Shown: positions 1 to 64,000 of the stretch, piece by piece
How the letters are laid out: each line of letters opens with the position of its first letter
Position numbering within the stretch: position 1 is the stretch's first letter
Origin: Bosea sp. PAMC 26642
GTDB lineage: Bacteria; Pseudomonadota; Alphaproteobacteria; Rhizobiales; Beijerinckiaceae
Length of the DNA: 64,000 nucleotides
Direction: 5' to 3'
Assembly (NCBI RefSeq): GCF_001562255.1
Contig: NZ_CP014301.1
Location: forward strand, 4,681,501-4,745,500
The notes under the pieces: generated by a model
What the model was told of the DNA's origin: nothing
What the model saw: only the letters and a program-made list of their open reading frames with translations
Database searches by the model: none
Translations under genes and position numbers: made by a program

Positions 1-781
1 ATCGGGAAGTTTTTAATTCGAACGGCGACGCAAACCGATCACCCTAACAGGGTAATCACCTGTCGCAGCAGGAGTCTGACAGATAGAGGATCAAGCGAGT
101 TAACAACCATTAGAGATTAGCGTCGCCTGTTGAAGTACTGTATCATATCGTGGGGAGTTGATGACGGTTTTTGGATTCAATTCAATTCTCGCCATTAATT
201 TACAATTGCACAAATAGCTCCGCGTCGCCGCGCAGACAAGTCGATTTTGCTTGAAATCTAGATAACGGCGTGCCGCCATCTGCCTGGCCTGTCGGCGCAT
301 TGACGGCGGAATTATGGGTAGCAGATTTCGTCAAAACACCTGTAATTTCGAGCTCAGCTCTGGAGCGTCTTGGGCTATCCAGAAATTGTGTGCGCGAGGG
401 CCGATTCTCTTAATTTCATCGCCGGCATGGGCGAGACGACGGCCGCAGGCCCAACGGCTCGTTGGCTTAGAGGCCAAGGCGGCGTGCTACTCGGTTCAGA
501 CGTTATCAGGACGGGTCGCAAGCTCGCCGTCCTACCGACACGCGGGACGCGATGCTACTGATCCTCGCCAAGTCAGCAACTGCGGCGGCGAGCAATAAAT
601 TCAAATCGCTGCCGAGAAGAAAGTCGACGTCGCTCTGTGAAACCATCTGTTGAAAGTGCGCCGTAGAGACCGCTTTTCTGATCGCAAGGCTCGACGTCGA
701 AGATCTGAATTATAACAATCTGGCCATCGCCCCAAATGGGGGCGTCGTGCCTCTGATCCGCGCGATGGCCTGCGACTCACG
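1..781. other. Decayed or non-coding DNA left of the first IS element
   Basis: No convincing gene is visible. Short open frames exist on both strands but none shows a recognisable domain or a good ribosome binding site. The frame from 663 to the TAG at 783-785 reads like the C-terminal 40 residues of a former protein, but a stop lies immediately upstream at 651-653, so it would need a frameshift to be extended. It may be the eroded end of a gene next to the IS481 target site. Confidence 0.4.
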
Positions 782-785
782 CTAG

Positions 786-1831
786 ATGTTTGATCCCGGG
801 CTTTGATGGTGCAATCTCGACGCCTGAATCGAGGGATGCGCTATGGGCCAGGTTCACCACGGGAGCGCCACAACGACATCGGCGGTCCGTCGAGCGATAC
901 AGCATAGTCAAGAGAGCCTGAGGGCTCTGGCGAAGCGCTACGGCATCAACCAGAAGACCGTCGCGAAGTGGAAGAATCGCACTTCGGTCGCCGATGTGCC
1001 GACAGGGCCGAAGAACCCGACCTCGACGGTGCTGACGGTCGAAGAGGAAGCGGTGATCGTCGCCTTTCGGCGGCACACATTGCGGCCACTCGACGACTGC
1101 CTTTACGCCCTGCAGCCGACGATCCCGATGCTGACGCGGTCATCGTTGCATCGCTGCCTGCAGCGTCACGGGATCAGCCGCCTGCCAGAAGTCGAAGGCG
1201 AGACGACCGCGAAGACGAAGTTCAAGAGCTACCCGATCGGCTTCTGCCACATCGACCTTGCCGAAGTGCGGACCGCCGAAGGCAGGCTTTATATGTTCGT
1301 CGCCATCGATCGGACCAGCAAGTTCGCCTTCGTCGAGCTTCATCGTGAAGCCAAGCAGCGGACGGCTGGCGATTTCCTCCGGCGGTTGATCGAAGCGGTC
1401 CTCTACAAGATCCACACGGTGTTGACCGACAACGGCATCCACTTCACGACGCCCGGCGCTGGCGGCTCGGCCGTGCCGCTGATCAAGGAGGCGATGGCGA
1501 ACGGAGAACTCTTCCGCGCCCACGCTTTCGAACTCGCCTGCGCCAAAGCCGTTATCGACCATCGGACCACCAAGCCGAAGCACCCCTGGACCAATGGACA
1601 GGTCGAGCGGATGAACCGCACGATCAAGGAAGCGACCGTCAAACGTTACCACTACGACGATCACGCGCAGCTCGAACGCCACCTCGCCGACTTCGTCGCG
1701 GCATACAACTTCGGCCGCAGGCTCAAGACCCTCAAAGGCCTCACGCCCTACGAGTTCATCTGCAAACGCTGGACGATCGAGCCCGAAAAGTTCAACCTCA
1801 ATCCGCTCCAGCAAATGCCGGGACTAAACAT
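786..1831 (+). mobile_element. IS481-family insertion sequence, intact, flanked by CTAG
   Basis: The ends form an imperfect inverted repeat: ATGTTTGATCCCGG at 786-799 against the reverse complement of 1818-1831, ATGTTTAGTCCCGG (two mismatches). Both ends are flanked by CTAG (782-785 and 1832-1835), which fits a 4-bp target duplication; CTAG-type targets are known for IS481. The element holds one full transposase gene and nothing else, and appears complete. Confidence 0.85.
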
Positions 1832-1835
1832 CTAG
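843..1835 (+). CDS. IS481-family transposase
   Basis: A 330-residue DDE transposase. The first ~60 residues form a helix-turn-helix region (LRALAKRYGINQKTVAKWKN), followed by a second winged-helix part and an rve integrase core. The acidic residues can be placed in FCHIDLAEVR, in VLTDNGIHFT and in the glutamate of NGQVERMNRTIKEA. Length matches the family. The start is an ATG just inside the left inverted repeat. The stop codon TAG (1833-1835) lies in the flanking CTAG rather than in the element, so the target site supplies the terminator. A diverged second copy of the same family lies at 42547-43512. Confidence 0.92.
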   Translation: MGQVHHGSATTTSAVRRAIQHSQESLRALAKRYGINQKTVAKWKNRTSVADVPTGPKNPTSTVLTVEEEAVIVAFRRHTLRPLDDCLYALQPTIPMLTRSSLHRCLQRHGISRLPEVEGETTAKTKFKSYPIGFCHIDLAEVRTAEGRLYMFVAIDRTSKFAFVELHREAKQRTAGDFLRRLIEAVLYKIHTVLTDNGIHFTTPGAGGSAVPLIKEAMANGELFRAHAFELACAKAVIDHRTTKPKHPWTNGQVERMNRTIKEATVKRYHYDDHAQLERHLADFVAAYNFGRRLKTLKGLTPYEFICKRWTIEPEKFNLNPLQQMPGLNI

Positions 1836-2109
1836 CGACGCGGCACAGTGCATGTTCGCGAGTCCAGAAACGCTCTGGACAGCGGATCTATGTCGAAGCG
1901 CTCGACCAAGATGCCGCTGCGACGCCACTCAGCCAGGGACTAAATTTCGCCCGGACTGCGACCGTTTGATCTACTTCGTCCAATCACCTACAGGAGCTGC
2001 AAGTGGAGATATCCGCGCAACAGGGGGCGGCTTGCCAATGCTCGCGCGTCCATGCATTGGAACGACCGTCAGGAATGCTCAAGAGAAGCAGGGCTCCGGG
2101 AAAATTTAC

Positions 2110-2898
2110 ATGGGTTTGGTAATACGAGGGGCTGCCGACGTCCTTGGAGGCCTCGGCGCCTGGCGCATGTGGTGGATGCTGGCCAAGAACGATGTGATCC
2201 GTCGCTACCGACGCTCCCGCGTAGGCCAGCTTTGGCTCACGCTTAGCATGGCGGTCATGATCTTTGGAATGGGAGCGGTTTATGCATCGCTGTTCGGCAC
2301 GTCCATGGCTGACTACCTACCGCATCTCGGCACGGGGCTCGTATTATGGGGACTGATTTCACAGACGATAACCGAAAGCTGCTCGAGCTTCACCGAAAAC
2401 GACAGTATCATTCGACAGATTGCGTTGCCACGATTTACTTATCTTCTTCGAACCATTTCACGCAATATATTTGTTTTTGCCCATAATATTATTATCTTGC
2501 CGATTGTTTTCTTGATTTATGGGTCACCGATCAACTGGCACATCATCTTGTTCATCCCGGGGGCGCTGCTCGTGCTAGCCAATCTGGCATGGGCTGGCTA
2601 TCTGCTTGCGATCCTCTCGGCGCGCTTTCGTGACATCCCGCAGATCATAGCGAGCATCATGCAAGTCGCATTCTTTGTCTCTCCGGTTGTTTTCAAGCCG
2701 TCGCAGCTTCGCGTCGACCATCCGGTGCTCATTTTGAACCCGTTTGCCAGCATGTTGGATGTTATGCGTGAGCCGCTGCTCGGAAATTTGCCGAGTTTGG
2801 CCTCCTATCTCATTTTACTTGGCCTGCTGATCTTCGGGTGGCTGGTTAGCCTGGCATTCGCGGGCAAATACTCGCACCGCGTCGTCTACTGGCTCTGA
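2110..2898 (+). CDS. Polysaccharide ABC transporter, permease subunit (Wzm/KpsM type)
   Basis: A 262-residue ABC-2 family integral membrane protein. After a cytoplasmic start (WWMLAKNDVIRRYRRSRVGQ) it has about six hydrophobic segments and ends in a short basic tail. The cytoplasmic motif with R-Y-R-R-S and the segment LWGLISQTITESCSSF are typical of O-antigen and capsule exporters. The open frame extends further upstream to 1852, but that part overlaps the IS flank and has no membrane features; ATG 2110 gives the family length. The ATPase partner starts 7 bp after the stop, so the two are probably co-transcribed. Likely role: exporting a completed polysaccharide chain across the inner membrane. 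Confidence 0.88.
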   Translation: MGLVIRGAADVLGGLGAWRMWWMLAKNDVIRRYRRSRVGQLWLTLSMAVMIFGMGAVYASLFGTSMADYLPHLGTGLVLWGLISQTITESCSSFTENDSIIRQIALPRFTYLLRTISRNIFVFAHNIIILPIVFLIYGSPINWHIILFIPGALLVLANLAWAGYLLAILSARFRDIPQIIASIMQVAFFVSPVVFKPSQLRVDHPVLILNPFASMLDVMREPLLGNLPSLASYLILLGLLIFGWLVSLAFAGKYSHRVVYWL

Positions 2899-2905
2899 GG
2901 GCATC

Positions 2906-3661
2906 ATGGCTCATATCGTTTTGGACAAGGCCAGTGTCGAGCTTGCGGTCTATAATTCGCGCGGCCGCGCACTCAAGAGCGAGATTTTGAGGCGAACGGT
3001 CGGCGGGGGCCTTCAAAATGATCGCGACAGCAGCATTCAGTTGGTCAAAGCGCTGAACGAGATCAGCTTCGAGGCCAAAGACGGTGACCGGATCGGGCTC
3101 GTCGGTGGAAATGGCGCCGGTAAGACGACGCTTTTGCGGGTACTCAGCCGCGTTTACCCACCGACTTCGGGCTACGCCACGATCGAAGGCCGCATCGCCT
3201 CGCTGATCGACCTCTCAATGGGTATGGATACCGACGCCACGGGGTATGACAACATCGAGATGCGCAGCATTATGTTGGGCTTGGACTATCAGCAGGCGGA
3301 AGCGATAATTCCCGACGTTGAAGAGTTCAGCCAACTCGGCGAGTTCCTGTCGCTGCCGATCCGCACATATTCCAGCGGTATGATGTTGCGGCTGGCCTTT
3401 GCCGTCAGCACCGCGGTTCATCCCGATGTCCTGATTCTCGACGAAGTGATCGGTGTTGGCGACGCGGCTTTCGCGGAGCGTGCCGAGCAGCGGCTGCGCA
3501 CGATGATCCAGAAGGCGAGCATCATGTTCCTGGCCTCCCATGACAGCAATTCGATCAAACGGTTTTGCAACCGCACGCTCTGGATGAAGAGCGGAAAGCT
3601 GATGATGGATGGCGCGCCCGATGAGGTCCTTGCGGCATACGCAGCGGATGGCGCCGCTTGA
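2906..3661 (+). CDS. Polysaccharide ABC transporter, ATP-binding subunit (Wzt/KpsT type)
   Basis: A 251-residue nucleotide-binding subunit. Walker A is GGNGAGKTT (about residues 67-75), the signature is YSSGMMLRLAF (about 155-165), Walker B with the catalytic glutamate is VLILDEVIGVGD (about 173-184), and the H-loop is FLASHDSNS. The degenerate signature YSSGM is characteristic of capsule and O-antigen exporters. It ends soon after the nucleotide-binding fold, so the extra C-terminal carbohydrate-binding domain of some Wzt proteins is absent; this resembles KpsT or short Wzt forms, where export is not gated by a chain-end cap. It pairs with the permease 7 bp upstream. Confidence 0.92.
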   Translation: MAHIVLDKASVELAVYNSRGRALKSEILRRTVGGGLQNDRDSSIQLVKALNEISFEAKDGDRIGLVGGNGAGKTTLLRVLSRVYPPTSGYATIEGRIASLIDLSMGMDTDATGYDNIEMRSIMLGLDYQQAEAIIPDVEEFSQLGEFLSLPIRTYSSGMMLRLAFAVSTAVHPDVLILDEVIGVGDAAFAERAEQRLRTMIQKASIMFLASHDSNSIKRFCNRTLWMKSGKLMMDGAPDEVLAAYAADGAA

Positions 3662-4103
3662 GCGGCTACTCGGTCAGCGAACTGATTAAGGTGGTAAAGC
3701 GTGTCTCTGGCGTAGACTTTTACGTAACCTATGCTAGCCGCCGCCCAGGTGCCCCGGTTGCCCTCGTCGCCAAGAGTGATCGCATCGCGCCGAGCTCTGC
3801 CGGAAGCCTAGAACAACGACATCTAAGATCATAGCTTTCGTCATTGGCCTACGAAAGCATATTGAGAACCCGCGACGCCTGACGTGAATTACCACAATGA
3901 CGCTTTTAAAATCGTGGGGCGGAGGTTAGACGCTAACAACCCTTTTGGTGTTCGGCCCGGAGCGAAATTTCGAATGAAAGCCATAGTGCGGATTCAGGCA
4001 ATTTCAGTGATGAAATGCTTCAGAACGAAGCTAGCGGCTTTGGAACAAGGCCTTGCACCGAGACTCTTGACCATCGGTCGGTAGTCTAAAAAGGGCGGGC
4101 ATC
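3662..4103. other. Intergenic region after the ABC exporter
   Basis: About 440 bp with no supported gene. A 66-codon open frame at 3884-4084 has no family resemblance. The purine-rich stretch AAAAAGGGCGGGC just before 4104 could serve as ribosome binding site for the next gene. No strong terminator hairpin was found by eye. Confidence 0.45.
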
Positions 4104-4988
4104 GTGTTCGAAAAATTTAGAACCGGACGGGGACGTGGCTATCCTGCGCATATCCGCGCACGTGCGATCCTGCAGCATATCAGGCAGAAGATCGCGGCCA
4201 ACACACTCGGACGGCTTTTCGTTTCGCCATGGGGTAGGCGGGTTCGGAGCGGATTTGCAGAAATTGGGGGCCATTCCAGGCGCCCCTCCCTGAACCTCGC
4301 AATTCTCGCGCATGTGTATTACCTCGATATCGTTCCTGAAATTCTGGATGCGCGCAAGGTTCTCGATGCGCGGGTTGCGCTGCACCTGACCGTACCATTT
4401 GACAAGGTGGGCGAGCTCGATGCTCTGGTGAGCGGCCTTCCCGACATCGTTCTTCACGCCTGCGAGAATCGCGGCCGCGACATAGCGCCGTTTTTGACGG
4501 TCCTGAATTCCGGTGCGCTGGACCGCTATGACGCTGTCCTGAAGCTTCACACCAAACGAAGCCCGCATCTGCGAGACGGCGAGGTCCGCCGCAAGCTTTT
4601 GTTTGCGATGCTGTGCGGCGAGCAACACGCGACATTCCGGGCTTTGAGCGCCTTTGAGGATGCCTTGATCGGCATGGTCGGTTGGCGAGACTGTTTCCGA
4701 TCCGACCCGCTCTACTGGATGGACAACGAGGAAAGGGTACGCAGCGTCGCAGAACGGATGGGCGCGGCCGACAGCGTCAAGCTCGGATTTTTCGAGGGTT
4801 CGATGTTCTGGTTCAGGCCCTCGGCTTTTTCCGCGCTGAGAAGCCTGCATTTGGCACCGGAGGATTTCGAGGCAGAAGCACATCAACTCGACGGAACCCT
4901 ACACCACGCTGTCGAACGCTGTTTCACGATCGCTGCAAGATCGAAAGGCTTCCTCGTCAAGGATTTGCGCGGGCGTCTGTTGGATTGA
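4104..4988 (+). CDS. RgpF-like rhamnan/polysaccharide synthesis protein
   Basis: A 294-residue protein with a GTG start behind a purine-rich AAGGGCGGG. It matches the rhamnan synthesis protein F (RgpF) family: LAILAHVYYLDIVPEI (65-80), ENRGRDIAPFL (121-131), the hallmark DAVLKLHTKRSPH (143-155) and FFEGSMFWFRPSA (229-241). Family members are implicated in building rhamnose-containing or related chains, often fused to glycosyltransferases, and the exact chemistry is not settled. Here it stands alone between an exporter and sugar-modifying genes, which supports a role in assembling the exported glycan. The dTDP-rhamnose genes lie ~50 kb away in the same window. Confidence 0.85.
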   Translation: MFEKFRTGRGRGYPAHIRARAILQHIRQKIAANTLGRLFVSPWGRRVRSGFAEIGGHSRRPSLNLAILAHVYYLDIVPEILDARKVLDARVALHLTVPFDKVGELDALVSGLPDIVLHACENRGRDIAPFLTVLNSGALDRYDAVLKLHTKRSPHLRDGEVRRKLLFAMLCGEQHATFRALSAFEDALIGMVGWRDCFRSDPLYWMDNEERVRSVAERMGAADSVKLGFFEGSMFWFRPSAFSALRSLHLAPEDFEAEAHQLDGTLHHAVERCFTIAARSKGFLVKDLRGRLLD

Positions 4989-5057
4989 ACGGATGCGGGC
5001 ACGACAGTATCACATAATGTTTCAAGCGACGACGTCGTCGTTTCGAGATTGAGGGCG

Positions 5058-5669
5058 ATGAGCATCTTCATTTGCGGGGCTGGAGGATTGGCGCGAGAGG
5101 TCTTTGCCGTGCTTGAAAGCGCCGGTGACACGGTCACGGGGTTTTGCGTCGAGCCTGGATACACGACCGGCATCCTGCGCGGTTTGCCGGTTCGCGACCA
5201 TTTTGCGCGGGACGAGCCCGACCCATGCTTTGTTATTGCCATCGGCGATGGACGAACACGCGCCAGGCTGGCGGCTCAGTTAGCTGATGCTCGCTGGACT
5301 ACGGCGCTGCATCAGGCAGCGGTTCTGGGTCCGAATGTTTTGCTCGGTGACGGCGTTATGGTTTTGGGTCCGTGTTCGGCCACGACGGATGTCGCCATCG
5401 GCTCCCACGCCTTGATCAATCCGGGCTGCACGATCGCCCATGATTGTACGATCGGCGCATTCGTGAGCCTCGGACCGGCGGTGTCGCTGGCCGGAGGCGT
5501 TATCATCGAGGAAGGAGCGAGTCTCGGCATCGGAGCCAAGGTTGCTCCTGGCTGCAGGATAGGTGCCTGGGCCGTCGTCGGTGCGGGAGCTGTCGTAATC
5601 CGAGACGTGGCCGCGGGCGACACGGTCGTCGGCGTGCCGGCGCGAAGCCATCGACCCGATCGGAGTTGA
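5058..5669 (+). CDS. PglD/NeuD-family sugar O/N-acyltransferase
   Basis: A 203-residue protein. It opens with a small Rossmann-like sugar-nucleotide binding domain (IFICGAGGLAREVF, residues 3-16) and continues as a left-handed beta-helix of hexapeptide repeats from about residue 90 to the end. The likely catalytic base is the histidine in NPGCTIAHDCTIGAF, as in PglD. Family members acetylate the 4-amino group of UDP-, GDP- or dTDP-linked amino sugars. The aminotransferase gene directly downstream (5714) would make the amino substrate. A TTG nine bases upstream (5049) is possible, but ATG 5058 follows GAGGG and fits better. Confidence 0.87.
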   Translation: MSIFICGAGGLAREVFAVLESAGDTVTGFCVEPGYTTGILRGLPVRDHFARDEPDPCFVIAIGDGRTRARLAAQLADARWTTALHQAAVLGPNVLLGDGVMVLGPCSATTDVAIGSHALINPGCTIAHDCTIGAFVSLGPAVSLAGGVIIEEGASLGIGAKVAPGCRIGAWAVVGAGAVVIRDVAAGDTVVGVPARSHRPDRS

Positions 5670-5713
5670 CGCCACTCCATCAAACACGGATTGGTATCTT
5701 CGGAGGCTTCCCT

Positions 5714-6814
5714 ATGCAGACCAGTGGACCGATCAATGCCCGCAAAATCAGGGTATTGATCCCTCGATTGCCGGATGTCGCGGCAATTGCACCCCACATC
5801 GCCCGAATCGACGCGGCCCGCACATACAGCAATCACGGCCCGCTAAGCCGTGAATTCTCCGACGGCCTGAGCGCGCTGACCGGAGCTGGCGGCGTCACAC
5901 TGACCTGCAACGGGACTGCCGCGATCGAGATCGCACTGCGCGCCAGGGCCAATCCCGGAGCAGGCCTGTGTCTGATGCCGGCCTTTACCTTCATCGCAAG
6001 TGCGCATGCCGTCTGCAACGCCGGACTGACGCCGCACCTGCTCGAAGTCGATCCCGATACGCTGGTGCTGACGCCGGCGATAGCCGAAGCCGCGTTGACT
6101 GAATTGCCGCAGGCGCCTTCAGCCGTGCTCGTGGTCAGCGCATTTGGCGCCCCTCCCGATCTGAGGGCATGGGCCGCCTTCGAGGATCGGCACGGCATCC
6201 CGGTGGTCTTCGATGCCGCGGCGGCGGTGACTGCCCTATCGGGGATTGGTCTCCAGCCCGTCTGTGTCAGCCTGCACGCGACGAAGGTTCTGGGCATCGG
6301 CGAAGGCGGTGCAATCCTGTCCTCGGATCAGGCGCTGGTCGAGCGGATGACCGGCATGACCGGGTTCGGCTTCGTTGGCCAGGAGCGCGTGTCGACGGTT
6401 CGCGGCGGCAATTATCGCCTGTCGGAATATGCAGCCGCGATCGGTCTCGTCGTACTGGATGGCCTGCCGGAGCAAATCGAGCGGTTAAGGGCGCTGACCG
6501 CGACATACCGTCAGTTGCTTCACAACAAGCGCTCGCGGCTTCAGATTGGCGCCGGCACAGATTGGGTGACGATGACACTGAATGCGGTCATCCCGCCGGA
6601 CGAGGTCGAGGCGACCCTAACGCGGCTGTCGGAGGCCGACATCGAATGGCGGCGCTGGTGGGGGCTGGGCTGCCATCGTCACCCTGCCTTTGCGGACGTG
6701 CCGCGTTGCGATCTGTCGGGAACGGACGCGCTGGCGCCCTGTGTCATCGGGTTGCCCTTCCACGACGAACTGTCTGAAGAGGACGTATGGCGGGTCGTGT
6801 CATGTCTGCCGTGA
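5714..6814 (+). CDS. DegT/DnrJ/EryC1/StrS-family sugar aminotransferase
   Basis: A 366-residue PLP enzyme of the sugar aminotransferase family. The nucleotide-sugar loop reads NHGPLSREFSDGL (40-52), the conserved segment TCNGTAAIEIAL lies at 64-75, the PLP-nitrogen aspartate is in VVFDAAAA (D167) and the Schiff-base lysine is K191 in SLHATKVLGIGEGGA. It should transfer an amino group to a 4- or 3-keto-6-deoxy nucleotide sugar. The open frame extends 90 codons upstream through the preceding acyltransferase gene, but ATG 5714 gives the family start. Its end overlaps the next gene by 28 bp, so translation is probably coupled. A second, WecE-like member lies at 22927-24057. Confidence 0.9.
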   Translation: MQTSGPINARKIRVLIPRLPDVAAIAPHIARIDAARTYSNHGPLSREFSDGLSALTGAGGVTLTCNGTAAIEIALRARANPGAGLCLMPAFTFIASAHAVCNAGLTPHLLEVDPDTLVLTPAIAEAALTELPQAPSAVLVVSAFGAPPDLRAWAAFEDRHGIPVVFDAAAAVTALSGIGLQPVCVSLHATKVLGIGEGGAILSSDQALVERMTGMTGFGFVGQERVSTVRGGNYRLSEYAAAIGLVVLDGLPEQIERLRALTATYRQLLHNKRSRLQIGAGTDWVTMTLNAVIPPDEVEATLTRLSEADIEWRRWWGLGCHRHPAFADVPRCDLSGTDALAPCVIGLPFHDELSEEDVWRVVSCLP

Positions 6815-8013
6815 GCGCTGCCCCACTGCTGTCCTACATCGTGCTCTCGTATAACTACGAATGCTATATCGGTCAGACGCTCCGCAGCATCCAGGAGCAG
6901 TCTGTCCAGGATTTCGAGATCGTAGTGGTCGACGATGCCTCGTCGGACGGCTCCCGCGAGGTGATCCGCAGCTTCGATGATCCGCGTATCCGGCTTTTCG
7001 TCAACGACCGCAACATGGGCGGTGCCTGGAGCTACAACCGGGCGGTCGAAGCAGCGCGCGGCAAATGGCTGGTCAATCTCGATGCGGATGACTGGATCGC
7101 GCCAGGCAAGGCGCAAGTTCAACTCGATCTGGCACAAGCCGATCATCGCCTCGACATCGTCGGAACATATGTCAACGCAGTTGACGTGAATGGCGACCCA
7201 CATCCGCAACGGCAGGAAGTGGAAGATTATTGCAATCGACGATTGAACCTCAACACAGTCGATACTTGGGTGGGGCAAAATCCGCTGTGCCGGTCATCGA
7301 CGATGATCCTTCGCGAAGCCCATATCCGGATCGGACTCGACGACCCGACGATGGTCAGAGCGCCTGACTATGAACTCTGGACGCGTGCATTGCGCCATGA
7401 TTGCCGTTTTGGTGTCATTCCGGAACGCCTGACCTATTTGCGCCTTACTTCCAGCGGCGTGACACATGGCGATCCCGTAACCACTTTCTTGGAGATGACC
7501 TACGCAACACTGCGCAATCTCTATCCCGTTGCGGAAAAGCGCTCGTTGCTCCTGTCGGTTCAACGAATGATCGACTGGGTCTCAAGCCATGATTTTCTGA
7601 GCTCACTGCCACGTGTCGAAGCCCATCGGCTTGTCGGCATGATGCTGACAACGCCTTCGATGGGAAACTTCCAGGCGTTCAGACAGTTTCTGGCCGATCG
7701 CGACAACGATCCCGCCTTGATGTCGATCGGTCAGCGATGTCTGGCGATGTCACAGCGCAAAACTTTGAATAGCGACCAAGTACAGGATCTTATGGAAGCT
7801 CGGGACTTCTGGTTCAATAATTCAAAGGAATGGCAAATTCACTCACATTCGAAAGATGCCGCGATAGAAGAGATACGACAATCATTGCATTCTGCGTTAG
7901 ACGAGCTTTCTGAACTCAAACTATTCTGCGAAAATACGAAAAAAAGGACATTGCAATGGCAGGCTCGACGTCTTTCCGCCCTGCTGTCCTCGCGCTTCTC
8001 CCGTTTACGGTAA
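6787..8013 (+). CDS. Family 2 glycosyltransferase with C-terminal helical tail
   Basis: A 408-residue GT-A enzyme. LSYIVLSYNYECYIGQTLRS opens the fold, VVVDDASSDGS (47-57) binds the nucleotide and NLDADDW (97-103) is the metal-binding DXD region. PDYELW near residue 195 fits the catalytic-base region. The last ~80 residues are charged and helical (KDAAIEEIRQSLHSALDELS), probably a coiled coil for oligomerisation or membrane contact. The ATG at 6787 lies inside the aminotransferase gene behind GAAGAGG; ATG 6802 is an alternative. It overlaps the next glycosyltransferase by 58 bp. Donor and acceptor cannot be told from sequence. Confidence 0.88.
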   Translation: MAGRVMSAVSAAPLLSYIVLSYNYECYIGQTLRSIQEQSVQDFEIVVVDDASSDGSREVIRSFDDPRIRLFVNDRNMGGAWSYNRAVEAARGKWLVNLDADDWIAPGKAQVQLDLAQADHRLDIVGTYVNAVDVNGDPHPQRQEVEDYCNRRLNLNTVDTWVGQNPLCRSSTMILREAHIRIGLDDPTMVRAPDYELWTRALRHDCRFGVIPERLTYLRLTSSGVTHGDPVTTFLEMTYATLRNLYPVAEKRSLLLSVQRMIDWVSSHDFLSSLPRVEAHRLVGMMLTTPSMGNFQAFRQFLADRDNDPALMSIGQRCLAMSQRKTLNSDQVQDLMEARDFWFNNSKEWQIHSHSKDAAIEEIRQSLHSALDELSELKLFCENTKKRTLQWQARRLSALLSSRFSRLR

Positions 8014-9056
8014 ACGATAGTCTGCAGCTGGCGATACTGCGTGAAATGCGTCAGCGTGACATTGACGTCTTCATAGCCGTTCTCGAGCAGGGCAGCGGCG
8101 GTTACACTGCCGATGCCGCCGAGGACTTTCGGTCTGACCAGCGGCTTATCGATATGAGAGGCCTAAAAATCTCGAAGTCGGTCAACTTCATTTCAGAAAT
8201 TGTCGCAAACTTTAAAATCGAACTCCTGTTACAGGTCGGCGCTCCATCTGCTTACTGTCAGATTCCATATGTAAAAGAGATTAATCCCTCTGTTAAGATA
8301 ATCGATACGCTTTACAATAGGTCAGCGCATAGCCTCGACCATTTCCTCTACGAAAAATGCTTCGACGCGGTCGTCGTTGAAAGTCAGGATATGCGTGGCT
8401 TCATCGCTTCGAATACCGCGAAAGCCGACGCGCAGATCCATGTGATCGAAAGCGGTATCGATCTCGGTCGCTTCAGCCCGACGACAAATCTAGAGGGCGA
8501 ACCAGGCCAGAAGCCCTTCGTCGTAGGTTACCTTGGCAGGATGTCGCCCGAGAAGAACCCGCTGGGTTTCGTCGATTTGGCGGAGCGGCTCCATCAGGTC
8601 ATTCCGGAACTGCGATTCCGGATCTATGGTGAAGGCCCGATGGCAGCGCAGGTTTCCGCGCGGATTGCGTCGAGCTCCGCTTCCAAGACGATCGTTTTCG
8701 AAGGTTTCGCGGAATCATCGGCCGCAGCTCTGGCGGAGATCGACGTCCTTGTCGTTCCTTCGAAGCTTGATGGCCGCCCGAACGTGATCATGGAAGCGAA
8801 CGGGTGTGGAGTTCCGGTGATCGGTGCGCCGGTGGGTGGCATCCCGGAATTGATCGTTCCCGGCGTCAATGGCTTCGTGCTCGCGCCAGATCGGCATATC
8901 GAGATAACGGATCTGCTGGCTCGATGGCTTGCCGACCCGATGGAATTTGCAGTGATCCAGGCATCCTCGCGCTCCATGGCTGAGAAACGGTTCGATCGAT
9001 CGCGAATGATGGATGCATATGAAGCGGTCTATCGCCGATTCCTGCCGGCGGGTTAG
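7956..9056 (+). CDS. Family 4 glycosyltransferase
   Basis: A 366-residue GT-B enzyme. The N-terminal acceptor domain is short and divergent. The C-terminal donor domain is typical: VVGYLGRMSPEKNPLGFV (189-206), FRIYGEGPM (221-229), VFEGFAE and the E-x7-E-like block PSKLDGRPNVIMEANGCGVP (268-287). Retaining GT4 enzymes use nucleotide sugars and often build O-chains. The start at 7956 has AAGGA eight bases upstream and overlaps the previous gene by 58 bp. It is the last gene of the plus-strand operon and converges on a minus-strand membrane protein 119 bp away. The donor domain resembles that of the fusion protein at 15869-17878. Confidence 0.9.
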   Translation: MAGSTSFRPAVLALLPFTVNDSLQLAILREMRQRDIDVFIAVLEQGSGGYTADAAEDFRSDQRLIDMRGLKISKSVNFISEIVANFKIELLLQVGAPSAYCQIPYVKEINPSVKIIDTLYNRSAHSLDHFLYEKCFDAVVVESQDMRGFIASNTAKADAQIHVIESGIDLGRFSPTTNLEGEPGQKPFVVGYLGRMSPEKNPLGFVDLAERLHQVIPELRFRIYGEGPMAAQVSARIASSSASKTIVFEGFAESSAAALAEIDVLVVPSKLDGRPNVIMEANGCGVPVIGAPVGGIPELIVPGVNGFVLAPDRHIEITDLLARWLADPMEFAVIQASSRSMAEKRFDRSRMMDAYEAVYRRFLPAG

Positions 9057-9175
9057 GGCACTCTCGCGCGAGGACAAAGAGCTGAGCCCGTTCACGCGGA
9101 AAAGGACAAGCAAATCATTACCGCTGGTTCTGAACGGCTTGCGTGCGTGCGGACTGTGTCCGTCGCATGATTGCA

Positions 9176-10861
9176 TCATGGCGCGATGTTTCTGGGCCGA
9201 ACGAGGAGCGACAGCTGCCCAAGGCCGGCCTCGACTTGCGTCGTTTTCGTATATGACGCGATGAGCCCGGGACTGATCGGAGTGATCGGGCGATAGTACC
9301 GGTCTTCATAGATCACGATCGCTTCAGGACGATTGAGCGGCTCGTCATAGAAGCGATACGTCGCGGCCAGTCCAGAATCCGAGACATTCAGCACCAGGGG
9401 AAACGGCGTCCGCATCTTCACCCGTGCGCCCGTTTCGAGCACGATCCCTGGGAGACGTGAGACGACGACGATCGACGCTGGCGGCTTGGCCAGCGCCCTC
9501 ATGCTCTGCCGCACTTGCTCCAGCAACGCGATGTCGTCCGGTCTGGCATGTATTCCGGCGAAGAAGCCCTGATGGATGCGCTGCCGGGAAGCGCCAGGCA
9601 ACTCGCCATAATGGACCAGCAATGACGTGGATAGAATCGCGGCGAGAAACGCAGCGAGCGCGAATGTCTGAAACCAGCGCCAATGCCGTGTTTGGCTTTG
9701 TCCCCTCGCGAGCAGAGCCAGGCTGGCGGCCGGCAGGCCGCCGATGCAGAAATTATAGATGCTGTTATACGCAGTTGCCGCCGTGACGATGCCGGCCAAG
9801 AGTGATATTGCGTAGATTACTGCTACGAGCCTGTCGGAAGCATCGGATGCTTTGCGAAGTTTTGCGAGGAGCCCAAGCCCGCACAAGGCCATTAGCACGA
9901 CGACATCATGAGATCTGACATAAAGCGCCGGTGTCAGGATCAAACTCGATAGGAGAATGGCGGTAATCGCCGTCGCCACGAGCCTTGGGTCAAGCCGGTT
10001 GCGGACCAAGCCGAGCAGCGCCGCCAGAACGCATAAGCTGGCAAAGGCCGGATTGAGACGAAGGAGGTCAATCGTAAACCAAATCTTGCGGCCAAACTGA
10101 TCCGAACTGGTGATCAGCGATAGATAGACGATGCCATCCCAGAGCCGTTGCGCCGACAGGAGAAAAATTGTTGCGCTCCAGCCGGCGGCAGCGGTCAACG
10201 CCGCTGAAACGGGAAAGGCGCCGCGCCATGTCCGCTCTTTCGATATGAGGAAGTCTGCCAGGCACAGCGCAAATAGCGGCACGATCAGTGGCGGATAAGC
10301 GATGGTCGCGGCGCCCCAGGCTGCCACCGACAGGGCAAACCAACCGCGCTGCGCGCTCGCGATCGATGCCAGCGATCCGCAGCCATATCCGGCGAGCCCG
10401 ATTATCAGGCCCTGCAGGCCGAGTGTATTATAGGAGGGTGCCGGGAGGCCGAAGGGTATATATGCGATAAGGCAAGCACCGCTGAGCCAGGCTTGCCAGG
10501 ACCAGCCGAGACGACGCAAGAAAACGATCCAGAGTGTTCCTGAAGCCAATGCGCCGATCAGGAAGACAACCCGCAAGAATAGAAAAAGCCCCTCGCTCGA
10601 ACCCTTGAACCAGGAGAACATGATTGCGGCAGGATAGACCAGAAGAGCCGCCGTCTGATGCAGAGTGTCGAGCGTGCTGGAGGCGATGCCGCCCTTGAGC
10701 CAGTCATCGATAAAGGTCGCGTAATAGGCTTCATCGCTGAGATCGAGGCCCACCGGCAGGCGGATCGCCAAGGCAAATAGGACGATGGCCGGGACCAGGG
10801 CGAAAGCAGCCTCCTCGCGCCCGATGCGCAGTCGTTGCGCCGACCCATTAATCAGCGCCAT
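9176..10861 (-). CDS. Large integral membrane protein, possible GT-C glycosyltransferase
   Basis: A 561-residue protein with about ten or more hydrophobic segments and a soluble C-terminal part of ~120 residues. Just after the first membrane helix comes LPVGLDLSDEAYYATFIDDW. An acidic pair in this first outer loop is characteristic of GT-C enzymes that use lipid-linked sugar donors on the periplasmic side. No named family is recognised with certainty. The longer open frame starts with TTG at 10876, but ATG 10861 follows GGATGGAT and is preferred. It is the last gene of the minus-strand polysaccharide operon, 162 bp after the SDR gene. Confidence 0.7.
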   Translation of the reverse strand: MALINGSAQRLRIGREEAAFALVPAIVLFALAIRLPVGLDLSDEAYYATFIDDWLKGGIASSTLDTLHQTAALLVYPAAIMFSWFKGSSEGLFLFLRVVFLIGALASGTLWIVFLRRLGWSWQAWLSGACLIAYIPFGLPAPSYNTLGLQGLIIGLAGYGCGSLASIASAQRGWFALSVAAWGAATIAYPPLIVPLFALCLADFLISKERTWRGAFPVSAALTAAAGWSATIFLLSAQRLWDGIVYLSLITSSDQFGRKIWFTIDLLRLNPAFASLCVLAALLGLVRNRLDPRLVATAITAILLSSLILTPALYVRSHDVVVLMALCGLGLLAKLRKASDASDRLVAVIYAISLLAGIVTAATAYNSIYNFCIGGLPAASLALLARGQSQTRHWRWFQTFALAAFLAAILSTSLLVHYGELPGASRQRIHQGFFAGIHARPDDIALLEQVRQSMRALAKPPASIVVVSRLPGIVLETGARVKMRTPFPLVLNVSDSGLAATYRFYDEPLNRPEAIVIYEDRYYRPITPISPGLIASYTKTTQVEAGLGQLSLLVRPRNIAP

Positions 10862-11023
10862 GGCGCATCCATCCAACCCTTGCTTCTCTTGTCACGACAG
10901 CAGACGCATCGTGCCGCGCGCGCTGGCGACGTCGAGCTTCATTTCGACCAGTGACCTTCATACCTTCATTGCATGGACGCGCGTCTCGTCCGAGTGGTAG
11001 CTGACCTATATACGAAGGCGCCG

Positions 11024-11935
11024 TCACTCTCCGCGCGCTTCCTTCAACAGCATCGGCAACAGCGCCTGGAAGTCCGGTACGTTCGGTGAAAGTCCAAATG
11101 CCGCGAGGCGGCGGATATCGCCGGTCAGGATCCGCATACCCCCTGGACGTTGCAGCGACGAGCTGGTCTCGATTGCAACGCGCAGTCCGCTCGCGGCGAT
11201 CATCTGATCAAGCAAGTCGCGCAGGACGAACGCGCGGCCGCTGCAAAGGTTGACAAGAGGCCAATCCCATTTGGGCAATTCGGCCAGGTCCAGCAGAAGT
11301 CTGGCCGTCTCTTGCACATCGATGAAATCGCGGCTGACACCGAGATCGCCGACCTTCATCCGGACCTCGTTTCCAATCGGACCGATGAGCTGTCTTGCAA
11401 ACGATGGCAGCGCCAGATGCGGCGGCATGCCCGTTCCGACCGGATTGAAAAGCCGTGCAACGAGCACCGGCATCCCACCCGCGGCTGCAGCCAGCCCCAG
11501 AAGTGTCTGGGCGTATTTCGCGATGCCATAGTCGGTCGTCGGCAGGCAGGCGCTACTTTCCGCGGCGGGCTGAGCGTCCGCCGCGACAAAGCCGTACTCC
11601 GCAGCCGAACCGAGCAGCACCACTCGGGGCGGCTCCGCTTGCTCAGCCGCGGCGGCGAGCAACTCGCCAGCGAGCAGCGTGTTCGCCTCAAACATGGTCC
11701 GCCGGTCAGTCGCACCGGTTACGCCTGCGAGATGCAGGATGCAATCCGGCCGCGATGCGGCGATCGCACGGGCGAAATCCGACCGCGACCAAAATTCAGC
11801 GCCAAGCGCGATCTCGAAGGGATTTGCGGCGGTCGCGGCACGGCTGGCTCGCATGACGTGCCAGCCTCTCGCGGCGGCGGCTGCCAGGACATGTCGACCG
11901 ACGAAGCCGCCAGCGCCTGTGACCAGAAGGCGCAT
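11024..11935 (-). CDS. NAD-dependent epimerase/dehydratase (SDR), probable nucleotide-sugar reductase
   Basis: A 303-residue extended SDR. The nucleotide-binding glycine motif is TGAGGFVG (6-13) and the catalytic set is S110 in LLGSAAEYG with Y136 and K140 in DYGIAKYAQ. Similarity in length and C-terminal motifs (SRDFIDVQETARLLL, NLCSG) is to GDP-4-keto-6-deoxymannose reductases and relatives, so reduction of a 4-keto sugar is a fair guess; epimerisation cannot be excluded. Its ATG overlaps the stop of the upstream nucleotidyltransferase by one base (TGATG), a sign of translational coupling, and the LegB-like dehydratase precedes both. Confidence 0.85.
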   Translation of the reverse strand: MRLLVTGAGGFVGRHVLAAAAARGWHVMRASRAATAANPFEIALGAEFWSRSDFARAIAASRPDCILHLAGVTGATDRRTMFEANTLLAGELLAAAAEQAEPPRVVLLGSAAEYGFVAADAQPAAESSACLPTTDYGIAKYAQTLLGLAAAAGGMPVLVARLFNPVGTGMPPHLALPSFARQLIGPIGNEVRMKVGDLGVSRDFIDVQETARLLLDLAELPKWDWPLVNLCSGRAFVLRDLLDQMIAASGLRVAIETSSSLQRPGGMRILTGDIRRLAAFGLSPNVPDFQALLPMLLKEARGE

Positions 11936-12657
11936 CAGCCGGAATTGGCCGGCACAAATGCCTGCGCATCATCTTCGATCATGCGCTGAGCTTCGGCGAA
12001 ATCTGCAGGACGGCCGATATCGAGCCAGAAACATGCCTGGCTGTGACAGAGCACGGTCTGACCCGCTTCCTGCATTCTCTGCATCAATACCGGCATATCC
12101 AGATAGTCACCGGGCGTGATCCATCGGCGGACAGCTTCGCGCCGCAACACATAAATGCCCATGCTGACCAGATGTTCGTAAGTTGGCTTTTCGCGATATC
12201 CGGTCATGCGCATGCTGTCATCGACCTCGAGCAGGCCGAATTCCGATTTCAGCTCCCGGCGATATGCACCGATCGTGGCGTCGGCACCGCGGGCGCGATG
12301 GTCGGCGAGAAGAGCGCTGACATCCAGCGTCGTCAGAAGGTCGCCATTGGTGAGGATGAATTCGTCGCCAAGCCTGTCGAATAGCAGACCGACCGGGCCT
12401 GCGGTGCCCAGTGGTTTGTCCTCGACGCTGTAGCTAATCTTGAGATCGAAACGCGAACCATCGCCGAAGAACGCCTCGATGAGGTGTCGCAGATGGTTTA
12501 CGGCAATGATGACGTCGGTGACGCCGGCCGCTCGTAACCGGAGCAGCAGGATCTCGAGGATCGACTTTTCGCCAAGCGGCATAAGCGGCTTGGGGAAGAT
12601 CGCCGAGTAGGGATGGAGCCGGGATCCCTTGCCGCCGGCCATGACGATTGCCTGCAT
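11935..12657 (-). CDS. Nucleotidyltransferase for a sugar 1-phosphate
   Basis: A 240-residue enzyme with the pyrophosphorylase signature AGGKGSRLHPYSAIFPKPL (7-25), VNHLRHLIEAFFGDGSRF and LTNGDLLT. It should condense an NTP with a sugar 1-phosphate to give a nucleotide sugar. The base (GTP, CTP, UTP or dTTP) cannot be read from sequence. The short length and the gene pair with a LegB-like dehydratase resemble the PtmE-LegB arrangement of legionaminic acid loci, which would suggest GTP. The dehydratase gene ends 6 bp upstream of its ATG and the SDR overlaps it by one base. Confidence 0.85.
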   Translation of the reverse strand: MQAIVMAGGKGSRLHPYSAIFPKPLMPLGEKSILEILLLRLRAAGVTDVIIAVNHLRHLIEAFFGDGSRFDLKISYSVEDKPLGTAGPVGLLFDRLGDEFILTNGDLLTTLDVSALLADHRARGADATIGAYRRELKSEFGLLEVDDSMRMTGYREKPTYEHLVSMGIYVLRREAVRRWITPGDYLDMPVLMQRMQEAGQTVLCHSQACFWLDIGRPADFAEAQRMIEDDAQAFVPANSG

Positions 12658-12663
12658 GACGTC

Positions 12664-13656
12664 TCAGACCGTGTAGACAGTAGGTGAATAAAGCCCGCGA
12701 TTCGCGGAAACGAAGTCGATGGCGGCTCTGAGCCCATCATCGATGGACGTTCTAGGGCGCCAATCCATCAGGCTAGCCGCCTTTGCATTGGCGGATACGA
12801 GCTTGAACACCTCGCTCTTGCTCGGACGATCGCGCGCCGCATCATGCACGATCGGCTTGTCGACGTTCATCAGTCCAAGAATCCGGTGCGCGAAATGGCC
12901 GATCGTAAAGGTTTCCCCCGTTCCCAGATTAATAGTTTCGCCGTCGATACCCTGCGTCGTGGCGGCTCGGATAAAGCCGTCGACAGTATCGCCGACGAAC
13001 GTCATGTCTCGCTCCGGCGTCAGCGAGCCGAGGTGGATCGCATCGCGCTCCAGGGCCTGCGAGATGATCGTCGGAATGAAGGCGCGGCCTGATTGGCGTG
13101 GGCCGAAGGTATTGAACGGCCGCAAGACAACGACGGGCGTGTCAAAGGAGCGGTAATAGGAGTCGGCGATCTTGTCTGCGCCAATCTTGCTCGCGGAATA
13201 GGGCGACTGCGCCTGGAGCGGGTGGTCCTCGTCGATCGGCGTGCGGATAGCAGTGCCATAGACCTCCGAGGTGCTGGTATGCACCACACGCTTCGTCCCA
13301 AGGCGCCGCGCCGCCTCCATGACGTTGAGCGTACCCTCGATATTGGTCCGGACGTAGGAACGTGGCGCGACATAGGAATACGGGATCGCGATCAAGGCTG
13401 CGAGGTGCAATACGATGTCCTGCCCCTCCATGACGCGGATGACAAAATCACTGTCTTCGACGTTGCCTGCAACGATTTTTAATGATGCGCGCAGATCAGT
13501 CGGCAGGAAACTGAGGTTCCCGATCGATGAGGCCGAACCATAGCGCACCATCGCGGTCACATCCGCGCCGGCGTGCAGAAGCGCCTCGGTCAGATGGCTT
13601 CCGATAAAACCCGCGGCTCCCGTTACCAGAACTCGTTGTCCCTTGATCATTTTCAT
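12664..13656 (-). CDS. LegB-like NAD-dependent nucleotide-sugar 4,6-dehydratase
   Basis: A 330-residue extended SDR. Glycine motif TGAAGFIGS (12-20), HLAALIAIPYSYVAPRSYV (84-102), the TSEVYG block (129-134) with the serine/threonine-aspartate-like dehydratase site, and Y153/K157 in SPYSASK. The segment AALIAIPYSYVAP and the following TSTSEVYGTA closely resemble LegB, the GDP-N-acetylglucosamine 4,6-dehydratase of legionaminic acid synthesis. Nothing in the window resembles NeuB or LegI synthase, so the product is probably used as a hexose. ATG 13656 lies 6 bp after the upstream GT2 gene. Function by similarity is good; the substrate is inferred. Confidence 0.87.
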   Translation of the reverse strand: MKMIKGQRVLVTGAAGFIGSHLTEALLHAGADVTAMVRYGSASSIGNLSFLPTDLRASLKIVAGNVEDSDFVIRVMEGQDIVLHLAALIAIPYSYVAPRSYVRTNIEGTLNVMEAARRLGTKRVVHTSTSEVYGTAIRTPIDEDHPLQAQSPYSASKIGADKIADSYYRSFDTPVVVLRPFNTFGPRQSGRAFIPTIISQALERDAIHLGSLTPERDMTFVGDTVDGFIRAATTQGIDGETINLGTGETFTIGHFAHRILGLMNVDKPIVHDAARDRPSKSEVFKLVSANAKAASLMDWRPRTSIDDGLRAAIDFVSANRGLYSPTVYTV

Positions 13657-13662
13657 TCCCGT

Positions 13663-14439
13663 CTAGACCGGCTGCTCATGCCCGTTCCCGTCTTGCGATG
13701 CAACACCCGCGGTGATCCGCGCAGTCCAGCCGATGCGGCTGCGAAACAGGGTCGAGGGCGTCCTCAGCGCTTTCGCTCCGACAGTTCGGCGTACGAGAGA
13801 GTCGGCCCTGACCCTGATCATGTGGATCGTCCCCTGCACCGGCTTGTGAAGACAGCCCTGGGAAACAGTTTCTTCGTTCCAGCACCAGTCCTCATAGCCG
13901 AAGCCTGCGGTCAGGTCGGTTTTGCTGTAAGGTATCCTTCGATAGATATCGCATGCGCCGAAACTCAACGACGTCCAATGGTTGCGAACGCCCAGCGTGA
14001 CCCAGTCGCCATCGGCGGTTTCGATATCGGGATGGATCAACCAACGGGGCCGGGTCGTCGCGCCGAAGTAAAGGCATGCCTCGGGATGCCAGATCGTCGG
14101 TCTGGGCTCGGCAATCGCAGCCTCATAGGCACGCAGCAGCCAGTTGGGTCCCCAAAGATCGTCGCCGTCGAGGAAGGCGATGAACCGGCCTAGCGCAGCT
14201 TTCGCGCCAGCATTGCGCGCCAGGCCGAGGTCGTCGACATCGGTTTCGACGATACGGATATCGTCCTGCTCCGCGAGGTAGTCTAGCGTGGCCGCATCGG
14301 CGCAATCGGCAATGACGATGATCTCGGCGGATACGCCTGCGGCGGCGGCCAAGTCGCGTGCGTGCCGGATACTTAAAAGCGAGGCATGGGCAAGACGGCC
14401 CTCCTCGTGGACATTGAGAACGGCGGTGATTTCGGTCAT
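13663..14439 (-). CDS. Family 2 glycosyltransferase
   Basis: A 258-residue GT-A protein. ITAVLNVHEEGRLAHASLLS opens the fold, GLARNAGAKAALGRFIAFLD leads to the DGDD metal-binding motif (about residues 94-97) and YEDWCWNEET fits the catalytic-base region. The usual VDDGS nucleotide motif is replaced by IIVIADCADAATL, so it is a somewhat divergent member. Its ATG overlaps the stop of the preceding repeat protein by four bases (ATGA), and the LegB-like gene follows 6 bp after its stop. Acceptor and donor unknown. Confidence 0.85.
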   Translation of the reverse strand: MTEITAVLNVHEEGRLAHASLLSIRHARDLAAAAGVSAEIIVIADCADAATLDYLAEQDDIRIVETDVDDLGLARNAGAKAALGRFIAFLDGDDLWGPNWLLRAYEAAIAEPRPTIWHPEACLYFGATTRPRWLIHPDIETADGDWVTLGVRNHWTSLSFGACDIYRRIPYSKTDLTAGFGYEDWCWNEETVSQGCLHKPVQGTIHMIRVRADSLVRRTVGAKALRTPSTLFRSRIGWTARITAGVASQDGNGHEQPV

Positions 14440-15872
14440 GAAGCGTGGCCGCCAGACATCGGAAAATCTGCAGGCCCTGCCCAGTCACCATAACTGCGAA
14501 GCTTGTCCCTTTCACCCGGTGGCAGGCCTGCTTCTTTGTCGATAAGCGCGACCAGATGCGGATCAGGTGCATAAAGTGCGCTCAGTAGAGGAATGTGCGC
14601 ACTGAGATAGTGCAGGGTATCAATCGATTCGCCATCGGGCATCGACGCTGAAGTTGCGAACAGCCTGGTGTTATGTCGCAAGGCGGCGCCATGCCGCGCA
14701 ATCATTTCCCAACCGGCGCGGCTGCCCCACACCAGCACGGCTCGCGGTTGGAGGTTGTTGACGAGCGCGGTGGCGATCGCGACGTTGCGTTCGAGATTTG
14801 GAGACGAACTGAACTCCGACAAGGCGCGCCATTCGGCCCCACGAGGGAGATGTTCCGCGCCGGGAATCGTCGCCATGTCCGTCTCTACGATCAAGAGATC
14901 GTCCGCATTCGCCACCAGATCGGCCAATTCTGGCGTGTCGTCGAGAGAGCCGACGAAAACGATCGACCTGGGTATGGAAAATAGCGACAGATAAAGCCCG
15001 CGCCAGGCTTCCGATGTCTCGTCGTAAATGGTCATGGGGACAGGCAGGGCCTCAATCTCGCTTTGCAGCGTCAGAAGATCGGGCTCAATGTCGCCCAGAC
15101 GCTCGATCAGCGCGTGTATCTCGGCCATCGTCTCGCGACCGAGAGGAACCGCCGTTGGTCCCTCGTTCCTCATCCAGGCCTGACGGCGCCTCTCCTCGTC
15201 GAGGAGAAAGAAGACGAGCGGGTTCTTTCCGCTGTCGCCATAGCCTGGATTGCATTCGACATACGCGACGGTGTTGAATGCGTTGTTGGGATTGAGGCCC
15301 TGATCGGCGCCGCGCAGCAGGTAATGCAGCAGCGGGTTTTCGCCGAGTGCTGCAATTTCTGGATATGTCTCAAGATACCATTTCGTACTGAAATAGGGGC
15401 CGGGATCATACCCCAAGACCGCGCCATGAAGCATGTAATGGCTGCAGGCGTCCAGACCAGATAACTTCGCTTGCGGATAGGTCGAGAAATACCAGACACT
15501 GTCGAAAAGCGGGCTGGGATCGCGAAATTCATGCATCCCGTGTTCGAGATAGTGCAGGAGCGGATTGATCCCGGCTGTTGCAACGTCGGGGTTTCGCAGT
15601 AGATACCATTGCGTGTCGAAGAGCGGCCCAGGATCGCGCCCCTTCGCCGCACCGTCGGCGAGATAATTTTGCCATGCCGTTTCCCCTGGACCGAGACTGC
15701 CAGGATAGCGCTTCTCGTACCAACGAGCGTCTACCAGATGTTTCGAGGCGGTTTCCGCTGCTCTGCCGCGGCTGAGCAGCCGCTTGACGAGGACGACTCC
15801 GTGGACATTGGGGCGTCTCGAAGCTTGCCATAGGGCGGCAGCCAGCCGCTGCAGCCGCGCGATGTCGATCAT
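14436..15872 (-). CDS. Protein with five 38-residue repeats and a truncated GT-B-like C-terminus
   Basis: A 478-residue protein. Residues about 46-235 are five tandem 38-residue units with the pattern LFDxxWYLxxYPDVAxxGxNPLxHYLxxGxxxGxDP; the fifth is degenerate. Such repeats occur in alphaproteobacterial proteins, generally attached to glycosyltransferases. The rest (about 240-478) looks like a Rossmann half-domain (SIVFVGSLDDTPELADLV; NNLQPRAVLVWGSRAGWEMI), but the protein ends where a GT4 donor domain would be expected. It could be a non-catalytic scaffold or a subunit working with the next GT2. ATG 15872 overlaps the upstream stop by four bases; ATG 15893 is an alternative. Confidence 0.75.
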   Translation of the reverse strand: MIDIARLQRLAAALWQASRRPNVHGVVLVKRLLSRGRAAETASKHLVDARWYEKRYPGSLGPGETAWQNYLADGAAKGRDPGPLFDTQWYLLRNPDVATAGINPLLHYLEHGMHEFRDPSPLFDSVWYFSTYPQAKLSGLDACSHYMLHGAVLGYDPGPYFSTKWYLETYPEIAALGENPLLHYLLRGADQGLNPNNAFNTVAYVECNPGYGDSGKNPLVFFLLDEERRRQAWMRNEGPTAVPLGRETMAEIHALIERLGDIEPDLLTLQSEIEALPVPMTIYDETSEAWRGLYLSLFSIPRSIVFVGSLDDTPELADLVANADDLLIVETDMATIPGAEHLPRGAEWRALSEFSSSPNLERNVAIATALVNNLQPRAVLVWGSRAGWEMIARHGAALRHNTRLFATSASMPDGESIDTLHYLSAHIPLLSALYAPDPHLVALIDKEAGLPPGERDKLRSYGDWAGPADFPMSGGHAS

Positions 15873-17878
15873 GCTGTCGCTCTTGGATCGCATTGCTCTC
15901 GCGGCAAAACCGATCGCAACCCGTTTTCATAGGCATCCAGCATCGCCTTGACCTCTAACTGCGTCTGCGCAAATTCACGCGCCCGGCGGCGCATGGCCTG
16001 TAGCCCGGCGCGGTCTCGAGCGGCTGCCTCGATCCGGCGGGCAAAGGCGACGTCGTCCCCGGCCGCGCAAAGCCAGCCGGTCTGTCCTTCGACGATGAGT
16101 TCGGGCAGGGCCCCGACGCGCGACGCCAGTACAGGCACGCCGAGAGCCAGCGCTTCCAGAACAACCATCGGACGCCCGTCGAAGGTCGACGGAAGCACCA
16201 GCAGATCAAACGATGCCAGAACCGGCACGATCTCTTCGACTTCCCCAAGCAGATGAAATCGCTGGGCTGGCAGACCCGCTTTTACAATGGCGGCCTGAAG
16301 CGCTTCTCGCATCGGTCCGGTTCCGGTCATGACGAAGCGCAGCGGCAAACCATGATCGACCAGCCGCGCGATCTCGACGAAAGCCAGCGGATTTTTCTCC
16401 GCCGACCAGCGCCCCGAAAAGCCGATGATAAGTTCGTCCGGCCCTGCACCGATCCGATCCGAAAGCGTCTGGCAACGTGGCAGAGGCGCGAACCTCTCCG
16501 TATCAACGCCGCTTTTCACCATGCAGACACGTTCCGCCGTCTCGCCCTGGTCGAGAAGCCAGTCGCCGACCTCGGCATTCTCGACGAGATTCAGATCAAT
16601 CAGGAACCTGCGACGCCTGTTGTTCGCGGTATGACCAACCGTGTTGAACAACAGATCGACGACACGAAGCGCGGGGTGAGCGGCGCGCAGACTGCGAAGG
16701 CTATCATAAGCCAGAGCGCTGCCAACGATCCAGAGCAGATCGACCCGGCGCGAGCGCACCAGATGATGCAAAAACTCCTCCCAGACCGCGTTTGGCATTC
16801 CGTTGGCCAGATGGAAGGTTTCAGCCGTATGTGCCTCGAACCAGTGGGAGGTGTCGCCCTGATGGGCCGCTGTGGTCAGCGATGTTACGATGACCACCCG
16901 CCAGCCGGTCTGGACTAGATGTCCGACAACGATCGCGAGCAGGCGTTCGGCTCCGCCCATGACCATGTAGGGCAGGGCCAGGAGGACGGTTGGTCGATGC
17001 GGCTCTGAGGAAGCCGGCGCCAGTTCGAGCGCGGTTGGAGGAAACGGCGGTGTTCCCCGGCGCAGATTGGCTCGTTTGCGCGAGTATGCAACGGATTCAT
17101 CAAGCGGCTGAAGCACGTCCTCGTTCATCTGGCGCACCAGCTGCCGCTGGCGCCACATGGGGGCGACATCCACACTGCGGCTCAAGCTGCCGTGATGAAC
17201 CTTATAGCGCAGCATCGGGTCGTGATGCAGGTTATAGAATCGTGCGCCGAGAGCAGCCAGGCGGGTCCAGAAAGCCCAGTCCTCGTGGACATGCCCCCAA
17301 ATGGCCCTGTCCACGTCCTTGAATCCGCCTGATGCCAGCCAATAGGCTCGGCGGAATACGGCGCTGGTGAGGACATGGTTGCCCTCGACGAGCACAGCCA
17401 GATCGGGCCGCTCAAGGATCGGCAGCATACCCGTCTCTTCGCCGACCATCTGCATGGCGCTGCTGACGACATCGTAGCCATGACGCTCCAATAAGAAAAC
17501 AGCTTTTTCGAGATAAGTGGGAGCGAGCGTATCGTCGGCGTCGAGACAGCAGACATAACGCCCTCTGGCACGACTAATTCCGAAATTGCGGTTAGCACCT
17601 GCCCGATTGGGTTCTTCCTGCATGAGGGTGCGGGTGCGAGGGCGTTCAAATGCGGCAACGATCTTGCGCGATTCCAGGTCCGTCGATCCGCCTTCCACGA
17701 CGATGATTTCGAGATTTCCATAAGTCTGGGCCAGCACTGAATCGACAGCCGCGGCGACGTAACGACCGTAATTGAACGACACCACGATTACGCTGATCAA
17801 TGGGCCATCATGAGGGGCCTGGTTGGTCCAGCTTGGCGCAGGCCATTGGCTTGGGGCGTGCAATTTAGCCGAATCCAT
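15869..17878 (-). CDS. Bifunctional glycosyltransferase: GT2 domain fused to GT4 domain
   Basis: A 669-residue fusion. Residues ~27-260 are a GT-A domain with ISVIVVSFNYGRYVAAAVDS and a DADD metal motif at 113-116; the usual DDGS is VEGGSTD here. Residues ~295-655 are a GT-B domain with MVMGGAERLLAIVVGHL, VKSGVDTERFAPL, GFSGRWSAEKNPLAFVEIA and the E-x7-E-like PSTFDGRPMVVLEALALGVP. Two linkages could be made by one polypeptide. It is the first gene of the minus-strand operon, and 390 bp of non-coding DNA lies upstream. Its stop overlaps the next ATG. Confidence 0.9.
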   Translation of the reverse strand: MDSAKLHAPSQWPAPSWTNQAPHDGPLISVIVVSFNYGRYVAAAVDSVLAQTYGNLEIIVVEGGSTDLESRKIVAAFERPRTRTLMQEEPNRAGANRNFGISRARGRYVCCLDADDTLAPTYLEKAVFLLERHGYDVVSSAMQMVGEETGMLPILERPDLAVLVEGNHVLTSAVFRRAYWLASGGFKDVDRAIWGHVHEDWAFWTRLAALGARFYNLHHDPMLRYKVHHGSLSRSVDVAPMWRQRQLVRQMNEDVLQPLDESVAYSRKRANLRRGTPPFPPTALELAPASSEPHRPTVLLALPYMVMGGAERLLAIVVGHLVQTGWRVVIVTSLTTAAHQGDTSHWFEAHTAETFHLANGMPNAVWEEFLHHLVRSRRVDLLWIVGSALAYDSLRSLRAAHPALRVVDLLFNTVGHTANNRRRRFLIDLNLVENAEVGDWLLDQGETAERVCMVKSGVDTERFAPLPRCQTLSDRIGAGPDELIIGFSGRWSAEKNPLAFVEIARLVDHGLPLRFVMTGTGPMREALQAAIVKAGLPAQRFHLLGEVEEIVPVLASFDLLVLPSTFDGRPMVVLEALALGVPVLASRVGALPELIVEGQTGWLCAAGDDVAFARRIEAAARDRAGLQAMRRRAREFAQTQLEVKAMLDAYENGLRSVLPREQCDPRATA

Positions 17879-18269
17879 CAGAAACGCCGCGCTCGATCAT
17901 AGCGGCGATGTTGGGCCGTTGAGGGCAACTTTGCAATGAGCGGGCCGTTATTGGTTTATTTCAATCCGATGGCGCGACTGACCTGAATAGCGCTGCCCGC
18001 TGCCCAGAACAGCAAAGGACGGTTTATGCTCATAAACCAAGTCCGTCGCACGGCACAACGCAACGTGCAAGCCCGGCTGGTCATGAGGGCCCTGGACACC
18101 GAATTGCTGCCGATCAGTCAGCGGTGTTGAGCGCAACGAAGCCGTTGAACACATGCAGCATCGTATTAAGCGCCGATGGCACTGTAGCATCTATCGACGA
18201 ACGCACTGTACCCGATCGCCGCGGTTGTCAGCGTTTGAATGACTTGCTCGGGAAGACCGCCGCGTCGTC
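17879..18269. other. Intergenic region between methyltransferase and GT fusion gene
   Basis: About 390 bp without a supported gene; it should contain the promoter of the minus-strand operon and the 3' end of the methyltransferase transcript. The only clear structure is the hairpin at 18017-18044. Confidence 0.45.
18017..18044. repeat. Hairpin-forming inverted repeat
   Basis: GGTTTATG (18021-18028) and CATAAACC (18031-18038) are perfect complements with a 2-base loop, and GGAC/GTCC lengthen the stem with a small bulge. No T-run follows on either strand, so a simple intrinsic terminator is not indicated. An operator or transcript-stability element is possible. Confidence 0.5.
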
Positions 18270-19118
18270 TCACACATGCAGCATCGGCTTCCGCGCAACG
18301 GCTACAACGCTGGTGCCAAACGGCATCGTCGCGCCGGTCATCAACCGCAGTCGTTCCGACTCCAGCATTTTCGCAAGCATGCGTCCGACGACGTTGTCGG
18401 GCAGATGGTGATCGTCCGACACCGACCGTCCGAGACCTTTGAGGCGGCCAAATAGCGAGGGAATCGCACGCAACAGGAAGAGTGGCAGGACAAGCGGCGC
18501 GAACATAAAACTCGTATGGACAACTTCGAAGCCCGCGACTCGTAGCGCCCCGGCTGCGGAGCGCGTCGTATAGCGGCGCATATGCCCCGCCAGTTGGTCT
18601 TCATTGGACCAAAGCCAACCGAAGGCAGGCACCGACATGTAAATCCAGCCTCCGGGAATCAAGGCCCGGTGAAGGTCCGCCAGGACGCCGGGCTCATCGG
18701 CTATGTGCTCGAGGACGTCAAACAATCCCATTGCCGCAACGCTGTTGTCGGAAATTGCAGCCGATGCAACCGTCGCGTTGATGACCGGTAGGCCACGCAT
18801 CCGCGCCGCGGCCGCGCCTTGCGGGCCGGGTTCGAGCACGATTGCGTCGAAGCCGTTCTGCTGAAGCGCCAGGCTCACGATGCCGTTGCCCCCCCCGATG
18901 TCGAGGATCGGACCCGTGGGTGGAAAACGCTCGACGAGCGAATTGATGCACCGATTGCGATGCGCGAACCAATAGGACGACGCCTCGATTGCAGCGTAAT
19001 CGCCATGAAACTCTTCTGGATAGGAAACGGGTTCGGTGCCTTTGCCCACCCAGAAGCCGTCCTGGTTCTTCATCAGCGTCGGCGATATCAATGCAATCGT
19101 CTGATCGATGCTGGGCAT
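18270..19118 (-). CDS. Class I SAM-dependent methyltransferase
   Basis: A 282-residue methyltransferase. Motif I is GPILDIGGGNGIVSLAL (69-85), the acidic end of strand two is VLEP, and GLFDVLEHIADEPGVL contains the motif-IV region typical of the Methyltransf_11/23 group. A hydrophobic C-terminal part (FAPLVLPLFLLRAIPSLF) suggests membrane association. The frame opens upstream at 19202, but ATG 19118 gives MPSIDQTIAL and the usual spacing before motif I. It lies alone between IS630 and the GT operon. Such genes in surface-glycan clusters may methylate sugars or a lipid carrier; the substrate is unknown. Confidence 0.85.
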   Translation of the reverse strand: MPSIDQTIALISPTLMKNQDGFWVGKGTEPVSYPEEFHGDYAAIEASSYWFAHRNRCINSLVERFPPTGPILDIGGGNGIVSLALQQNGFDAIVLEPGPQGAAAARMRGLPVINATVASAAISDNSVAAMGLFDVLEHIADEPGVLADLHRALIPGGWIYMSVPAFGWLWSNEDQLAGHMRRYTTRSAAGALRVAGFEVVHTSFMFAPLVLPLFLLRAIPSLFGRLKGLGRSVSDDHHLPDNVVGRMLAKMLESERLRLMTGATMPFGTSVVAVARKPMLHV

Positions 19119-19252
19119 AAAATGGCGACCTGCCTTAATCCTGACCGACGGTGCTTGCCCCGAGGCACATCGCCGACCCGACCTTAAAATCAAATACCGC
19201 ACGTCCTTAAGACAAAGGACGTGCCGTGGCCAGCGTCTAGAGCGTTTCCAGT

Positions 19253-19819
19253 TTATTTTGGATCATATCCTGCGGCTTTGAAGAAGTTTGCGCATTCGGC
19301 TGGTGTGAAGAGGTCGATGACCGATCCGATGGCGTCCCATAGGGCTGGGATGGTCCTTTCGGCTCTGGCGCGCAGGAGCGACGTGAGCTTGGAGAATGCG
19401 TTCTCCATCGGGTTGAAGTCGGGACTGTAGGGCGGCAGGAACGAGAGTGTGGCGCCGGCCCTTTCGACCGCCTCGCAGACGCTGGCCAGCTTATGGGCTG
19501 GAAGATTGTCCATGACGACGATGTCGCCAGGCTTCAGCGTCGGCACCAGAACTTGTTCGACATAGGCAAGGAAGACCACGCCGTTCATGGCGCCGTCGTA
19601 GACGAAGGGCGCGGTCATGCCCGTGAGACGCAAGCCACCGACGAAGGTCGTCGTCTTCCAATGCCCGTGCGGGATGCCGGCCCGGCAGCGCTCGCCGCGA
19701 AGGGCGCGGCCGCGCAGGCGGGCCATATTGGTGGACAGGCCGGTCTGGTCGATGAAGACGAGGCGTTCCGGGTCGAGATCGGGCTGAGCCTCAAACCAGT
19801 CCTGCCGCCGCTTCAGCAC
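19253..19819 (-). CDS. IS630 transposase, catalytic part (orfB, made by frameshift)
   Basis: A 188-residue catalytic domain with the three acidic positions visible: VFIDQTG, VMDNLPAHK and NPMENAFSKL. It carries the family marks GHWKTTTFVGGLRLTG and LPPYSPDFNP. It has no good start of its own. Read upstream, the frame runs back as KKTAHALEQDRPDVLKRRQ to the A7 run at 19854-19860 (T7 on the plus strand), where a -1 slip joins it to orfA. The product is therefore probably one fused transposase. Confidence 0.88.
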   Translation of the reverse strand: MLKRRQDWFEAQPDLDPERLVFIDQTGLSTNMARLRGRALRGERCRAGIPHGHWKTTTFVGGLRLTGMTAPFVYDGAMNGVVFLAYVEQVLVPTLKPGDIVVMDNLPAHKLASVCEAVERAGATLSFLPPYSPDFNPMENAFSKLTSLLRARAERTIPALWDAIGSVIDLFTPAECANFFKAAGYDPK

Positions 19820-20157
19820 ATCGGGGCGATCCTGCTCCAGTGCGTGGGCGGTCTTTTTTTGAACGTCCAGCCATGCGCCCGTAGCCAGGCGCTCAGTGCG
19901 CTGTGGCCGATGGCGACAGCCCTATCGGCAGCCAGGCGAGCCATCATCTCGTTCAGCGTGATGTCCTTGCGCTCATCGATCAGCCCCACGATGAAGGCCT
20001 CATGCGCATCCAGCCGCGAAACCCGTCGCCGACCCTGCAGCTGTGCCGTTGTCACGCCGATCCTGGCCCGCGCAATCCACCGGATCGCCGTCGATATCCC
20101 CACCCCGAACCGCGCTGCCGTCTGCCGCGCCGACAAACCGTCCGTCGAAGCCTTCAA
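19813..20157 (-). CDS. IS630 transposase, DNA-binding part (orfA)
   Basis: A 114-residue N-terminal part with a helix-turn-helix (ARQTAARFGVGISTAIRWIA) and a second helical region ending at GWTFKKRP, where the slippery A7 lies. Without a frameshift it ends in an unrelated tail (THWSRIAPMC). The listed start is TTG, but the frame can be read further upstream as SDDLRGRVL to about 20190, as in other IS630 proteins. No ATG, GTG or TTG is seen in that part, so the true start is uncertain. Confidence 0.8.
   Translation of the reverse strand: MKASTDGLSARQTAARFGVGISTAIRWIARARIGVTTAQLQGRRRVSRLDAHEAFIVGLIDERKDITLNEMMARLAADRAVAIGHSALSAWLRAHGWTFKKRPPTHWSRIAPMC
19854..19860 (-). other. A7 slippery site for programmed -1 frameshift in IS630
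   Basis: A run of seven A on the minus strand lies exactly where orfA and orfB must be joined. Reading TTC-AAA-AAA-AAG after a -1 slip gives a continuous IS630 transposase. The pseudogene copy has the same run at 39930-39936, which supports a conserved mechanism rather than a chance homopolymer. Confidence 0.75.
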
Positions 20158-20513
20158 AACGCGCCCGCGAAGATCGTCACTCAGGTGCTCGTGCCCTCGC
20201 CCACCTCTTCAACGAGCACGTTGAATCAGCCCGCAAGACGCACGTCACATCACAATCGATTCAACCGAGGCAGGAAGCGCCCTAAGTTCGGGCTGCCGGA
20301 CCCGGTTGCCGCCTGCTCGTCGACGCAGTAGAGCGCAATGTCTCAATCGCAGAAAGCTCGGCGAAGGCAACCTTCTTCCATACACCCTGCACGGGACTGG
20401 CTGCGAATGCCATGGCTGACAGGTGCGTAGCCGCAGCGGCGCTTTCGATAGCTGACGGTTTCCATCCGAAGCGGAGTTGGCCTATCTACATCAGCCAATG
20501 ATCCAAACGCGCT

Positions 20514-20518
20514 GGGAG
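20514..20518 (+). promoter_or_regulatory. Ribosome binding site deciding the start of the acyltransferase gene
   Basis: GGGAG lies 8 bases before GTG 20527 but only 2 bases before TTG 20521, so the GTG is favoured. Confidence 0.6.
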
Positions 20519-20526
20519 TTTTGGCT

Positions 20527-21237
20527 GTGAATACAACGTCCAAACCAAAAAAAATTCTGATGTGGGGAAGTAAAAGTAAGGCACGAATTATTCACGAGAT
20601 GATAGTAGAGCAAAATATAGGAATAGTAGAATTTATATTTGACGCCGACGCAGATTGTTTGAATTTTTCTACAAAGGCCGTATTGATCAATAGTATCGAT
20701 AAATTATTGGAATTGACACATGATATAAAGTACTTTGTTGTGTGTATTGGCGGAGAAAATGGATACGCAAGATTAAAAACATCACAGTATCTCTGTGAAA
20801 TCGCTCTAAAGCCACTTTCATTAATTCATGAAAGGGCTTTCATAGAACCAACGTCGGAGGTTGGTGTGGGATGTCATGTTATGCCATTCGTTGTTGTTCA
20901 CAAATTCAGCAAGATCGGCGAATATACGATCTTGAACACTAACTGCACGATCGATCATGAGTGCGTCATCGGTCGAGGCGTGCATGTAATGGGCAGCGCA
21001 GCTGTTGCAGGCCGCGTCGAGGTCAGTGATTTTGCTAGCATAGGGACGAACGCGACCATTCTGCCCGATCTCAAAATTGGTGAGGGAGCCGTTGTCGGCG
21101 CTGGCGCCGTCGTCACGAGAAACGTCGATCCTTATGACGTCGTCGCGGGGGTTCCTGCAAAAAAGATCAGTGAGCGACCGCGTCATGTCTATGATAACAT
21201 CGTCGAGCGGCTTCTCATCAGGGGCGGCCGTTCATAA
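20527..21237 (+). CDS. PglD/NeuD-family sugar acyltransferase, AT-rich first half
   Basis: A 236-residue protein. The N-terminal sugar-nucleotide binding part is ILMWGSKSKARIIHEMIVEQ, with a weaker glycine motif than usual. The C-terminal left-handed beta-helix runs from about residue 105 and carries the likely catalytic histidine in NTNCTIDHECVIGRG; it ends with VVAGVPAKKI. The first ~330 bp are clearly AT-richer than the second half and the neighbours, suggesting transfer or recombination. It converges on gtrA with a 6-bp overlap and lies next to wecE, so N-acetylation of the WecE product dTDP-Fuc4N is a reasonable guess. Confidence 0.85.
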   Translation: MNTTSKPKKILMWGSKSKARIIHEMIVEQNIGIVEFIFDADADCLNFSTKAVLINSIDKLLELTHDIKYFVVCIGGENGYARLKTSQYLCEIALKPLSLIHERAFIEPTSEVGVGCHVMPFVVVHKFSKIGEYTILNTNCTIDHECVIGRGVHVMGSAAVAGRVEVSDFASIGTNATILPDLKIGEGAVVGAGAVVTRNVDPYDVVAGVPAKKISERPRHVYDNIVERLLIRGGRS

Positions 21238-21705
21238 TGACGAATTGCCCCGGTCGTCTTGCTTGCTTTTTGCAAAAGCGAAGATGTCGAGCAGAACGAA
21301 GCTCAAGACAGCGACGGCAATCATGCCAAAGGCCTGGATAAGAACCGCGTCGAATCCGAGCAGGTTATGAGCAACGAACTGAAGCAGGGCCTGCGTTCCG
21401 GCGCCAACGGCATGAACGAGGATGTAACGTGACGCCGCGACGGGATGCGGGATATCGGAACTGAAGGACCAGGATCGGTTTGCCGCATAAGTCCCGGCGA
21501 CGCCAAGTCCATAGACCGTCATCGCGGCCGGGACGGCACCCAGACCCATGTGCGTCAAGACGATGAACACGCACAACAGGCTGGCATTGGAAACCAAGCC
21601 TACCACCGCAAAGCGGTAGAGTCTTCGGGAGCGCTGGCTCGATAGGAAATCGTGTGTTCTTCGAGTAATTTGAAACGGATTTCGGTTTGACCGCACGGTA
21701 GACAC
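21232..21705 (-). CDS. gtrA: GtrA-family membrane protein (putative flippase of lipid-linked sugar)
   Basis: A 157-residue protein with four membrane segments: LYRFAVVGLVSNASLLCVF, VPAAMTVYGLGVAGTYAA, a third around YILVHAVGAGTQALLQFV and VLIQAFGMIAVAVLSFVLLD. The RFAVVGLVSN opening and the NRSWSF motif between helices 2 and 3 are GtrA hallmarks. GtrA is thought to flip undecaprenyl-phosphate sugars made by GtrB. The GtrB-like gene starts upstream on the same strand, and the GtrII-like protein is divergently encoded beyond wecE. Confidence 0.9.
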   Translation of the reverse strand: MSTVRSNRNPFQITRRTHDFLSSQRSRRLYRFAVVGLVSNASLLCVFIVLTHMGLGAVPAAMTVYGLGVAGTYAANRSWSFSSDIPHPVAASRYILVHAVGAGTQALLQFVAHNLLGFDAVLIQAFGMIAVAVLSFVLLDIFAFAKSKQDDRGNSSL

Positions 21706-21866
21706 CCTCCGGCCCGCAGCGCGGGACGCACACGAAATTCATCCGCTTTGCCGCACCAAATGGCGCTCTAGCTCTGAGCTGGAACCGGATGATTGCACAC
21801 CGAAGCACCAGTGAATCCTCAACTACGGTTGCCGGAGTGAGAGCCGAGATCAATCGCAAACATGAG

Positions 21867-22925
21867 TCAGTTGCTTTTTGTGCGTGCGGACGACGTTTTC
21901 TCGGAACCGCTCCGGTTGCCGAGTTTAATGCCGTTCATCGTTTGGTCCACGATGAAGTTCGGACGGCCTTTAGCCTCGACGAGGATGCGTCCGACATACA
22001 ATCCGGTGAGCCCCAACGCGAAAGCCAGGCAACCCGCGATGAACCAGAGCGATAGAATGATACTCGTCCATCCTTCGACCCTGACGGCCCCAACGAAATG
22101 GAGCAAGACGACCGCGAACGAAACAACCAAAGACAAGAACGCAACCGTCAAACCAGCCGACATCACTAGTTTTAAAGGTCTGTCCGAAAAGCCGACAATG
22201 ACGCTCATCGCGAGATTGATCAGGCTATGATAGTTATAGCTCGACTTTCCCTCATGCCGTTGGCCATGCGAAACGTTCAGATCGGTGCGCGCGAAGCCTA
22301 CCCACTGAATAATAGCCGGGAAATACTTTAATTCCTCGTCCCAGCTCGTCACGGTGTCGATCACCCTGCGATGGTAGATGCCGAAATTGGCGACCTCTGC
22401 AATCTGTTCGGTTCCCGTGAGAAATCCAAGCAGCCGGTAGAAGGCGCTTGAGACCGCCCGGCGATGCCAGGCATCCGCACGAACCGCCCGGCGACCACGA
22501 ACGACGTCATAGCCTTCGCCGGCCTTGGCAAGCAGGGCCGGTATTTCTTCTGGAATGTCTTGGAGGTCGCAATCCATGACCACGATCCACGTCCCGCGAA
22601 CGGAAGACAAGCCTGCCTGGATCGCAGCGTGCTGACCAAAATTCCGGGAGAGACGAAGGCCGATGACGCTACTGTCTTCTTCGGCGAGTTGCCGGACAAC
22701 AAGCCAGGAGCCTTTCGGACAGCGGTCGTCGACGAGGATGAGCTCATAAGTAACCCCCATCGTTGCACACACGTCGCGGACCCGGGCATGCAACGGCCGA
22801 AGACTCTCCGGCGCGCCATAGACTGGAACGACAACCGAAAGATAAGGGTCGCCCGTAACGTCCGATGGATCGGCGACCGGTCCCATCGCCGCGGCCAACC
22901 GGGTCGGACGTGGCGTATCGCTCAC
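21867..22925 (-). CDS. GtrB/DPM1-like polyprenyl-phosphate glycosyltransferase
   Basis: About 352 residues from GTG 22925. The GT2 catalytic domain has LSVVVPVYGAPESLRPLHAR, ILVDDRCPKGSW, SRNFGQHAAIQAGLS and the DXD motif in VVMDCDLQD; RHEGKSSYNYHSLINLA is also typical. Two C-terminal membrane helices follow, as in GtrB and ArnC, which load a sugar onto undecaprenyl phosphate. GTG 22925 comes one base after the wecE stop; GTG 22991 (inside wecE) and ATG 22886 are alternatives. Directly after wecE, this enzyme is a candidate to transfer Fuc4NAc rather than glucose, which is inference. Confidence 0.87.
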   Translation of the reverse strand: MSDTPRPTRLAAAMGPVADPSDVTGDPYLSVVVPVYGAPESLRPLHARVRDVCATMGVTYELILVDDRCPKGSWLVVRQLAEEDSSVIGLRLSRNFGQHAAIQAGLSSVRGTWIVVMDCDLQDIPEEIPALLAKAGEGYDVVRGRRAVRADAWHRRAVSSAFYRLLGFLTGTEQIAEVANFGIYHRRVIDTVTSWDEELKYFPAIIQWVGFARTDLNVSHGQRHEGKSSYNYHSLINLAMSVIVGFSDRPLKLVMSAGLTVAFLSLVVSFAVVLLHFVGAVRVEGWTSIILSLWFIAGCLAFALGLTGLYVGRILVEAKGRPNFIVDQTMNGIKLGNRSGSEKTSSARTKSN

Positions 22926-22926
22926 G

Positions 22927-24057
22927 TCAAGCCGATCCGATATGGGATAGAACGCGATCGATGACGATCTCCTGGTCGTCGCCGAGGTCACGAAACAACG
23001 GCAGGCGGATCAGGCGATCGCTCGTCGCGTCCGTATGGACCAGTTCACCGCTAGTTCGGCCATATCGAAGTCCCGCCGGGGCTGAATGCAGCGGGATATA
23101 ATGGAAAGGGGCGAGAATTCCGTCTTCCGCAAGGCTGACGATCAGGCCGTCTCGCGCAATCTTACTCTTTAGCAGTAGATAGTAGATGTGCCCGTTGTGG
23201 CTGCAATGCTGCGGCACGGTGGGACGAACAACGCATTCTTTGAGCTCGGCTGACTGGAAGCCTTGATGGTAGCGGTTCCAGATATTCATCCGCATCGTAG
23301 TCGTATCGTCGCCAGCTTCGAACTGCGCCCATAGATGGGCTGCTATAATCTCGGCGGGGAGATATGACGAGCCGATATCGACCCATGTGTATTTATCGAC
23401 GGTGCGCTTGCGGAAGGCAGTGCGGTTGGTGCCTTTCTCGCGAATGATGTCGGCGCGCTCGACCAGTTTGGGATCGTTGATGAGGATCGCGCCGCCTTCG
23501 CCTGACACCAAATTCTTGGTCTCATGGAAGCTGAAACAAGAGATTGTGCTGAGCGAGCCTGCAGGGCGGTCAAAATAGCTCGACAGCAGCGCCTGCGCCG
23601 CATCCTCGATGATCATCAGGCCATGGCGGTCGGCAATGTTCTGGATAGCGTCCATCTCGGCGCAGACACCGGCATAGTGCACAGCCACGATGACCTTGGT
23701 CCGGGGAGTTATCGCAGCCTCGATCAACGCCGGATCAATGTTCAGCGTGTCTGGACGGATATCTATAAAAACGGGCGTGGCGCCGCGCAGCACAAAAGCA
23801 TTTGCGGTCGATACGAACGTGAAGGACGGCATGATGACTTCGTCGCCCGGTCCGACATCGGCCAGAATCGCCGCCATCTCGAGCGCCGCCGTGCAGGAAT
23901 GGGTGAGCCGTGCTGTGCCGCCGATCCGCGCTTCGAGCCATGCCTCGCAGCGCTTTGAGAACGGACCGTCACCCGATAGATGCCTTGTCTCCAGCGCTTC
24001 GCGGATGAAATCTATCTCCCGGCCAGTTACCGCTGGGCGATTATATGGCACACGCAT
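22927..24057 (-). CDS. wecE: dTDP-4-amino-4,6-dideoxygalactose transaminase (WecE/RffA)
   Basis: A 376-residue PLP sugar aminotransferase that follows WecE along its whole length: PSFTFVSTANAFVLRGA (77-93), VPVHYAGV-like VAVHYAGVCAEMD, IIEDAAQ (D152), FSFHETKN with Schiff-base K181, REKGTNRTAFRKRTVDKYTW, DIGSSYLPAEI and FHYIPLHSAPAG. WecE converts dTDP-4-keto-6-deoxyglucose, made by RfbA and RfbB (encoded at 53.4-56.8 kb), to dTDP-Fuc4N. It sits upstream of the GtrB-like gene and is divergent from the GtrII-like gene across 154 bp. No other enterobacterial-common-antigen gene is present, so the sugar probably enters another glycan. Confidence 0.92.
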   Translation of the reverse strand: MRVPYNRPAVTGREIDFIREALETRHLSGDGPFSKRCEAWLEARIGGTARLTHSCTAALEMAAILADVGPGDEVIMPSFTFVSTANAFVLRGATPVFIDIRPDTLNIDPALIEAAITPRTKVIVAVHYAGVCAEMDAIQNIADRHGLMIIEDAAQALLSSYFDRPAGSLSTISCFSFHETKNLVSGEGGAILINDPKLVERADIIREKGTNRTAFRKRTVDKYTWVDIGSSYLPAEIIAAHLWAQFEAGDDTTTMRMNIWNRYHQGFQSAELKECVVRPTVPQHCSHNGHIYYLLLKSKIARDGLIVSLAEDGILAPFHYIPLHSAPAGLRYGRTSGELVHTDATSDRLIRLPLFRDLGDDQEIVIDRVLSHIGSA

Positions 24058-24211
24058 TCGTTCGGTCTCGTTGCTGCGGTGAGCGCGAATGTCGGTCGCA
24101 GGCGCGACCCCACGCGCCCGAATATTGCACGCGATCTCTATTCCGGGCTATCGCCTTCAAGCAGTGGTGCTCTATCGGCGCCTGAGCGTGCAGTCAACAG
24201 GATTACGATAG

Positions 24212-25789
24212 ATGCGTCCTTCGAACACGGGTATCCATAATCGAGGGGCGTCCGAATGGAGTTCCGCAAAATTCGGAAGAATTATAGATTTGTTACGCGA
24301 AAACCTCCAAAAATACGGTATAACGTTATTTATCGCGAGTTTACTTTCGGTTGCTGCACGAGGGCAAACTATATTTTCACCGCTATATTCATTCGACAGA
24401 TACGAATTTGCATATCTTGCAGAAAAATTGAATCCTCCCGAATTTTTGCTACCACAAGGTCGCTTTGGACTTGCAGCAATTTTCTGGCTGCGCGGGCTCA
24501 TTGGTTATGATGGCACGGATATTGGCGTCAGCTCGCTCATCCTTGCGGTGTTGTTCTTCGCTGCCGCGGGCATTTTCTTCGCCAAACTCGTACTTGATAA
24601 TCCGACGAGGAGTGAATTGAGCATCTTCCTTGCCATCATGACGCTGCATCCGTTTGGCACAGAGTTTTTCACATTCTCGGATGCCACGCTTAACATTATG
24701 ATAGGCCTGCTCCTCTCGGCAGCAGGGGCATTCCTGGCAGCGCGTTCTTCAAACCAATGGGTCTCAATTGGCATTGCGACACTTTTGCTGATTGCGGCTT
24801 TGTCAATCTATCAAACTACAATCGCGTATGTCCTGCCGCTTTGCCTGATCGCGTTGGTCGTCAGGATCAGCCGGCGTGAACTCCCAGCGTTCCAACAGCC
24901 ATTTTTTCAGTGGCCGGAATTCCGGGCGTTGATCGTGGTGCTGGCGAGTGTTGTGGTTTATTTGGCTGTGGCAAAATTGATCTCACACGTCAGCGGTGTG
25001 CCGCTTGATGGGCGTACCGATTTCGCGGGCCTGGTCGATGTAAAAGCCAAGCTCAGCATCGTTTGGACGGCATTGACGCTTGCGCTTTGGCCTATGCCGG
25101 GGCTCCTGCCTGCGGGCGCATCCATTCTCCTGATCGTGTTGCTGACCATCTCGACGATCCTAGTGATCTTTCCCATGCTGAGGAACGGCCTGGTGCTCTC
25201 CGGTATTCTTTGTGCGGCCATGCTTGCTGCGGGACTTGGGTGGGCCGTGGGGGCATCGGCAGTGGGGAAGGTTATTTGGCTCGTTCCGCGCGTGCTGGCG
25301 CCGATGTCGGCTTTCGCCGCAGGCCTGATCATGGTGGGCTGGCATCTCGCGTCGCTGCGATCCAAGGCGCTTTTTGGCGTCGCCTCCGTCGTGCTCGTCC
25401 TTGCTTACATAGGCTCGTCCAATCGCATACTTTCCGAACAGCACCGACTCAATCACTGGGATGCCCAGCAGGCGAATCGGATCGTCGACCGCCTGGAAAG
25501 GCATCCGCGCTTCGTCGATATCCGATCGCTCGCCATCATCGGCGGGGACTGGCGCAGGAGCGCTCGACTTGTGACGACAACGGGTGACATGAACGTCTCG
25601 GCGTTTTTTTCTCGCCCGTCCAAACTGGGACTCATCCAGGAAGCTTCAGGCTACCGCTTTGAGAAAACCACCGCAACTGAATACACTGACGCCGAGCAAT
25701 ATTGCCAGACAGCGCCGCATTTCCCGGCGGACGCGTCGGTGACGGTGCTCGGTAGCGTTGGAATTGTGTGCCTGGTGAAACTAGAGTGA
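24212..25789 (+). CDS. GtrII-like integral membrane glycosyltransferase
   Basis: A 525-residue polytopic protein with about ten to twelve hydrophobic segments. LYSFDRYEFAYLAEKLNPPE in the first outer loop and the helices around ALSIYQTTIAYVLPLCLIAL resemble the GtrII/GtrC serotype-conversion glucosyltransferases, which move a sugar from a lipid carrier to the O-chain outside the membrane. The ~150-residue C-terminal part is soluble. Family assignment is by pattern only. The first ~300 bp are AT-rich. It is divergent from wecE, gtrB-like and gtrA, completing a three-part decoration set with them. Confidence 0.72.
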   Translation: MRPSNTGIHNRGASEWSSAKFGRIIDLLRENLQKYGITLFIASLLSVAARGQTIFSPLYSFDRYEFAYLAEKLNPPEFLLPQGRFGLAAIFWLRGLIGYDGTDIGVSSLILAVLFFAAAGIFFAKLVLDNPTRSELSIFLAIMTLHPFGTEFFTFSDATLNIMIGLLLSAAGAFLAARSSNQWVSIGIATLLLIAALSIYQTTIAYVLPLCLIALVVRISRRELPAFQQPFFQWPEFRALIVVLASVVVYLAVAKLISHVSGVPLDGRTDFAGLVDVKAKLSIVWTALTLALWPMPGLLPAGASILLIVLLTISTILVIFPMLRNGLVLSGILCAAMLAAGLGWAVGASAVGKVIWLVPRVLAPMSAFAAGLIMVGWHLASLRSKALFGVASVVLVLAYIGSSNRILSEQHRLNHWDAQQANRIVDRLERHPRFVDIRSLAIIGGDWRRSARLVTTTGDMNVSAFFSRPSKLGLIQEASGYRFEKTTATEYTDAEQYCQTAPHFPADASVTVLGSVGIVCLVKLE

Positions 25790-25894
25790 TGGTGCGGGTG
25801 ACGATCAAGCGCCTTCGGATCATCGACTTGCACTTGCCTCGCTGGAACAACGACGCTTCGCATCCGCAGCCGTGTGTCATCGAAACTCTTCGAA

Positions 25895-27463
25895 TCAGCC
25901 GGTTTCGACCAACTGGACGATGTGACGTAATTTGTCGTCATCGGCGGATGGTGTAATCCAATTTAAAAATTCTACGAGCATGGTGCCGGCATTGGCTGGT
26001 TCGGTGAGAAAGAATTTACCGACATAGCGCGACAGCTTGGCCGCCGTGGCATTCCGGTCAAAACCAGCGCAATCGACGATCGCAATATAGAGCACCCGGC
26101 GCCTGGGCTCGTTTGCCGGCTCTCGTCCAGCATAGCATCTCTGTGTTGGCGCCTCGGACAGAGAGCCATATGAGCCGGTCGTCGGGCCTCCCGTCGGCAA
26201 TGTCGCGGCCAGCGCATTCTGCTGCGTCGCAACAACCGGCGTCGTCTCGGTCGCGTTGCTCAGACCAAGCTCTTTGAGATAGATTTCATACCTAGTTGAA
26301 GACGAACGTAGGCTGCCTTGGAAGACCGGCGATTTGTCGCCATGGTTCCAGAGAATGTACTCGTCGAGCGCGGACGCCACGTTCGCACCCGATCCACCAT
26401 AGGCGAGCGTCGATCTCCAGTCGCCTGACCCGTCATCATAACGCGCCGTTTCATCGATTCTCCGAAACGCCGAATCCCGCGGGAGATGGTAGGGTGGATT
26501 GATCTCGGCCGCGTTCGGTGGCGACATGCAACTCTGATAGCGCTGCCCTTTGATGATGGTCGGCGCCGGAGGGAACGCGGCCAGTTCGGGGGCGATCGGA
26601 GCGTTAGCCTGTGCATAGCGGTCGAACCGAACATTGATCGCGTCGTCGAACTGTCTGGCGAGGACGCCCGAGCGATAGTTGATCGTATTCGTATAGCAGA
26701 AGGCCGGCCGATTGGAGGCAAGTCGTTGCGGCGTTGTCGTTCCATTGCCGTCACCCGGTGCGTCGAAGGTGACGAGCGAGCCGTCCGCCATTGTGGCGGC
26801 GTTTCTCAAGAGATACTGCCGACCACTCGAGGCGGAGGCGACGAAGCGCGCCGGGTCGCGCTGGCACATCATCAAGGGCGTGACGTCGCAGGCGTAGTAT
26901 TGCGATTCCGCCGTTGCCTTTCTTCGGATTGATTCCGTTTGTGCTCCGACGAACTGGATGAAGCTCGCGGTGAGAGAGTGACGGGATGTGGTAACCTCGA
27001 CATAGACCGCAGCGGCGCCGTTGACGTCAGCGAGAGTAAAGCTCGGGCTATCGCGCAGATCGGCTAGATTGGCTGCAAATCTGAAGCTGAGTCCGAGATC
27101 GGCATTGGCGCCGAATGAAGGTGTGTTGGTCATCCTTTTGGCTGCGTCTCTCGCCTTCTGCAGCGCTCCATCGGTCCGGTCCAGCTGTCTTGCCGCGGCC
27201 AATGCCGCAGCGTCGGCCGCATTAGCCAGCTGCGTGTCCAGCGTGTAGAGGCGACCGAGGTCTATCACCAACCCGACGATCCCGAGCAAGGCTGGCAGCG
27301 CCACGGCGAAAAAGACCAAGGTAAAGCCGCGCTCATCGCCGGCAAGCCGGCCAAACGCCGCGACTTTGCGCCGCCGCTTTTCCGAAATACTGCCCTGATC
27401 GGCCGACTTGACCGTATCTTCGACGGTTTCCACCTGCACTCCGTCAGATCTAATCTCGGTCAT
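25895..27463 (-). CDS. tadG: TadG-like Flp pilus assembly protein
   Basis: A 522-residue protein. Near residue 45 lies the pseudopilin-like helix GFTLVFFAVALPALLGIVGL followed by VIDLGRLYTLDTQLANAADA AALAAARQLD, the mark of the TadE/G-type Tad domain. The rest is a large extracytoplasmic part with several cysteines (YYACDVTPLMMCQRDP). TadG belongs to the envelope part of the tight-adherence machine. It is the last gene of the minus-strand tad operon and its start overlaps the preceding tadE-like stop by 14 bp. It converges on the GtrII-like gene with 105 bp between. Confidence 0.85.
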   Translation of the reverse strand: MTEIRSDGVQVETVEDTVKSADQGSISEKRRRKVAAFGRLAGDERGFTLVFFAVALPALLGIVGLVIDLGRLYTLDTQLANAADAAALAAARQLDRTDGALQKARDAAKRMTNTPSFGANADLGLSFRFAANLADLRDSPSFTLADVNGAAAVYVEVTTSRHSLTASFIQFVGAQTESIRRKATAESQYYACDVTPLMMCQRDPARFVASASSGRQYLLRNAATMADGSLVTFDAPGDGNGTTTPQRLASNRPAFCYTNTINYRSGVLARQFDDAINVRFDRYAQANAPIAPELAAFPPAPTIIKGQRYQSCMSPPNAAEINPPYHLPRDSAFRRIDETARYDDGSGDWRSTLAYGGSGANVASALDEYILWNHGDKSPVFQGSLRSSSTRYEIYLKELGLSNATETTPVVATQQNALAATLPTGGPTTGSYGSLSEAPTQRCYAGREPANEPRRRVLYIAIVDCAGFDRNATAAKLSRYVGKFFLTEPANAGTMLVEFLNWITPSADDDKLRHIVQLVETG

Positions 27464-28073
27464 CGGTGCTCATGTTTTCGCTCGGCATTGTCGCGGAGGC
27501 GCCGATCGCCAGCGAGGAGCCGAGAAGGTTGCCCAGAAACAGGAAATCATAGCGGAGATCGAGGATTTTGACTTGGACATTGACCGGCACGGGAACCGGC
27601 CGCCCGACATATCCCAGATAGTTCATCGCATAGCTCACCTCGATCTGGTCGGCTCGCAGTTGCGGAAGGATCGCGCGCATGGCCTCGCGGATAGGCGCCA
27701 GCCTGGCGTCGACGAGCAGGAAGTTGCAGCGCACGAAGCCCGGGCATATGCAGCGCTCACGAATGCTGCAGGTGACCGTGAAAATCGGACAGATGCTTTT
27801 GCGATCACGCTCAGGCGCGCATCTCTGGCCGAGCGGCAAGTCGTTCCAATATGCCGTGCTTTCGGCCGGCGTGAGGCCTGGACCATCGGCGACTGGCATC
27901 GAGACGATAGCCTTCCGCGCGCCCAGCTGGACAGCCTTCTGAGCGGAATTCTGCTGCCATAGAAACAGCGCCAGGTCGGCAGCGCCGAAAATCAAAACAA
28001 GGAGAACCGGTAAGACAAGCGCGGCCTCGATCAAAGCCGCACCGCTATCGTCCAAACGGGTTCTAATCCTCAA
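27450..28073 (-). CDS. TadE/TadF-like pseudopilin
   Basis: A 207-residue protein with an N-terminal TadE helix: SGAALIEAALVLPVLLVLIF, with glutamate near position +5 of the processed form as in pseudopilins. The body has a cluster of cysteines (CPIFTVTCSIRERCICPGF), probably disulfide bonded in the periplasm. TadE/TadF are processed by the prepilin peptidase and needed for Flp fibre formation. It overlaps the flanking tad genes by 11 and 14 bp. Confidence 0.85.
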   Translation of the reverse strand: MRIRTRLDDSGAALIEAALVLPVLLVLIFGAADLALFLWQQNSAQKAVQLGARKAIVSMPVADGPGLTPAESTAYWNDLPLGQRCAPERDRKSICPIFTVTCSIRERCICPGFVRCNFLLVDARLAPIREAMRAILPQLRADQIEVSYAMNYLGYVGRPVPVPVNVQVKILDLRYDFLFLGNLLGSSLAIGASATMPSENMSTDDRD

Positions 28074-28524
28074 TCGCTTGTTCCTGATGAGTGGCAGACA
28101 ACGTCAAAGATGGCTCGATGCCCAGGATCGCTAGGAGATCGAAGTTGACCTTCACATCCGCGCGCAACGCGACCGTGCCCGATACCAGCGTGCGAACCGG
28201 CATGACCGTCACCGCGCTGCCGGGGAGCTTCGTATTGCTCATGATTTCGTCGCGAGCAACGGCGATCGCATCCATGGCGCCCCAAGAGCATGTCGGCGAG
28301 CAGGTGGGATCGGGCACCAGCGCCAACAGGCGGGCACCGCCTCGCACAGCGGTCTCGATTGCGGCATGGATGAACAAAGCCCGCCCCAACTCAACGCCGC
28401 CAGCGCAAAGAACAACGAGAACAGGGAGCAGGAGAGCAAACTCCAAGATGGCGGTTCCAGATTCGCACGAGGTGAACCTCGATACTGAATGCAGGCGGCT
28501 GCGAAGCGGTTTCCTGTTTGGCAA
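28063..28524 (-). CDS. tadE: TadE-like pseudopilin
   Basis: A 153-residue protein with the TadE signature ESGTAILEFALLLPVLVVLC (21-40), a predicted G/T-A-I-L-E prepilin cleavage site, then a small extracytoplasmic domain with CSPTC. It probably acts with the second TadE/F-like protein encoded just downstream (11-bp overlap). It follows tadC after 28 bp. Confidence 0.87.
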   Translation of the reverse strand: MPNRKPLRSRLHSVSRFTSCESGTAILEFALLLPVLVVLCAGGVELGRALFIHAAIETAVRGGARLLALVPDPTCSPTCSWGAMDAIAVARDEIMSNTKLPGSAVTVMPVRTLVSGTVALRADVKVNFDLLAILGIEPSLTLSATHQEQAIED

Positions 28525-28552
28525 GGCCTTCCCCTGTCCTGGCGCCGATCAT

Positions 28553-29473
28553 TTAGTTGGCAGATGCTTTCATGATCTTCAGGACGACAGGCGTCAGAAT
28601 GACCATGAGCACCACCGGAAAAATGAAAGCAGCAAGCGGAAAGGTCAGTTTCGGCGGCAAAGCCGCCGCCTTTTCCTCCGCGCGTGCCATTCTTTTGTCG
28701 CGCATCTCATCGGAAAACGTCGTCAGCGCGACCGCGATGTCCGTGCCTAACTCAATCGATTGCTGCAGCAAGGTTGCCAATGCGCGCGCTTCAGCCAGCC
28801 CTAGCCGCTCTGCACAGTCCTTCAAGGCTTCGACCGTACTTTTGCCCGCACGCATTTCTCCAGCCATCAAATCGAGATTGGCCCGCAGTTCCGCAGCATC
28901 TGATCCAAGTTCTCGTGTGACGCGGTCGAGAGCCGCATCCAAACTTAATCCTGCATTGACGCAAACGACCAGCATGTCGAGAAAATCGGGAAAGACGATA
29001 CGATATCGATCCTGCAACAGGCGCTGTCGACGGCTTACGAAGGCTCGCGGCAGATAGTAGGCCAGGATGAACAGGATCGCCGCCGATGCCACTTTCGGCG
29101 TCGTTTCCCAATGCGCGGCGAAGATCGCGATGAAAACCGCGCCTGTCGCTGGAAGCGCAACCAAAAGCACCCATCGAACAATCGTGAAGATCGAGACCGC
29201 ATCCGCATTGAAATAGCCAGCGCGAATAAGATCTTTTCTGAGTTTTCGCTGAGCATTCGCATCGACGCCAAGGCTGCCCGGATCCACAGCCGTCAGGCGT
29301 CGCGAGGCGGCTCCACGAGGCACGGTTGACGACGCCGTTGCCATGGCGACGGCGCCAAAGCGCCGGCGTTGCCGACTTCTGCGCGCCAACCCGTTGACAA
29401 CGCCGTGGGACAATAGCGCAACGCACCCGAACACGAGGGCCAGAACAACTATCTGCACGAAGGTCTCTGGCAT
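28553..29473 (-). CDS. tadC: TadC, inner-membrane platform protein of the Flp pilus
   Basis: A 306-residue type II secretion F (GspF-like) protein. Membrane helices lie near the N-terminus (FVQIVVLALVFGCVALL), in the middle and at the C-terminal end (PLAAFIFPVVLMVILTPVVL). The T2SF core contains FPDFLDMLVVCVNAGLSLDA and LGLAEARALATLLQQSIELG, typical of TadC. With TadB it forms the platform driven by the CpaF ATPase. It starts 3 bp after tadB ends. Confidence 0.92.
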   Translation of the reverse strand: MPETFVQIVVLALVFGCVALLSHGVVNGLARRSRQRRRFGAVAMATASSTVPRGAASRRLTAVDPGSLGVDANAQRKLRKDLIRAGYFNADAVSIFTIVRWVLLVALPATGAVFIAIFAAHWETTPKVASAAILFILAYYLPRAFVSRRQRLLQDRYRIVFPDFLDMLVVCVNAGLSLDAALDRVTRELGSDAAELRANLDLMAGEMRAGKSTVEALKDCAERLGLAEARALATLLQQSIELGTDIAVALTTFSDEMRDKRMARAEEKAAALPPKLTFPLAAFIFPVVLMVILTPVVLKIMKASAN

Positions 29474-29476
29474 CCT

Positions 29477-30433
29477 TTACACCTTGAAGTGGACCATCTT
29501 GTAGATCACGACATTGCCGATCAACAGCAGCGCACCAGCGATCTGCAAGATGGTCGAGCTAACCGGGCTGGCCCAAAACTCGAGATAATATGTCGAACTG
29601 ACAAGATGAATTAGGCCAAAAAGCCCCACCGGGAGCGAGGTCAGCGCATATCCGCTAAAACGGCCTTCGGCCGACAGAGCCAAAACCTTGCGCTTGAGAC
29701 GAAAGCGCTCTCGCAACATTCTCGCCAGGCGCGCGAGAACCTCCGCGAGGTTGCCGCCCGTTTGCTGTGCGATGGTAATCGAAGCCACGAGGAAGCGCAT
29801 TTCTGGATAGCCGACGCGCTGTTCGAGCTGTCCGAGAGCGCCGGAGATGTCGCGTCCGTAGGTGATCTCGTCGACGACCACGGCAAACTCGGGCCCGGCG
29901 GGCGCAGGCATTTCGCGCGCCACAAGCGACAGGGAAACCGGCAGCGGATGTCCCGCCCTCAGGCTGCGCACGATGACATCGATGATATCGGGAAGCTGTT
30001 CACCAAAGCGGGCAATTCGGCGCGACCGCTTGAGCGACAGATAGCCATAGACAAGACTGCCGGCCGCCAGAAAGGTCGACAGGGCTCTATTGAACAGGCT
30101 CCAGGGCAAAGGCGCGATCACGAGCAACAGCAGCCACAGGCCAGCGGCAATCAGTAAGACGCGGACGACCGCAATCTGCGTGCCGGATTGGACGATCAAT
30201 AGGCGCAAGCGAGAGATCAGCACAGAACCCAAGGCACCGGAATCCTTTTTGCGAAGAACGTCGATATCAGGCAGCGCTCGCGCCACCTTATCGAGGGCCG
30301 CGAAGCGCTTCGCTGTGCGGCGATCCTGCTGAAGGATATGTCGAATTGCAGATTGAGCCAGTTGGGCGCCGATAAAAACGATGGCAAAAATCAAAGTATA
30401 TATGAGCCAGGGTTCGGACATGGCCGCGTTCAT
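29477..30433 (-). CDS. tadB: TadB, inner-membrane platform protein of the Flp pilus
   Basis: A 318-residue T2SF protein with an N-terminal helix (LIYTLIFAIVFIGAQLA), a central pair, the cytoplasmic T2SF domain (FGEQLPDIIDVIVRSLRAGH; SITIAQQTGGNLAEVLARLA) and two C-terminal helices. The order and motifs match TadB. Its ATG overlaps the stop of cpaF by four bases, so translation is coupled. Confidence 0.93.
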   Translation of the reverse strand: MNAAMSEPWLIYTLIFAIVFIGAQLAQSAIRHILQQDRRTAKRFAALDKVARALPDIDVLRKKDSGALGSVLISRLRLLIVQSGTQIAVVRVLLIAAGLWLLLLVIAPLPWSLFNRALSTFLAAGSLVYGYLSLKRSRRIARFGEQLPDIIDVIVRSLRAGHPLPVSLSLVAREMPAPAGPEFAVVVDEITYGRDISGALGQLEQRVGYPEMRFLVASITIAQQTGGNLAEVLARLARMLRERFRLKRKVLALSAEGRFSGYALTSLPVGLFGLIHLVSSTYYLEFWASPVSSTILQIAGALLLIGNVVIYKMVHFKV

Positions 30434-31821
30434 AGAGTGACCGTCGGGTCGAAATGCTGGGCAGGCAAATCGATACCCAGTCCCTTCAGTTCCTGCAGGA
30501 AAGCAGGGCGCACACCGGTGGCCCGGAAAGAGCCGTCAATTTTACCTTGGGCATCGAGCCCCTGCCGCACGAATTTAAAGATTTCCTGCATTTGAATGAT
30601 ATCCCCTTCCATCCCCGTGACTTCGGCGACGCTCGTCACGCGTCGTTGACCATCGGGCAGTCGTTCAAGTTGAACCACGAGCTGGATGGCCGAGGCTATC
30701 TGGCTGCGGATGGAACTGACCGACATCGGCGTGCCCGCCATGCCGATCATTTGTTCGATCCGACTTAAGGCGTCGCGCGGTGTGTTCGCGTGGACCGTCG
30801 TCATCGAGCCTTCATGGCCGGTGTTCATCGCCTGAAGCATATCGAAAGCCTCTTCACCGCGGCACTCGCCAAGGATGATCCGGTCCGGCCGCATACGCAG
30901 GGCATTCTTCAAGAGTTCGCGCTGCCTGATCTCGCCCTTACCCTCGACGCTCGGCGGTCTCGTCTCCAGCCGCGCGACATGGGGTTGCTGCAATTGCAGT
31001 TCCGCCGCGTCCTCGATGGTGATGAGACGTTCCTTCGGCGAGATGTATGACGACAAAGCATTCAGGATCGTGGTTTTACCCGACCCGGTTCCACCAGAGA
31101 CAACCAGCGAGATCCGACCACTTACCGCCGCTTTGAGAACATCGGCTATCGGAGCTTTCAGCGCGCCCCCTTCGATCAACCGCTCCATCGAGAATGGACG
31201 TTTCGCAAATTTCCTGATCGATACCAATGGGCCGTCGACCGCGACCGGTCTGATTGCGACATTAATCCGTGACCCGTCGGCCAAACGTGCATCGACCATC
31301 GGAGAGGATTCGTCGACGCGCCGGCCGACACCGGCGACCATCTTGTTGATGATGCGGATAAGATGAGCCTCGTCCTTGAAGCGCACGGGGGTCGCTTCGA
31401 GCTGCCCGTTACGTTCGACATAAACCGCGCTATGGGCGTTGATGAGAATGTCACTGACCGTCGGGTCCTTGAGCAACGGTTCGATCGGCCCCAACCCGAT
31501 CATCTCATCAAGGACATCTTCGGCAAACGACTCGAGTTCCTTTTGATTGAGCGCCAAACGCTCGCGGAGCGCGTAGTCTGCGACGAATTTCTTAACCTGA
31601 CGGGCAAAATCCTCGGCGGAAATCTTCTCCATGAGAGATAGGTTAAATTCGTCGATGATCTGGGCATGAAGCTTGACCTTCTCATCGATCAGCGCCGGCC
31701 GCGAAACCTTTGGTTCTTGATGTGGAGGCGCGGGAGGCAGGCCGTCGGAGACGGGCTCTGCGACATCACTATGCAACCGCAAGCTCGCCGTGCGCCAGCG
31801 GTCTCCATTCCACGGCTTCAT
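30430..31821 (-). CDS. cpaF: CpaF/TadA secretion ATPase of the Flp pilus
   Basis: A 463-residue type II/IV secretion ATPase. Walker A is SGGTGSGKTTILN, the Asp box is ITIEDAAELQLQQPHVARLE, Walker B is RMRPDRIILGECRGEEAFDM and the His box is GHEGSMTTVHANT. It powers Flp pilus assembly at the inner membrane. The frame continues upstream to 31893, but ATG 31821 overlaps the cpaE stop in an ATGA and is the natural start. It is followed by tadB with another ATGA overlap. Confidence 0.95.
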   Translation of the reverse strand: MKPWNGDRWRTASLRLHSDVAEPVSDGLPPAPPHQEPKVSRPALIDEKVKLHAQIIDEFNLSLMEKISAEDFARQVKKFVADYALRERLALNQKELESFAEDVLDEMIGLGPIEPLLKDPTVSDILINAHSAVYVERNGQLEATPVRFKDEAHLIRIINKMVAGVGRRVDESSPMVDARLADGSRINVAIRPVAVDGPLVSIRKFAKRPFSMERLIEGGALKAPIADVLKAAVSGRISLVVSGGTGSGKTTILNALSSYISPKERLITIEDAAELQLQQPHVARLETRPPSVEGKGEIRQRELLKNALRMRPDRIILGECRGEEAFDMLQAMNTGHEGSMTTVHANTPRDALSRIEQMIGMAGTPMSVSSIRSQIASAIQLVVQLERLPDGQRRVTSVAEVTGMEGDIIQMQEIFKFVRQGLDAQGKIDGSFRATGVRPAFLQELKGLGIDLPAQHFDPTVTL

Positions 31822-33071
31822 CCCCGCTTCCCTCGCTTTGCGTCGTTGCTCTTGTTGTCCGTCCGGGGCGCACCCACCGTCTCTTCGACCCATTGCGCCA
31901 AAACCCGCACATCCTTCACGACGCGGTTTCCAGGTGAAAGTTCCGTTAGAGGCCGACCTGCATTCATCGCCTCCTGCACCGCGCCATCATCGGACCGGAC
32001 GCAGAAGATCTGCCTTCGGTGTAGGGCGCTCTCGATATCCGCGCGCCGCGCGATACGGCCGAACAGATTGGATTGACAATGATTGACAACGATGCCGATC
32101 TTGGCGGCGCCGATCAATAAATCGTCAAGATGCGCGAGTTTGGCATCGAGTTGCCTTAGAGCCGGCACCGTGCCGGTCCCGCAAACGACGATCGCATCCG
32201 AGCCAAGCAGGAGATTGTCGATCCAGGGTAGGCTCTGATGCGGAATATCTAGAAGGAGCAGATCATAGCGGTCGGCAATAAGATCGAGGACCGCGAAGAT
32301 CATTTCGTGGTTGGGCTGCTCCAGAGTCTTGCGGCTGAGCGGACTCGCAAAGACGTCCAGCCGGTCGGAATATCGGCTGGCGAATATCTCAATTAGCTGG
32401 TTATCCAGCCGATCCGGACGCCCCGTCAGTTCGCGAAGATCGAATTGCGGTTGCAGGTCGAGAGCGTCGGCTAGAGTGCCGCCGTCGAAGTTCAGATCAA
32501 GAACGGCAACGCGGAAACCACCGCGTTTGTTCTGCAACGTCAAGTTGATCGCGGTCTCGATCACAAGCAGGCTGGTTCCGACTCCGCCCTTGCTTGGCAG
32601 AAATGCGACGACTTTCGCCGCACGCGGCGCCGGCCCGATCCCGGCGAGCCGCTGAAGGACGTCGCCGAACTCCTGGGCCAGTTCGTCCCACTTGCTCCAT
32701 TCCGCGGCGCGGGTACGCAAAAGGCGTTTGTAAACCACTGGCGCGATGATATCGCTGACGTAAATCAGATAGGACCGCGCGTGTTCAGCCTGCGCGAATC
32801 GGATCGAGGCCTCTGCGAGCGCGCCATCCGAGCGGAGATCTGGAACGACCACCAAAGCCTTATCGGCCTCTCGGTAACCTTGCTGGCCACCTAGATTTTC
32901 AAGATTCGGCACGACCGAAACGGCAAGACCGAAATGAGCCGCGAGTTTGGCTAAGCCGGCAACCTTTGCATCGTCCGCTTCCGGGGCAACAATGAAACAC
33001 TGCACTTCGATCCGCCCCCAACCATCTCCGCGCCTGACGGCTTTCGAGCCCAACGTCTTAAATTTTGGCAC
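31818..33071 (-). CDS. cpaE: CpaE/TadZ, MinD-like localisation ATPase of the Flp pilus
   Basis: A 417-residue protein. The first ~130 residues form an atypical receiver-like domain. A ParA/MinD-type ATPase follows, with the deviant Walker A FLPSKGGVGTSLLVIETAIN, VAVLDLNFDGGTLADALDL and YDLLLLDIPHQ. TadZ proteins place the pilus machine at the pole. The start is GTG 33071. The gene lies 47 bp downstream of cpaB and overlaps cpaF by four bases. Confidence 0.93.
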   Translation of the reverse strand: MPKFKTLGSKAVRRGDGWGRIEVQCFIVAPEADDAKVAGLAKLAAHFGLAVSVVPNLENLGGQQGYREADKALVVVPDLRSDGALAEASIRFAQAEHARSYLIYVSDIIAPVVYKRLLRTRAAEWSKWDELAQEFGDVLQRLAGIGPAPRAAKVVAFLPSKGGVGTSLLVIETAINLTLQNKRGGFRVAVLDLNFDGGTLADALDLQPQFDLRELTGRPDRLDNQLIEIFASRYSDRLDVFASPLSRKTLEQPNHEMIFAVLDLIADRYDLLLLDIPHQSLPWIDNLLLGSDAIVVCGTGTVPALRQLDAKLAHLDDLLIGAAKIGIVVNHCQSNLFGRIARRADIESALHRRQIFCVRSDDGAVQEAMNAGRPLTELSPGNRVVKDVRVLAQWVEETVGAPRTDNKSNDAKRGKRG

Positions 33072-33118
33072 CGAGAACTAACTAATTGCCGGACCCAAGA
33101 CCACCTGCCCAAATCCTT

Positions 33119-34108
33119 CTATCGCTCCGTCAAGACCGTATACTGTTCGCGTTTAGCGGCATTACGGGTGACATTCACTACCGACTCCGTTTTTGGAGCG
33201 GGGGGAAGAGGAGCCGCGGCGATTTGAGGCGTAGGAACCGGTGCCTGACGCAGATTTTCAATCTCCGTACGCAGCGCGCCCTCGATTTCCGCGCTTTTCC
33301 GGACACTTTCATCAGCGCGAGCATTTGCCTGCTCGGCGAGTTTCTTCAGTTCGGTGATTTGCCTTTCGGTCTCAACCGACGGCCGCGCCATCGAAGCGGC
33401 GCTTCCGATATCGGTTGCCGTCACGCGCACGGAAGGCTTGTCATCGGTTTGGCCTGTCTGCCGCAATACGAGAGATAGCCGCCCGATCCCTTGAGCAAGG
33501 ATGACCGACTGCGCCTGCTGCACGTTCAGCTCTAACGTGACAGCTCTGGCGATGGTGGGCTTGTCCGGACGCTCATACGCGGATTGGTCGATCGCGAGGA
33601 CCTTGGCATTCTGCAGCAGGACATCCGCATAGGCTGCCGTCACGTCCTGCCCCGTGGTTTCGCCTCGCGTCAGAATGACGTCTACACGATCACCGGGCAG
33701 CACGAATCCGGCTACGCCGCGTACCTCATCCACGCGCACTGAAACGGCGCGCATTCCTTCGTCGATCTGTGTCGACAACGTAGCCCTTTGATTGGGCGCC
33801 GTGATCTTCGACGCGAGAATCGGTTCGTTTCGCTGGAAACCCGTCAGCGCGAGGCGGCGACCCTCGTTGTTGATTTCAGCGATTGACGCAAACGCGCCCT
33901 CGATACGCGCATCCCCGGTCCACCGAATTTCGCGCAGATTCTCAGCCGTCAATGGGCTTCCGAAGGCGACGGCTTGAGACGCAACCACGATCATGCCGCC
34001 TGATGCGACAGGCGCCTTATCGGCTTGGATCAACCCGCGGGCCAGCAAAACGGCAATAGCGCCAAATAGCAGCGCAACGCCCAGAGATATGACCGAACTC
34101 GATCTCAC
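33119..34108 (-). CDS. cpaB: CpaB/RcpC, Flp pilus assembly protein
   Basis: A 329-residue periplasmic protein with an N-terminal anchor (SVISLGVALLFGAIAVLLAR), an SAF domain (VASQAVAFGSPLTAENLREI) and the RcpC region GMRAVSVRVDEVRGVAGFVL followed by PGDRVDVILTR. The C-terminal third is a charged helical stretch (TELKKLAEQANARADESVRK), likely coiled coil, ending in a proline-rich tail. The open frame begins at TTG 34117, but GTG 34108 overlaps the flp stop by one base (TAGTG) and has GGGGGA at a proper distance, so it is preferred. Confidence 0.93.
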   Translation of the reverse strand: MRSSSVISLGVALLFGAIAVLLARGLIQADKAPVASGGMIVVASQAVAFGSPLTAENLREIRWTGDARIEGAFASIAEINNEGRRLALTGFQRNEPILASKITAPNQRATLSTQIDEGMRAVSVRVDEVRGVAGFVLPGDRVDVILTRGETTGQDVTAAYADVLLQNAKVLAIDQSAYERPDKPTIARAVTLELNVQQAQSVILAQGIGRLSLVLRQTGQTDDKPSVRVTATDIGSAASMARPSVETERQITELKKLAEQANARADESVRKSAEIEGALRTEIENLRQAPVPTPQIAAAPLPPAPKTESVVNVTRNAAKREQYTVLTER

Positions 34109-34293
34109 TAAGAGCAATCCCCCGTCGGATTTGCGATTTTGCAGCTGATCTTGGTGAACTGGGCGTTGATGCTCGTGCCGGTAGCAGTCACGCCGACGAT
34201 TGCCACTAAGGCAATCAGCGCGACGAGCAGAGCATATTCCACCATCGCGGCACCGTCTTCAGCCTTCCAAAAACGTCGCAAAACCTGTCGCAT
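34108..34293 (-). CDS. flp: Flp/Fap major pilin
   Basis: A 61-residue type IVb pilin. The leader MRQVLRRFWKAEDG ends at the predicted cleavage G/AAMVEY, with the conserved E and Y at +5 and +6, followed by the hydrophobic helix ALLVALIALVAIVGV. The mature pilin is about 47 residues and ends with two cysteines (ISCKIANPTGDCS). The upstream TTG in frame (34311) is less likely because ATG 34293 has GGAG six bases before it. It is the only pilin gene in the window. Confidence 0.95.
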   Translation of the reverse strand: MRQVLRRFWKAEDGAAMVEYALLVALIALVAIVGVTATGTSINAQFTKISCKIANPTGDCS

Positions 34294-34299
34294 GTCGCT

Positions 34300-34303
34300 C
34301 TCC
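34300..34303 (-). promoter_or_regulatory. Ribosome binding site of flp
   Basis: GGAG on the minus strand, six bases before ATG 34293. This supports the shorter pilin start over TTG 34311. Confidence 0.6.
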
Positions 34304-34400
34304 GTCGCCAATTTATTGTTTGCCAGAGGTAAACACGGCTGACACCGAGAAGTTCAATCCGCAGTCAGTCGCGTTTACGATTCATACACCACTTGAGGTG

Positions 34401-34859
34401 CTACGCGAGCCAAGGCCCGGCAGATGCAATGATTGTGACGATCCACGCCCCTGCGATGCCGGGGCCAAACGGTATTTTCCTTCTCCTGCCGATCGATCGC
34501 GAAGGCGCGAAGTCGAGCTTGACTGCGCCCCAGTAGAGCAGGATGCAGAGGAAAAGTACGATGGCGAATGTCAGCGCGTGCTGAGGGCCAGTGGACAGCA
34601 GTGCCACGGCTATCAGCTTGACATCGCCTCCGCCCATGGCGTTTTTCGCGTAAGACAAGATCAAAAAAGGAAACAGAACCGCTGCAAAAATCAAATTATT
34701 TAGCCAATTGATCAAATTATATGAATCAAAGAATTTAAATAGCACAATTATCAAGCAAATTATTACATTTTTATTTTTGATTCTGTAATGCTTAAGGTCA
34801 TCAATCGCAATAAGTGTTAACATAAAGATCAATGCTAAATTTAAGCCGGAGTGCAGCAC
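34401..34859 (-). CDS. cpaA: CpaA/TadV prepilin peptidase (A24 family)
   Basis: A 152-residue membrane aspartyl protease with about four to five helices. The two catalytic aspartates are visible in LIAIDDLKHYRIKNK and in the GxGD motif of NAMGGGDVKLIAVAL. It should cleave the leader of Flp and the TadE-like pseudopilins. The first ~180 bp are AT-rich, unlike the downstream tad genes. It is the first gene of the minus-strand tad operon, 107 bp before flp. Confidence 0.93.
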   Translation of the reverse strand: MLHSGLNLALIFMLTLIAIDDLKHYRIKNKNVIICLIIVLFKFFDSYNLINWLNNLIFAAVLFPFLILSYAKNAMGGGDVKLIAVALLSTGPQHALTFAIVLFLCILLYWGAVKLDFAPSRSIGRRRKIPFGPGIAGAWIVTIIASAGPWLA

Positions 34860-35020
34860 TGAAATTTTCCTACCTGACGCCTTTACTGAAGCCAGTAAAT
34901 TTGCACCTGCGCTGAATGAAACGTTCCAATCTGGTGCTTTAATGCAAGCTCATTAGGATTCGAGCGCATATCGACACAGCCGAGAAAGGAGGCGTTAAGC
35001 TCGCCGTTCTACGCTGGATC

Positions 35021-35506
35021 ATGAACCGCTCCCTGAACGTCCAGACTCTCGGATCGGCGATCGTCATTGCCGCATTCATAGCCGCGGAGGCGGCGACCAG
35101 CCTGCTTTCAGCGTATCCAAGACTGCCGCTGGCGTGGTATCTCAACCTTGAGGTCTTTCATGTTTTCGAACAAGCGCGCTCTGAACCTTCGCCGCTGCGT
35201 TTCTTGTTCGGGCCTGCGTCGCTCGGGGGTGCACTGATTTTTCTGGCGATCGTCTGCATTGCTCGCCTGGCGCGATGGCGTCTGGTTATTGCAATCGCTG
35301 CAAATTTGAGTTTCTATTTTGCCTTCGCTCTGTCACTTGCCGCGACCGACAGATCTCATGATCAGCAGACGGCTTCCTTATTCTGGATTGCTATTCGGCT
35401 GGATTCCGTGTCGATCACGAGCATCATCGTTCTTGCCTCGTTCGGCGCGGCCGCGACAAGCCATGCAGCCTATTTTCTCGAAATTTTCGACCGGAAGGCA
35501 AACTGA
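35021..35506 (+). CDS. Hypothetical membrane protein next to the tad locus
   Basis: A 161-residue protein with about four hydrophobic segments (GSAIVIAAFIAAEAATSLLS; FGPASLGGALIFLAIVCIAR; LVIAIAANLSFYFAFALSLA; SITSIIVLASFGAAAT). No family is recognised. It lies between cpaA and the CpaC/TadD genes and is transcribed away from cpaA. A weak AAAGGAGG lies ~30 bp before the ATG, too far for a good ribosome binding site, so the start is unsure. Confidence 0.55.
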   Translation: MNRSLNVQTLGSAIVIAAFIAAEAATSLLSAYPRLPLAWYLNLEVFHVFEQARSEPSPLRFLFGPASLGGALIFLAIVCIARLARWRLVIAIAANLSFYFAFALSLAATDRSHDQQTASLFWIAIRLDSVSITSIIVLASFGAAATSHAAYFLEIFDRKAN

Positions 35507-35572
35507 TCGCATTGAGGTCCCGTTTGCCGCTCATCTAAAGCCTTCCGCGCAGTCCAGGGTTGACAAAAGCTC

Positions 35573-36184
35573 TTGAACGCCGTGCTGACAAAGGCGTCGG
35601 AGACACTTCGCCAGTCGTCGAGGGGAATTCTTCGCACGTTGACGGCGGTGATGTCTCTCGCCGGGCCCGCCAGCGCCATTTCTGACACAAGGTTGATCGT
35701 CGGCATAGGAGGCTGGCAATTGGAACGATTCGAGGGCGAGGTTGTCGTCCTGCGGACAACCGTGTCGGTTCCAGCCAAGCGGGGGCTCGGCTTGCTTCTG
35801 CTTTCCTGCGCCGGCGCGCAGCGTCGGATCAACATCGTGTTACCTCAGGTCGTATTCAGTGACGGAAACGCCACACGCAGTGTCTTGATCAGGCCGGTTG
35901 GAAGGCCCGCTCCAGGAGGATCGCCGCTTCTGGCAACATTTGCCACAGAGCAGAGACGTTCGCTGACGTTCCTTGAAACTGAAACCGGAAAAGCCAGCGT
36001 GGTGTTGCACTTGGCCGAAATGCTTCGGAAAAAGCCCGCGGCCCTGGATATGCTGGCTCATGCCGGCCCAGGCGCGATCGGTTTCCGACAGTTGGCTCCT
36101 TTTATCCTGTCCATGACGTTCACTGACAACGATAGCACCGCGTTGGATAATTTCACCTTGGCCTGTCGATCCGCTGTTCCTTGA
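35573..36184 (+). CDS. Hypothetical exported protein next to the tad locus
   Basis: A 203-residue protein that begins with TTG in the longest frame. Residues ~17-35 (RGILRTLTAVMSLAGPASA) look like a signal peptide with an A-x-A cleavage site, so the mature protein is likely periplasmic or secreted. The body is beta-rich, with two cysteines (LLSCAGAQRR and LACRSAVP). No family recognised. GTG 35582 and ATG 35651 are alternative starts. Its place before the TadD-like and CpaC genes suggests a link to the pilus, without proof. Confidence 0.5.
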   Translation: MNAVLTKASETLRQSSRGILRTLTAVMSLAGPASAISDTRLIVGIGGWQLERFEGEVVVLRTTVSVPAKRGLGLLLLSCAGAQRRINIVLPQVVFSDGNATRSVLIRPVGRPAPGGSPLLATFATEQRRSLTFLETETGKASVVLHLAEMLRKKPAALDMLAHAGPGAIGFRQLAPFILSMTFTDNDSTALDNFTLACRSAVP

Positions 36185-36549
36185 ACTGGGTCATGATCGG
36201 TGTATCCGACGTGCCCGTCGCAAGGCCAACTTGATGTCACAAGTCGATGCAAGCCGATCGCGCTATGCGCGATCTACGCGTCGATTGCCTCGGTCCAAAC
36301 CGCCTCGCGACGGGATAACCGCTCGCTCGACCGGTTACGCGTACGGTTCAATAAGCTAGTGGCGACAGGGTTGGGGACATTGGTGAGAAGGCGACGGGAA
36401 AGACCGCCCCTAAACAACCGCATTCGATCGTCACGTTGCGCTTCTGCGCCATGAATGCGTATGAGTAGCGTCATTGTTCAGCGCCGGACGAGGGTGCCGA
36501 TCTTCGGTTCGTGCCTGTGTGGTGCGCACGGCACGGGAGCAGGGTTTTG
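36185..36549. other. Intergenic region before the TadD-like gene
   Basis: About 365 bp without a supported gene. The open frame at 36200-36454 has no recognisable features. AGCAGGG at 36537-36543 is a plausible ribosome binding site for the next gene. The stretch probably contains the promoter of tadD-cpaC. Confidence 0.4.
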
Positions 36550-37041
36550 ATGCGCGTTGGGCTGGCCGTGTTTTGGATCGGCATTGCCATGGGCGGCTGT
36601 CAGAGCACGGCGGGCGGTGACGTCGCTTCAACCGAGACATCGTCGGTTGACTCCGCATTGACGGCTTCGAATGACCCCGGTGGCTTGGGCCGTGCGCATC
36701 TTGCCAATAGCGACTACGCCATGGCAGAACGGCAATTCCGCGATGCCGTCGAAAAAAACAGCGAGGATACGGTATCCTGGATGGGATTGGCGGCGGCCTA
36801 CGACAATCTCGGGCGCTTCGATCTGGCCGATCGCGCCTATGAGCAGGCAGCCCGCACAGGCGGCGAAACCCTCGAATTGATCAATAATCTCGGCTATTCC
36901 TATTTGCTGAGGGGCAACGGAGCCGCAGCGCAAATCCAGTTCACGAAAGCTCTCACATTGGACCCCAAAAATCTGGTTATCGCCAACAACATTCGTCTTC
37001 TCAAGCTCGGGCAGCGCAACGTCCGAGGCACGCCGCTTTAG
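36550..37041 (+). CDS. TadD-like TPR lipoprotein
   Basis: A 163-residue lipoprotein. MRVGLAVFWIGIAMGGC is a lipoprotein signal with cysteine 17 as the acylation site. Tetratricopeptide repeats follow: LGRAHLANSDYAMAERQFRD, WMGLAAAYDNLGRFDLADRA and NNLGYSYLLRGNGAAAQIQF. TadD pilotin-like proteins help assemble the secretin in the outer membrane. The frame opens 13 codons earlier, but ATG 36550 follows AGGG and starts the signal peptide. The CpaC secretin gene follows after 231 bp. Confidence 0.85.
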   Translation: MRVGLAVFWIGIAMGGCQSTAGGDVASTETSSVDSALTASNDPGGLGRAHLANSDYAMAERQFRDAVEKNSEDTVSWMGLAAAYDNLGRFDLADRAYEQAARTGGETLELINNLGYSYLLRGNGAAAQIQFTKALTLDPKNLVIANNIRLLKLGQRNVRGTPL

Positions 37042-37272
37042 GCGAATGTCGCTCGCTAGCCGAGGGCTTGATCGCCAACTGTTGAAGCACCGTATTACAA
37101 GCGACACGACCGACCAGATCTGTTCGAGACGGCAGCATGTCGGGTCTGGCCTGTTCCCTAGTGACGCCTGCCGATGCCAGCCGTGATCGCCTCGGAGAAG
37201 GCGCGCCTGTCGTCTTTCGGGTGCACGCAACTGAATCCCGCATGGTGCGTTGCCGGTTCAACTGCTACCTAA

Positions 37273-38865
37273 ATGATGAGGCCGATGTCAGGACCGTTTT
37301 TGATCATGCGTAAATCCAGGGCCGACCGGGCCGCGACGAGGCAAAGCTGTAACAGGGTATTTTGCCTGGTTCTGGCAGTCGCGGCCTGGAGCGCGGTCGG
37401 CGCATCCTTCGAGACGTCGGCACAGACGCAGGTGCGCCAGTTGGTGCGCACCGGGGGTAACGCCGTCCTCAGCAGAGCCGCGCTGACAGTCAACAAGTCC
37501 CAGACGATCAGGCTTCCTGCCCCCGTCGTTGATGTCCTGGTCGGTTCGACCGACATCGCCGACGTCGTTCCCGTGAGCGACCGCACCTTGTATCTTCTCG
37601 GCAAGAAGGTCGGCACCACGAACGTCTCCCTCTATGACGCGGAGAAGAAGCTGGTCGGTATCGTGGATGTCGAGGTTCGGCCGGACGTAGCTGCGATCGA
37701 GTCGCAGATTCGTGAAAGCACAGGCAACACGGGCTTGAAGGTCCGCAGTCAAGGCGAGCGCACGGTCTTGACCGGAGTCGCCCGGGACGCTCCCAGCGTC
37801 GATCGCGCGCTGCAGGTCGCACCGCCCGGCACTCTTAACCTCTCGCTGGTCAAGTCGCCGCAGCAGGTGATGCTGAAAGTCCGTTTCGTTGAGGTAAATC
37901 GCACTGCGGGCCGCGAGCTCGGGGTGCGTTTCGAATATGCCGGCCGCAACCGCATAGGTGCCGTCGGAGCGTTCGGTCGATCCAGCCAGGTCAGCAGTTC
38001 GGACGGCGCGCCGGTCGGGTCGAGCGGCAGCATCCCGCTTTCGGCCGTTGTGGGCAGCGCGGTCGATGCCGCGACCAATGGTGGCATCCCCTTCGCGACG
38101 ATCGTGCAGCGCTTCTCGGGCGCGGCAAACCAACTCGATGTCTTTATCAGCGCGCTGGAGAACAAGGGCCTGGTCAGACGGCTTGCGGAGCCCAATCTCA
38201 TTGCCATGTCGGGCGACAAGGCGGAATTCCTCGCAGGCGGCGAAATTCCGATCCCGATCGCTGGTCAGACGACCAGTGGCGCTCCGCAGATTACGGTTTC
38301 GTACAAGGAATTTGGCGTCAAGCTGGCTTTCACGCCGACCGTGCTTGCCAATGGCCGGATTCATTTGCAGCTCGAACCGGAAGTCAGCGATATCGATGCA
38401 TCTCTCGCGGTGGCGGTCGGTGGCGGCATTTCTGTGCCCGGCCTCACAAAGCGACGTGCCAGAACCAACGTGGAATTGCAGGACGGGCAGAGCTTCGCCA
38501 TCGCCGGCCTCTTGCAGGTGCAGTCGAACCGCAGCATCGACCAGTTCCCTTGGCTCGGCTCGATACCGGTTTTGGGGGCGCTGTTTCGCAGCACTCAATT
38601 TCAGGAGCGCGAAACCGAGCTTGTCGTGATCGTGACACCACATCTCGTAAAACCTGCCCGGCCTGGCCAATTGCTCGCAACGCCTCTCGATCAGACCGTG
38701 CCAGCCAATGACGTGGATCTTTTCGTTAACGGACAAATGGAACTTCGGCGAAACATGCGCGAATTCGTCTCCGCGAACGGGACACGTATTGGTCCGCACG
38801 GTCATCTTTTGCCGGGCGCTCCCGGCCTTTCCGGTACGAAGTCCTGCTCTCCGCGCCCATGCTGA
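37273..38865 (+). CDS. cpaC: CpaC/RcpA outer-membrane secretin of the Flp pilus
   Basis: A 530-residue secretin. The signal peptide is around residues 25-51 (VFCLVLAVAAWSAVGASFET). The pilus-secretin N domain contains VNKSQTIRLPAPVVDVLVGS and LYLLGKKVGTTNVSLYD, a BON-like segment follows, and the secretin core has RLAEPNLIAMSGDKAEFLAG GEIPIP, VSYKEFGVKLAFTPTVL and ETELVVIVTPHLVKP. ATG 37273, ATG 37276 or ATG 37309 could be the start. It is encoded on the strand opposite to cpaA-tadG, so the machine is split over two transcripts. Confidence 0.95.
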   Translation: MMRPMSGPFLIMRKSRADRAATRQSCNRVFCLVLAVAAWSAVGASFETSAQTQVRQLVRTGGNAVLSRAALTVNKSQTIRLPAPVVDVLVGSTDIADVVPVSDRTLYLLGKKVGTTNVSLYDAEKKLVGIVDVEVRPDVAAIESQIRESTGNTGLKVRSQGERTVLTGVARDAPSVDRALQVAPPGTLNLSLVKSPQQVMLKVRFVEVNRTAGRELGVRFEYAGRNRIGAVGAFGRSSQVSSSDGAPVGSSGSIPLSAVVGSAVDAATNGGIPFATIVQRFSGAANQLDVFISALENKGLVRRLAEPNLIAMSGDKAEFLAGGEIPIPIAGQTTSGAPQITVSYKEFGVKLAFTPTVLANGRIHLQLEPEVSDIDASLAVAVGGGISVPGLTKRRARTNVELQDGQSFAIAGLLQVQSNRSIDQFPWLGSIPVLGALFRSTQFQERETELVVIVTPHLVKPARPGQLLATPLDQTVPANDVDLFVNGQMELRRNMREFVSANGTRIGPHGHLLPGAPGLSGTKSCSPRPC

Positions 38866-39167
38866 ATTTGCGCCTCGCCGGGCTTATTGCCGCGTCCGCG
38901 GTCGGCCTTGGCGGGTGTGCCGAGTATCTCGATCGGCGCGACACGGTGATGTCGGGGACGGGCGAAGCCGTTCAGACCAACATCGTCACGCATCAGATCG
39001 ATCCTTGGCCGGCTCATGCCCGCTTTGTTCATTCAACGACCGATGGTGACCGTCTGCAGAGAGCCATGGAGCGGTATCGCAATCCCCGAGCCGGAACCGA
39101 TACAGTGTCGTCTTCGACGCAAACGGGTTCGTCGGGCGCTGCAGCGGCCCCGGCCCGAACACCTTGA
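38859..39167 (+). CDS. Small lipoprotein downstream of CpaC (CpaD-position gene)
   Basis: A 102-residue lipoprotein: signal LAGLIAASAVGLGGC with cysteine 20 as acylation site. The segment around QTNIVTHQIDPWP and the RAMERYRNPR tail are seen in small proteins coded after cpaC in rhizobial tad loci. It overlaps the CpaC C-terminus by 7 bp, pointing to coupled translation. It is much shorter than a true CpaD, so I do not use that name. Confidence 0.75.
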   Translation: MLNLRLAGLIAASAVGLGGCAEYLDRRDTVMSGTGEAVQTNIVTHQIDPWPAHARFVHSTTDGDRLQRAMERYRNPRAGTDTVSSSTQTGSSGAAAAPARTP

Positions 39168-39313
39168 CCCGATCGGAACTCTTCGCGGTCCGCACGGACA
39201 CCGGCGCCATCCCCTCATGCGAACGGTCTCGATCTGATCGAGCCGGTCTCTAAACTTCATCTCTGCCAGTTTTTCTTGGCATGGACCGGTAGCGACTTCG
39301 CTCGAAGACGCTT

Positions 39314-40367
39314 TAGAGCGTTTTCCGATCAAGTTGCATCATACCCTGCGGCACCGAAGTAGTTCAGACATTCGGCAGGATCGAAGATATCGATGATGTG
39401 GCCGATGGCGTTCCAGAGGCCGCTGACCGTTCGCTCGGCGGCCTTGCGCAGGAGGGCCTTGAGCTTCGAGAAGGCCATCTCGATCGGGTTGAAGTCAGGA
39501 CTTGAGGGCGGCAGATAGCGCATTTCGGCGCCTGCCGCCTCGATCATCTCGCGCACTCTGGGTCCCTTGTGGCTGGAGAGGTTGTCCATGACGATGACGT
39601 CGCCCGGACGCAGTTCTGGGACGAGCACCTTGGCGACATAGGTCTCGAAGGCATCGCGGTTGATCGGCCCGTCCAGAACCCAGGGCGCGATGAAGCCGCG
39701 CAGGGTGAACGCCCCGACGAAGGTTGTCGTTTTCCAATGACCGTGCGGGACGGCCATCCTGAGCCGCTCGCCGCGCGGACATCGGCCATGATGGCGCGCC
39801 ATGTTGGTCGAGGCCTAGGTCTCGTCGATGAAGACGAGGCGCTCGGGGTCGAGATCGGGCTGGCTTTCGAACTACTCCTGCCGGCGGTTCAGAATATCGG
39901 CGCGGTTTTGTTCGCTTGCATGCGCCGACTTTTTTTGAGCGTGATCTTGTGTCGGTCGAGGAACCGCCAGAGCCCGGCGATGCTGGCGTTCACCCCCTTC
40001 GCTTCAACCGCGATCCTTAGTTCGGCAAGCGTGATGTCACGGTTGACTGCGACGCAGTCCACGATCGTCGAGCCATGCCGTTCGAGCCGATGCGAGCGCC
40101 TGTCGCCACCAGGCGGGCCGGGCCACGCATCGCCCTGCTCACGCTCCAGCCTGCGCCAGCGGCTGACACTCGCCGTGCTCACACCAAACCGCTCGCCAGC
40201 CTAACGGTGCGTCAAACCCCGCGCCACCGCCGCCAGCACCCGAACCCGAAGATCAACAGACAGAGCTTTCGACATGCCAGCCGGCCTCCGATCCGGCAGG
40301 CAGTCTGAATCAGCTCCACGCTGATTTGGGAATCCCAGTTGATTCAATCAGCTCGGAATCCGCTCTA
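39314..40367 (-). mobile_element. IS630-family insertion sequence, copy 2, decayed
   Basis: The ends are TAGAGCGTTTTCCGATC from 39314 and, on the opposite strand from 40367, TAGAGCGGATTCCGAGC, with TA at each junction. Size is like copy 1. The transposase is inactivated by three TAG codons, so the element can move only if complemented. Confidence 0.82.
39329..40275 (-). pseudogene. IS630 transposase pseudogene with three TAG codons
   Basis: The reading starts at ATG 40275 (MSKALSVDLRVRVLAAVARG) and can be followed to the stop at 39329. It is broken by TAG at 40201-40203 (after GLTHR, before AGERFG), 39872-39874 (after NRRQE, before FESQPD) and 39815-39817 (after IDET, before ASTNMARH). By family comparison these stood for Q, W and W, so each is one C-to-T or G-to-A transition. 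The A7 slippage run (39930-39936) is kept. The catalytic motifs VMDNLSSHK and NPIEMAFSKL are still readable, but E followed by M replaces the usual E-N. Confidence 0.85.
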
Positions 40368-40712
40368 GAACAGGCCGACCGTTTTCGGAAACACCGCGCC
40401 AGTCTGAAAACGGCTAAGCCTCGCGGGTTCATCACGCGTTGTCAGACGCCGTGCTCCATAGTGGATGGTGCCCGGATCAGCACGACGCAATTATACCTTT
40501 CAAATCAGGTTGCTCCGGCGCGACGATCATCCTCGTTCGCATTCCAAGAGCCCGTGCCGGCTGTCTGAAATGAAATTTGCTATCTGCCGCTAATCTCTTT
40601 GCCGAACCCAGCACGTGCCGGAGATCGACTAAGGTTAATTTATTTTAATTCTCCTGAAACCAAAGGTGTGCCTTCCGGTTACCCTGGGTGGGGGCAACCG
40701 AAAGGAACACCA
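40368..40712. other. Intergenic region before the ferritin-like gene
   Basis: About 345 bp with no supported gene. It should hold the promoter of the ferritin-like gene. An AT-rich patch (GGTTAATTTATTTTAATTC near 40633-40651) stands out upstream, and AAGGA at 40702-40706 is a good ribosome binding site. No certain sigma-factor motif was identified. Confidence 0.4.
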
Positions 40713-41657
40713 ATGACCATCGAAACCGATAAGAACGACACCTTCGGACCCGCCGGAGATTCGAGGGTTTTGAATTACGCCGCTGGACGTCGCGCTTTCC
40801 TTGCGACGTTGGGCCTCGGCGCCGCTGCCGCGTTCACGTATCGGCCGACGGATGCGAAAGCCCAGAGCATCACCGATAACGACATCCTGAATTTCGCTCT
40901 CAATCTTGAATATCTTGAAGCGGAATTTTATCTGCGTGCGGCCTTCGGACGCGGCCTCTCGGACTCCGACGTCGTCGGTGGGATCGGCACTCTGGGGCCC
41001 GTGTCAGGTGGCCGCGCAGTGGATTTCACAGGCGAGCCTCTCATCCAAAGCTATGCGCGGGAAATTGCGGCCGACGAAGAGAACCACGTCAAGTTCATTC
41101 GTCGGGCACTTGGCGGTGCCAACGGATCGGTGGCAAGGCCTCAGATCGATCTAAACGCAAGCTTCACGGCATTGGCCCGCGCGGCAGGCCTCGTTGCACC
41201 CAATGCGTCGTTCGATGCCTTCGGCAGCGTCAATAACTTTCTGTTGGCCTCGTTCGTCTTCGAAGATGTCGGCGTCACGGCGTATAAAGGCGCATCGCCA
41301 CTTATCCAGAACAGGGGTGTTCTGGAAGCAGCGGCTGGTCTTCTGGCGGTCGAAGCCTATCACGCAGGTCTGATCCGGACTCTCTGTTATGTACGCAACC
41401 TTCGCGACGCGACCACGTTAATCTCTAACTTCAGAGACTCGATCAGCGGCGCTGAGGCTGATCAGGGCGTCAACGATACAGCCGTGTTCGGCAATGGTTC
41501 GTTCGTGTCCTCGTCAAACATCGTTCCGACCGACGACGCCGCAATCGCTTTTTCGCGTACGCCCGCCCAGGTTCTCAATATCGTTTACGCCAATCCGACT
41601 CTCCCCCCGAAAGCCGGCGGCTTCTTCCCGTTCTCCATGAACGGCAATATTCGGTGA
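40713..41657 (+). CDS. Ferritin-like domain protein (desiccation-related family) with Tat-type signal
   Basis: A 314-residue protein. GRRAFLATLGLGAAAAF near residue 25 is a twin-arginine-like signal, with cleavage probably after DAKA. The mature part is a ferritin-like helical bundle: DILNFALNLEYLEAEFYLRA (helix with E residues), REIAADEENHVKFIRRALG, FLLASFVFEDVGVTAYKGAS and LLAVEAYHAGLIRTL. The E/ExxH pattern could bind a dimetal site. Relatives are known as desiccation-associated or Ferritin_2 proteins of unknown chemistry. The ATG has AAGGA six bases upstream; the longer frame from 40599 is not needed. It lies between IS630 copies. Confidence 0.87.
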   Translation: MTIETDKNDTFGPAGDSRVLNYAAGRRAFLATLGLGAAAAFTYRPTDAKAQSITDNDILNFALNLEYLEAEFYLRAAFGRGLSDSDVVGGIGTLGPVSGGRAVDFTGEPLIQSYAREIAADEENHVKFIRRALGGANGSVARPQIDLNASFTALARAAGLVAPNASFDAFGSVNNFLLASFVFEDVGVTAYKGASPLIQNRGVLEAAAGLLAVEAYHAGLIRTLCYVRNLRDATTLISNFRDSISGAEADQGVNDTAVFGNGSFVSSSNIVPTDDAAIAFSRTPAQVLNIVYANPTLPPKAGGFFPFSMNGNIR

Positions 41658-41918
41658 TCTGAAGCAGGATGTGAAAAGCGGGCGCCGGTTCTTCGCCCGG
41701 AATTTCGTCTTGCGCTTGTGATGACAGAAAGATGTCGGATGGGATATTTCCCGTCCGACATTGTCGCTATGACGATCGGGCCTCGACGTTGCAAGCCGCG
41801 TTGATCAGGCCAAACTAGACGTTTTCATGAGCCACCATTCTAACGAGCCAGATCCGGGCGTCCGCGAGACGGCCGACCCGATAGGCACGCTACGAACACC
41901 ACGATAGGAGAAGTTGAT

Positions 41919-42272
41919 ATGCGTTATCTCGTTTTGACGGTGTCCTTTGCAGCGGCCCTCGCGGTGAGTAGTGCAGTCGCTCAAAGCACTGCACCGGCGG
42001 CGCCGCAAGGAACGGCAGCACCAAGGGAACCGCTCGGCCTTGGCCCATCCAATAAGCTCGACGTGACGAACTTGGTGCCTCCCAGTGAACTGGCGCCTGG
42101 TGACAACAAGATTACCGACTCGCAAGCCATACTACGGCTGCAGAACGCTGGCATATCAGATATCGTCAATCTCATGAAGGATGAGAAGGGTATCTGGCGA
42201 GCAAACGCCAAGCTACGGAGCCGTATCGTCACTGTCGGACTGGACTATAAAGGCAATATTAGCGCTCAGTAG
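41919..42272 (+). CDS. Small secreted protein of unknown function
   Basis: A 117-residue protein with a clear signal peptide (YLVLTVSFAAALAVSSAVAQ, cleavage after AVA), a proline/alanine-rich linker, and a C-terminal ~50-residue domain: ITDSQAILRLQNAGISDIVN then LMKDEKGIWRANAK and VTVGLDYKGNI. This pattern resembles PepSY-like small periplasmic proteins often found in Hyphomicrobiales. AGGAG lies nine bases before the ATG. It may be co-located with the ferritin-like gene by chance or as cargo between IS elements. Confidence 0.7.
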   Translation: MRYLVLTVSFAAALAVSSAVAQSTAPAAPQGTAAPREPLGLGPSNKLDVTNLVPPSELAPGDNKITDSQAILRLQNAGISDIVNLMKDEKGIWRANAKLRSRIVTVGLDYKGNISAQ

Positions 42273-42357
42273 CGCCTCCATGACGCATCGTTGCGCCTTT
42301 CCAATTGGCGCAGCGATGCAATCAATGACAGGTATTTTTTACGAAATGCAATTTAAT

Positions 42358-42546
42358 TAGAGCGGAATCCGATCAGGTTGCATCATATCCTGCGGCGCTG
42401 AAGTAGTTTGCGCATTCAGCGGGCGGGAAGAGATCGATTAGGCGGCCGATGGCGCCCCACAGACCGTTGATTGTGCGCTCGGCGGCTTTTCGGAGCATCG
42501 CCTTGAGCCTGGCGAAGGCGTTCTCGATGGGATTGAAGTCGGGACT
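42358..42546 (-). mobile_element. IS630-family remnant, copy 4 (one end only)
   Basis: Begins with an IS630 end, TAGAGCGGAATCCGATCAGG, at 42358 and runs into the transposase C-terminus before it is cut at the IS481 copy 2 junction. The rest of the element is absent on the far side. Confidence 0.75.
42373..42546 (-). pseudogene. IS630 transposase C-terminal fragment
   Basis: Only the last ~57 codons remain. On the minus strand they read PDFNPIENAFARLKAML through LRKAAERTINGLWGAIGRL to AGYDAT and a TGA at 42373-42375. The catalytic glutamate (NPIENAF) is kept, but both aspartates are lost with the missing 5' part. It is truncated by the IS481 element. Confidence 0.75.
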
Positions 42547-43512
42547 TTAGGTGTTTGGTCCCGGGATGAAGTGACGCGGGTCGATCTTGAAGGGTGATGG
42601 GTCTTTCGTCCATGCCTGACAGATGGCCTCGTATGGCGTTCGCCATCGCAGGGCCTTCAGATGCTTGGCGAAGTTGTAGGCGGCGACGAAGGCCACGACA
42701 TGGGCCTTCAAGCTCTCGAGATCGGGGTAGTGGAAGACCTTGGTCGTCGCATCCTTGATCGTGCGGTTCATCCGCTCGGCCTGGCCATTCGTCCAAGGGT
42801 GGTAGGGCTTGGTCAGATTGTGCTCGATGCCGTTGGCGAGGCAGAGGCGGTCGAACATGTGCGGCCCCCACTGCCGGGAGATCCCGTTGCGGTTCTTCGG
42901 CAGGTCGGCGAAGGCCATCCCGTTGTCGGTCAGGATCGTGTGGATCGAATAGGGAAACGCTGCGATCACATTCTCCAGGAACGCGGTCCCGTTCAGCATC
43001 TTGGTGCGATCGTGGAACTCGACATAGGTGAACTTCGAGACGCGATCGATCGCGAGGAACATGTGCAGCTTGCCGTCCGCCAGGCGCAGCTCGCAGTGAT
43101 CGATATGGACATAGCCGATCGTCGTCGCGGCGAACGTACCCCGCCTTGAAGCCTTCTCTTCGCTCTGCGGGAGGCGTGAGATGCCGTGCCGCTCCAGGCA
43201 GCGATGCAGGCTCGAACGCGTCAGTGTTGGAATAGCCTCTCTCAGGCAGCCCAGGACGTCGTCGAGTGGCAGCAGCGTGCGGCGCCGGAACTCAACGACC
43301 ATCGCCTCCTCCGCCAAAGTCAGAACGGTACTGCGCGGATCGCGCGGGCCCATCGGAGCATCCGACGTCGATGTCCGCTCACGCCATTTCGCAACGGTGG
43401 TTCGGCTCAGCCCATATCGCCGGGCGAGGACACTGGTCTTCTCTTGCGACGCTTGGAGCTCGGCTCGAACTCGCGGCGTCGTGCGGGCGCTGCCGTGAAG
43501 AACTCCTGCCAT
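42547..43512 (-). CDS. IS481-family transposase (copy 2)
   Basis: A 321-residue DDE transposase with an N-terminal helix-turn-helix (SVLARRYGLSRTTVAKWRER) and an rve core: YVHIDHCELR, ILTDNGMAFADLPKN and the glutamate in NGQAERMNRTIKDATTK. It is clearly related to but distinct from copy 1 at 843-1835. ATG 43512 is the natural start (MAGVLHGSARTTPRV). The reading ends in the inverted repeat and takes its TAA stop (42547-42549) from the flanking DNA. It appears intact. Confidence 0.9.
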   Translation of the reverse strand: MAGVLHGSARTTPRVRAELQASQEKTSVLARRYGLSRTTVAKWRERTSTSDAPMGPRDPRSTVLTLAEEAMVVEFRRRTLLPLDDVLGCLREAIPTLTRSSLHRCLERHGISRLPQSEEKASRRGTFAATTIGYVHIDHCELRLADGKLHMFLAIDRVSKFTYVEFHDRTKMLNGTAFLENVIAAFPYSIHTILTDNGMAFADLPKNRNGISRQWGPHMFDRLCLANGIEHNLTKPYHPWTNGQAERMNRTIKDATTKVFHYPDLESLKAHVVAFVAAYNFAKHLKALRWRTPYEAICQAWTKDPSPFKIDPRHFIPGPNT

Positions 43513-43569
43513 AAGCCCTCCTCTGCCTCTCGGCTCAGAATAGCGTCACGACTCTCCGGGACCAAACAC
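42551..43569 (-). mobile_element. IS481-family insertion sequence, copy 2, intact
   Basis: Perfect inverted repeats GTGTTTGGTCCCGG (42551-42564) and CCGGGACCAAACAC (43556-43569). The flanks are TTAG on the left and CTAT on the right, each one base from CTAG. It interrupts the IS630 remnant on the left and touches the IS701 element on the right. Confidence 0.85.
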
Positions 43570-43573
43570 CTAT

Positions 43574-45004
43574 CACTACTTTGGCAGATTTTTATGAACT
43601 AGCCAGCATCGGCAATGCGGACATCGCGTCGGAGGCGGCCGCTCGAGCCTGAAGATGATGGCTGCCCGGATTGCTGGAAGGGTTGGCTGTGGTGGCGGAC
43701 CCTGGCTTCTTTTTTCCCGCTTCGCCTATTTGAGGCGGCGGGATTGGAGGAAGGCGTAGGCGATCATGGTCATGAGCGCGTGCCGGTGTAGCCCTGCCCA
43801 TGATCGTCCCTCAAAGTGGTCGAGACCGAGTTCCTCCTTCAACTGCTGATGCGCCTGCTCGCAGATCCAGCGCGCCTTGATCGCGCCGGCCAGGCGCGTG
43901 AGCGAGGTGTCGGCCGGGAGGTTCGAGAGATAGTACTTGCGGTCTCCATTTGAGCGATGTTCTCCGATCAGCCAGACTTCCTCGCCCGGCAGATGCTGGG
44001 GGCCCATGGCGCCGATCCGCTGTGGCGGACCGTCGGCGACACGCACGCGCCTCGCGGCAAAGCGGGCCTTCAGGCGGCCCTTCGTCCCGCGCCGCCAACT
44101 CAGCATCCGCCAAGGCGTCTCTTCCAGCATCGCCTGTGCGCTGACCGACGCCGTGTCCGGGACATGGCGCTTTCGCGGGCGGCCGCGTCCGGCGACGGGG
44201 AAGATCATCGTCACGCCGGCCTGATAGACCTTCTGCTTGAAGGGAATGCCAACTGCCCAGACAAGCCCTCGCTCGCTCAGGCCCTGTCGGAACGACGCGG
44301 AGAGGCCATACCCGGCATCGGCCAGCACGCAGCCAAAACGCGCCCCGGCGGCCCGGACGCGATCGATCTCGGTGAGCGCGATCTCCGGCTTGGTCCGATT
44401 GCGCCCAAAATCCTTCGGCACACCTGCACGTGAGAGCCGAGCGGGATCGCTCGTCCAGCTCTCGGGCAAGAAAAGCCGCAACCCCACCATGACGGGGACT
44501 TCACCGGAAGCCAGCGTCAGCGACACCAGCGTTTGACAGTTGGCATTCTTGCCGAGCGCCGAGGCGTATTGCGGCGCGACGCCGACCGAGCGTTCGCCTT
44601 TCTTCGGCAGGGCCGTGTCATCGACGATCAGCCAGGCCTCAGCGCCGCCAACCATCCTGTCGGCCTCAGTGAGCAAGGCCTTCTCAAGTGGCGCGGCGTC
44701 CCAAGTCCCGCTGGCGATGAAGTGATGAAGCTGGTCGTAGCCGACGCCACCGTCGCGCGCCGCCATCGGCTGGATGCTCTTGCGATCACCTGCGCCGATC
44801 AGCCCTGCCACATAAGCCGGACACATCCGCGCCCGTACCTTGTGCCCAAGTGCATCGAGAAACGGTGCAAGCCAGCGCTCAAGATCGGACTTCCAGCTCT
44901 CGTCCATGGCCGGCCCTCCATAAGCCGACCACCCATGAATCACGCAAACCGCGCCGCGGGAATCCCAAAAATGCTGCCCAACTCAAAAATCTGCCAAAGT
45001 AGTG
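43574..45004 (-). mobile_element. IS701-family insertion sequence, intact
   Basis: Perfect 20-bp terminal inverted repeats: CACTACTTTGGCAGATTTTT at 43574-43593 and its complement ending at 45004. The flanks are CTAT (43570-43573) and CTAG (45005-45008), fitting a 4-bp YTAR-like target with one change. It holds one full transposase gene. Confidence 0.87.
43726..44907 (-). CDS. IS701-family transposase
   Basis: A 393-residue DDE transposase of the IS4-related IS701 group. Family marks: AWLIVDDTALPKKGERSVGV (first aspartate), APQYASALGKNANCQTLVSL, GCVLADAGYGLSASFRQGLS (second aspartate) and ARWICEQAHQQLKEELGLDH FEGRSW (the E-x-Y/H region). The frame opens at 44943, but ATG 44907 follows GGAGGG and is preferred. 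No damage is seen. Confidence 0.9.
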   Translation of the reverse strand: MDESWKSDLERWLAPFLDALGHKVRARMCPAYVAGLIGAGDRKSIQPMAARDGGVGYDQLHHFIASGTWDAAPLEKALLTEADRMVGGAEAWLIVDDTALPKKGERSVGVAPQYASALGKNANCQTLVSLTLASGEVPVMVGLRLFLPESWTSDPARLSRAGVPKDFGRNRTKPEIALTEIDRVRAAGARFGCVLADAGYGLSASFRQGLSERGLVWAVGIPFKQKVYQAGVTMIFPVAGRGRPRKRHVPDTASVSAQAMLEETPWRMLSWRRGTKGRLKARFAARRVRVADGPPQRIGAMGPQHLPGEEVWLIGEHRSNGDRKYYLSNLPADTSLTRLAGAIKARWICEQAHQQLKEELGLDHFEGRSWAGLHRHALMTMIAYAFLQSRRLK

Positions 45005-45095
45005 CTAGAGCAGGTTCATCGTTTTCCGATTCTGGCGGGATTCCCAAGCCGCGCGAACGGTGCGATTCCTTCCTGGTCTTACGCGGGAGGCTTGG

Positions 45096-45300
45096 ATGGC
45101 ACGGGCTTACATCCAGGATTTGCGTGAGCGCGTTATTGCGGCGACCGAAGCGGGCTTGCCTCCCGCCATGCGGCCGATCGGTTTGGGGTCGGCATCGCGA
45201 CGGCGATCGTCTGGGCGCGCCGGGCGCGGGAAACCGGAGAGCGCAAGGCGCGGCGGCAGGGTCAGCCGCAGCGATCCAAGCTCGATCCGTATGGGGCCTA
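45096..45300 (+). pseudogene. IS630 transposase N-terminal fragment, frameshifted
   Basis: Starts at ATG 45096 with GGGAGG upstream and reads MARAYIQDLRERVIAATEAG. Near 45150-45160 the frame shifts: the helix-turn-helix HAADRFGVGIATAIVWARRA is found only in the +1 frame, continuing to QPQRSKLDPYGAY where the IS3-type DNA begins (45302). It is the front half of the transposase whose tail lies at ~46102-46581. Confidence 0.75.
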
Positions 45301-45301
45301 T

Positions 45302-46101
45302 TGACGTGCTCCCCGTTTTCCCGTCGGTCATAAGTTAGGTCCGGCTTCGTTTTGACGTGCTCCCCGATTTTGGGCCAGCGCGAGCTGGAATCTTCCGGGG
45401 TTAGGGCTCATGCCGGCGGGGGCGCTGGAGAGCCGTTCATCAGAGATATCGGCGGCTTGTTGCCGATGGCGCTGTGTGGCCGGATCTCGTTGTAGTCTCT
45501 GCGCCAAGCCTCCATTTTTGCCCGAGCGTCGTCAAGGCTCATGAACCAGTGCGTGTTCAGGCACTCGGTCCGGAACTTACCGTTGAAGGACTCGATGAAG
45601 CTGTTGTCGGTCGGTTTGCCCGGCCTTGAGAATTCGAGTACGACGCCCTTCTGATAGGCCCAGAGATCGAGGACCCGGCTGACGAATTCCGAGCCCTGGT
45701 CGACGCGGATGCTCCGGGGATAGCCCATGGCGCCGCAGATCCGCTCAAGCGTCACGACGACGTCCTCGCCGCGATAACTGAACCGCGGGTCGACGGTTGG
45801 CGAGAACAGGGAGAAGATGTCGACCACGGTCAGGACCCTGATCTTGCGGCCCGTCGCGAGCTGGTCGTGGACAAAATCCATCGCCCAGGTCTCGTTCGTC
45901 TGCGTCGCCGGACGACGGTCCTCGCGCAGTTTTGCCTTGACCCGGCGCCTGGGCACCTTGTTGCGCAATTGCAGGCCCAACTCCTTGTAAAGGCGGTAGA
46001 TCCGCTTCGGGTTCACCGCCCAGCCATCCCGTTGCAACAGGATATGCACGCGGCGATAGCCATATCGCACACGCGTCTCGCAGATCTCCTTGACCGGCGC
46101 C
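45302..46101 (-). mobile_element. IS3-family insertion sequence fragment inside IS630 copy 3
   Basis: Contains an IS3 end (TGACGTGCTCCCCG at 45302-45315, repeated in the same direction at 45353-45366) and most of orfB. OrfA, the N-terminus of orfB and the other terminus are missing, so it is a one-ended remnant. The inner boundary near 46101 was placed where the IS630 reading resumes and may be off by several bases. Confidence 0.7.
45408..46101 (-). pseudogene. IS3-family transposase orfB, 5' truncated
   Basis: The rve domain is largely preserved: CETRVRYGYRRVHILLQRDG, the first aspartate in TWAMDFVHDQLATG, the second in IRVDQGSEFVSRVLDL and the glutamate in NSFIESFNGKFRTECLN, ending with HSAIGNKPPISLM. 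About 40 N-terminal residues and orfA are lost. An open frame continues upstream to 46265, but that part is antisense IS630 DNA. Confidence 0.82.
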
Positions 46102-46581
46102 AGCACGAAGATGGCAAGACAGCGCGGCCGGGCCCCGCGTGGCCAGCGCCTTCGCGCCGGGATTCCCAACGGCCACTGGAAAACCACGACCTTCGTCGCC
46201 GGCCTGCGCCTTACAGGCATGACCGCGCCGATGGTGCTCGACGGGCCGAACCGCGAGGCCTTCATCGCCTATGCAAGCCAGGTTCTCGGGCCAACGCTTG
46301 CGCCAGGCGACATCGTCATCATGGACAATCTACCCGCCCACAAAGGCAACGCCGTGCGCCAGGCCATCGAGGCAACCGGAGCCACGCTCGTCTTCCTGCC
46401 GCCCTACAGTCCTAACTTCAACCCAATCGAGAACGCCTTCGCAAAGCTCAAGGCGCTCTTGCGAAAAGCCGCCGAGCGAACCGTCGAAGGCCTCTGGCGA
46501 GCGATCGGAACAATCCTCGAAACTTTCACGCCCCGCGAATGCCAGAAGTACTTCATGGCTGCTGGGTACGAGCCGGAATAA
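46102..46581 (+). pseudogene. IS630 transposase C-terminal fragment
   Basis: Reads ASTKMARQRGRAPRGQRLRA, then GHWKTTTFVAGLRLTG, VIMDNLPAHKGNAVR (second aspartate) and LPPYSPNFNPIENAFAKLKA (glutamate), ending at AGYEPE. The first aspartate lies in the missing middle. It is the tail of the same transposase as 45096-45300. Confidence 0.82.
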
Positions 46582-46593
46582 CGTAAAAATGCT

Positions 46594-47523
46594 CTAGTTT
46601 GCGCGCAGGTACTGCCAGATGTTCTCGACCGGGTTCAGTTCGGGCGAGCGCGAGGGCAGGAAGATCAGCGAGATGTTTCTCGGCACCGCGAGCCTGGCGG
46701 TCGTGTGCCAGCCGGCGCGGTCGAGCAGCAGGACGGCATGGGCGCCCTTTGCGACCGTCCTGGCGATCTCGTCGAGATGGGCCTGCATGGCGTGCGTATC
46801 GGCAAAGGGCATGGCGAGCGCCGCGCCGACCCCCAGCGACAGGCAGATCGCTCCGAACAGATAGGCGCTCTCATAGCGCTGATCGGCGGGCTGGCGCGGC
46901 CTGGTTCCGCGTCTGGCCCATTGCCGGACCAGGCCGTTCTTCTGGCCGATGCGGGCCTCGTCCTGAACCAGAGTTCGATCGGCTTGCGCCTGGGCACATG
47001 GGCGATATGGGCCTCCAGCGTCACAGCGAAGTTTTTTGAACGCTTCGATCACGCGCTCGTCCTGGGCGGGAGGATGCGGCCACGCGCTGATGTGGGAGAA
47101 GCTGATCTGCTTCAGCAGCTTGCCGATCGTGCGCTCGTGATAATCGATTCCAAAGCGCTCGCGGACGACCTTCTGGAGATCGATGCGCCGCCAGCGCACC
47201 ACGCCATCGACGGCCCGGTCGGGTCCGGTCTCGACGATGGTCGCCAGAGCGACGAGCTGATCGACCGAGAGCCTGGGCGGATGTCCCTTCGAGCGGATGT
47301 CCTTCAACCCGTCGGGGCCGCTTTCGTTGAACCGGTGAACCCAGTCGCGCAGCGTCTTGCGATCCATGTCGCCGATCTGCGCCGCCTGCTCCCGATCCAT
47401 GCCGTCGAGAACCGCCGCCAGCGACAGAAGCCGGCGGCTCTGGTTGGCGTGCCGCGACCCCGCCGCGAGCCGTCGCAGATCCACGGCGGAGTAGTCCGTT
47501 CGAAGCTTCACCGCATCAGCCAT
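46594..47523 (-). pseudogene. Second-type IS630 transposase, 3' truncated and with compensated frameshift
   Basis: About 309 residues of an IS630 transposase of a different subgroup from copies 1-4. Helix-turn-helix: AAQIGDMDRKTLRDWVHRFN. Catalytic: VQDEARIG (D), LLLDRAGWHTT (D), SPELNPVENIWQYL (E). It ends at LRAN, where the stop TAG comes from the end of the abutting IS630 copy 3. Between FKK and QDEARIG about 20 residues are out of frame: in another frame this stretch reads AVTLEAHIAHVPRRKPIELW, which looks like genuine coding sequence. ATG 47523 gives MADAVKLRTDYSAVDLRRLA. Confidence 0.78.
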
Positions 47524-47623
47524 GGCGCGGATCCTCCTCGCGTCCATGGAATCAGTTAACCCGGCCGCAGAAAAGACCCCGTGAGTCAGCCTCGGCGGCC
47601 GTTGGTATAACATACGTCCGACT

Positions 47624-49729
47624 TCACTGGCCCTGAAATCGGTAGATCGCAAATCGCTCATTCGCTACGATCATAGGTACGGGCGCACCCGCGCCATTCA
47701 CGAGGCCTCGTTTTGCAATGGCGAACAACTCTTTGTTGGGCAGCAAAGTTTTAGCGATCGCCGTGAGGTCATCTGCAGGAAACACTCCTTTCTCTGAAGA
47801 ATTCACTGCAGACAGAAGGCGCGTGTATCTCTCCCTTATAATCGATTGAAGTACGCCGACTGGTTTTCCGGGCGGGAAAGACAGCGAATAGAAATTGATC
47901 GCTCGTGTTGAATTTTCGACAATCCACCAAAATTCCTGGCAATATGAAGGCGGTAATACGAAAGCGACGACAGCATTTTCCGATTTAACGGATGGGTCGG
48001 CCAACAACGCCGAGTCTGCCGGGCGACTGCACTTGATAGGCGGAACCTGCTTTCCGCCGGCGATAACGGACCATGCAGCGCGAGGTGCAGTGTAAAACCA
48101 AGTCAGCCCGCCTTTTGGCATTTCCCGAATCTGAACAATAAAAAGCAGCAGGGCAGGAACGGATAGTCCAATAGCGACCGCGACCCGCCTCGGCGAGGGG
48201 GTGTGCAGGATTTGCGCAAACTGGGCGAAGCCGAGGGCACCCAGCAGACAGAAGCAGATATTAGTGTACTGCAGAAACGTAACGTGGCTCGAACCGGGAG
48301 CGACTGTGACGGAGAACGCGAAAATGCCTGCTACCCCAGCCGCTGCCAGAAGGAATTGCGCATCCCGCGTTGAAGTGCAGCGCCGCCGGATCAGCCAGAA
48401 GAAGAAACCCGGCGTTAGCGCGCCCGCCTGGAAGACGACCATGAGGACGAACGCTGCAACGGCTGCGATCGCAGTCGGCACGCCGGCTGCGAGCAACGAA
48501 ACGGGGACCGTGAAGAGAAATTGGTCTTTGTCCACCAGATCTGACAATGGCCAAACGATGCGTACGAAGCCCGTGCCGCTGATGTCGCCACCAATACCAT
48601 AGAAGACGTACATTCCGGCGGCAAAACCGATCGTCAAACCCAGGATGTGCGCAGCCCCGCGCCAGTCCCACGGCTCACGACAGACCGCGTTCCGCAGCAG
48701 CAATGCGCCGAACGCGAAGATCAGGATCGGAGGCGCGACGCTTCGGGCGCCGGTCGCAACGAACGAAAGAGCCGCGAGGATCGCGATATCCAGGCCAAAA
48801 GGTGTCGCCTTTGCGCGAGAAAGCTCGATGCCTGCGGCAAGCGTCGCGAAGAACACAATGAAGGCGAGCGCTGGAGACAAGAGCAGGGCCGCACTGAAGG
48901 GCGCGAAGATGGCGAACGCGTTGCCGAACGTCGGCGGCACGCCAACGGTACCAAAAAACGTCAGCAGGGCGAGGATCGCCGCCCATATCGGCAGTCGGAG
49001 ATAGCGTTGGCCGAATGCGAACATCGACAGCGCACACGTCGTCAACAGCGTATGGGGCCCGTATCGGGCAACCAGAACGTCGAGGGGAATGTCTAGAGCT
49101 TGGTGGGCAGCCAGGAGCCAGAGATGGGCTCCATAATGATAACTGAAGGCCGTGCCCGGCATCAGAAGGTTCTCAGGCCGCCAGCCTTGCAACAAACCAT
49201 CGATGATGATCGCCTGAAACGCCCAATGTTGTGAATATGTATTGGATGTATCAAATCCTACTAGGAACGCCATTGATATTAATGAGCAAAAAATACACGT
49301 GGATAAAATAAATATTTTAGCAATCGATCTTTTTAAATTAAATTCGAAAATTACCAAAATATATTTTGTAAGTACAATCATAATAAATATCATTGTAAAT
49401 AAAATTACGAAAATATAATATAATTCATGTGAGTTTCCTATTAGCCATACAAAACTAAACAATAATATATTTATAATCAGTCCACAAATCCAAATTAATG
49501 GAATAGCATTTTCTACATAGTATTTAGCGTTTATTAATAGTGAGATTATAGAAATACCAATCAAAATGTTAAAAAGTATAATATATAGCGAAAATTTTAG
49601 AGCAAAATAGACAGAAGGATGTATTACTAAAAGTGATGCATAGAAAATGAATAAAGAAATTAGCGGCGAAATAATATCAACGCTAATTCGAAGATTAGCA
49701 TTCGATTTTTGATCATGGGTTTGAAGCAT
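47624..49729 (-). CDS. Large integral membrane protein, possible polysaccharide polymerase or GT-C enzyme
   Basis: A 701-residue polytopic protein. The first ~160 residues are very rich in I, L and F and are encoded by strongly AT-rich DNA (about 49270-49729). The rest is GC-rich like its neighbours. After the first four or five helices comes a loop with FDTSNTYSQHWAFQAIIIDG and AFSYHYGAHLWLLAAHQALD, then more helices and a soluble tail (~130 residues). No family is certain; the size and topology fit large glycan-related membrane proteins. It stands alone between IS630 debris and a ~800 bp gap. Confidence 0.65.
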   Translation of the reverse strand: MLQTHDQKSNANLRISVDIISPLISLFIFYASLLVIHPSVYFALKFSLYIILFNILIGISIISLLINAKYYVENAIPLIWICGLIINILLFSFVWLIGNSHELYYIFVILFTMIFIMIVLTKYILVIFEFNLKRSIAKIFILSTCIFCSLISMAFLVGFDTSNTYSQHWAFQAIIIDGLLQGWRPENLLMPGTAFSYHYGAHLWLLAAHQALDIPLDVLVARYGPHTLLTTCALSMFAFGQRYLRLPIWAAILALLTFFGTVGVPPTFGNAFAIFAPFSAALLLSPALAFIVFFATLAAGIELSRAKATPFGLDIAILAALSFVATGARSVAPPILIFAFGALLLRNAVCREPWDWRGAAHILGLTIGFAAGMYVFYGIGGDISGTGFVRIVWPLSDLVDKDQFLFTVPVSLLAAGVPTAIAAVAAFVLMVVFQAGALTPGFFFWLIRRRCTSTRDAQFLLAAAGVAGIFAFSVTVAPGSSHVTFLQYTNICFCLLGALGFAQFAQILHTPSPRRVAVAIGLSVPALLLFIVQIREMPKGGLTWFYTAPRAAWSVIAGGKQVPPIKCSRPADSALLADPSVKSENAVVAFVLPPSYCQEFWWIVENSTRAINFYSLSFPPGKPVGVLQSIIRERYTRLLSAVNSSEKGVFPADDLTAIAKTLLPNKELFAIAKRGLVNGAGAPVPMIVANERFAIYRFQGQ

Positions 49730-50526
49730 ATGATTCTGACCGGGTCGTACGTTGAGGCAGGAGTGCGGAAGGTCTTTTAGTGGGGGCCGCGTAGTTTCTC
49801 GCTAATAGTTTATTCCCGACGCGATTCGCGCAATGCGTACCATCCCGTCCCTTGACTCGCCAGCCGCGCATCTCGAGGTAGGTCGTCCTTCGCCGATAGC
49901 CGCGGTGCGGGAACAGAGGTGTCAGATTGTTGATATCGAGTGGGCATCTCGTAGCGACGACGCAGCATCTCGAAGTCGCGGCAAAGGGCATCACGAGCCC
50001 GTCCTGCTTCTCTTTGGTCTGATCGGGCTACTGCCGCTCGAACGTGTGCCTCCCCCAGCTGGAGCCGGCATCGACGTCGTCCACGTCTCGACCAGCCGGG
50101 TGGGTTCTCAGCCTTAGCGTCCCCTACCTGCACAAGCTCACCGAGCGAGCGCATTCCGTCTCGACGTGGTCGAGGAACGCGATCAACTCTTCTCTGCATC
50201 AGCGCTCATCGAAGCGCACGGGGTCAAATGCGTTCGCCCCTGGCAGGCATAGTGGCGTCTTCTGTAGCTGGGTCAGGACGTGCTTGCCGTATTACGAGAT
50301 GCGACCTCGTCCTCATAGCTCCGGATATTGTAGAGGCGGCTGCCGGGGAGCGCTGATGGAGCCGCAAGCAACATACGAGACAGCAGCCGTTGATTACGCA
50401 GGATTTGATCCCAAAGTAGTCTCGCAGCGGCCTCAGGCTGGATGATCAGATGCGCGGTCAACACCCAGGCGAGGTCGTTACGCCGTAATCGGCGCAGATA
50501 AGTCACAACCGCCCGGCGAATGTTAC
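49730..50526. other. Low-coding region between membrane protein and double-GT2 gene
   Basis: About 800 bp without a well-supported gene apart from the weak open frame at 50273-50551. Open frames on both strands overlap and have biased, arginine-rich translations typical of chance frames in GC-rich DNA. It looks like eroded coding DNA. Confidence 0.4.
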
Positions 50527-50551
50527 TTAATCGGAATTTGTCGTCAGCCAT
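50273..50551 (-). CDS. Small hypothetical protein downstream of double-GT2 gene
   Basis: A 92-residue open frame starting at ATG 50551, overlapping the end of the upstream glycosyltransferase gene by 25 bp. The translation (FRLSNIRRAVVTYLRRLRRN) is basic at the start and has a leucine-rich middle. No family is seen. It could be the shortened front of a former gene or a chance frame. Confidence 0.28.
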   Translation of the reverse strand: MADDKFRLSNIRRAVVTYLRRLRRNDLAWVLTAHLIIQPEAAARLLWDQILRNQRLLSRMLLAAPSALPGSRLYNIRSYEDEVASRNTASTS

Positions 50552-52821
50552 GGCCGTCTCACCCGCGGAGGAAATGCGGGTTCTGGATCGTTGGAATCTA
50601 GCGACAGATTCGGGTTCCAGAATGGGTCGGTGTCCAAAATGCTGCCCCAGCGCTCGCGCATATAGATCCTTTCCTGCTCGAAGCGCTTGAGTTTGGCACC
50701 GGACACATCGGATCCGCGACTTTTTGACTCGTGATGCATCAAGCTGGCGTAAGGGGTCCAGACTATGCGATGGCCCGACCTGCCGATGCGGATGCAGAGA
50801 TCGACGTCATTGAAGGCCACTTTCAAATTGTCTTGATCGAAACCTCCAATTTGCTCGAAAACGTCCCGGCGGACCAAAAGGCACGCTGCCGTTGCGCATG
50901 AGACGTCGCGGGCGAGGCCGAGTTGGCCAAAATAGCCAAAAGAATCCTTAGCGGCCCCCCGCTGGGTATGTCCAGCAACACCCAGAACACCTAGTGTCAC
51001 GCCAGCGTGCTGTAACGTGCCATCCGGATACAACAGCTTGGCGCCGACCGCTCCGACGTCGGTTTCAGCCAAATGGGCTGCCATCTCTTTTAGCCATGTT
51101 GGCTCCAGGATCGAGATGTCGTTGTTCAGAAAGAGGATGTGATCGCCGGTAGCCTGTTTGACGGCGTCATTGTTGATCTTGGAATAATTGAATTCGCCCG
51201 GGCATGCGACGACTCTGACACCGAAAGCAGCCATCGATGCAAACAGGGCAGATGTTGCGGGTTCGGAGCTGCCATTATCGGCGACGATGATGTCGAGATC
51301 TGGATAATCCGTCTTGTTCAGCAGGCCCTGAAGGCATTCTTCGAGAAGATTTGCATGATCGCGCGTCGGTATCACGATGCTGATGCGTGGCCAGTTCACG
51401 AGATGGCGCCGCACGCGGTGATATCCAGCTATCCCCGCTTCTACCGTCGCTGTCTGGCCGCGCGATGCAAGTTGCTCCCTGATAGCGGATCGCGCCGCTA
51501 ACGAAGCCCGATCATGCTGCGTCGATGAGAATGTCCCGGCACCGGGATAGAGGCGCCAATGATAGAGCACATGGGGCACGTGCACGATCGGCCCGTGCGT
51601 CGCTGCGACCAGGCGCAAGACGAGGTCGTAATCTTGGCTCCCTTCGAAGCCGAGACGAAATCCGCCAACGGATTTCACCGCCGACGTGCGAAAAACGCCT
51701 AGATGGCTGATGAAATTCTGGCCGTAAAGCAGCTCGCGATTAAAATCCGGTTTGAAGTACGGATCGTAGCGCCGGCCTTCGTCGTCGAGCTTGTCTTCGT
51801 CGGAATAGAAGATGTCGGCGTCGGGATGAGCATTTATCGCATCCGCCATCATGGCCAAGGCATGGGGAGCAAGCACGTCGTCATGATCGAGCAACGCCAG
51901 ATAGGAGCCCGTGGCGAGTTCCATGGCAGTATTGCTGCAGGCGCTGATGTTGCCGTTCTCGGATCTGAAAACCAACTTGATCCGAGATTCTCCGGCAGCG
52001 GCGTCTTCGAGAACCTCACGGATGTAGGGGCTTTTCGAGCCGTCGTCTGCGATGCAGAGTTCCCAGTCAGGATAGATTTGTGTCTTGACCGATTCGATCA
52101 TCGCCCGCAGTGCGCCCGCGGGCGTTTCATACGCGGGCACGATGATCGAGAAAACAGGCCTGTTTTCAAGTGTGTCGATATGCTGCCGGATTTGTTGTGG
52201 CTCGTCGTCGGAAAGGCAATCATGGCCGGCGATCCAGCTTCGATAATTATCCGTGCGAATCGGCAACGCGGATCGGAATAGGTCTTCAATGGCGGCCTTG
52301 GCGCCACGACCGGTCAGCATCCGATGGAACGAACGAAACTGCGAAGGGTTGGCGCCTAAAATAGCCAACATCGCCTGAGCTTTACTGAGCCGTCGCAATG
52401 AAATCCGCAGATTGATTTCAGCTTGTTCCGTGGCATCACCATATCGCAGGAAGACGTCCGTAACTTCGTCGGGAATACGGACGATGCTGGCGCCATCGAG
52501 AATTGGAGCTCGCCCCAATCGAAGGCTCAGCCGCTGCGCATTGCGCTTGACGCATACCATGACCCAGTCGCGCGGGTTCGGTGGTGATTCACCTGTCAAT
52601 TTAAGCGACCACCATCCGCTATATCCGCCGGCGGGTCGTTCCATCGCATAGGTCACACCCACCAGGTCGGTCGATGACTTGGCGGTGTGATCTGATCGTG
52701 AAATCTGCTCCCGAACGCGTTGTATGCGTTCGGCTGTCCGATGCAACGACCGGGGGACCGTCCAGAGTTTTTTCATCTTGGCAGCTTGTTGAGGCGCTTT
52801 TCGTCCGAGGTTTGGATTCAT
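50527..52821 (-). CDS. Double-domain family 2 glycosyltransferase
   Basis: A 764-residue protein. An N-terminal ~190-residue region of unknown role is followed by two GT-A domains. Domain 1 (~220-450): FSIIVPAYETPAGALRAMIE, CIADDGSKSPYIREVL and the DHDD motif; GSQDYDLVLRLV fits the base region. Domain 2 (~480-720): RISIVIPTRDHANLLEECLQ, IIVADNGSS, FLNNDISIL as DXD and FNDVDLCIRIGRSGHRIVWT. The second domain resembles rhamnosyltransferases of the WbbL type. ATG 52821 (MNPNLGRKAP) is chosen over GTG 52845. It may add two successive residues of the glycan. Confidence 0.88.
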   Translation of the reverse strand: MNPNLGRKAPQQAAKMKKLWTVPRSLHRTAERIQRVREQISRSDHTAKSSTDLVGVTYAMERPAGGYSGWWSLKLTGESPPNPRDWVMVCVKRNAQRLSLRLGRAPILDGASIVRIPDEVTDVFLRYGDATEQAEINLRISLRRLSKAQAMLAILGANPSQFRSFHRMLTGRGAKAAIEDLFRSALPIRTDNYRSWIAGHDCLSDDEPQQIRQHIDTLENRPVFSIIVPAYETPAGALRAMIESVKTQIYPDWELCIADDGSKSPYIREVLEDAAAGESRIKLVFRSENGNISACSNTAMELATGSYLALLDHDDVLAPHALAMMADAINAHPDADIFYSDEDKLDDEGRRYDPYFKPDFNRELLYGQNFISHLGVFRTSAVKSVGGFRLGFEGSQDYDLVLRLVAATHGPIVHVPHVLYHWRLYPGAGTFSSTQHDRASLAARSAIREQLASRGQTATVEAGIAGYHRVRRHLVNWPRISIVIPTRDHANLLEECLQGLLNKTDYPDLDIIVADNGSSEPATSALFASMAAFGVRVVACPGEFNYSKINNDAVKQATGDHILFLNNDISILEPTWLKEMAAHLAETDVGAVGAKLLYPDGTLQHAGVTLGVLGVAGHTQRGAAKDSFGYFGQLGLARDVSCATAACLLVRRDVFEQIGGFDQDNLKVAFNDVDLCIRIGRSGHRIVWTPYASLMHHESKSRGSDVSGAKLKRFEQERIYMRERWGSILDTDPFWNPNLSLDSNDPEPAFPPRVRRPWLTTNSD

Positions 52822-53378
52822 GCCTAGTGGGATGAGTAGGCCCACTCACATCGGCGCAGGCATCGGCGCGAAAGGACGAAACGAGCGAACTGGTCTTGCG
52901 CATTCAAACCGTAGTTGCCTGACCCTGAACTGCGCTGTCAAGAGATAGCCCCGCGCAGCAGGCAGCTGAGCCCCCGAAGCGCGACCTGCGGCGTCGGCCA
53001 TAGGTCCGACGTTGAAATTGCTTGGTTCCGCATTTGGTGGGGTGGGTTGAGCTTCCTCTTAAAGCTCCGGATATTGATAGCCATGGCAACCAACGCCATA
53101 CGGACTGTGGGCAGCCGCGCGGGCGTTCAAACCGCCTCTCACGCACCGGCTGCAATGGCTCCGCCAAATTGACTGGGCTGGCGATGATCTCGCTCCTAGC
53201 AAAGTTCTTGCCGGATGTCGCAGGACGCGTTTTTATAAAGGGCGTGAAGGCCCACTAAAAGTCGATCTCCTGTCCGGCCACTCTCTGTACATTTACCACT
53301 AAGGCAAAGGACTGGCCGCGCGGAAAAATTTGTCTACGCTGAATAGGCCGTTTCAGCCCCCGTGAGTTTGGCACCAAG
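52822..53378. other. Gene-free region at the edge of the accessory block
   Basis: About 555 bp with no supported gene. Short open frames occur on both strands. Composition changes from here to the GC-rich rml genes. The motif AGCTCCGGATATTG at 53063-53076 also occurs at 50317-50330. No clear IS end was found. Confidence 0.4.
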
Positions 53379-54254
53379 TCAGGTGCCAATATCGCCCGAC
53401 ACTTGCAGGATATAACGCCCGTAGTCACACTTGGCGAGCGTTTCTCCAAGGGCAACAAGTTGTGCCGCTGAGATCCAGCCCTGCCGGGCGGCGATTTCTT
53501 CCGGGCAGGCGATGCGCAGGCCCTGGCGGCTTTCCAGGGTGCGGACGAACTCGCCGGCTTCGAGCAGGCTGTCGGGGGTGCCGGTGTCGAGCCAGGCGAA
53601 GCCGCGGCCCATGCTCTCGACCGAGAGCTGGCCGCGCTCCAGATAGACCCGGTTGACGTCGGTGATCTCGAGTTCGCCGCGGGGCGAAGGCTTGAGGTTG
53701 GCGGCGATGTCGATCACCTGGGCGTCGAAGAAGTAGAGCCCGGTCACCGCCCAGTTCGATTTCGGCGCCTTGGGCTTTTCTTCGATCGAGATCGCCTTGC
53801 CGACCGCGTCGAATTCGACCACGCCGTAGCGTTCAGGATCGCGCACATGATAGGCGAAGACCGTCGCACCGGTCGCCCGGGCGCCGGCCGCCTGCATCAT
53901 CTCGGGCAGGCTGTGGCCGTAGAACAGGTTGTCGCCGAGGATCAGGACGGAGGGCTGCGACCCGACGAAATCCGCCGCGATGATATAGGCCTGCGCCAGG
54001 CCCGCCGGCGTCGGCTGCTCGGCGTAGGCGAGGTCGAGCCCCCATTCGGAGCCGTCGCCGAGCAGCCGCTGGAAATGCGGCACGTCGTGCGGCGTCGAGA
54101 TGATCAGGATCTCGCGGATGCCCGCCAGCATCAGCGTCGTCAGCGGGTAGTAGATCATCGGCTTGTCGTAGACCGGCAGCAGCTGCTTCGACATCGCCAG
54201 CGTCATCGGATGCAGCCGCGTGCCGGAGCCGCCGGCCAGAATGATGCCCTTCAT
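53379..54254 (-). CDS. rfbA: Glucose-1-phosphate thymidylyltransferase (RmlA)
   Basis: A 291-residue enzyme that makes dTDP-glucose from dTTP and glucose 1-phosphate. It shows [20 protein letters not shown] (3-22), [29 protein letters not shown] and [20 protein letters not shown], all family hallmarks. The usual length is ~290. The frame continues upstream, but ATG 54254 overlaps the rfbD stop by four bases. It is the last gene of the rfbB-C-D-A operon and supplies both dTDP-rhamnose and the WecE branch. Confidence 0.97.
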
Positions 54255-55156
54255 GATATCCGTCCTGTCTGTTCCGCGGCGATGAGCCGCTCCGCGCAGG
54301 CCCGCAGCGAGCCGCGCCACTCGGGCAGGGCCACGCCATGGGCTTGGGCGAGTTTGGATGAATCCAGCCGCGAATTGGCCGGTCGCCGCGCCGGCGTCGG
54401 GTAGTCCCGCGTCGCGATGCGCGTCACCCGCACGGGCGTCCTGCCAGCCGCGGTCGCGACCGCGAAAACGGTCTCCGCGACATCGGCCCAGACGGCCTCG
54501 CCCTGCGCCGCCATATGGAAGATGCCGCGCAGCGCTGGATCGCCTGGACGCTCCACAAGATTGCGGGCGACGCCGAGCACCGCATCGGCGATGTCGAGCG
54601 CGTTCGTCGGCGAGCCGGCCTGGTCGGCGACGACGCCGACCTCGTCGCGATCGGCGCCGAGCCGCAGCATGGTCCGCACGAAGTTCTTGCCGAAGGGGCT
54701 GTAGACCCAGGCCGTGCGCAGGATCGCATGGTTGTCGGTCGCCGCGATCACGGCCTGCTCGCCCCCGAGCTTGGAGCGGCCATAGGCCGAGACCGGCCCG
54801 GTCCGGTCGTCCTCGCGATAGGGCCGGTCGAGCGACCCGTCGAAGACATAGTCGGTCGAGATCTGGATCACCGGCACGCCGAGTCGGGCGGCGGTCGCAG
54901 CGACGATGCCGGCCGCCTCCGCATTGACCCTGTGCGCCGTCCCGCTCTCGCTCTCGGCGAGATCGACAGCGGTGTAGGCCGCGGCATTGACGATCACGTC
55001 GGGCTTTGCCGCCGTGAGCGCGGGCGCGATCGTCTCAAGCCGCTCCAGATCGAATGCGGGACGTCCCAGCGCGACGAGATCGATGCCCGACGCCGCGGCC
55101 CGCTCGGCGAGCGCCAGCGCGACCTGTCCGTTCTGTCCGGTGACGACAACTCTCAT
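54251..55156 (-). CDS. rfbD: dTDP-4-dehydrorhamnose reductase (RmlD)
   Basis: A 301-residue SDR doing the last step of dTDP-L-rhamnose synthesis. NAD(P) motif [24 protein letters not shown] with the catalytic threonine/serine, [12 protein letters not shown] with YxxxK and [23 protein letters not shown] 55156 is chosen over an upstream in-frame start. It overlaps rfbA by four bases and follows rfbC by 19 bp. Confidence 0.96.
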
Positions 55157-55175
55157 GACGGGCCCCAGCATCCTC

Positions 55176-55733
55176 TCAGTCGAAATAGCGCGGCAGGTCG
55201 GCGAGCCGCGGATGCGTCCTGTCCTTGTCGGACAGCGTCAGTCCGTCATGGGAAAGCATCCAGTCGATCTGCAGCGCCGGATCGTCGAAGGCGAGTCCGT
55301 GATCGTCGGCGGCCGAATAGAGGCTCGTCACCTTGTAGATCACCTCGGTATCGGGCTCGAGCGTGACGAAGCCATGGGCGAAACCGGCCGGAACCAGCAT
55401 CTGCCGCCAGTTCTCGCGCGACAGCTCGATCGATACATGCTGCCCGAACGTCGGCGACGACCGGCGGATATCGACGGCGATGTCGAGGATGCGGCCATGG
55501 GTGACCCGCACCAGCTTGTCCTGCGCGAAGGGCGGCGACTGGAAATGCAAGCCCCGCAGCGTGCCGACCGCACCCGACAGCGAATGGTTGTCCTGCACGA
55601 ACTCCAGCGCGATCCCGGCCGCGGCGAAGGCCTGCCGGTTGTAGACCTCGGAGAAGAAACCGCGATGGTCGCCGAACTTCCTGGGCTGGATGATCTTCAC
55701 ATCCGGCAGGGCCGTGGCTTCGACGCTGAGCAT
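55176..55733 (-). CDS. rfbC: dTDP-4-dehydrorhamnose 3,5-epimerase (RmlC)
   Basis: A 185-residue cupin epimerase. KIIQPRKFGDHRGFFSEVYN, FVQDNHSLSGAVGTLRGLHF with the catalytic histidine, KLVRVTHGRILDIAVDIRRS and PAGFAHGFVTLEPDTEVIYK are diagnostic. ATG 55733 is the family start; the long upstream frame is inside the rfbB 3' region. It is placed between rfbB and rfbD. Confidence 0.96.
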   Translation of the reverse strand: MLSVEATALPDVKIIQPRKFGDHRGFFSEVYNRQAFAAAGIALEFVQDNHSLSGAVGTLRGLHFQSPPFAQDKLVRVTHGRILDIAVDIRRSSPTFGQHVSIELSRENWRQMLVPAGFAHGFVTLEPDTEVIYKVTSLYSAADDHGLAFDDPALQIDWMLSHDGLTLSDKDRTHPRLADLPRYFD

Positions 55734-55776
55734 GGTGGATCGCTTTCGTTTGGAAGGGCGGGCTCGGGTAGCGGGC

Positions 55777-56832
55777 TCAGCCGGAGCCGAGCCGCTCGCC
55801 GCGATAGACGCCCGACCGGATGTCGCCCCACCAGGACGGATTGTCGAGATACCAGGCCACCGTCCGGCGCAAGCCTTTCTCAAAGGTCTCCTTCGGCGTC
55901 CAGCCGAGCTCGCGGCCGATCTTGCCGGCGTCGATCGCATAGCGCGCATCATGGCCCGGCCGGTCGGTGACGTAGGCGATCAGCCGCTCTCGCGGCCCCG
56001 CCGGATCGGGCCGCAACTCGTCGAGGATCGCGCAGATCGCGCGCACCACCTCGATATTGGCCATCTCGTTGTGCCCGCCGATATTGTAGGTCTCGCCGAG
56101 AACGCCCTTCTGCGCCACCAGCAGCAGCGCATCGGCGTGATCGTCGACGAAGAGCCAGTCGCGCACGTTCTGGCCGGAGCCGTAGACGGGCAGCGGCTTG
56201 CCCTCCAGCGCATTGATGATCATCAGCGGGATCAGCTTCTCGGGGAAGTGATACGGCCCGTAATTGTTCGAGCAGTTGGTCATCACCGTGGGCAGGCCAT
56301 AGGTGTGATGCCAGGCCCGCACGAGATGGTCCGAGGCCGCCTTCGAGGCCGAATAGGGCGAGTTCGGCTGATAGGCCGTGTCCTCGCGGAAGAGCCCCTC
56401 GTCGCCCAGCGAGCCGAAGACCTCGTCGGTCGAGATATGATGGAAACGGAAGGCCACCTTCCGATCCTCCGCCAACCCCCGCCAATACCGCAGCGCCTCC
56501 TGCAGCAGCGCGAAGGTGCCGACGATATTGGTCTGGATGAAGTCGTCCGGCCCGTCGATCGAGCGATCGACATGGCTCTCGGCAGCCAGATGCATGACGA
56601 CGTCGGGAGCGAAATCAGCAAACAGCGCCTGCATGGCCGCAGCATCGCAGATATCGGCCTGCTCGAAGCGAAAGCGGTTGCTGCCTGACACCAACGCCAG
56701 CGAAGCGAGATTGCCGGCATAGGTCAGCTTGTCGACCACGCAGACGCTGTGAGCCGTCTCCCCGATCAACTTGCGCACCACCGCCGAGCCGATGAAACCC
56801 GCCCCGCCCGTAACCAGAAACTTCAAAAACAC
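55777..56832 (-). CDS. rfbB: dTDP-glucose 4,6-dehydratase (RmlB)
   Basis: A 351-residue SDR dehydratase that makes dTDP-4-keto-6-deoxyglucose, the shared precursor of dTDP-rhamnose and of the WecE product. Motifs: [45 protein letters not shown] with the dehydratase T-D-E triad, [15 protein letters not shown] (YxxxK) and [18 protein letters not shown]. It is the first gene of the operon; about 195 bp lie upstream. Confidence 0.97.
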
Positions 56833-57027
56833 GCCCTCTCATCATGGATCTAAATAGCTGCTTAGGAAGCGCCATTGGGTAGGGGAGAAACATTCCTCAC
56901 TAATCTGTCAAGCATTTCCGATTATCGCGGCGTATCAATGGGGGGCAGTCTTTTACTCAAGGCTCGATCGCGCCGCCTTGAGCAGACGCGCCGTCATCGG
57001 ACCGGAACAGCGACGAACGAAATTTTC

Positions 57028-58587
57028 TCATGAGTGCGGGGGACACATCGCGGCCAGCGCACTGCTATCGATCGGTGCAACGCGTCCATCGGAGAGGATA
57101 AGACTGGCCGAAAGAGGGCCTCTGGCACAATCCAGCGGGGTTTTTGTCATGACCGAAAATCCGAACCGGTAACGCTTCAGATCGGCACCAGAGGCTTCGA
57201 TAGCGATATTGGGGCGCATTCTGCGCATGCGGTCGAAGCCAATGATCTCTTTATTCTGCTGGATCGCGATATGCGAACCCTCGTCCGGCCGCCGAAGGTC
57301 TATGCCGTATCCGCGCAGGAGAGCCCGGCCGTCGTCGCGTAGACTGGTGGAATCGAGCCCTACCAGAAGATCCGAAACCGGCTTTGCGGGGTTTGCGAGC
57401 AGCGCCGCGCGTGCATTATCGGCTGCCGTCTGGGTTCTCCGGGTGTTGATATCTGCGAAGATGCCAATAGCGACGAAGCAGGCTAGAAACAGGCTGGTAC
57501 TGCGCGAGAGAGCCTTTGACGAAAGTCCGTCGGCCCATCGCTTAAGCCGGATGTGCAGGCGCAGGTCAAGCGGGGCAAGCAGGAAGGCTGCTGCAAGCGA
57601 CGCTCCGACCCAGATCCCAAAGACCCAATGTCCAGACATTGACGCCGGAAGAAATCTTTCGAATATCAGGATGATAGGCACGTGGCAGAGATACAAGGCA
57701 TAGCTGGCATCGCCCAGTCTGAGGCCGACGCGTGAAACCGGGGCGATGCCGAACTGTGAAGCCTTGATCGCGGCTGCGAGCAGAAGCGTTGCTGAGATGC
57801 TGCTGGTCCAACGTTGCGCATCCTCGTGGGAGAGCATGAAGGTCGCGCCCAGGAATGGCAGCGCCAAGGCTACGAGAATGCCAGCTCGAGGCGATCGTTC
57901 GAGAACGCGAGGCAGCAGAAATCCCAGGACGAAAGCTGTATTGGTCGACTGTCCGAATAGTTGCGTCAGTGTCGGAGTCAGCGTTTCCGCCGGGCCAAGG
58001 GCAATGGCGGAAACCACTGGGATGGAAACCAGCCAGGCTACGAAGACGCCGTCCAACCACCGTCGCAGGCCGGCAAGCGCCAAGGCTACAATGACGACAT
58101 AGTAGGTCATCTCAAACAGCAGCGTCCACTCCACGCCGAGATAATAGTCACGCGGTCCAGCCGGGATCAGCGTGAGGGGTAAAATGTCTGGGCGACGGAT
58201 CGGGCCCGTCGAGGCATAGCCTGCGAAGGCAAGCATCACCACGACCAGCATCAGCGGATAAATGCGGATAATACGGTTCAGCAGGAACCGACGCGGATCG
58301 TCGCGCGAAATAAGCTGCGCCATCAGATATCCTGACAGCGCAAAGAAGATGGACACGCCGTATGTTCCCCAAGCGCCCGAAAAGACCTGCAGGAGAGCAG
58401 ACTGCCCGCGAAGCTCTCCCAAGTAATGCGCGGCATGATAAAGCAGCACGGCGCTGGCGGCGAAGCCGCGCAGATATTGGAGCCACAGATATCTCTGTCC
58501 GAGCGCCTGTTTCGGTGCCGCGCCTGCTATTGATGTCAAAGAGGATGGAGTGATCTGTCTATTGCTGGCGATTTGGCTCAAGGGCAT
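57028..58587 (-). CDS. Acyltransferase-3 family membrane protein (OafA/NodX type)
   Basis: A 519-residue protein. An acyltransferase-3 domain of about ten helices covers residues ~30-380, starting with YLWLQYLRGFAASAVLLYHA (the RxxA/H region with catalytic-type histidine), then VSIFFALSGYLMAQLI and GVEWTLLFEMTYYVV. The C-terminal ~140 residues (DSTSLRDDGRALLRGYGIDL) are soluble and do not show SGNH-hydrolase motifs. Such proteins O-acylate surface polysaccharides from the periplasmic side. ATG 58587 directly abuts the stop of the upstream GT2 gene. Confidence 0.87.
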   Translation of the reverse strand: MPLSQIASNRQITPSSLTSIAGAAPKQALGQRYLWLQYLRGFAASAVLLYHAAHYLGELRGQSALLQVFSGAWGTYGVSIFFALSGYLMAQLISRDDPRRFLLNRIIRIYPLMLVVVMLAFAGYASTGPIRRPDILPLTLIPAGPRDYYLGVEWTLLFEMTYYVVIVALALAGLRRWLDGVFVAWLVSIPVVSAIALGPAETLTPTLTQLFGQSTNTAFVLGFLLPRVLERSPRAGILVALALPFLGATFMLSHEDAQRWTSSISATLLLAAAIKASQFGIAPVSRVGLRLGDASYALYLCHVPIILIFERFLPASMSGHWVFGIWVGASLAAAFLLAPLDLRLHIRLKRWADGLSSKALSRSTSLFLACFVAIGIFADINTRRTQTAADNARAALLANPAKPVSDLLVGLDSTSLRDDGRALLRGYGIDLRRPDEGSHIAIQQNKEIIGFDRMRRMRPNIAIEASGADLKRYRFGFSVMTKTPLDCARGPLSASLILSDGRVAPIDSSALAAMCPPHS

Positions 58588-59472
58588 TCAATCGATTCCA
58601 GCCGGTGCTGGACCAAGCCGGCTGTTGAATCCATCGGCTAGTCCAATGCATATGGAACTTAACGACCCTGCCGGTCCTCTCAGCGCCAGCAGACCGATCT
58701 GAGCGGCAAGACTCGCACATGACTTGATCCGCCAGCGCAGCGGCACATGGCGAAGGCGCGCGGCTGCAATTACATTGCGTACATAGTAATAGTTGCGGAT
58801 CGGGCTGTGGCGAAGAATTTGGGCCTTGCCCATCTCCTCCTTGCTCACGGCCTCTCCCCAGCGGTGCGGCACTGTGAGATCTATTTCAATGTACGAGCCC
58901 CAGCCACGGTCCCAAGCCCGAAAACCCCATTCGACGTCAATGCCGGCGATGAAAAAATCATCTCTAAAGGGGCCGATTTCTGCATAGGCGGCGACGCTTA
59001 CCAGCGAACCCGAGGTCGGTGCGAAATCGACTGCAGCAATATCGTTCCCGCGGGGCTTTCCACGCCATTCATATCGGATGGGTTTGTAGAACTCCCCTTC
59101 CGGCGGCACGAGGCGCGGCGCCAGGATGGCGATCCTCTCACCTTGGCGTTCCAGCGCCATGAAACGTTCGGTCAGCGTTTCGAGGACCCCGGCTGGTGGC
59201 TCAGTATCCTGATCGAGCAGCATCACATGGGTAAACCCCTCCCGTGCAGCCGCTTCCATCACCGCGTTGAGGCCTCGACCCAGGCCAAGGTTTTCCGGAC
59301 TTGAAAAAAGCCGGAGCTCTGTCGGGGCCAAGGCTTCAATGAGTTCGGCGTCCAAATAGCCGTTAGCAAACGCAAAAAAGGGGCACCCGCGCAGCGCATC
59401 GGCTTGCCTGGCGAGCAAGACGTGGTCTGGTTTGTATAGCACCACAGCCGCGCAGGCGCGTGCACCTCGCAT
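58588..59472 (-). CDS. Family 2 glycosyltransferase, rhamnosyltransferase-like
   Basis: A 294-residue GT-A enzyme of the RfbF/RhlC-like group: [58 protein letters not shown] with the DQD metal motif, [20 protein letters not shown] and [20 protein letters not shown]. Many of these transfer L-rhamnose from dTDP-rhamnose, made by the rfb genes nearby. ATG 59472 follows an ideal AGGAGG and is chosen over the start at 59493. It is followed directly by the acyltransferase. Confidence 0.88.
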
Positions 59473-59475
59473 TTG

Positions 59476-59483
59476 CACCTCCT
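59476..59483 (-). promoter_or_regulatory. Strong ribosome binding site of the rhamnosyltransferase-like gene
   Basis: AGGAGGTG on the minus strand, with the core AGGAGG five bases before ATG 59472. It fixes that start. Confidence 0.65.
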
Positions 59484-59742
59484 GCGGTCTCATCGCGCTG
59501 CCATCTTTCTCTCGCGATACGCGGAATCAGCAGGCGCAACGCGACATCAATCGCTCAGGTGCCACGGCGCGTCCGAGAGCAGACCGCGCCGCGAGCGCAT
59601 CGCGAGAACTCGCTTTGCGTCAACTCATGACGAGTCCAGTACTCATTCACCAACCTTGCCCGCCATACGCCGCCTGCGCGATAAGGGTCAATGGCCTGGC
59701 TGTCTGCCCTGGCGCAACAAAGCATCCAAGAGCCTCCTCAGC

Positions 59743-61782
59743 ATGAGCTTCCGCAACATCCACACCCACGGTATCATCCGCATCGCCTGCGCCGCGCCGC
59801 GGCTTCGCGTCGCCGACCCCGCCTTCAATGTCGCCGAGACGATCGCGATGCTGCGCCGCGCCGATGAGCGGGGCGCGTCCATCGCGCTTTTCCCCGAGCT
59901 CGGCATCAGCGCCTACGCAATCGACGACCTGCTGCAGCAGTCAGCCCTGCTGGACGCCGTGCTCGCCGCGCTCACGACGCTGGTCGAGGAAAGCCGCACG
60001 CTCCAGCCGATCGCCGTCGTCGGTGCGCCGCTCCGCGTCGAGGGGCGGCTGTTCAACTGCGCGGTGGCGATCCATCGCGGACGCATCCTCGCCGTCGTGC
60101 CCAAGACCTATCTGCCGAATTACCGCGAGTTCTATGAGCGCCGCCAGTTCGCCTCGGGCGAGCGCGCCGGCGTAACCTCGATTGCTCTCTGCGGCCAGAA
60201 CGTGCCCTTCGGCACCGACATCCTGCTGACAGCCTCCGATGTCCCCGATCTCGCGATTCATATGGAGATTTGCGAAGACGTCTGGACGCCAATCCCGCCC
60301 TCGTCCTTCGCGGCGCTGGCGGGTGCGACGGTCCTGCTCAACCTCTCGGCCAGCAACGTCACCATCGGCAAGTCGGACTGGCGCCATGCCCTGTGCAAGG
60401 CCCATTCCGGCCGCTGCATCGCGGCTTACGCCTATTCGGCCGCGGGCACGGGCGAATCGACCACCGACCTCGCCTGGGACGGACAGGCCATGATCTATGA
60501 GAACGGCGCGCTGCTGGCGGAGGCCGAGCGCTTCGCGCCTGAGCCGCAGCTCATCGTAGCCGATATCGATCTCGAGCGGCTGGCGATGGACCGCATCCGA
60601 CAGAACACTTTTGGCGACAATGCCGATGCCCATCGCGACAGGCTGGCGTTCCGCCGCGTGGCTTTCGAACTTTCGCCCGACCGGGATTCAGATATCGGCC
60701 TCGCGCGCACGGTCGAGCGCTTCCCCTTCGTGCCGAGCGACGATGCGCGGCTGAACGAACTCTGCTTCGAGGCCTACAACATCCAGTCCCACGGCCTGCG
60801 CAAGCGCATGGAGAGCGCCCGCGTCGAGAAGATCGTCATCGGCGTCTCCGGTGGCCTCGATTCGACGCAGGCGCTGCTGGTAGCGGCCCACACCTTCGAT
60901 GCCCTCGGCCTCCCGCGCGAAAACATCCTCGCCTACACGCTGCCGGCTTTCGCCACGAGCAAGGGCACCAAGGCCAATGCCTGGAAGCTGATGCAGGCGC
61001 TCGGCGTCAGCGCGAGCGAGATCGACATGACGCCGGCCTGCCGGCAGATGCTGGAGGATATCGACCACCCCTTCGCGAAGGGCGAGCCGGTCTACGACAT
61101 CACCTTCGAGAACGTGCAGGCCGGCGCGCGCACCTCCGTGCTGTTCCGGCTGGCCAATTTCAACAACGCCATCGTGCTCGGCACCGGCGATCTCTCGGAG
61201 CTGGCGCTGGGCTGGTGCACCTATGGCGTCGGCGACCACATGTCCCATTACAACGTCAACGGCTCGGTCTCGAAGACGCTGATCCAGCATCTGATCCGCT
61301 GGGTGGCGCAGTCGCAGCGCTTCGGGACCGATGCCTCGGCGGCGATGCTCGACATCCTGGCGACCGAAATCTCGCCCGAGTTGGTGCCGGGCGAGGGTGA
61401 CGGGCCAGCGCAGCGGACAGAGGATTTCGTCGGTCCCTACGCGCTGCAGGATTTCAACCTGTTCTACATCACCCGCTTCGGCTTCAGGCCAAGCAAGGTC
61501 GCCTTCCTCTCGCACCATGCCTGGGCCGATGCATCGCGCGGCGCCTGGCCGCCGAACATGGAGGAAGGCAAGCGCCTCGCCTATGACCTGCCCACGATCA
61601 AGCGCTGGCTCGGCATCTTCGTGAAACGCTTCTTCGAGACCAGTCAGTTCAAGCGTTCTGCGGTCCCCAACGGACCGAAGGTCTCATCGGGCGGCTCGCT
61701 CTCGCCGCGCGGCGACTGGCGCGCACCCAGTGACGCCTCGGCGGCGGCGTGGCTGGCCGATCTGGAGAATATTCCGGATTGA
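59743..61782 (+). CDS. nadE: Glutamine-dependent NAD+ synthetase
   Basis: A 679-residue two-domain enzyme making NAD+ from deamido-NAD+, ATP and glutamine. The nitrilase-type glutaminase part (1-~290) has E in [12 protein letters not shown] in [18 protein letters not shown] and the nucleophile C in [14 protein letters not shown]. The synthetase part has the P-loop [35 protein letters not shown] and [15 protein letters not shown]. The frame extends 90 codons upstream without similarity; ATG 59743 is the family start. It is a core-metabolism gene and marks chromosomal DNA. Confidence 0.96.
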
Positions 61783-61813
61783 AAGCAACCATTGCGTCGC
61801 GACTGAAGCACAA

Positions 61814-61958
61814 CGTCATTCCGGAGCTTCGCGCAGCGAAAGGCCCGGAACCCAGACGCACAGGTGGCGCAGTAAGGGGCGGCGGCGTTGGTGCTTCTCT
61901 TGTCACTGGCAGTGTTTATGGGTCCGGGCTCGACCCTGCGGGCCGCCCCGGAATGACG
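61814..61958. repeat. Intergenic inverted repeat with CGTCATTCCGG arms
   Basis: CGTCATTCCGG (61814-61824) and its exact complement CCGGAATGACG (61948-61958) bracket ~125 bp of GC-rich sequence containing further short palindromes (AGCTTCGCGCAGCG). It sits between two converging genes. The pattern resembles dispersed palindromic repeats of Hyphomicrobiales genomes and may also fold as a bidirectional terminator. Confidence 0.6.
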
Positions 61959-61983
61959 GCGCCGGTTCTGACCTGGACCGAGC

Positions 61984-63228
61984 TTAGCCGCCAAGCTTTC
62001 GATCATATGCCAGCACGGCTTCCAGCAGCACCTGCGCGCCGGCCGCGCATTCCTCCAGCGTCGACGATTCCGCCTCGTTATGGCTGATGCCGCCGGCGCA
62101 GGGCACCATGATCATCGTGGTCGGCGCCACGCGCGCGACATAGGCCGCGTCATGGCCCGCGCCCGAGACGAGGTCGCGGGTCGCAAAGCCCGCAGCCTGC
62201 GCTCCCTCCCTCACGCATTCGATCAGTTCCGGCGCGAAGGCCACTGCGGGCGACTTCCAGAACAGCGCCTCGTCATAGGTCAGGCCAAGCGGCGTCAGGC
62301 AGCGCTCCAGCGCCGCGCGGAATTCCGTCTCCAAGATGTCGACCACCGCCTCGTCCTTGTGGCGCAGATCGACCGTGAAGAAGACCTCGCCGGGGATGAC
62401 GTTGCGGCTGTTGGGCCGGTTCTCGATCAGCCCGACGGTCCCGACCGCGTCGGGCGCATGGGCATGCGCGATCGCATCGACCGCGTCGATCACGCGAGCG
62501 GCGCCGAGCAAAGCGTTCTTGCGCAGATACATCGGCGTCGCGCCGGTATGTGCGTCCTGCCCGGTGACGGTGACCTCGTACCAGCGCATCCCCTGCACGC
62601 CGGTGACGACGCCGATCATCGTGTCTTCCTTTTCTAGGATCGGCCCCTGTTCGATATGGAGTTCGAACATCGCGGCGAAGCTGCGCTGGCCCACCGGTTC
62701 TGCGCCGCGATAGCCGATCGAATCCAGCGCGGCCTCGAAGCTGACGCCGTCGCGATCCAGCTTTCCATAGGCTTCCTCGCGGGTGAAGGCGCCGGCAAAC
62801 ACGCCCGAGGCCAACATCGCCGGTGCGAAGCGGCTGCCCTCCTCATTGGTCCAGTTGACGAGTTCGAGCGGGGCATTGGTCTGGTAGTCCAGGGCATGGA
62901 GCGTCCGCAGCACTTCGAGCCCGGCCAGCACGCCGAGCACGCCGTCGAACTTCCCCCCAGTCGGCTGCGTGTCGAGATGCGAGCCCATCGCGATCGGCAA
63001 CGCATCAGGGTCCTTGCCCGGCCGGCGGGCGAACATGGTGCCGACCTCGTCGATCGCGACGGTGCAGCCGGCCGCCTCGCATTGCGCGCGGAACCAGTCG
63101 CGCACCTGCCGGTCCTCCTCGGAAAGCGTCAGCCGGCGGATGCCGCCCTTGGCCGTGCCGCCGATCTTCGCGGTCTCCATCAACGTGTCCCAGAGCCGCT
63201 CGGGATCGATCTTCAGGTTGGGGATCAT
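61984..63228 (-). CDS. M20-type amidohydrolase (N-carbamoyl-L-amino acid hydrolase / beta-ureidopropionase / allantoate family)
   Basis: A 414-residue zinc peptidase-like amidase of the hydantoinase/carbamoylase group. Metal-binding residues are visible in MGSHLDTQPTGGKFDGVLGV, NWTNEEGSRFAPAMLASGVF, MFELHIEQGPILE and PCAGGISHNEAES; VTGQDAHTGATPMYLRKNAL is the dimerisation-domain motif. It hydrolyses N-carbamoyl compounds to ammonia, CO2 and amino acid. The dihydropyrimidinase gene lies upstream on the same strand, so a reductive pyrimidine or hydantoin route is likely, and beta-ureidopropionase is the best guess. Confidence 0.9.
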   Translation of the reverse strand: MIPNLKIDPERLWDTLMETAKIGGTAKGGIRRLTLSEEDRQVRDWFRAQCEAAGCTVAIDEVGTMFARRPGKDPDALPIAMGSHLDTQPTGGKFDGVLGVLAGLEVLRTLHALDYQTNAPLELVNWTNEEGSRFAPAMLASGVFAGAFTREEAYGKLDRDGVSFEAALDSIGYRGAEPVGQRSFAAMFELHIEQGPILEKEDTMIGVVTGVQGMRWYEVTVTGQDAHTGATPMYLRKNALLGAARVIDAVDAIAHAHAPDAVGTVGLIENRPNSRNVIPGEVFFTVDLRHKDEAVVDILETEFRAALERCLTPLGLTYDEALFWKSPAVAFAPELIECVREGAQAAGFATRDLVSGAGHDAAYVARVAPTTMIMVPCAGGISHNEAESSTLEECAAGAQVLLEAVLAYDRKLGG

Positions 63229-63288
63229 GGTGTCGTCTCGATGCGTGCGATGTCGCGTGGTGGATTGGATGACGTCATGCCCTGCGCT

Positions 63289-64000
63289 TCATGCGAAACG
63301 TCCCGCCGGCTCGAATCCCGCGGGCAGTCGCCCGGCGGGCACGGCGAGGCTGGAGCGATCGCGCGCGACATGCTCGCCCTGTCCGGGCTTGCCCGCCAGC
63401 ACGCCGTCGCGCACAACGACCTGCCCGCGCACGATCGTGAGCACAGGCCAGCCTTTCACGGCGATCCCCTCATAGGGCGTATAGTCGGCCCCGTGATGGA
63501 GCAGCGACTGCGAAATCGTCACCTCGCGCTCAGGGTCCCAGATCGCGATGTCGGCATCCATGCCGATCGCGATCGAACCCTTCTTCGTCAGACCGTAGGT
63601 TTTAGCGTGGTTGGTCGATGATAGCGCCACGAACTGGTTCAGCGTGATGCGGCCCTTGCCGACGCCCTCGGAGAACAGGATCGGCAGGCGGGTCTCGATG
63701 CCGGGGATGCCGTTGGGCACCCAGCGGAAGGAGGTCTTGCCCTTCGGGATCAGCTTGCCGGCCGGGTCGTCATAGCGGAACGGGCAATGGTCGGAGGAAA
63801 AGACGTTGAAGGTGCCGTTCGCCAGGCCCTCCCAGCAGGCCTGCTGGCTCGCCGTATCGCGCGGCGGTGGCGAGCAGACATATTTCGCACCCTCCATGTT
63901 GAGGCCGTCCATGTCCTTCTCGGTCAGCACGAGATATTGCGGGCAGGTCTCGCCATAGACCTTCAAGCCCCGCGAACGGGCGCGCTGGATTTCCTCCATC
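63289..64000 (-). CDS. Dihydropyrimidinase / D-hydantoinase, C-terminal part (5' end beyond window)
   Basis: The last ~237 residues of a cyclic amidohydrolase; the reading frame is open to the window edge, so the start is outside. GETCPQYLVLTEKDMDGLNM, KYVCSPPPRD, FSSDHCPFRY with a metal-ligand aspartate, and GIPGIETRLPILFSEGV are typical for dihydropyrimidinases, as is GSIAIGMDADIAIWDPE near the C-terminus. It opens the ring of dihydrouracil, dihydrothymine or hydantoins, and the product would be the substrate of the amidohydrolase encoded 60 bp downstream. Confidence 0.92.
   Translation of the reverse strand, partial: MEEIQRARSRGLKVYGETCPQYLVLTEKDMDGLNMEGAKYVCSPPPRDTASQQACWEGLANGTFNVFSSDHCPFRYDDPAGKLIPKGKTSFRWVPNGIPGIETRLPILFSEGVGKGRITLNQFVALSSTNHAKTYGLTKKGSIAIGMDADIAIWDPEREVTISQSLLHHGADYTPYEGIAVKGWPVLTIVRGQVVVRDGVLAGKPGQGEHVARDRSSLAVPAGRLPAGFEPAGRFA

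Follow-up and report, generated by a model that had tools for sequence, protein, structure and literature searches.

A candidate polyprenyl-phosphate-sugar decoration system for a 4-acylamino-4,6-dideoxyhexose in Bosea sp. PAMC 26642

We analysed a 64,000-nucleotide stretch of the Bosea sp. PAMC 26642 genome (the window), and found that a five-gene block at 20521-25789 probably encodes a decoration system that works through a polyprenyl-phosphate-linked sugar, a 4-acylamino-4,6-dideoxyhexose that is most likely D-Fuc4NAc. The block comprises genes for a NeuD/PglD-type acyltransferase, GtrA, a polyprenyl-phosphate GT2, WecE and a GtrII-family GT-C (Table 1). All five frames are open, and family scans confirmed the families named in the initial annotation. 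The enzyme families, folds and gene linkage, together with a family-wide change at the putative catalytic position of GtrB, were established from sequences and structure models.

For the donor sugar, acyl group, flipping and acceptor, we infer the following route. RmlA and RmlB would produce dTDP-4-keto-6-deoxyglucose, WecE would aminate C4 to give dTDP-Fuc4N, and the NeuD/PglD-type enzyme would N-acetylate this product. The GT2 would transfer the acylated sugar to undecaprenyl phosphate, and GtrA would bring Und-P-Fuc4NAc to the periplasmic side. Finally, the GtrII-family GT-C would add Fuc4NAc to an acceptor outside, most likely the O-polysaccharide of the Wzm/Wzt-type transporter in the same island. 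The initial annotation had likewise proposed that dTDP-Fuc4NAc is made, loaded on a lipid, flipped and added outside. Our results support this overall reading, with the chemistry predicted from sequence.

Table 1. Features of the block and related genes in the window
Feature	Position	Strand	Basis
Wzm/Wzt-type polysaccharide ABC exporter	1852..3661	+	Galactan export Wzm 219 bits (cut-off 380), Wzt 256 (cut-off 400); both genes under cut-off
SAM-dependent methyltransferase, possible extra part	18270..19202	-	141 bits to profile of methyltransferase from seven loci
NeuD/PglD-type left-handed beta-helix N-acyltransferase	20521..21237	+	TIGR03570, solved relatives
GtrA, predicted flippase of lipid-linked sugar	21232..21705	-	PF04138
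Polyprenyl-phosphate GT2, WecE-linked family; predicted Und-P-Fuc4NAc synthase	21867..22991	-	PF00535
WecE/RffA, dTDP-4-keto-6-deoxyglucose transaminase, predicted product dTDP-Fuc4N	22927..24057	-	PRK11706, TIGR02379
Membrane glycosyltransferase (GT-C, GtrII family); predicted transfer of lipid-linked sugar to outside acceptor	24212..25789	+	PF14264
RmlA (RfbA), supplies dTDP-glucose	53379..54320	-	TIGR01207 492 bits, cut-off 361
RmlB (RfbB), supplies dTDP-4-keto-6-deoxyglucose	55777..56832	-	TIGR01181 482 bits, cut-off 365

Layout of the block and supply of the dTDP sugar

The acyltransferase frame begins with TTG at 20521, and ATG at 20560 is the likelier start. The GT2 frame begins with GTG at 22991 and overlaps wecE by 65 bp. 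Because residues 1-45 of its structure model have pLDDT below 50, ATG at 22886 is the likelier GT2 start. The acyltransferase and GtrII genes lie on the strand opposite to wecE-GT2-gtrA, so the block is not one operon. Its G+C content is 54-58%, whereas both the right-hand end of the window and the rml genes are at 60-68%; this proves nothing, because other parts of the window are equally low. We also considered a phage origin and found no support for it. In the phage collection, the 20 GT2 matches listed (of 117) were at most 35.0% identical, and WecE had four matches, 53% identical, all in records of Salmonella and Escherichia.

The wecE product scored 548 bits against PRK11706 (cut-off 375) and 535 bits against TIGR02379 (cut-off 434.85), and is the only WecE over cut-off in the genome. 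Its scores against ArnB (PRK11658, 217 bits, cut-off 631) and DesI (150 bits, cut-off 650) were far lower. The nearest solved structures are the WecE enzymes 6blg and 4piw (E about 1e-127), and the next family was ArnB (4.5e-51). The motif SFHETKN, whose lysine we take to be the PLP-binding residue, is invariant across an alignment of 67 WecE sequences. By sequence kinship, the product is predicted to be Fuc4N (galacto configuration) rather than Qui4N.

RfbA and RfbB had been noted in the same window, and true rmlA and rmlB genes are indeed present, as part of an rmlABCD set about 28 kb from the block. The rmlAB pair also serves rhamnose. An RfbB-like gene at 12664-13656 scored 405 bits against LegB (cut-off 475) and 157 bits against RmlB (cut-off 365). 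We rejected it as the enzyme that supplies WecE, since it is nearer to LegB, although also under that cut-off, and rmlAB is present.

A GT2 family linked to wecE

The GT2 had been described as GtrB/ArnC-like. This holds for its architecture: it scored 83 bits against PF00535 (cut-off 23.3), and has a GT-A domain, a DxD motif and two C-terminal membrane helices, as in GtrB-type enzymes. Its structure model shares the fold of ArnC and UDP-glucose GtrB. The likeness does not extend to identity with either enzyme. The best NCBIfam models, ArnC (PRK10714, 189 bits, cut-off 529) and PgfS (182 bits, cut-off 500), were both far under cut-off, which rules out ArnC. In the available text on GtrB, Asp157 is described as its putative catalytic acid (PMC4728340). 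This position is Asn202 in the GT2 of the window and Asn in 81/81 family members (window included), compared with Asp in 17 of 18 GtrB-like controls. Of these controls, 14 were the next-ranked GT2 matches of the class not already included for a WecE and two came from genomes that have a distant WecE; the others were the genome's own second copy and YfdH of E. coli. The change from Asp157 to Asn rules out plain GtrB.

The tree supports this result. In a tree built by a quick method, the GT2 group of the window separated from the GtrB group, which comprised E. coli YfdH plus 18 others; the fork holding the window's group of 85 had a support of 89 (not starred) and several long branches are unsure, including the join of L120/L121 with ArnC. 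The family is marked by the Asn replacing GtrB Asp157 and by the motif A/G-N-F-G-x-Y.

We then compared the gene neighbourhoods of relatives. Among the 80 nearest GT2 relatives, 66 have a WecE no more than 5 kb from the GT2, in seven phyla, and 64 have it on the same strand; the 80 are the best of 412 relatives ranked by shared peptides and not a random sample. For half of the 14 relatives without a nearby WecE (7/14), the available sequence stops no more than 3.5 kb away. Both WecE models matched the WecE of the window and of all 66 linked loci at E <= 1e-112. As a baseline, we took 100 GT2 matches, the window's included, from 385 genomes of the same class, and 4/100 have a WecE no more than 6 kb away; here 100 is a lower bound on the matches because at most five candidates were scored per genome. 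The linkage of 66/80 against 0/19 in the GtrB group gave a Fisher p of 8e-12, although the 4/100 baseline is the fairer comparison because rows of the GtrB group were partly hand-picked. Given its recurrence in 66/80 nearest relatives, the wecE-GT2 pairing is beyond chance, and the association suggested by the initial annotation is borne out in other genomes. On two Rhodobacterales plasmids, WecE and a GT2 of this type occur along with GtrA, an acyltransferase and a large membrane protein, and both GT2s are annotated simply as 'glycosyltransferase family 2 protein'.

Seen from wecE, the picture is different. The WecE genes of nine other genomes (eight from the genus, one from the order) had no close member of the window's GT2 family adjoining, and in 6/9 of these genomes a different GT2 from the wider family, scoring at most 151 bits to that of the window, lies about 6 kb or less from WecE. 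WecE therefore also serves other contexts, and our claim is limited to the GT2-centred view because WecE-centred linkage was not found in these genomes.

Amine-capping enzymes and membrane partners

The acyltransferase belongs to the NeuD/PglB/VioB family TIGR03570 (165.7 bits, cut-off 160.8). Its nearest solved relatives include 2npo, 3bss (named UDP-N-acetylbacillosamine N-acetyltransferase), perosamine N-acetyltransferase 4ea7 and VioB 7txp. The 'HE' of these relatives, presumably the catalytic pair, aligns with the 'DHE' of the window enzyme. The enzyme is predicted to cap the 4-amine of dTDP-Fuc4N.

An amine-capping enzyme (WecD-like, formyltransferase or hexapeptide type) is nearby in 62/66 WecE-linked GT2 loci. 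The commonest is a WecD-like GNAT (43/66). Three of the GNAT labels near linked GT2s, at L037, L072 and L083, had low profile scores (36-50 bits). All 30 GNAT frames scanned matched both WecD models at E <= 1e-5; these were picked from the strong ones among 53 frames, leaving the weak ones out. The best solved match of the GNAT profile was TDP-fucosamine acetyltransferase 2fs5, over positions 4-232 of 236. A formyltransferase takes the place of the acyltransferase in 9/66 linked loci, including L033, L034 and L036, and is also present in L035; these four are the nearest relatives by GT2 identity. The proposal that a PglD-like enzyme could acetylate the amine thus stands for the enzyme type, but the acyl group need not be acetyl.

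These formyltransferases raise the alternative that the same machine carries another cargo, either a formyl or other acyl group or a different 4-amino-4,6-dideoxyhexose such as Qui4N, with the 20521 acyltransferase acting elsewhere. The names of its solved relatives point the same way, as we take the bacillosamine, perosamine and VioB sugars to be other 4-amino sugars. So does a second NeuD in the window, beside a DesI-like aminotransferase at 5049-6814. However, the WecE scores are far above cut-off, solved WecE enzymes are its best matches by a wide margin, and the commonest partner is WecD-like. Moreover, the sole formyltransferase-type match at 12000-34000 of the window was ArnA at 50 bits, to the LegB-like gene. 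We therefore regard another cargo as unlikely and retain D-Fuc4NAc as the preferred one.

GtrA scored 48.2 bits against PF04138 (cut-off 26.1) and has one other match in the genome. In 19/80 loci a recognisable flippase, either GtrA or SMR, lies no more than 5 kb from the GT2. The product of 24212-25789, previously called GtrII-like, is a member of Glucos_trans_II (PF14264, 72.4 bits, cut-off 30), and its structure model aligns with GT-C enzymes. Relatives 43-44% identical were found in two Microvirga genomes holding near blocks, on a different contig from the block, and none was found in two Bradyrhizobium genomes holding equally near GT2s. GtrII is thus present in 2/4 genomes with the nearest GT2 relatives, and among 397 genomes of the order it was found in one, the window's own. 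Large membrane proteins lie near the GT2 in 56/66 linked loci, but of the 59 scanned (81 found) only a few fell into known GT-C Pfam families, namely PMT_2 (three) and GtrII (two).

The patchy occurrence of GtrII, the varied polysaccharide contexts of WecE (in related genomes and on five plasmids, read for context alone) and the fold shared with UDP-glucose GtrB would fit chance neighbours, with GtrA, GT2 and GtrII forming an ordinary UDP-glucose glucosylation set and WecE feeding a normal cytoplasmic O-antigen glycosyltransferase, but the linkage in seven phyla against the 4/100 baseline, the separate GT2 group in the quick tree and the Asn at GtrB's putative catalytic position throughout the family make this very improbable.

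The likely acceptor is a rhamnose-containing O-polysaccharide that would leave the cell through the island's own Wzm/Wzt-type transporter. Exporter-like genes also lie near the Microvirga GtrII in L180 (translations read by eye). No WecF-like protein was found at E <= 1e-4 in 12000-34000 of the window. The methyltransferase is separated from the block by a transposase gene. Its profile was built from seven of the 80 loci (L033-L036, L042, L048, L104), and it is not specific, because the same family occurs in the WecE-less control loci L141-L143, L150 and L151.

Comparison with known systems

The initial annotation knew of no described Gtr system with its own amino-sugar pathway. A lipid-carrier system that has one is known, however: arnBCADTEF (genes read in E. 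coli). The block would work like arn, which places Ara4N on lipid A, with Gtr-type parts. It differs from arnBCADTEF in having WecE instead of ArnB, a nucleotide that would be dTDP instead of UDP, GtrA as flippase, a GT-C of the GtrII family, and a GT2 under the ArnC cut-off. With gtrABC O-antigen glucosylation it shares GtrA, a GtrB-fold GT2 and a GtrII-family GT-C, whereas it has its own amino-sugar genes and a GT2 family distinct in residue and tree. The likeness to wecD/wecE of enterobacterial common antigen (ECA) lies in WecE, accompanied by a WecD-like GNAT in most linked relatives. In ECA, WecF is annotated as adding Fuc4NAc to lipid II, whereas the next enzyme in the window is a polyprenyl-phosphate GT2.

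The three-component pentofuranose systems of Kelly et al. 2024 also use a lipid-linked single sugar, a flippase and a GT-C adding side sugars outside, as described in the accessible part of that paper (PMC11127046). The block resembles them in these three features and differs in the donor-making domains: there, according to the same text, PPPRS and PRP domains without similarity to GtrB-type enzymes produce the lipid donor (PMC11127046). The open literature searched held no mention of Und-P-Fuc4NAc, and there was none among the matches listed in wider listings (titles, abstract starts). A survey, in its accessible part, reports Fuc4NAc only in Gammaproteobacteria (PMC7725333). The presence of predicted WecE and WecD-like partners in Bacteroidota, among others, speaks against this restriction.

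The core wecE-GT2 pair recurs in many distant bacteria. On balance, we lean towards a third widespread polyprenyl-phosphate-sugar branch beside Gtr (glucose) and Arn (Ara4N), in which a dedicated GT2 family would load dTDP-Fuc4N-acyl sugars made by its own WecE together with an acyltransferase of the WecD-like, formyl- or hexapeptide type. This branch would span seven phyla or more and sometimes be plasmid-borne. If so, a donor sugar could be assigned to scores of genes, and Fuc4NAc at the surface could be attached outside the cell as a decoration, besides inside as in ECA.

Gene block and surrounding island

The five genes of the block lie where the initial annotation had placed them, as confirmed in the frames of the window. 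Curated models identify their products as a NeuD/PglD-type acyltransferase, GtrA, a polyprenyl-phosphate glycosyltransferase (GT2), WecE and a GtrII-family membrane protein, the last as had been proposed. The nearest curated models of the GT2 are ArnC and PgfS, and the WecE is the sole one over cut-off in the genome of Bosea sp. PAMC 26642. Since gtrA, GT2 and wecE share one strand, wecE-GT2-gtrA forms a single leftward unit, and the acyltransferase gene and gtrII are oriented opposite to it.

Features of the block and its surroundings in the window
Feature	Position	Strand	Block order	Remark
Wzm/Wzt-type exporter genes	1852-3661			model matches below cut-offs
NeuD-type acyltransferase, DegT aminotransferase	5049-6814			acyltransferase 175.5 bits, over cut-off
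LegB-like 4,6-dehydratase, nucleotidyltransferase	11935-13656			both under curated cut-offs
methyltransferase	18270-19202
two overlapping frames	19253-20157			transposase-like (IS630-type by eye)
acyltransferase	20521-21237	+	first
gtrA	21232-21705	-	second
GT2	21867-22991	-	third
wecE	22927-24057	-	fourth
gtrII	24212-25789	+	fifth
Tad/Flp pilus assembly-like genes	25895-34117			by eye from frames
rmlABCD set	within 53379-56832			each gene over a curated cut-off
rhamnosyltransferase-like gene	58588-59493			model match below cut-off

The island carries several transposase genes (judged by eye), and the two overlapping frames separate the methyltransferase from the acyltransferase. The further NeuD-type gene overlaps the DegT aminotransferase gene, whose nearest model is DesI; this stretch is a putative second amino-sugar pathway of the same island. 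The LegB-like dehydratase and the nucleotidyltransferase have close relatives in both Microvirga genomes. The pilus genes start directly past the block.

Linkage of wecE and GT2 in other genomes

We examined the 80 nearest GT2 relatives (best 80 of 412), taken from one-genome-per-species contigs. The association of wecE with a GtrB-like gene, initially noticed in the window, was found in 66 of the 80, with WecE 0 to 4978 bp from the GT2 and on the same strand in 64 of these linked loci. In 7 of the 14 loci without WecE, the GT2 lies at most 3.5 kb from the end of the available stretch. Linked loci occur in Pseudomonadota, Bacteroidota, Campylobacterota, Cyanobacteriota, Bdellovibrionota, Lentisphaerota and Actinomycetota, and both WecE models recognize all 66 WecE proteins, as well as that of the window, with E <= 1e-112.

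To obtain a baseline, we searched 385 genomes from the class of the window. WecE over cut-off was present in 15, and at least 100 GT2 matches (E <= 1e-40) were found in 88; WecE lay within 6 kb in 4/100 of these matches, the window's own counted. No close member of the window's GT2 family was found beside the WecE of nine related genomes.

On plasmids, the window GT2 has its two best matches at 41% and 39% identity. The Pseudorhodobacter turbinis plasmid has adjoining genes for a GNAT protein (49.6 bits against the WecD model, below cut-off), WecE (rffA), a 508-residue membrane protein, GT2 and GtrA, and the Ruegeria plasmid encodes WecE, GT2, GtrA, a hexapeptide acyltransferase and a 500-residue membrane protein. 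The GtrA gene of the latter (Ruegeria sp. SCSIO 43209, L183:5168-5554) is missing from the plasmid's listed annotation. Because neither membrane protein matches Pfam, they are only suspected GT-C enzymes, on length and hydrophobicity alone.

A quick tree placed loci L116, L124, L127, L128, L133 and L134 in a second, separate polyprenyl-phosphate-type GT2 group, WecE-linked in 5/6; L124, L128, L133 and L134 also carry a methyltransferase of the family found in the window. In two loci of the window's genus (L120, L121), WecE adjoins a formyltransferase-type gene, and an ArnC-like GT2 (the L120 one checked with Pfam) lies no more than 5 kb away, possibly a third, independent WecE-GT2 pairing.

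Amine-capping enzymes and membrane partners

Of the 66 linked loci, 43 have a GNAT protein (three of the labels weak), 11 a hexapeptide enzyme (one alongside a GNAT) and 9 a formyltransferase; none of these was detected in 4. We aligned 30 of 53 GNAT frames, picked among strong ones. Both WecD models hit every one of the 30 (E <= 1e-5), with scores under cut-off for the two members whose scores are given. Among solved structures, the profile of the 30 best matches TDP-fucosamine acetyltransferase 2fs5, over nearly full length, and the next matches cover mainly the GNAT core. Given these WecD and 2fs5 matches, most linked relatives hold a WecD-like and WecE pair beside the polyprenyl-phosphate GT2. 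WecD and WecE catalyze the last two steps toward dTDP-Fuc4NAc. That acetyl-, formyl- and hexapeptide enzymes replace one another at one place fits a requirement for capping of the amine ahead of loading; in arn, ArnA likewise acts on the amine ahead of ArnC.

A flippase was recognized near the GT2 in only 19/80 loci, Pfam-recognized GT-C partners are rare among the relatives, and GtrII is absent from two of the four genomes holding the nearest GT2 relatives. A large membrane protein of the DUF6044 family (PF19510, unknown function) occurs at L038:10447-12147 and three more loci (4/59 membrane proteins scanned near WecE-GT2 clusters), and is a candidate GT-C enzyme.

Predicted pathway and range of Fuc4NAc

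In the simplest account of these genes, WecE would produce dTDP-Fuc4N, which would be N-acylated, put on undecaprenyl phosphate by the GT2, flipped by GtrA and passed to an outside acceptor by the GtrII-family enzyme. The nearest relatives point to formyl as a possible acyl group. Judged from neighbouring genes only, the island's rhamnose-containing, ABC-exported O-polysaccharide is the probable acceptor. On this account the block would share its working principle with the arn system, but with a Gtr-type flippase and GT-C enzyme. We rejected membership in arn, as the ArnB and ArnC cut-offs are missed, and in Gtr, as GtrB's putative catalytic Asp is missing.

Three-component decoration is described with glucose, galactose and pentofuranoses in PMC11127046. 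In PMC12826051, arnC and gtrB are two distinct entry points into Und-P pathways; that paper contains WecE, GtrA and GtrB, but under separate pathways, and is the only paper with all three among the matches listed (30 of 91). In the open-access literature, no paper naming Und-P-Fuc4NAc in any of six spellings was found, nor, among the matches listed, one on a Fuc4NAc Gtr-like system. In PMC12608077, a Pseudomonas syringae O-antigen locus includes wecE, there assigned to rhamnose synthesis.

A survey restricts Fuc4NAc to Gammaproteobacteria (PMC7725333). WecE and WecD-like partners occur in Bacteroidota as well as in the cyanobacterial locus L048 and the Bdellovibrio locus L047. Because of these pairs, our data suggest that Fuc4NAc, contrary to that survey, may not be confined to Gammaproteobacteria.
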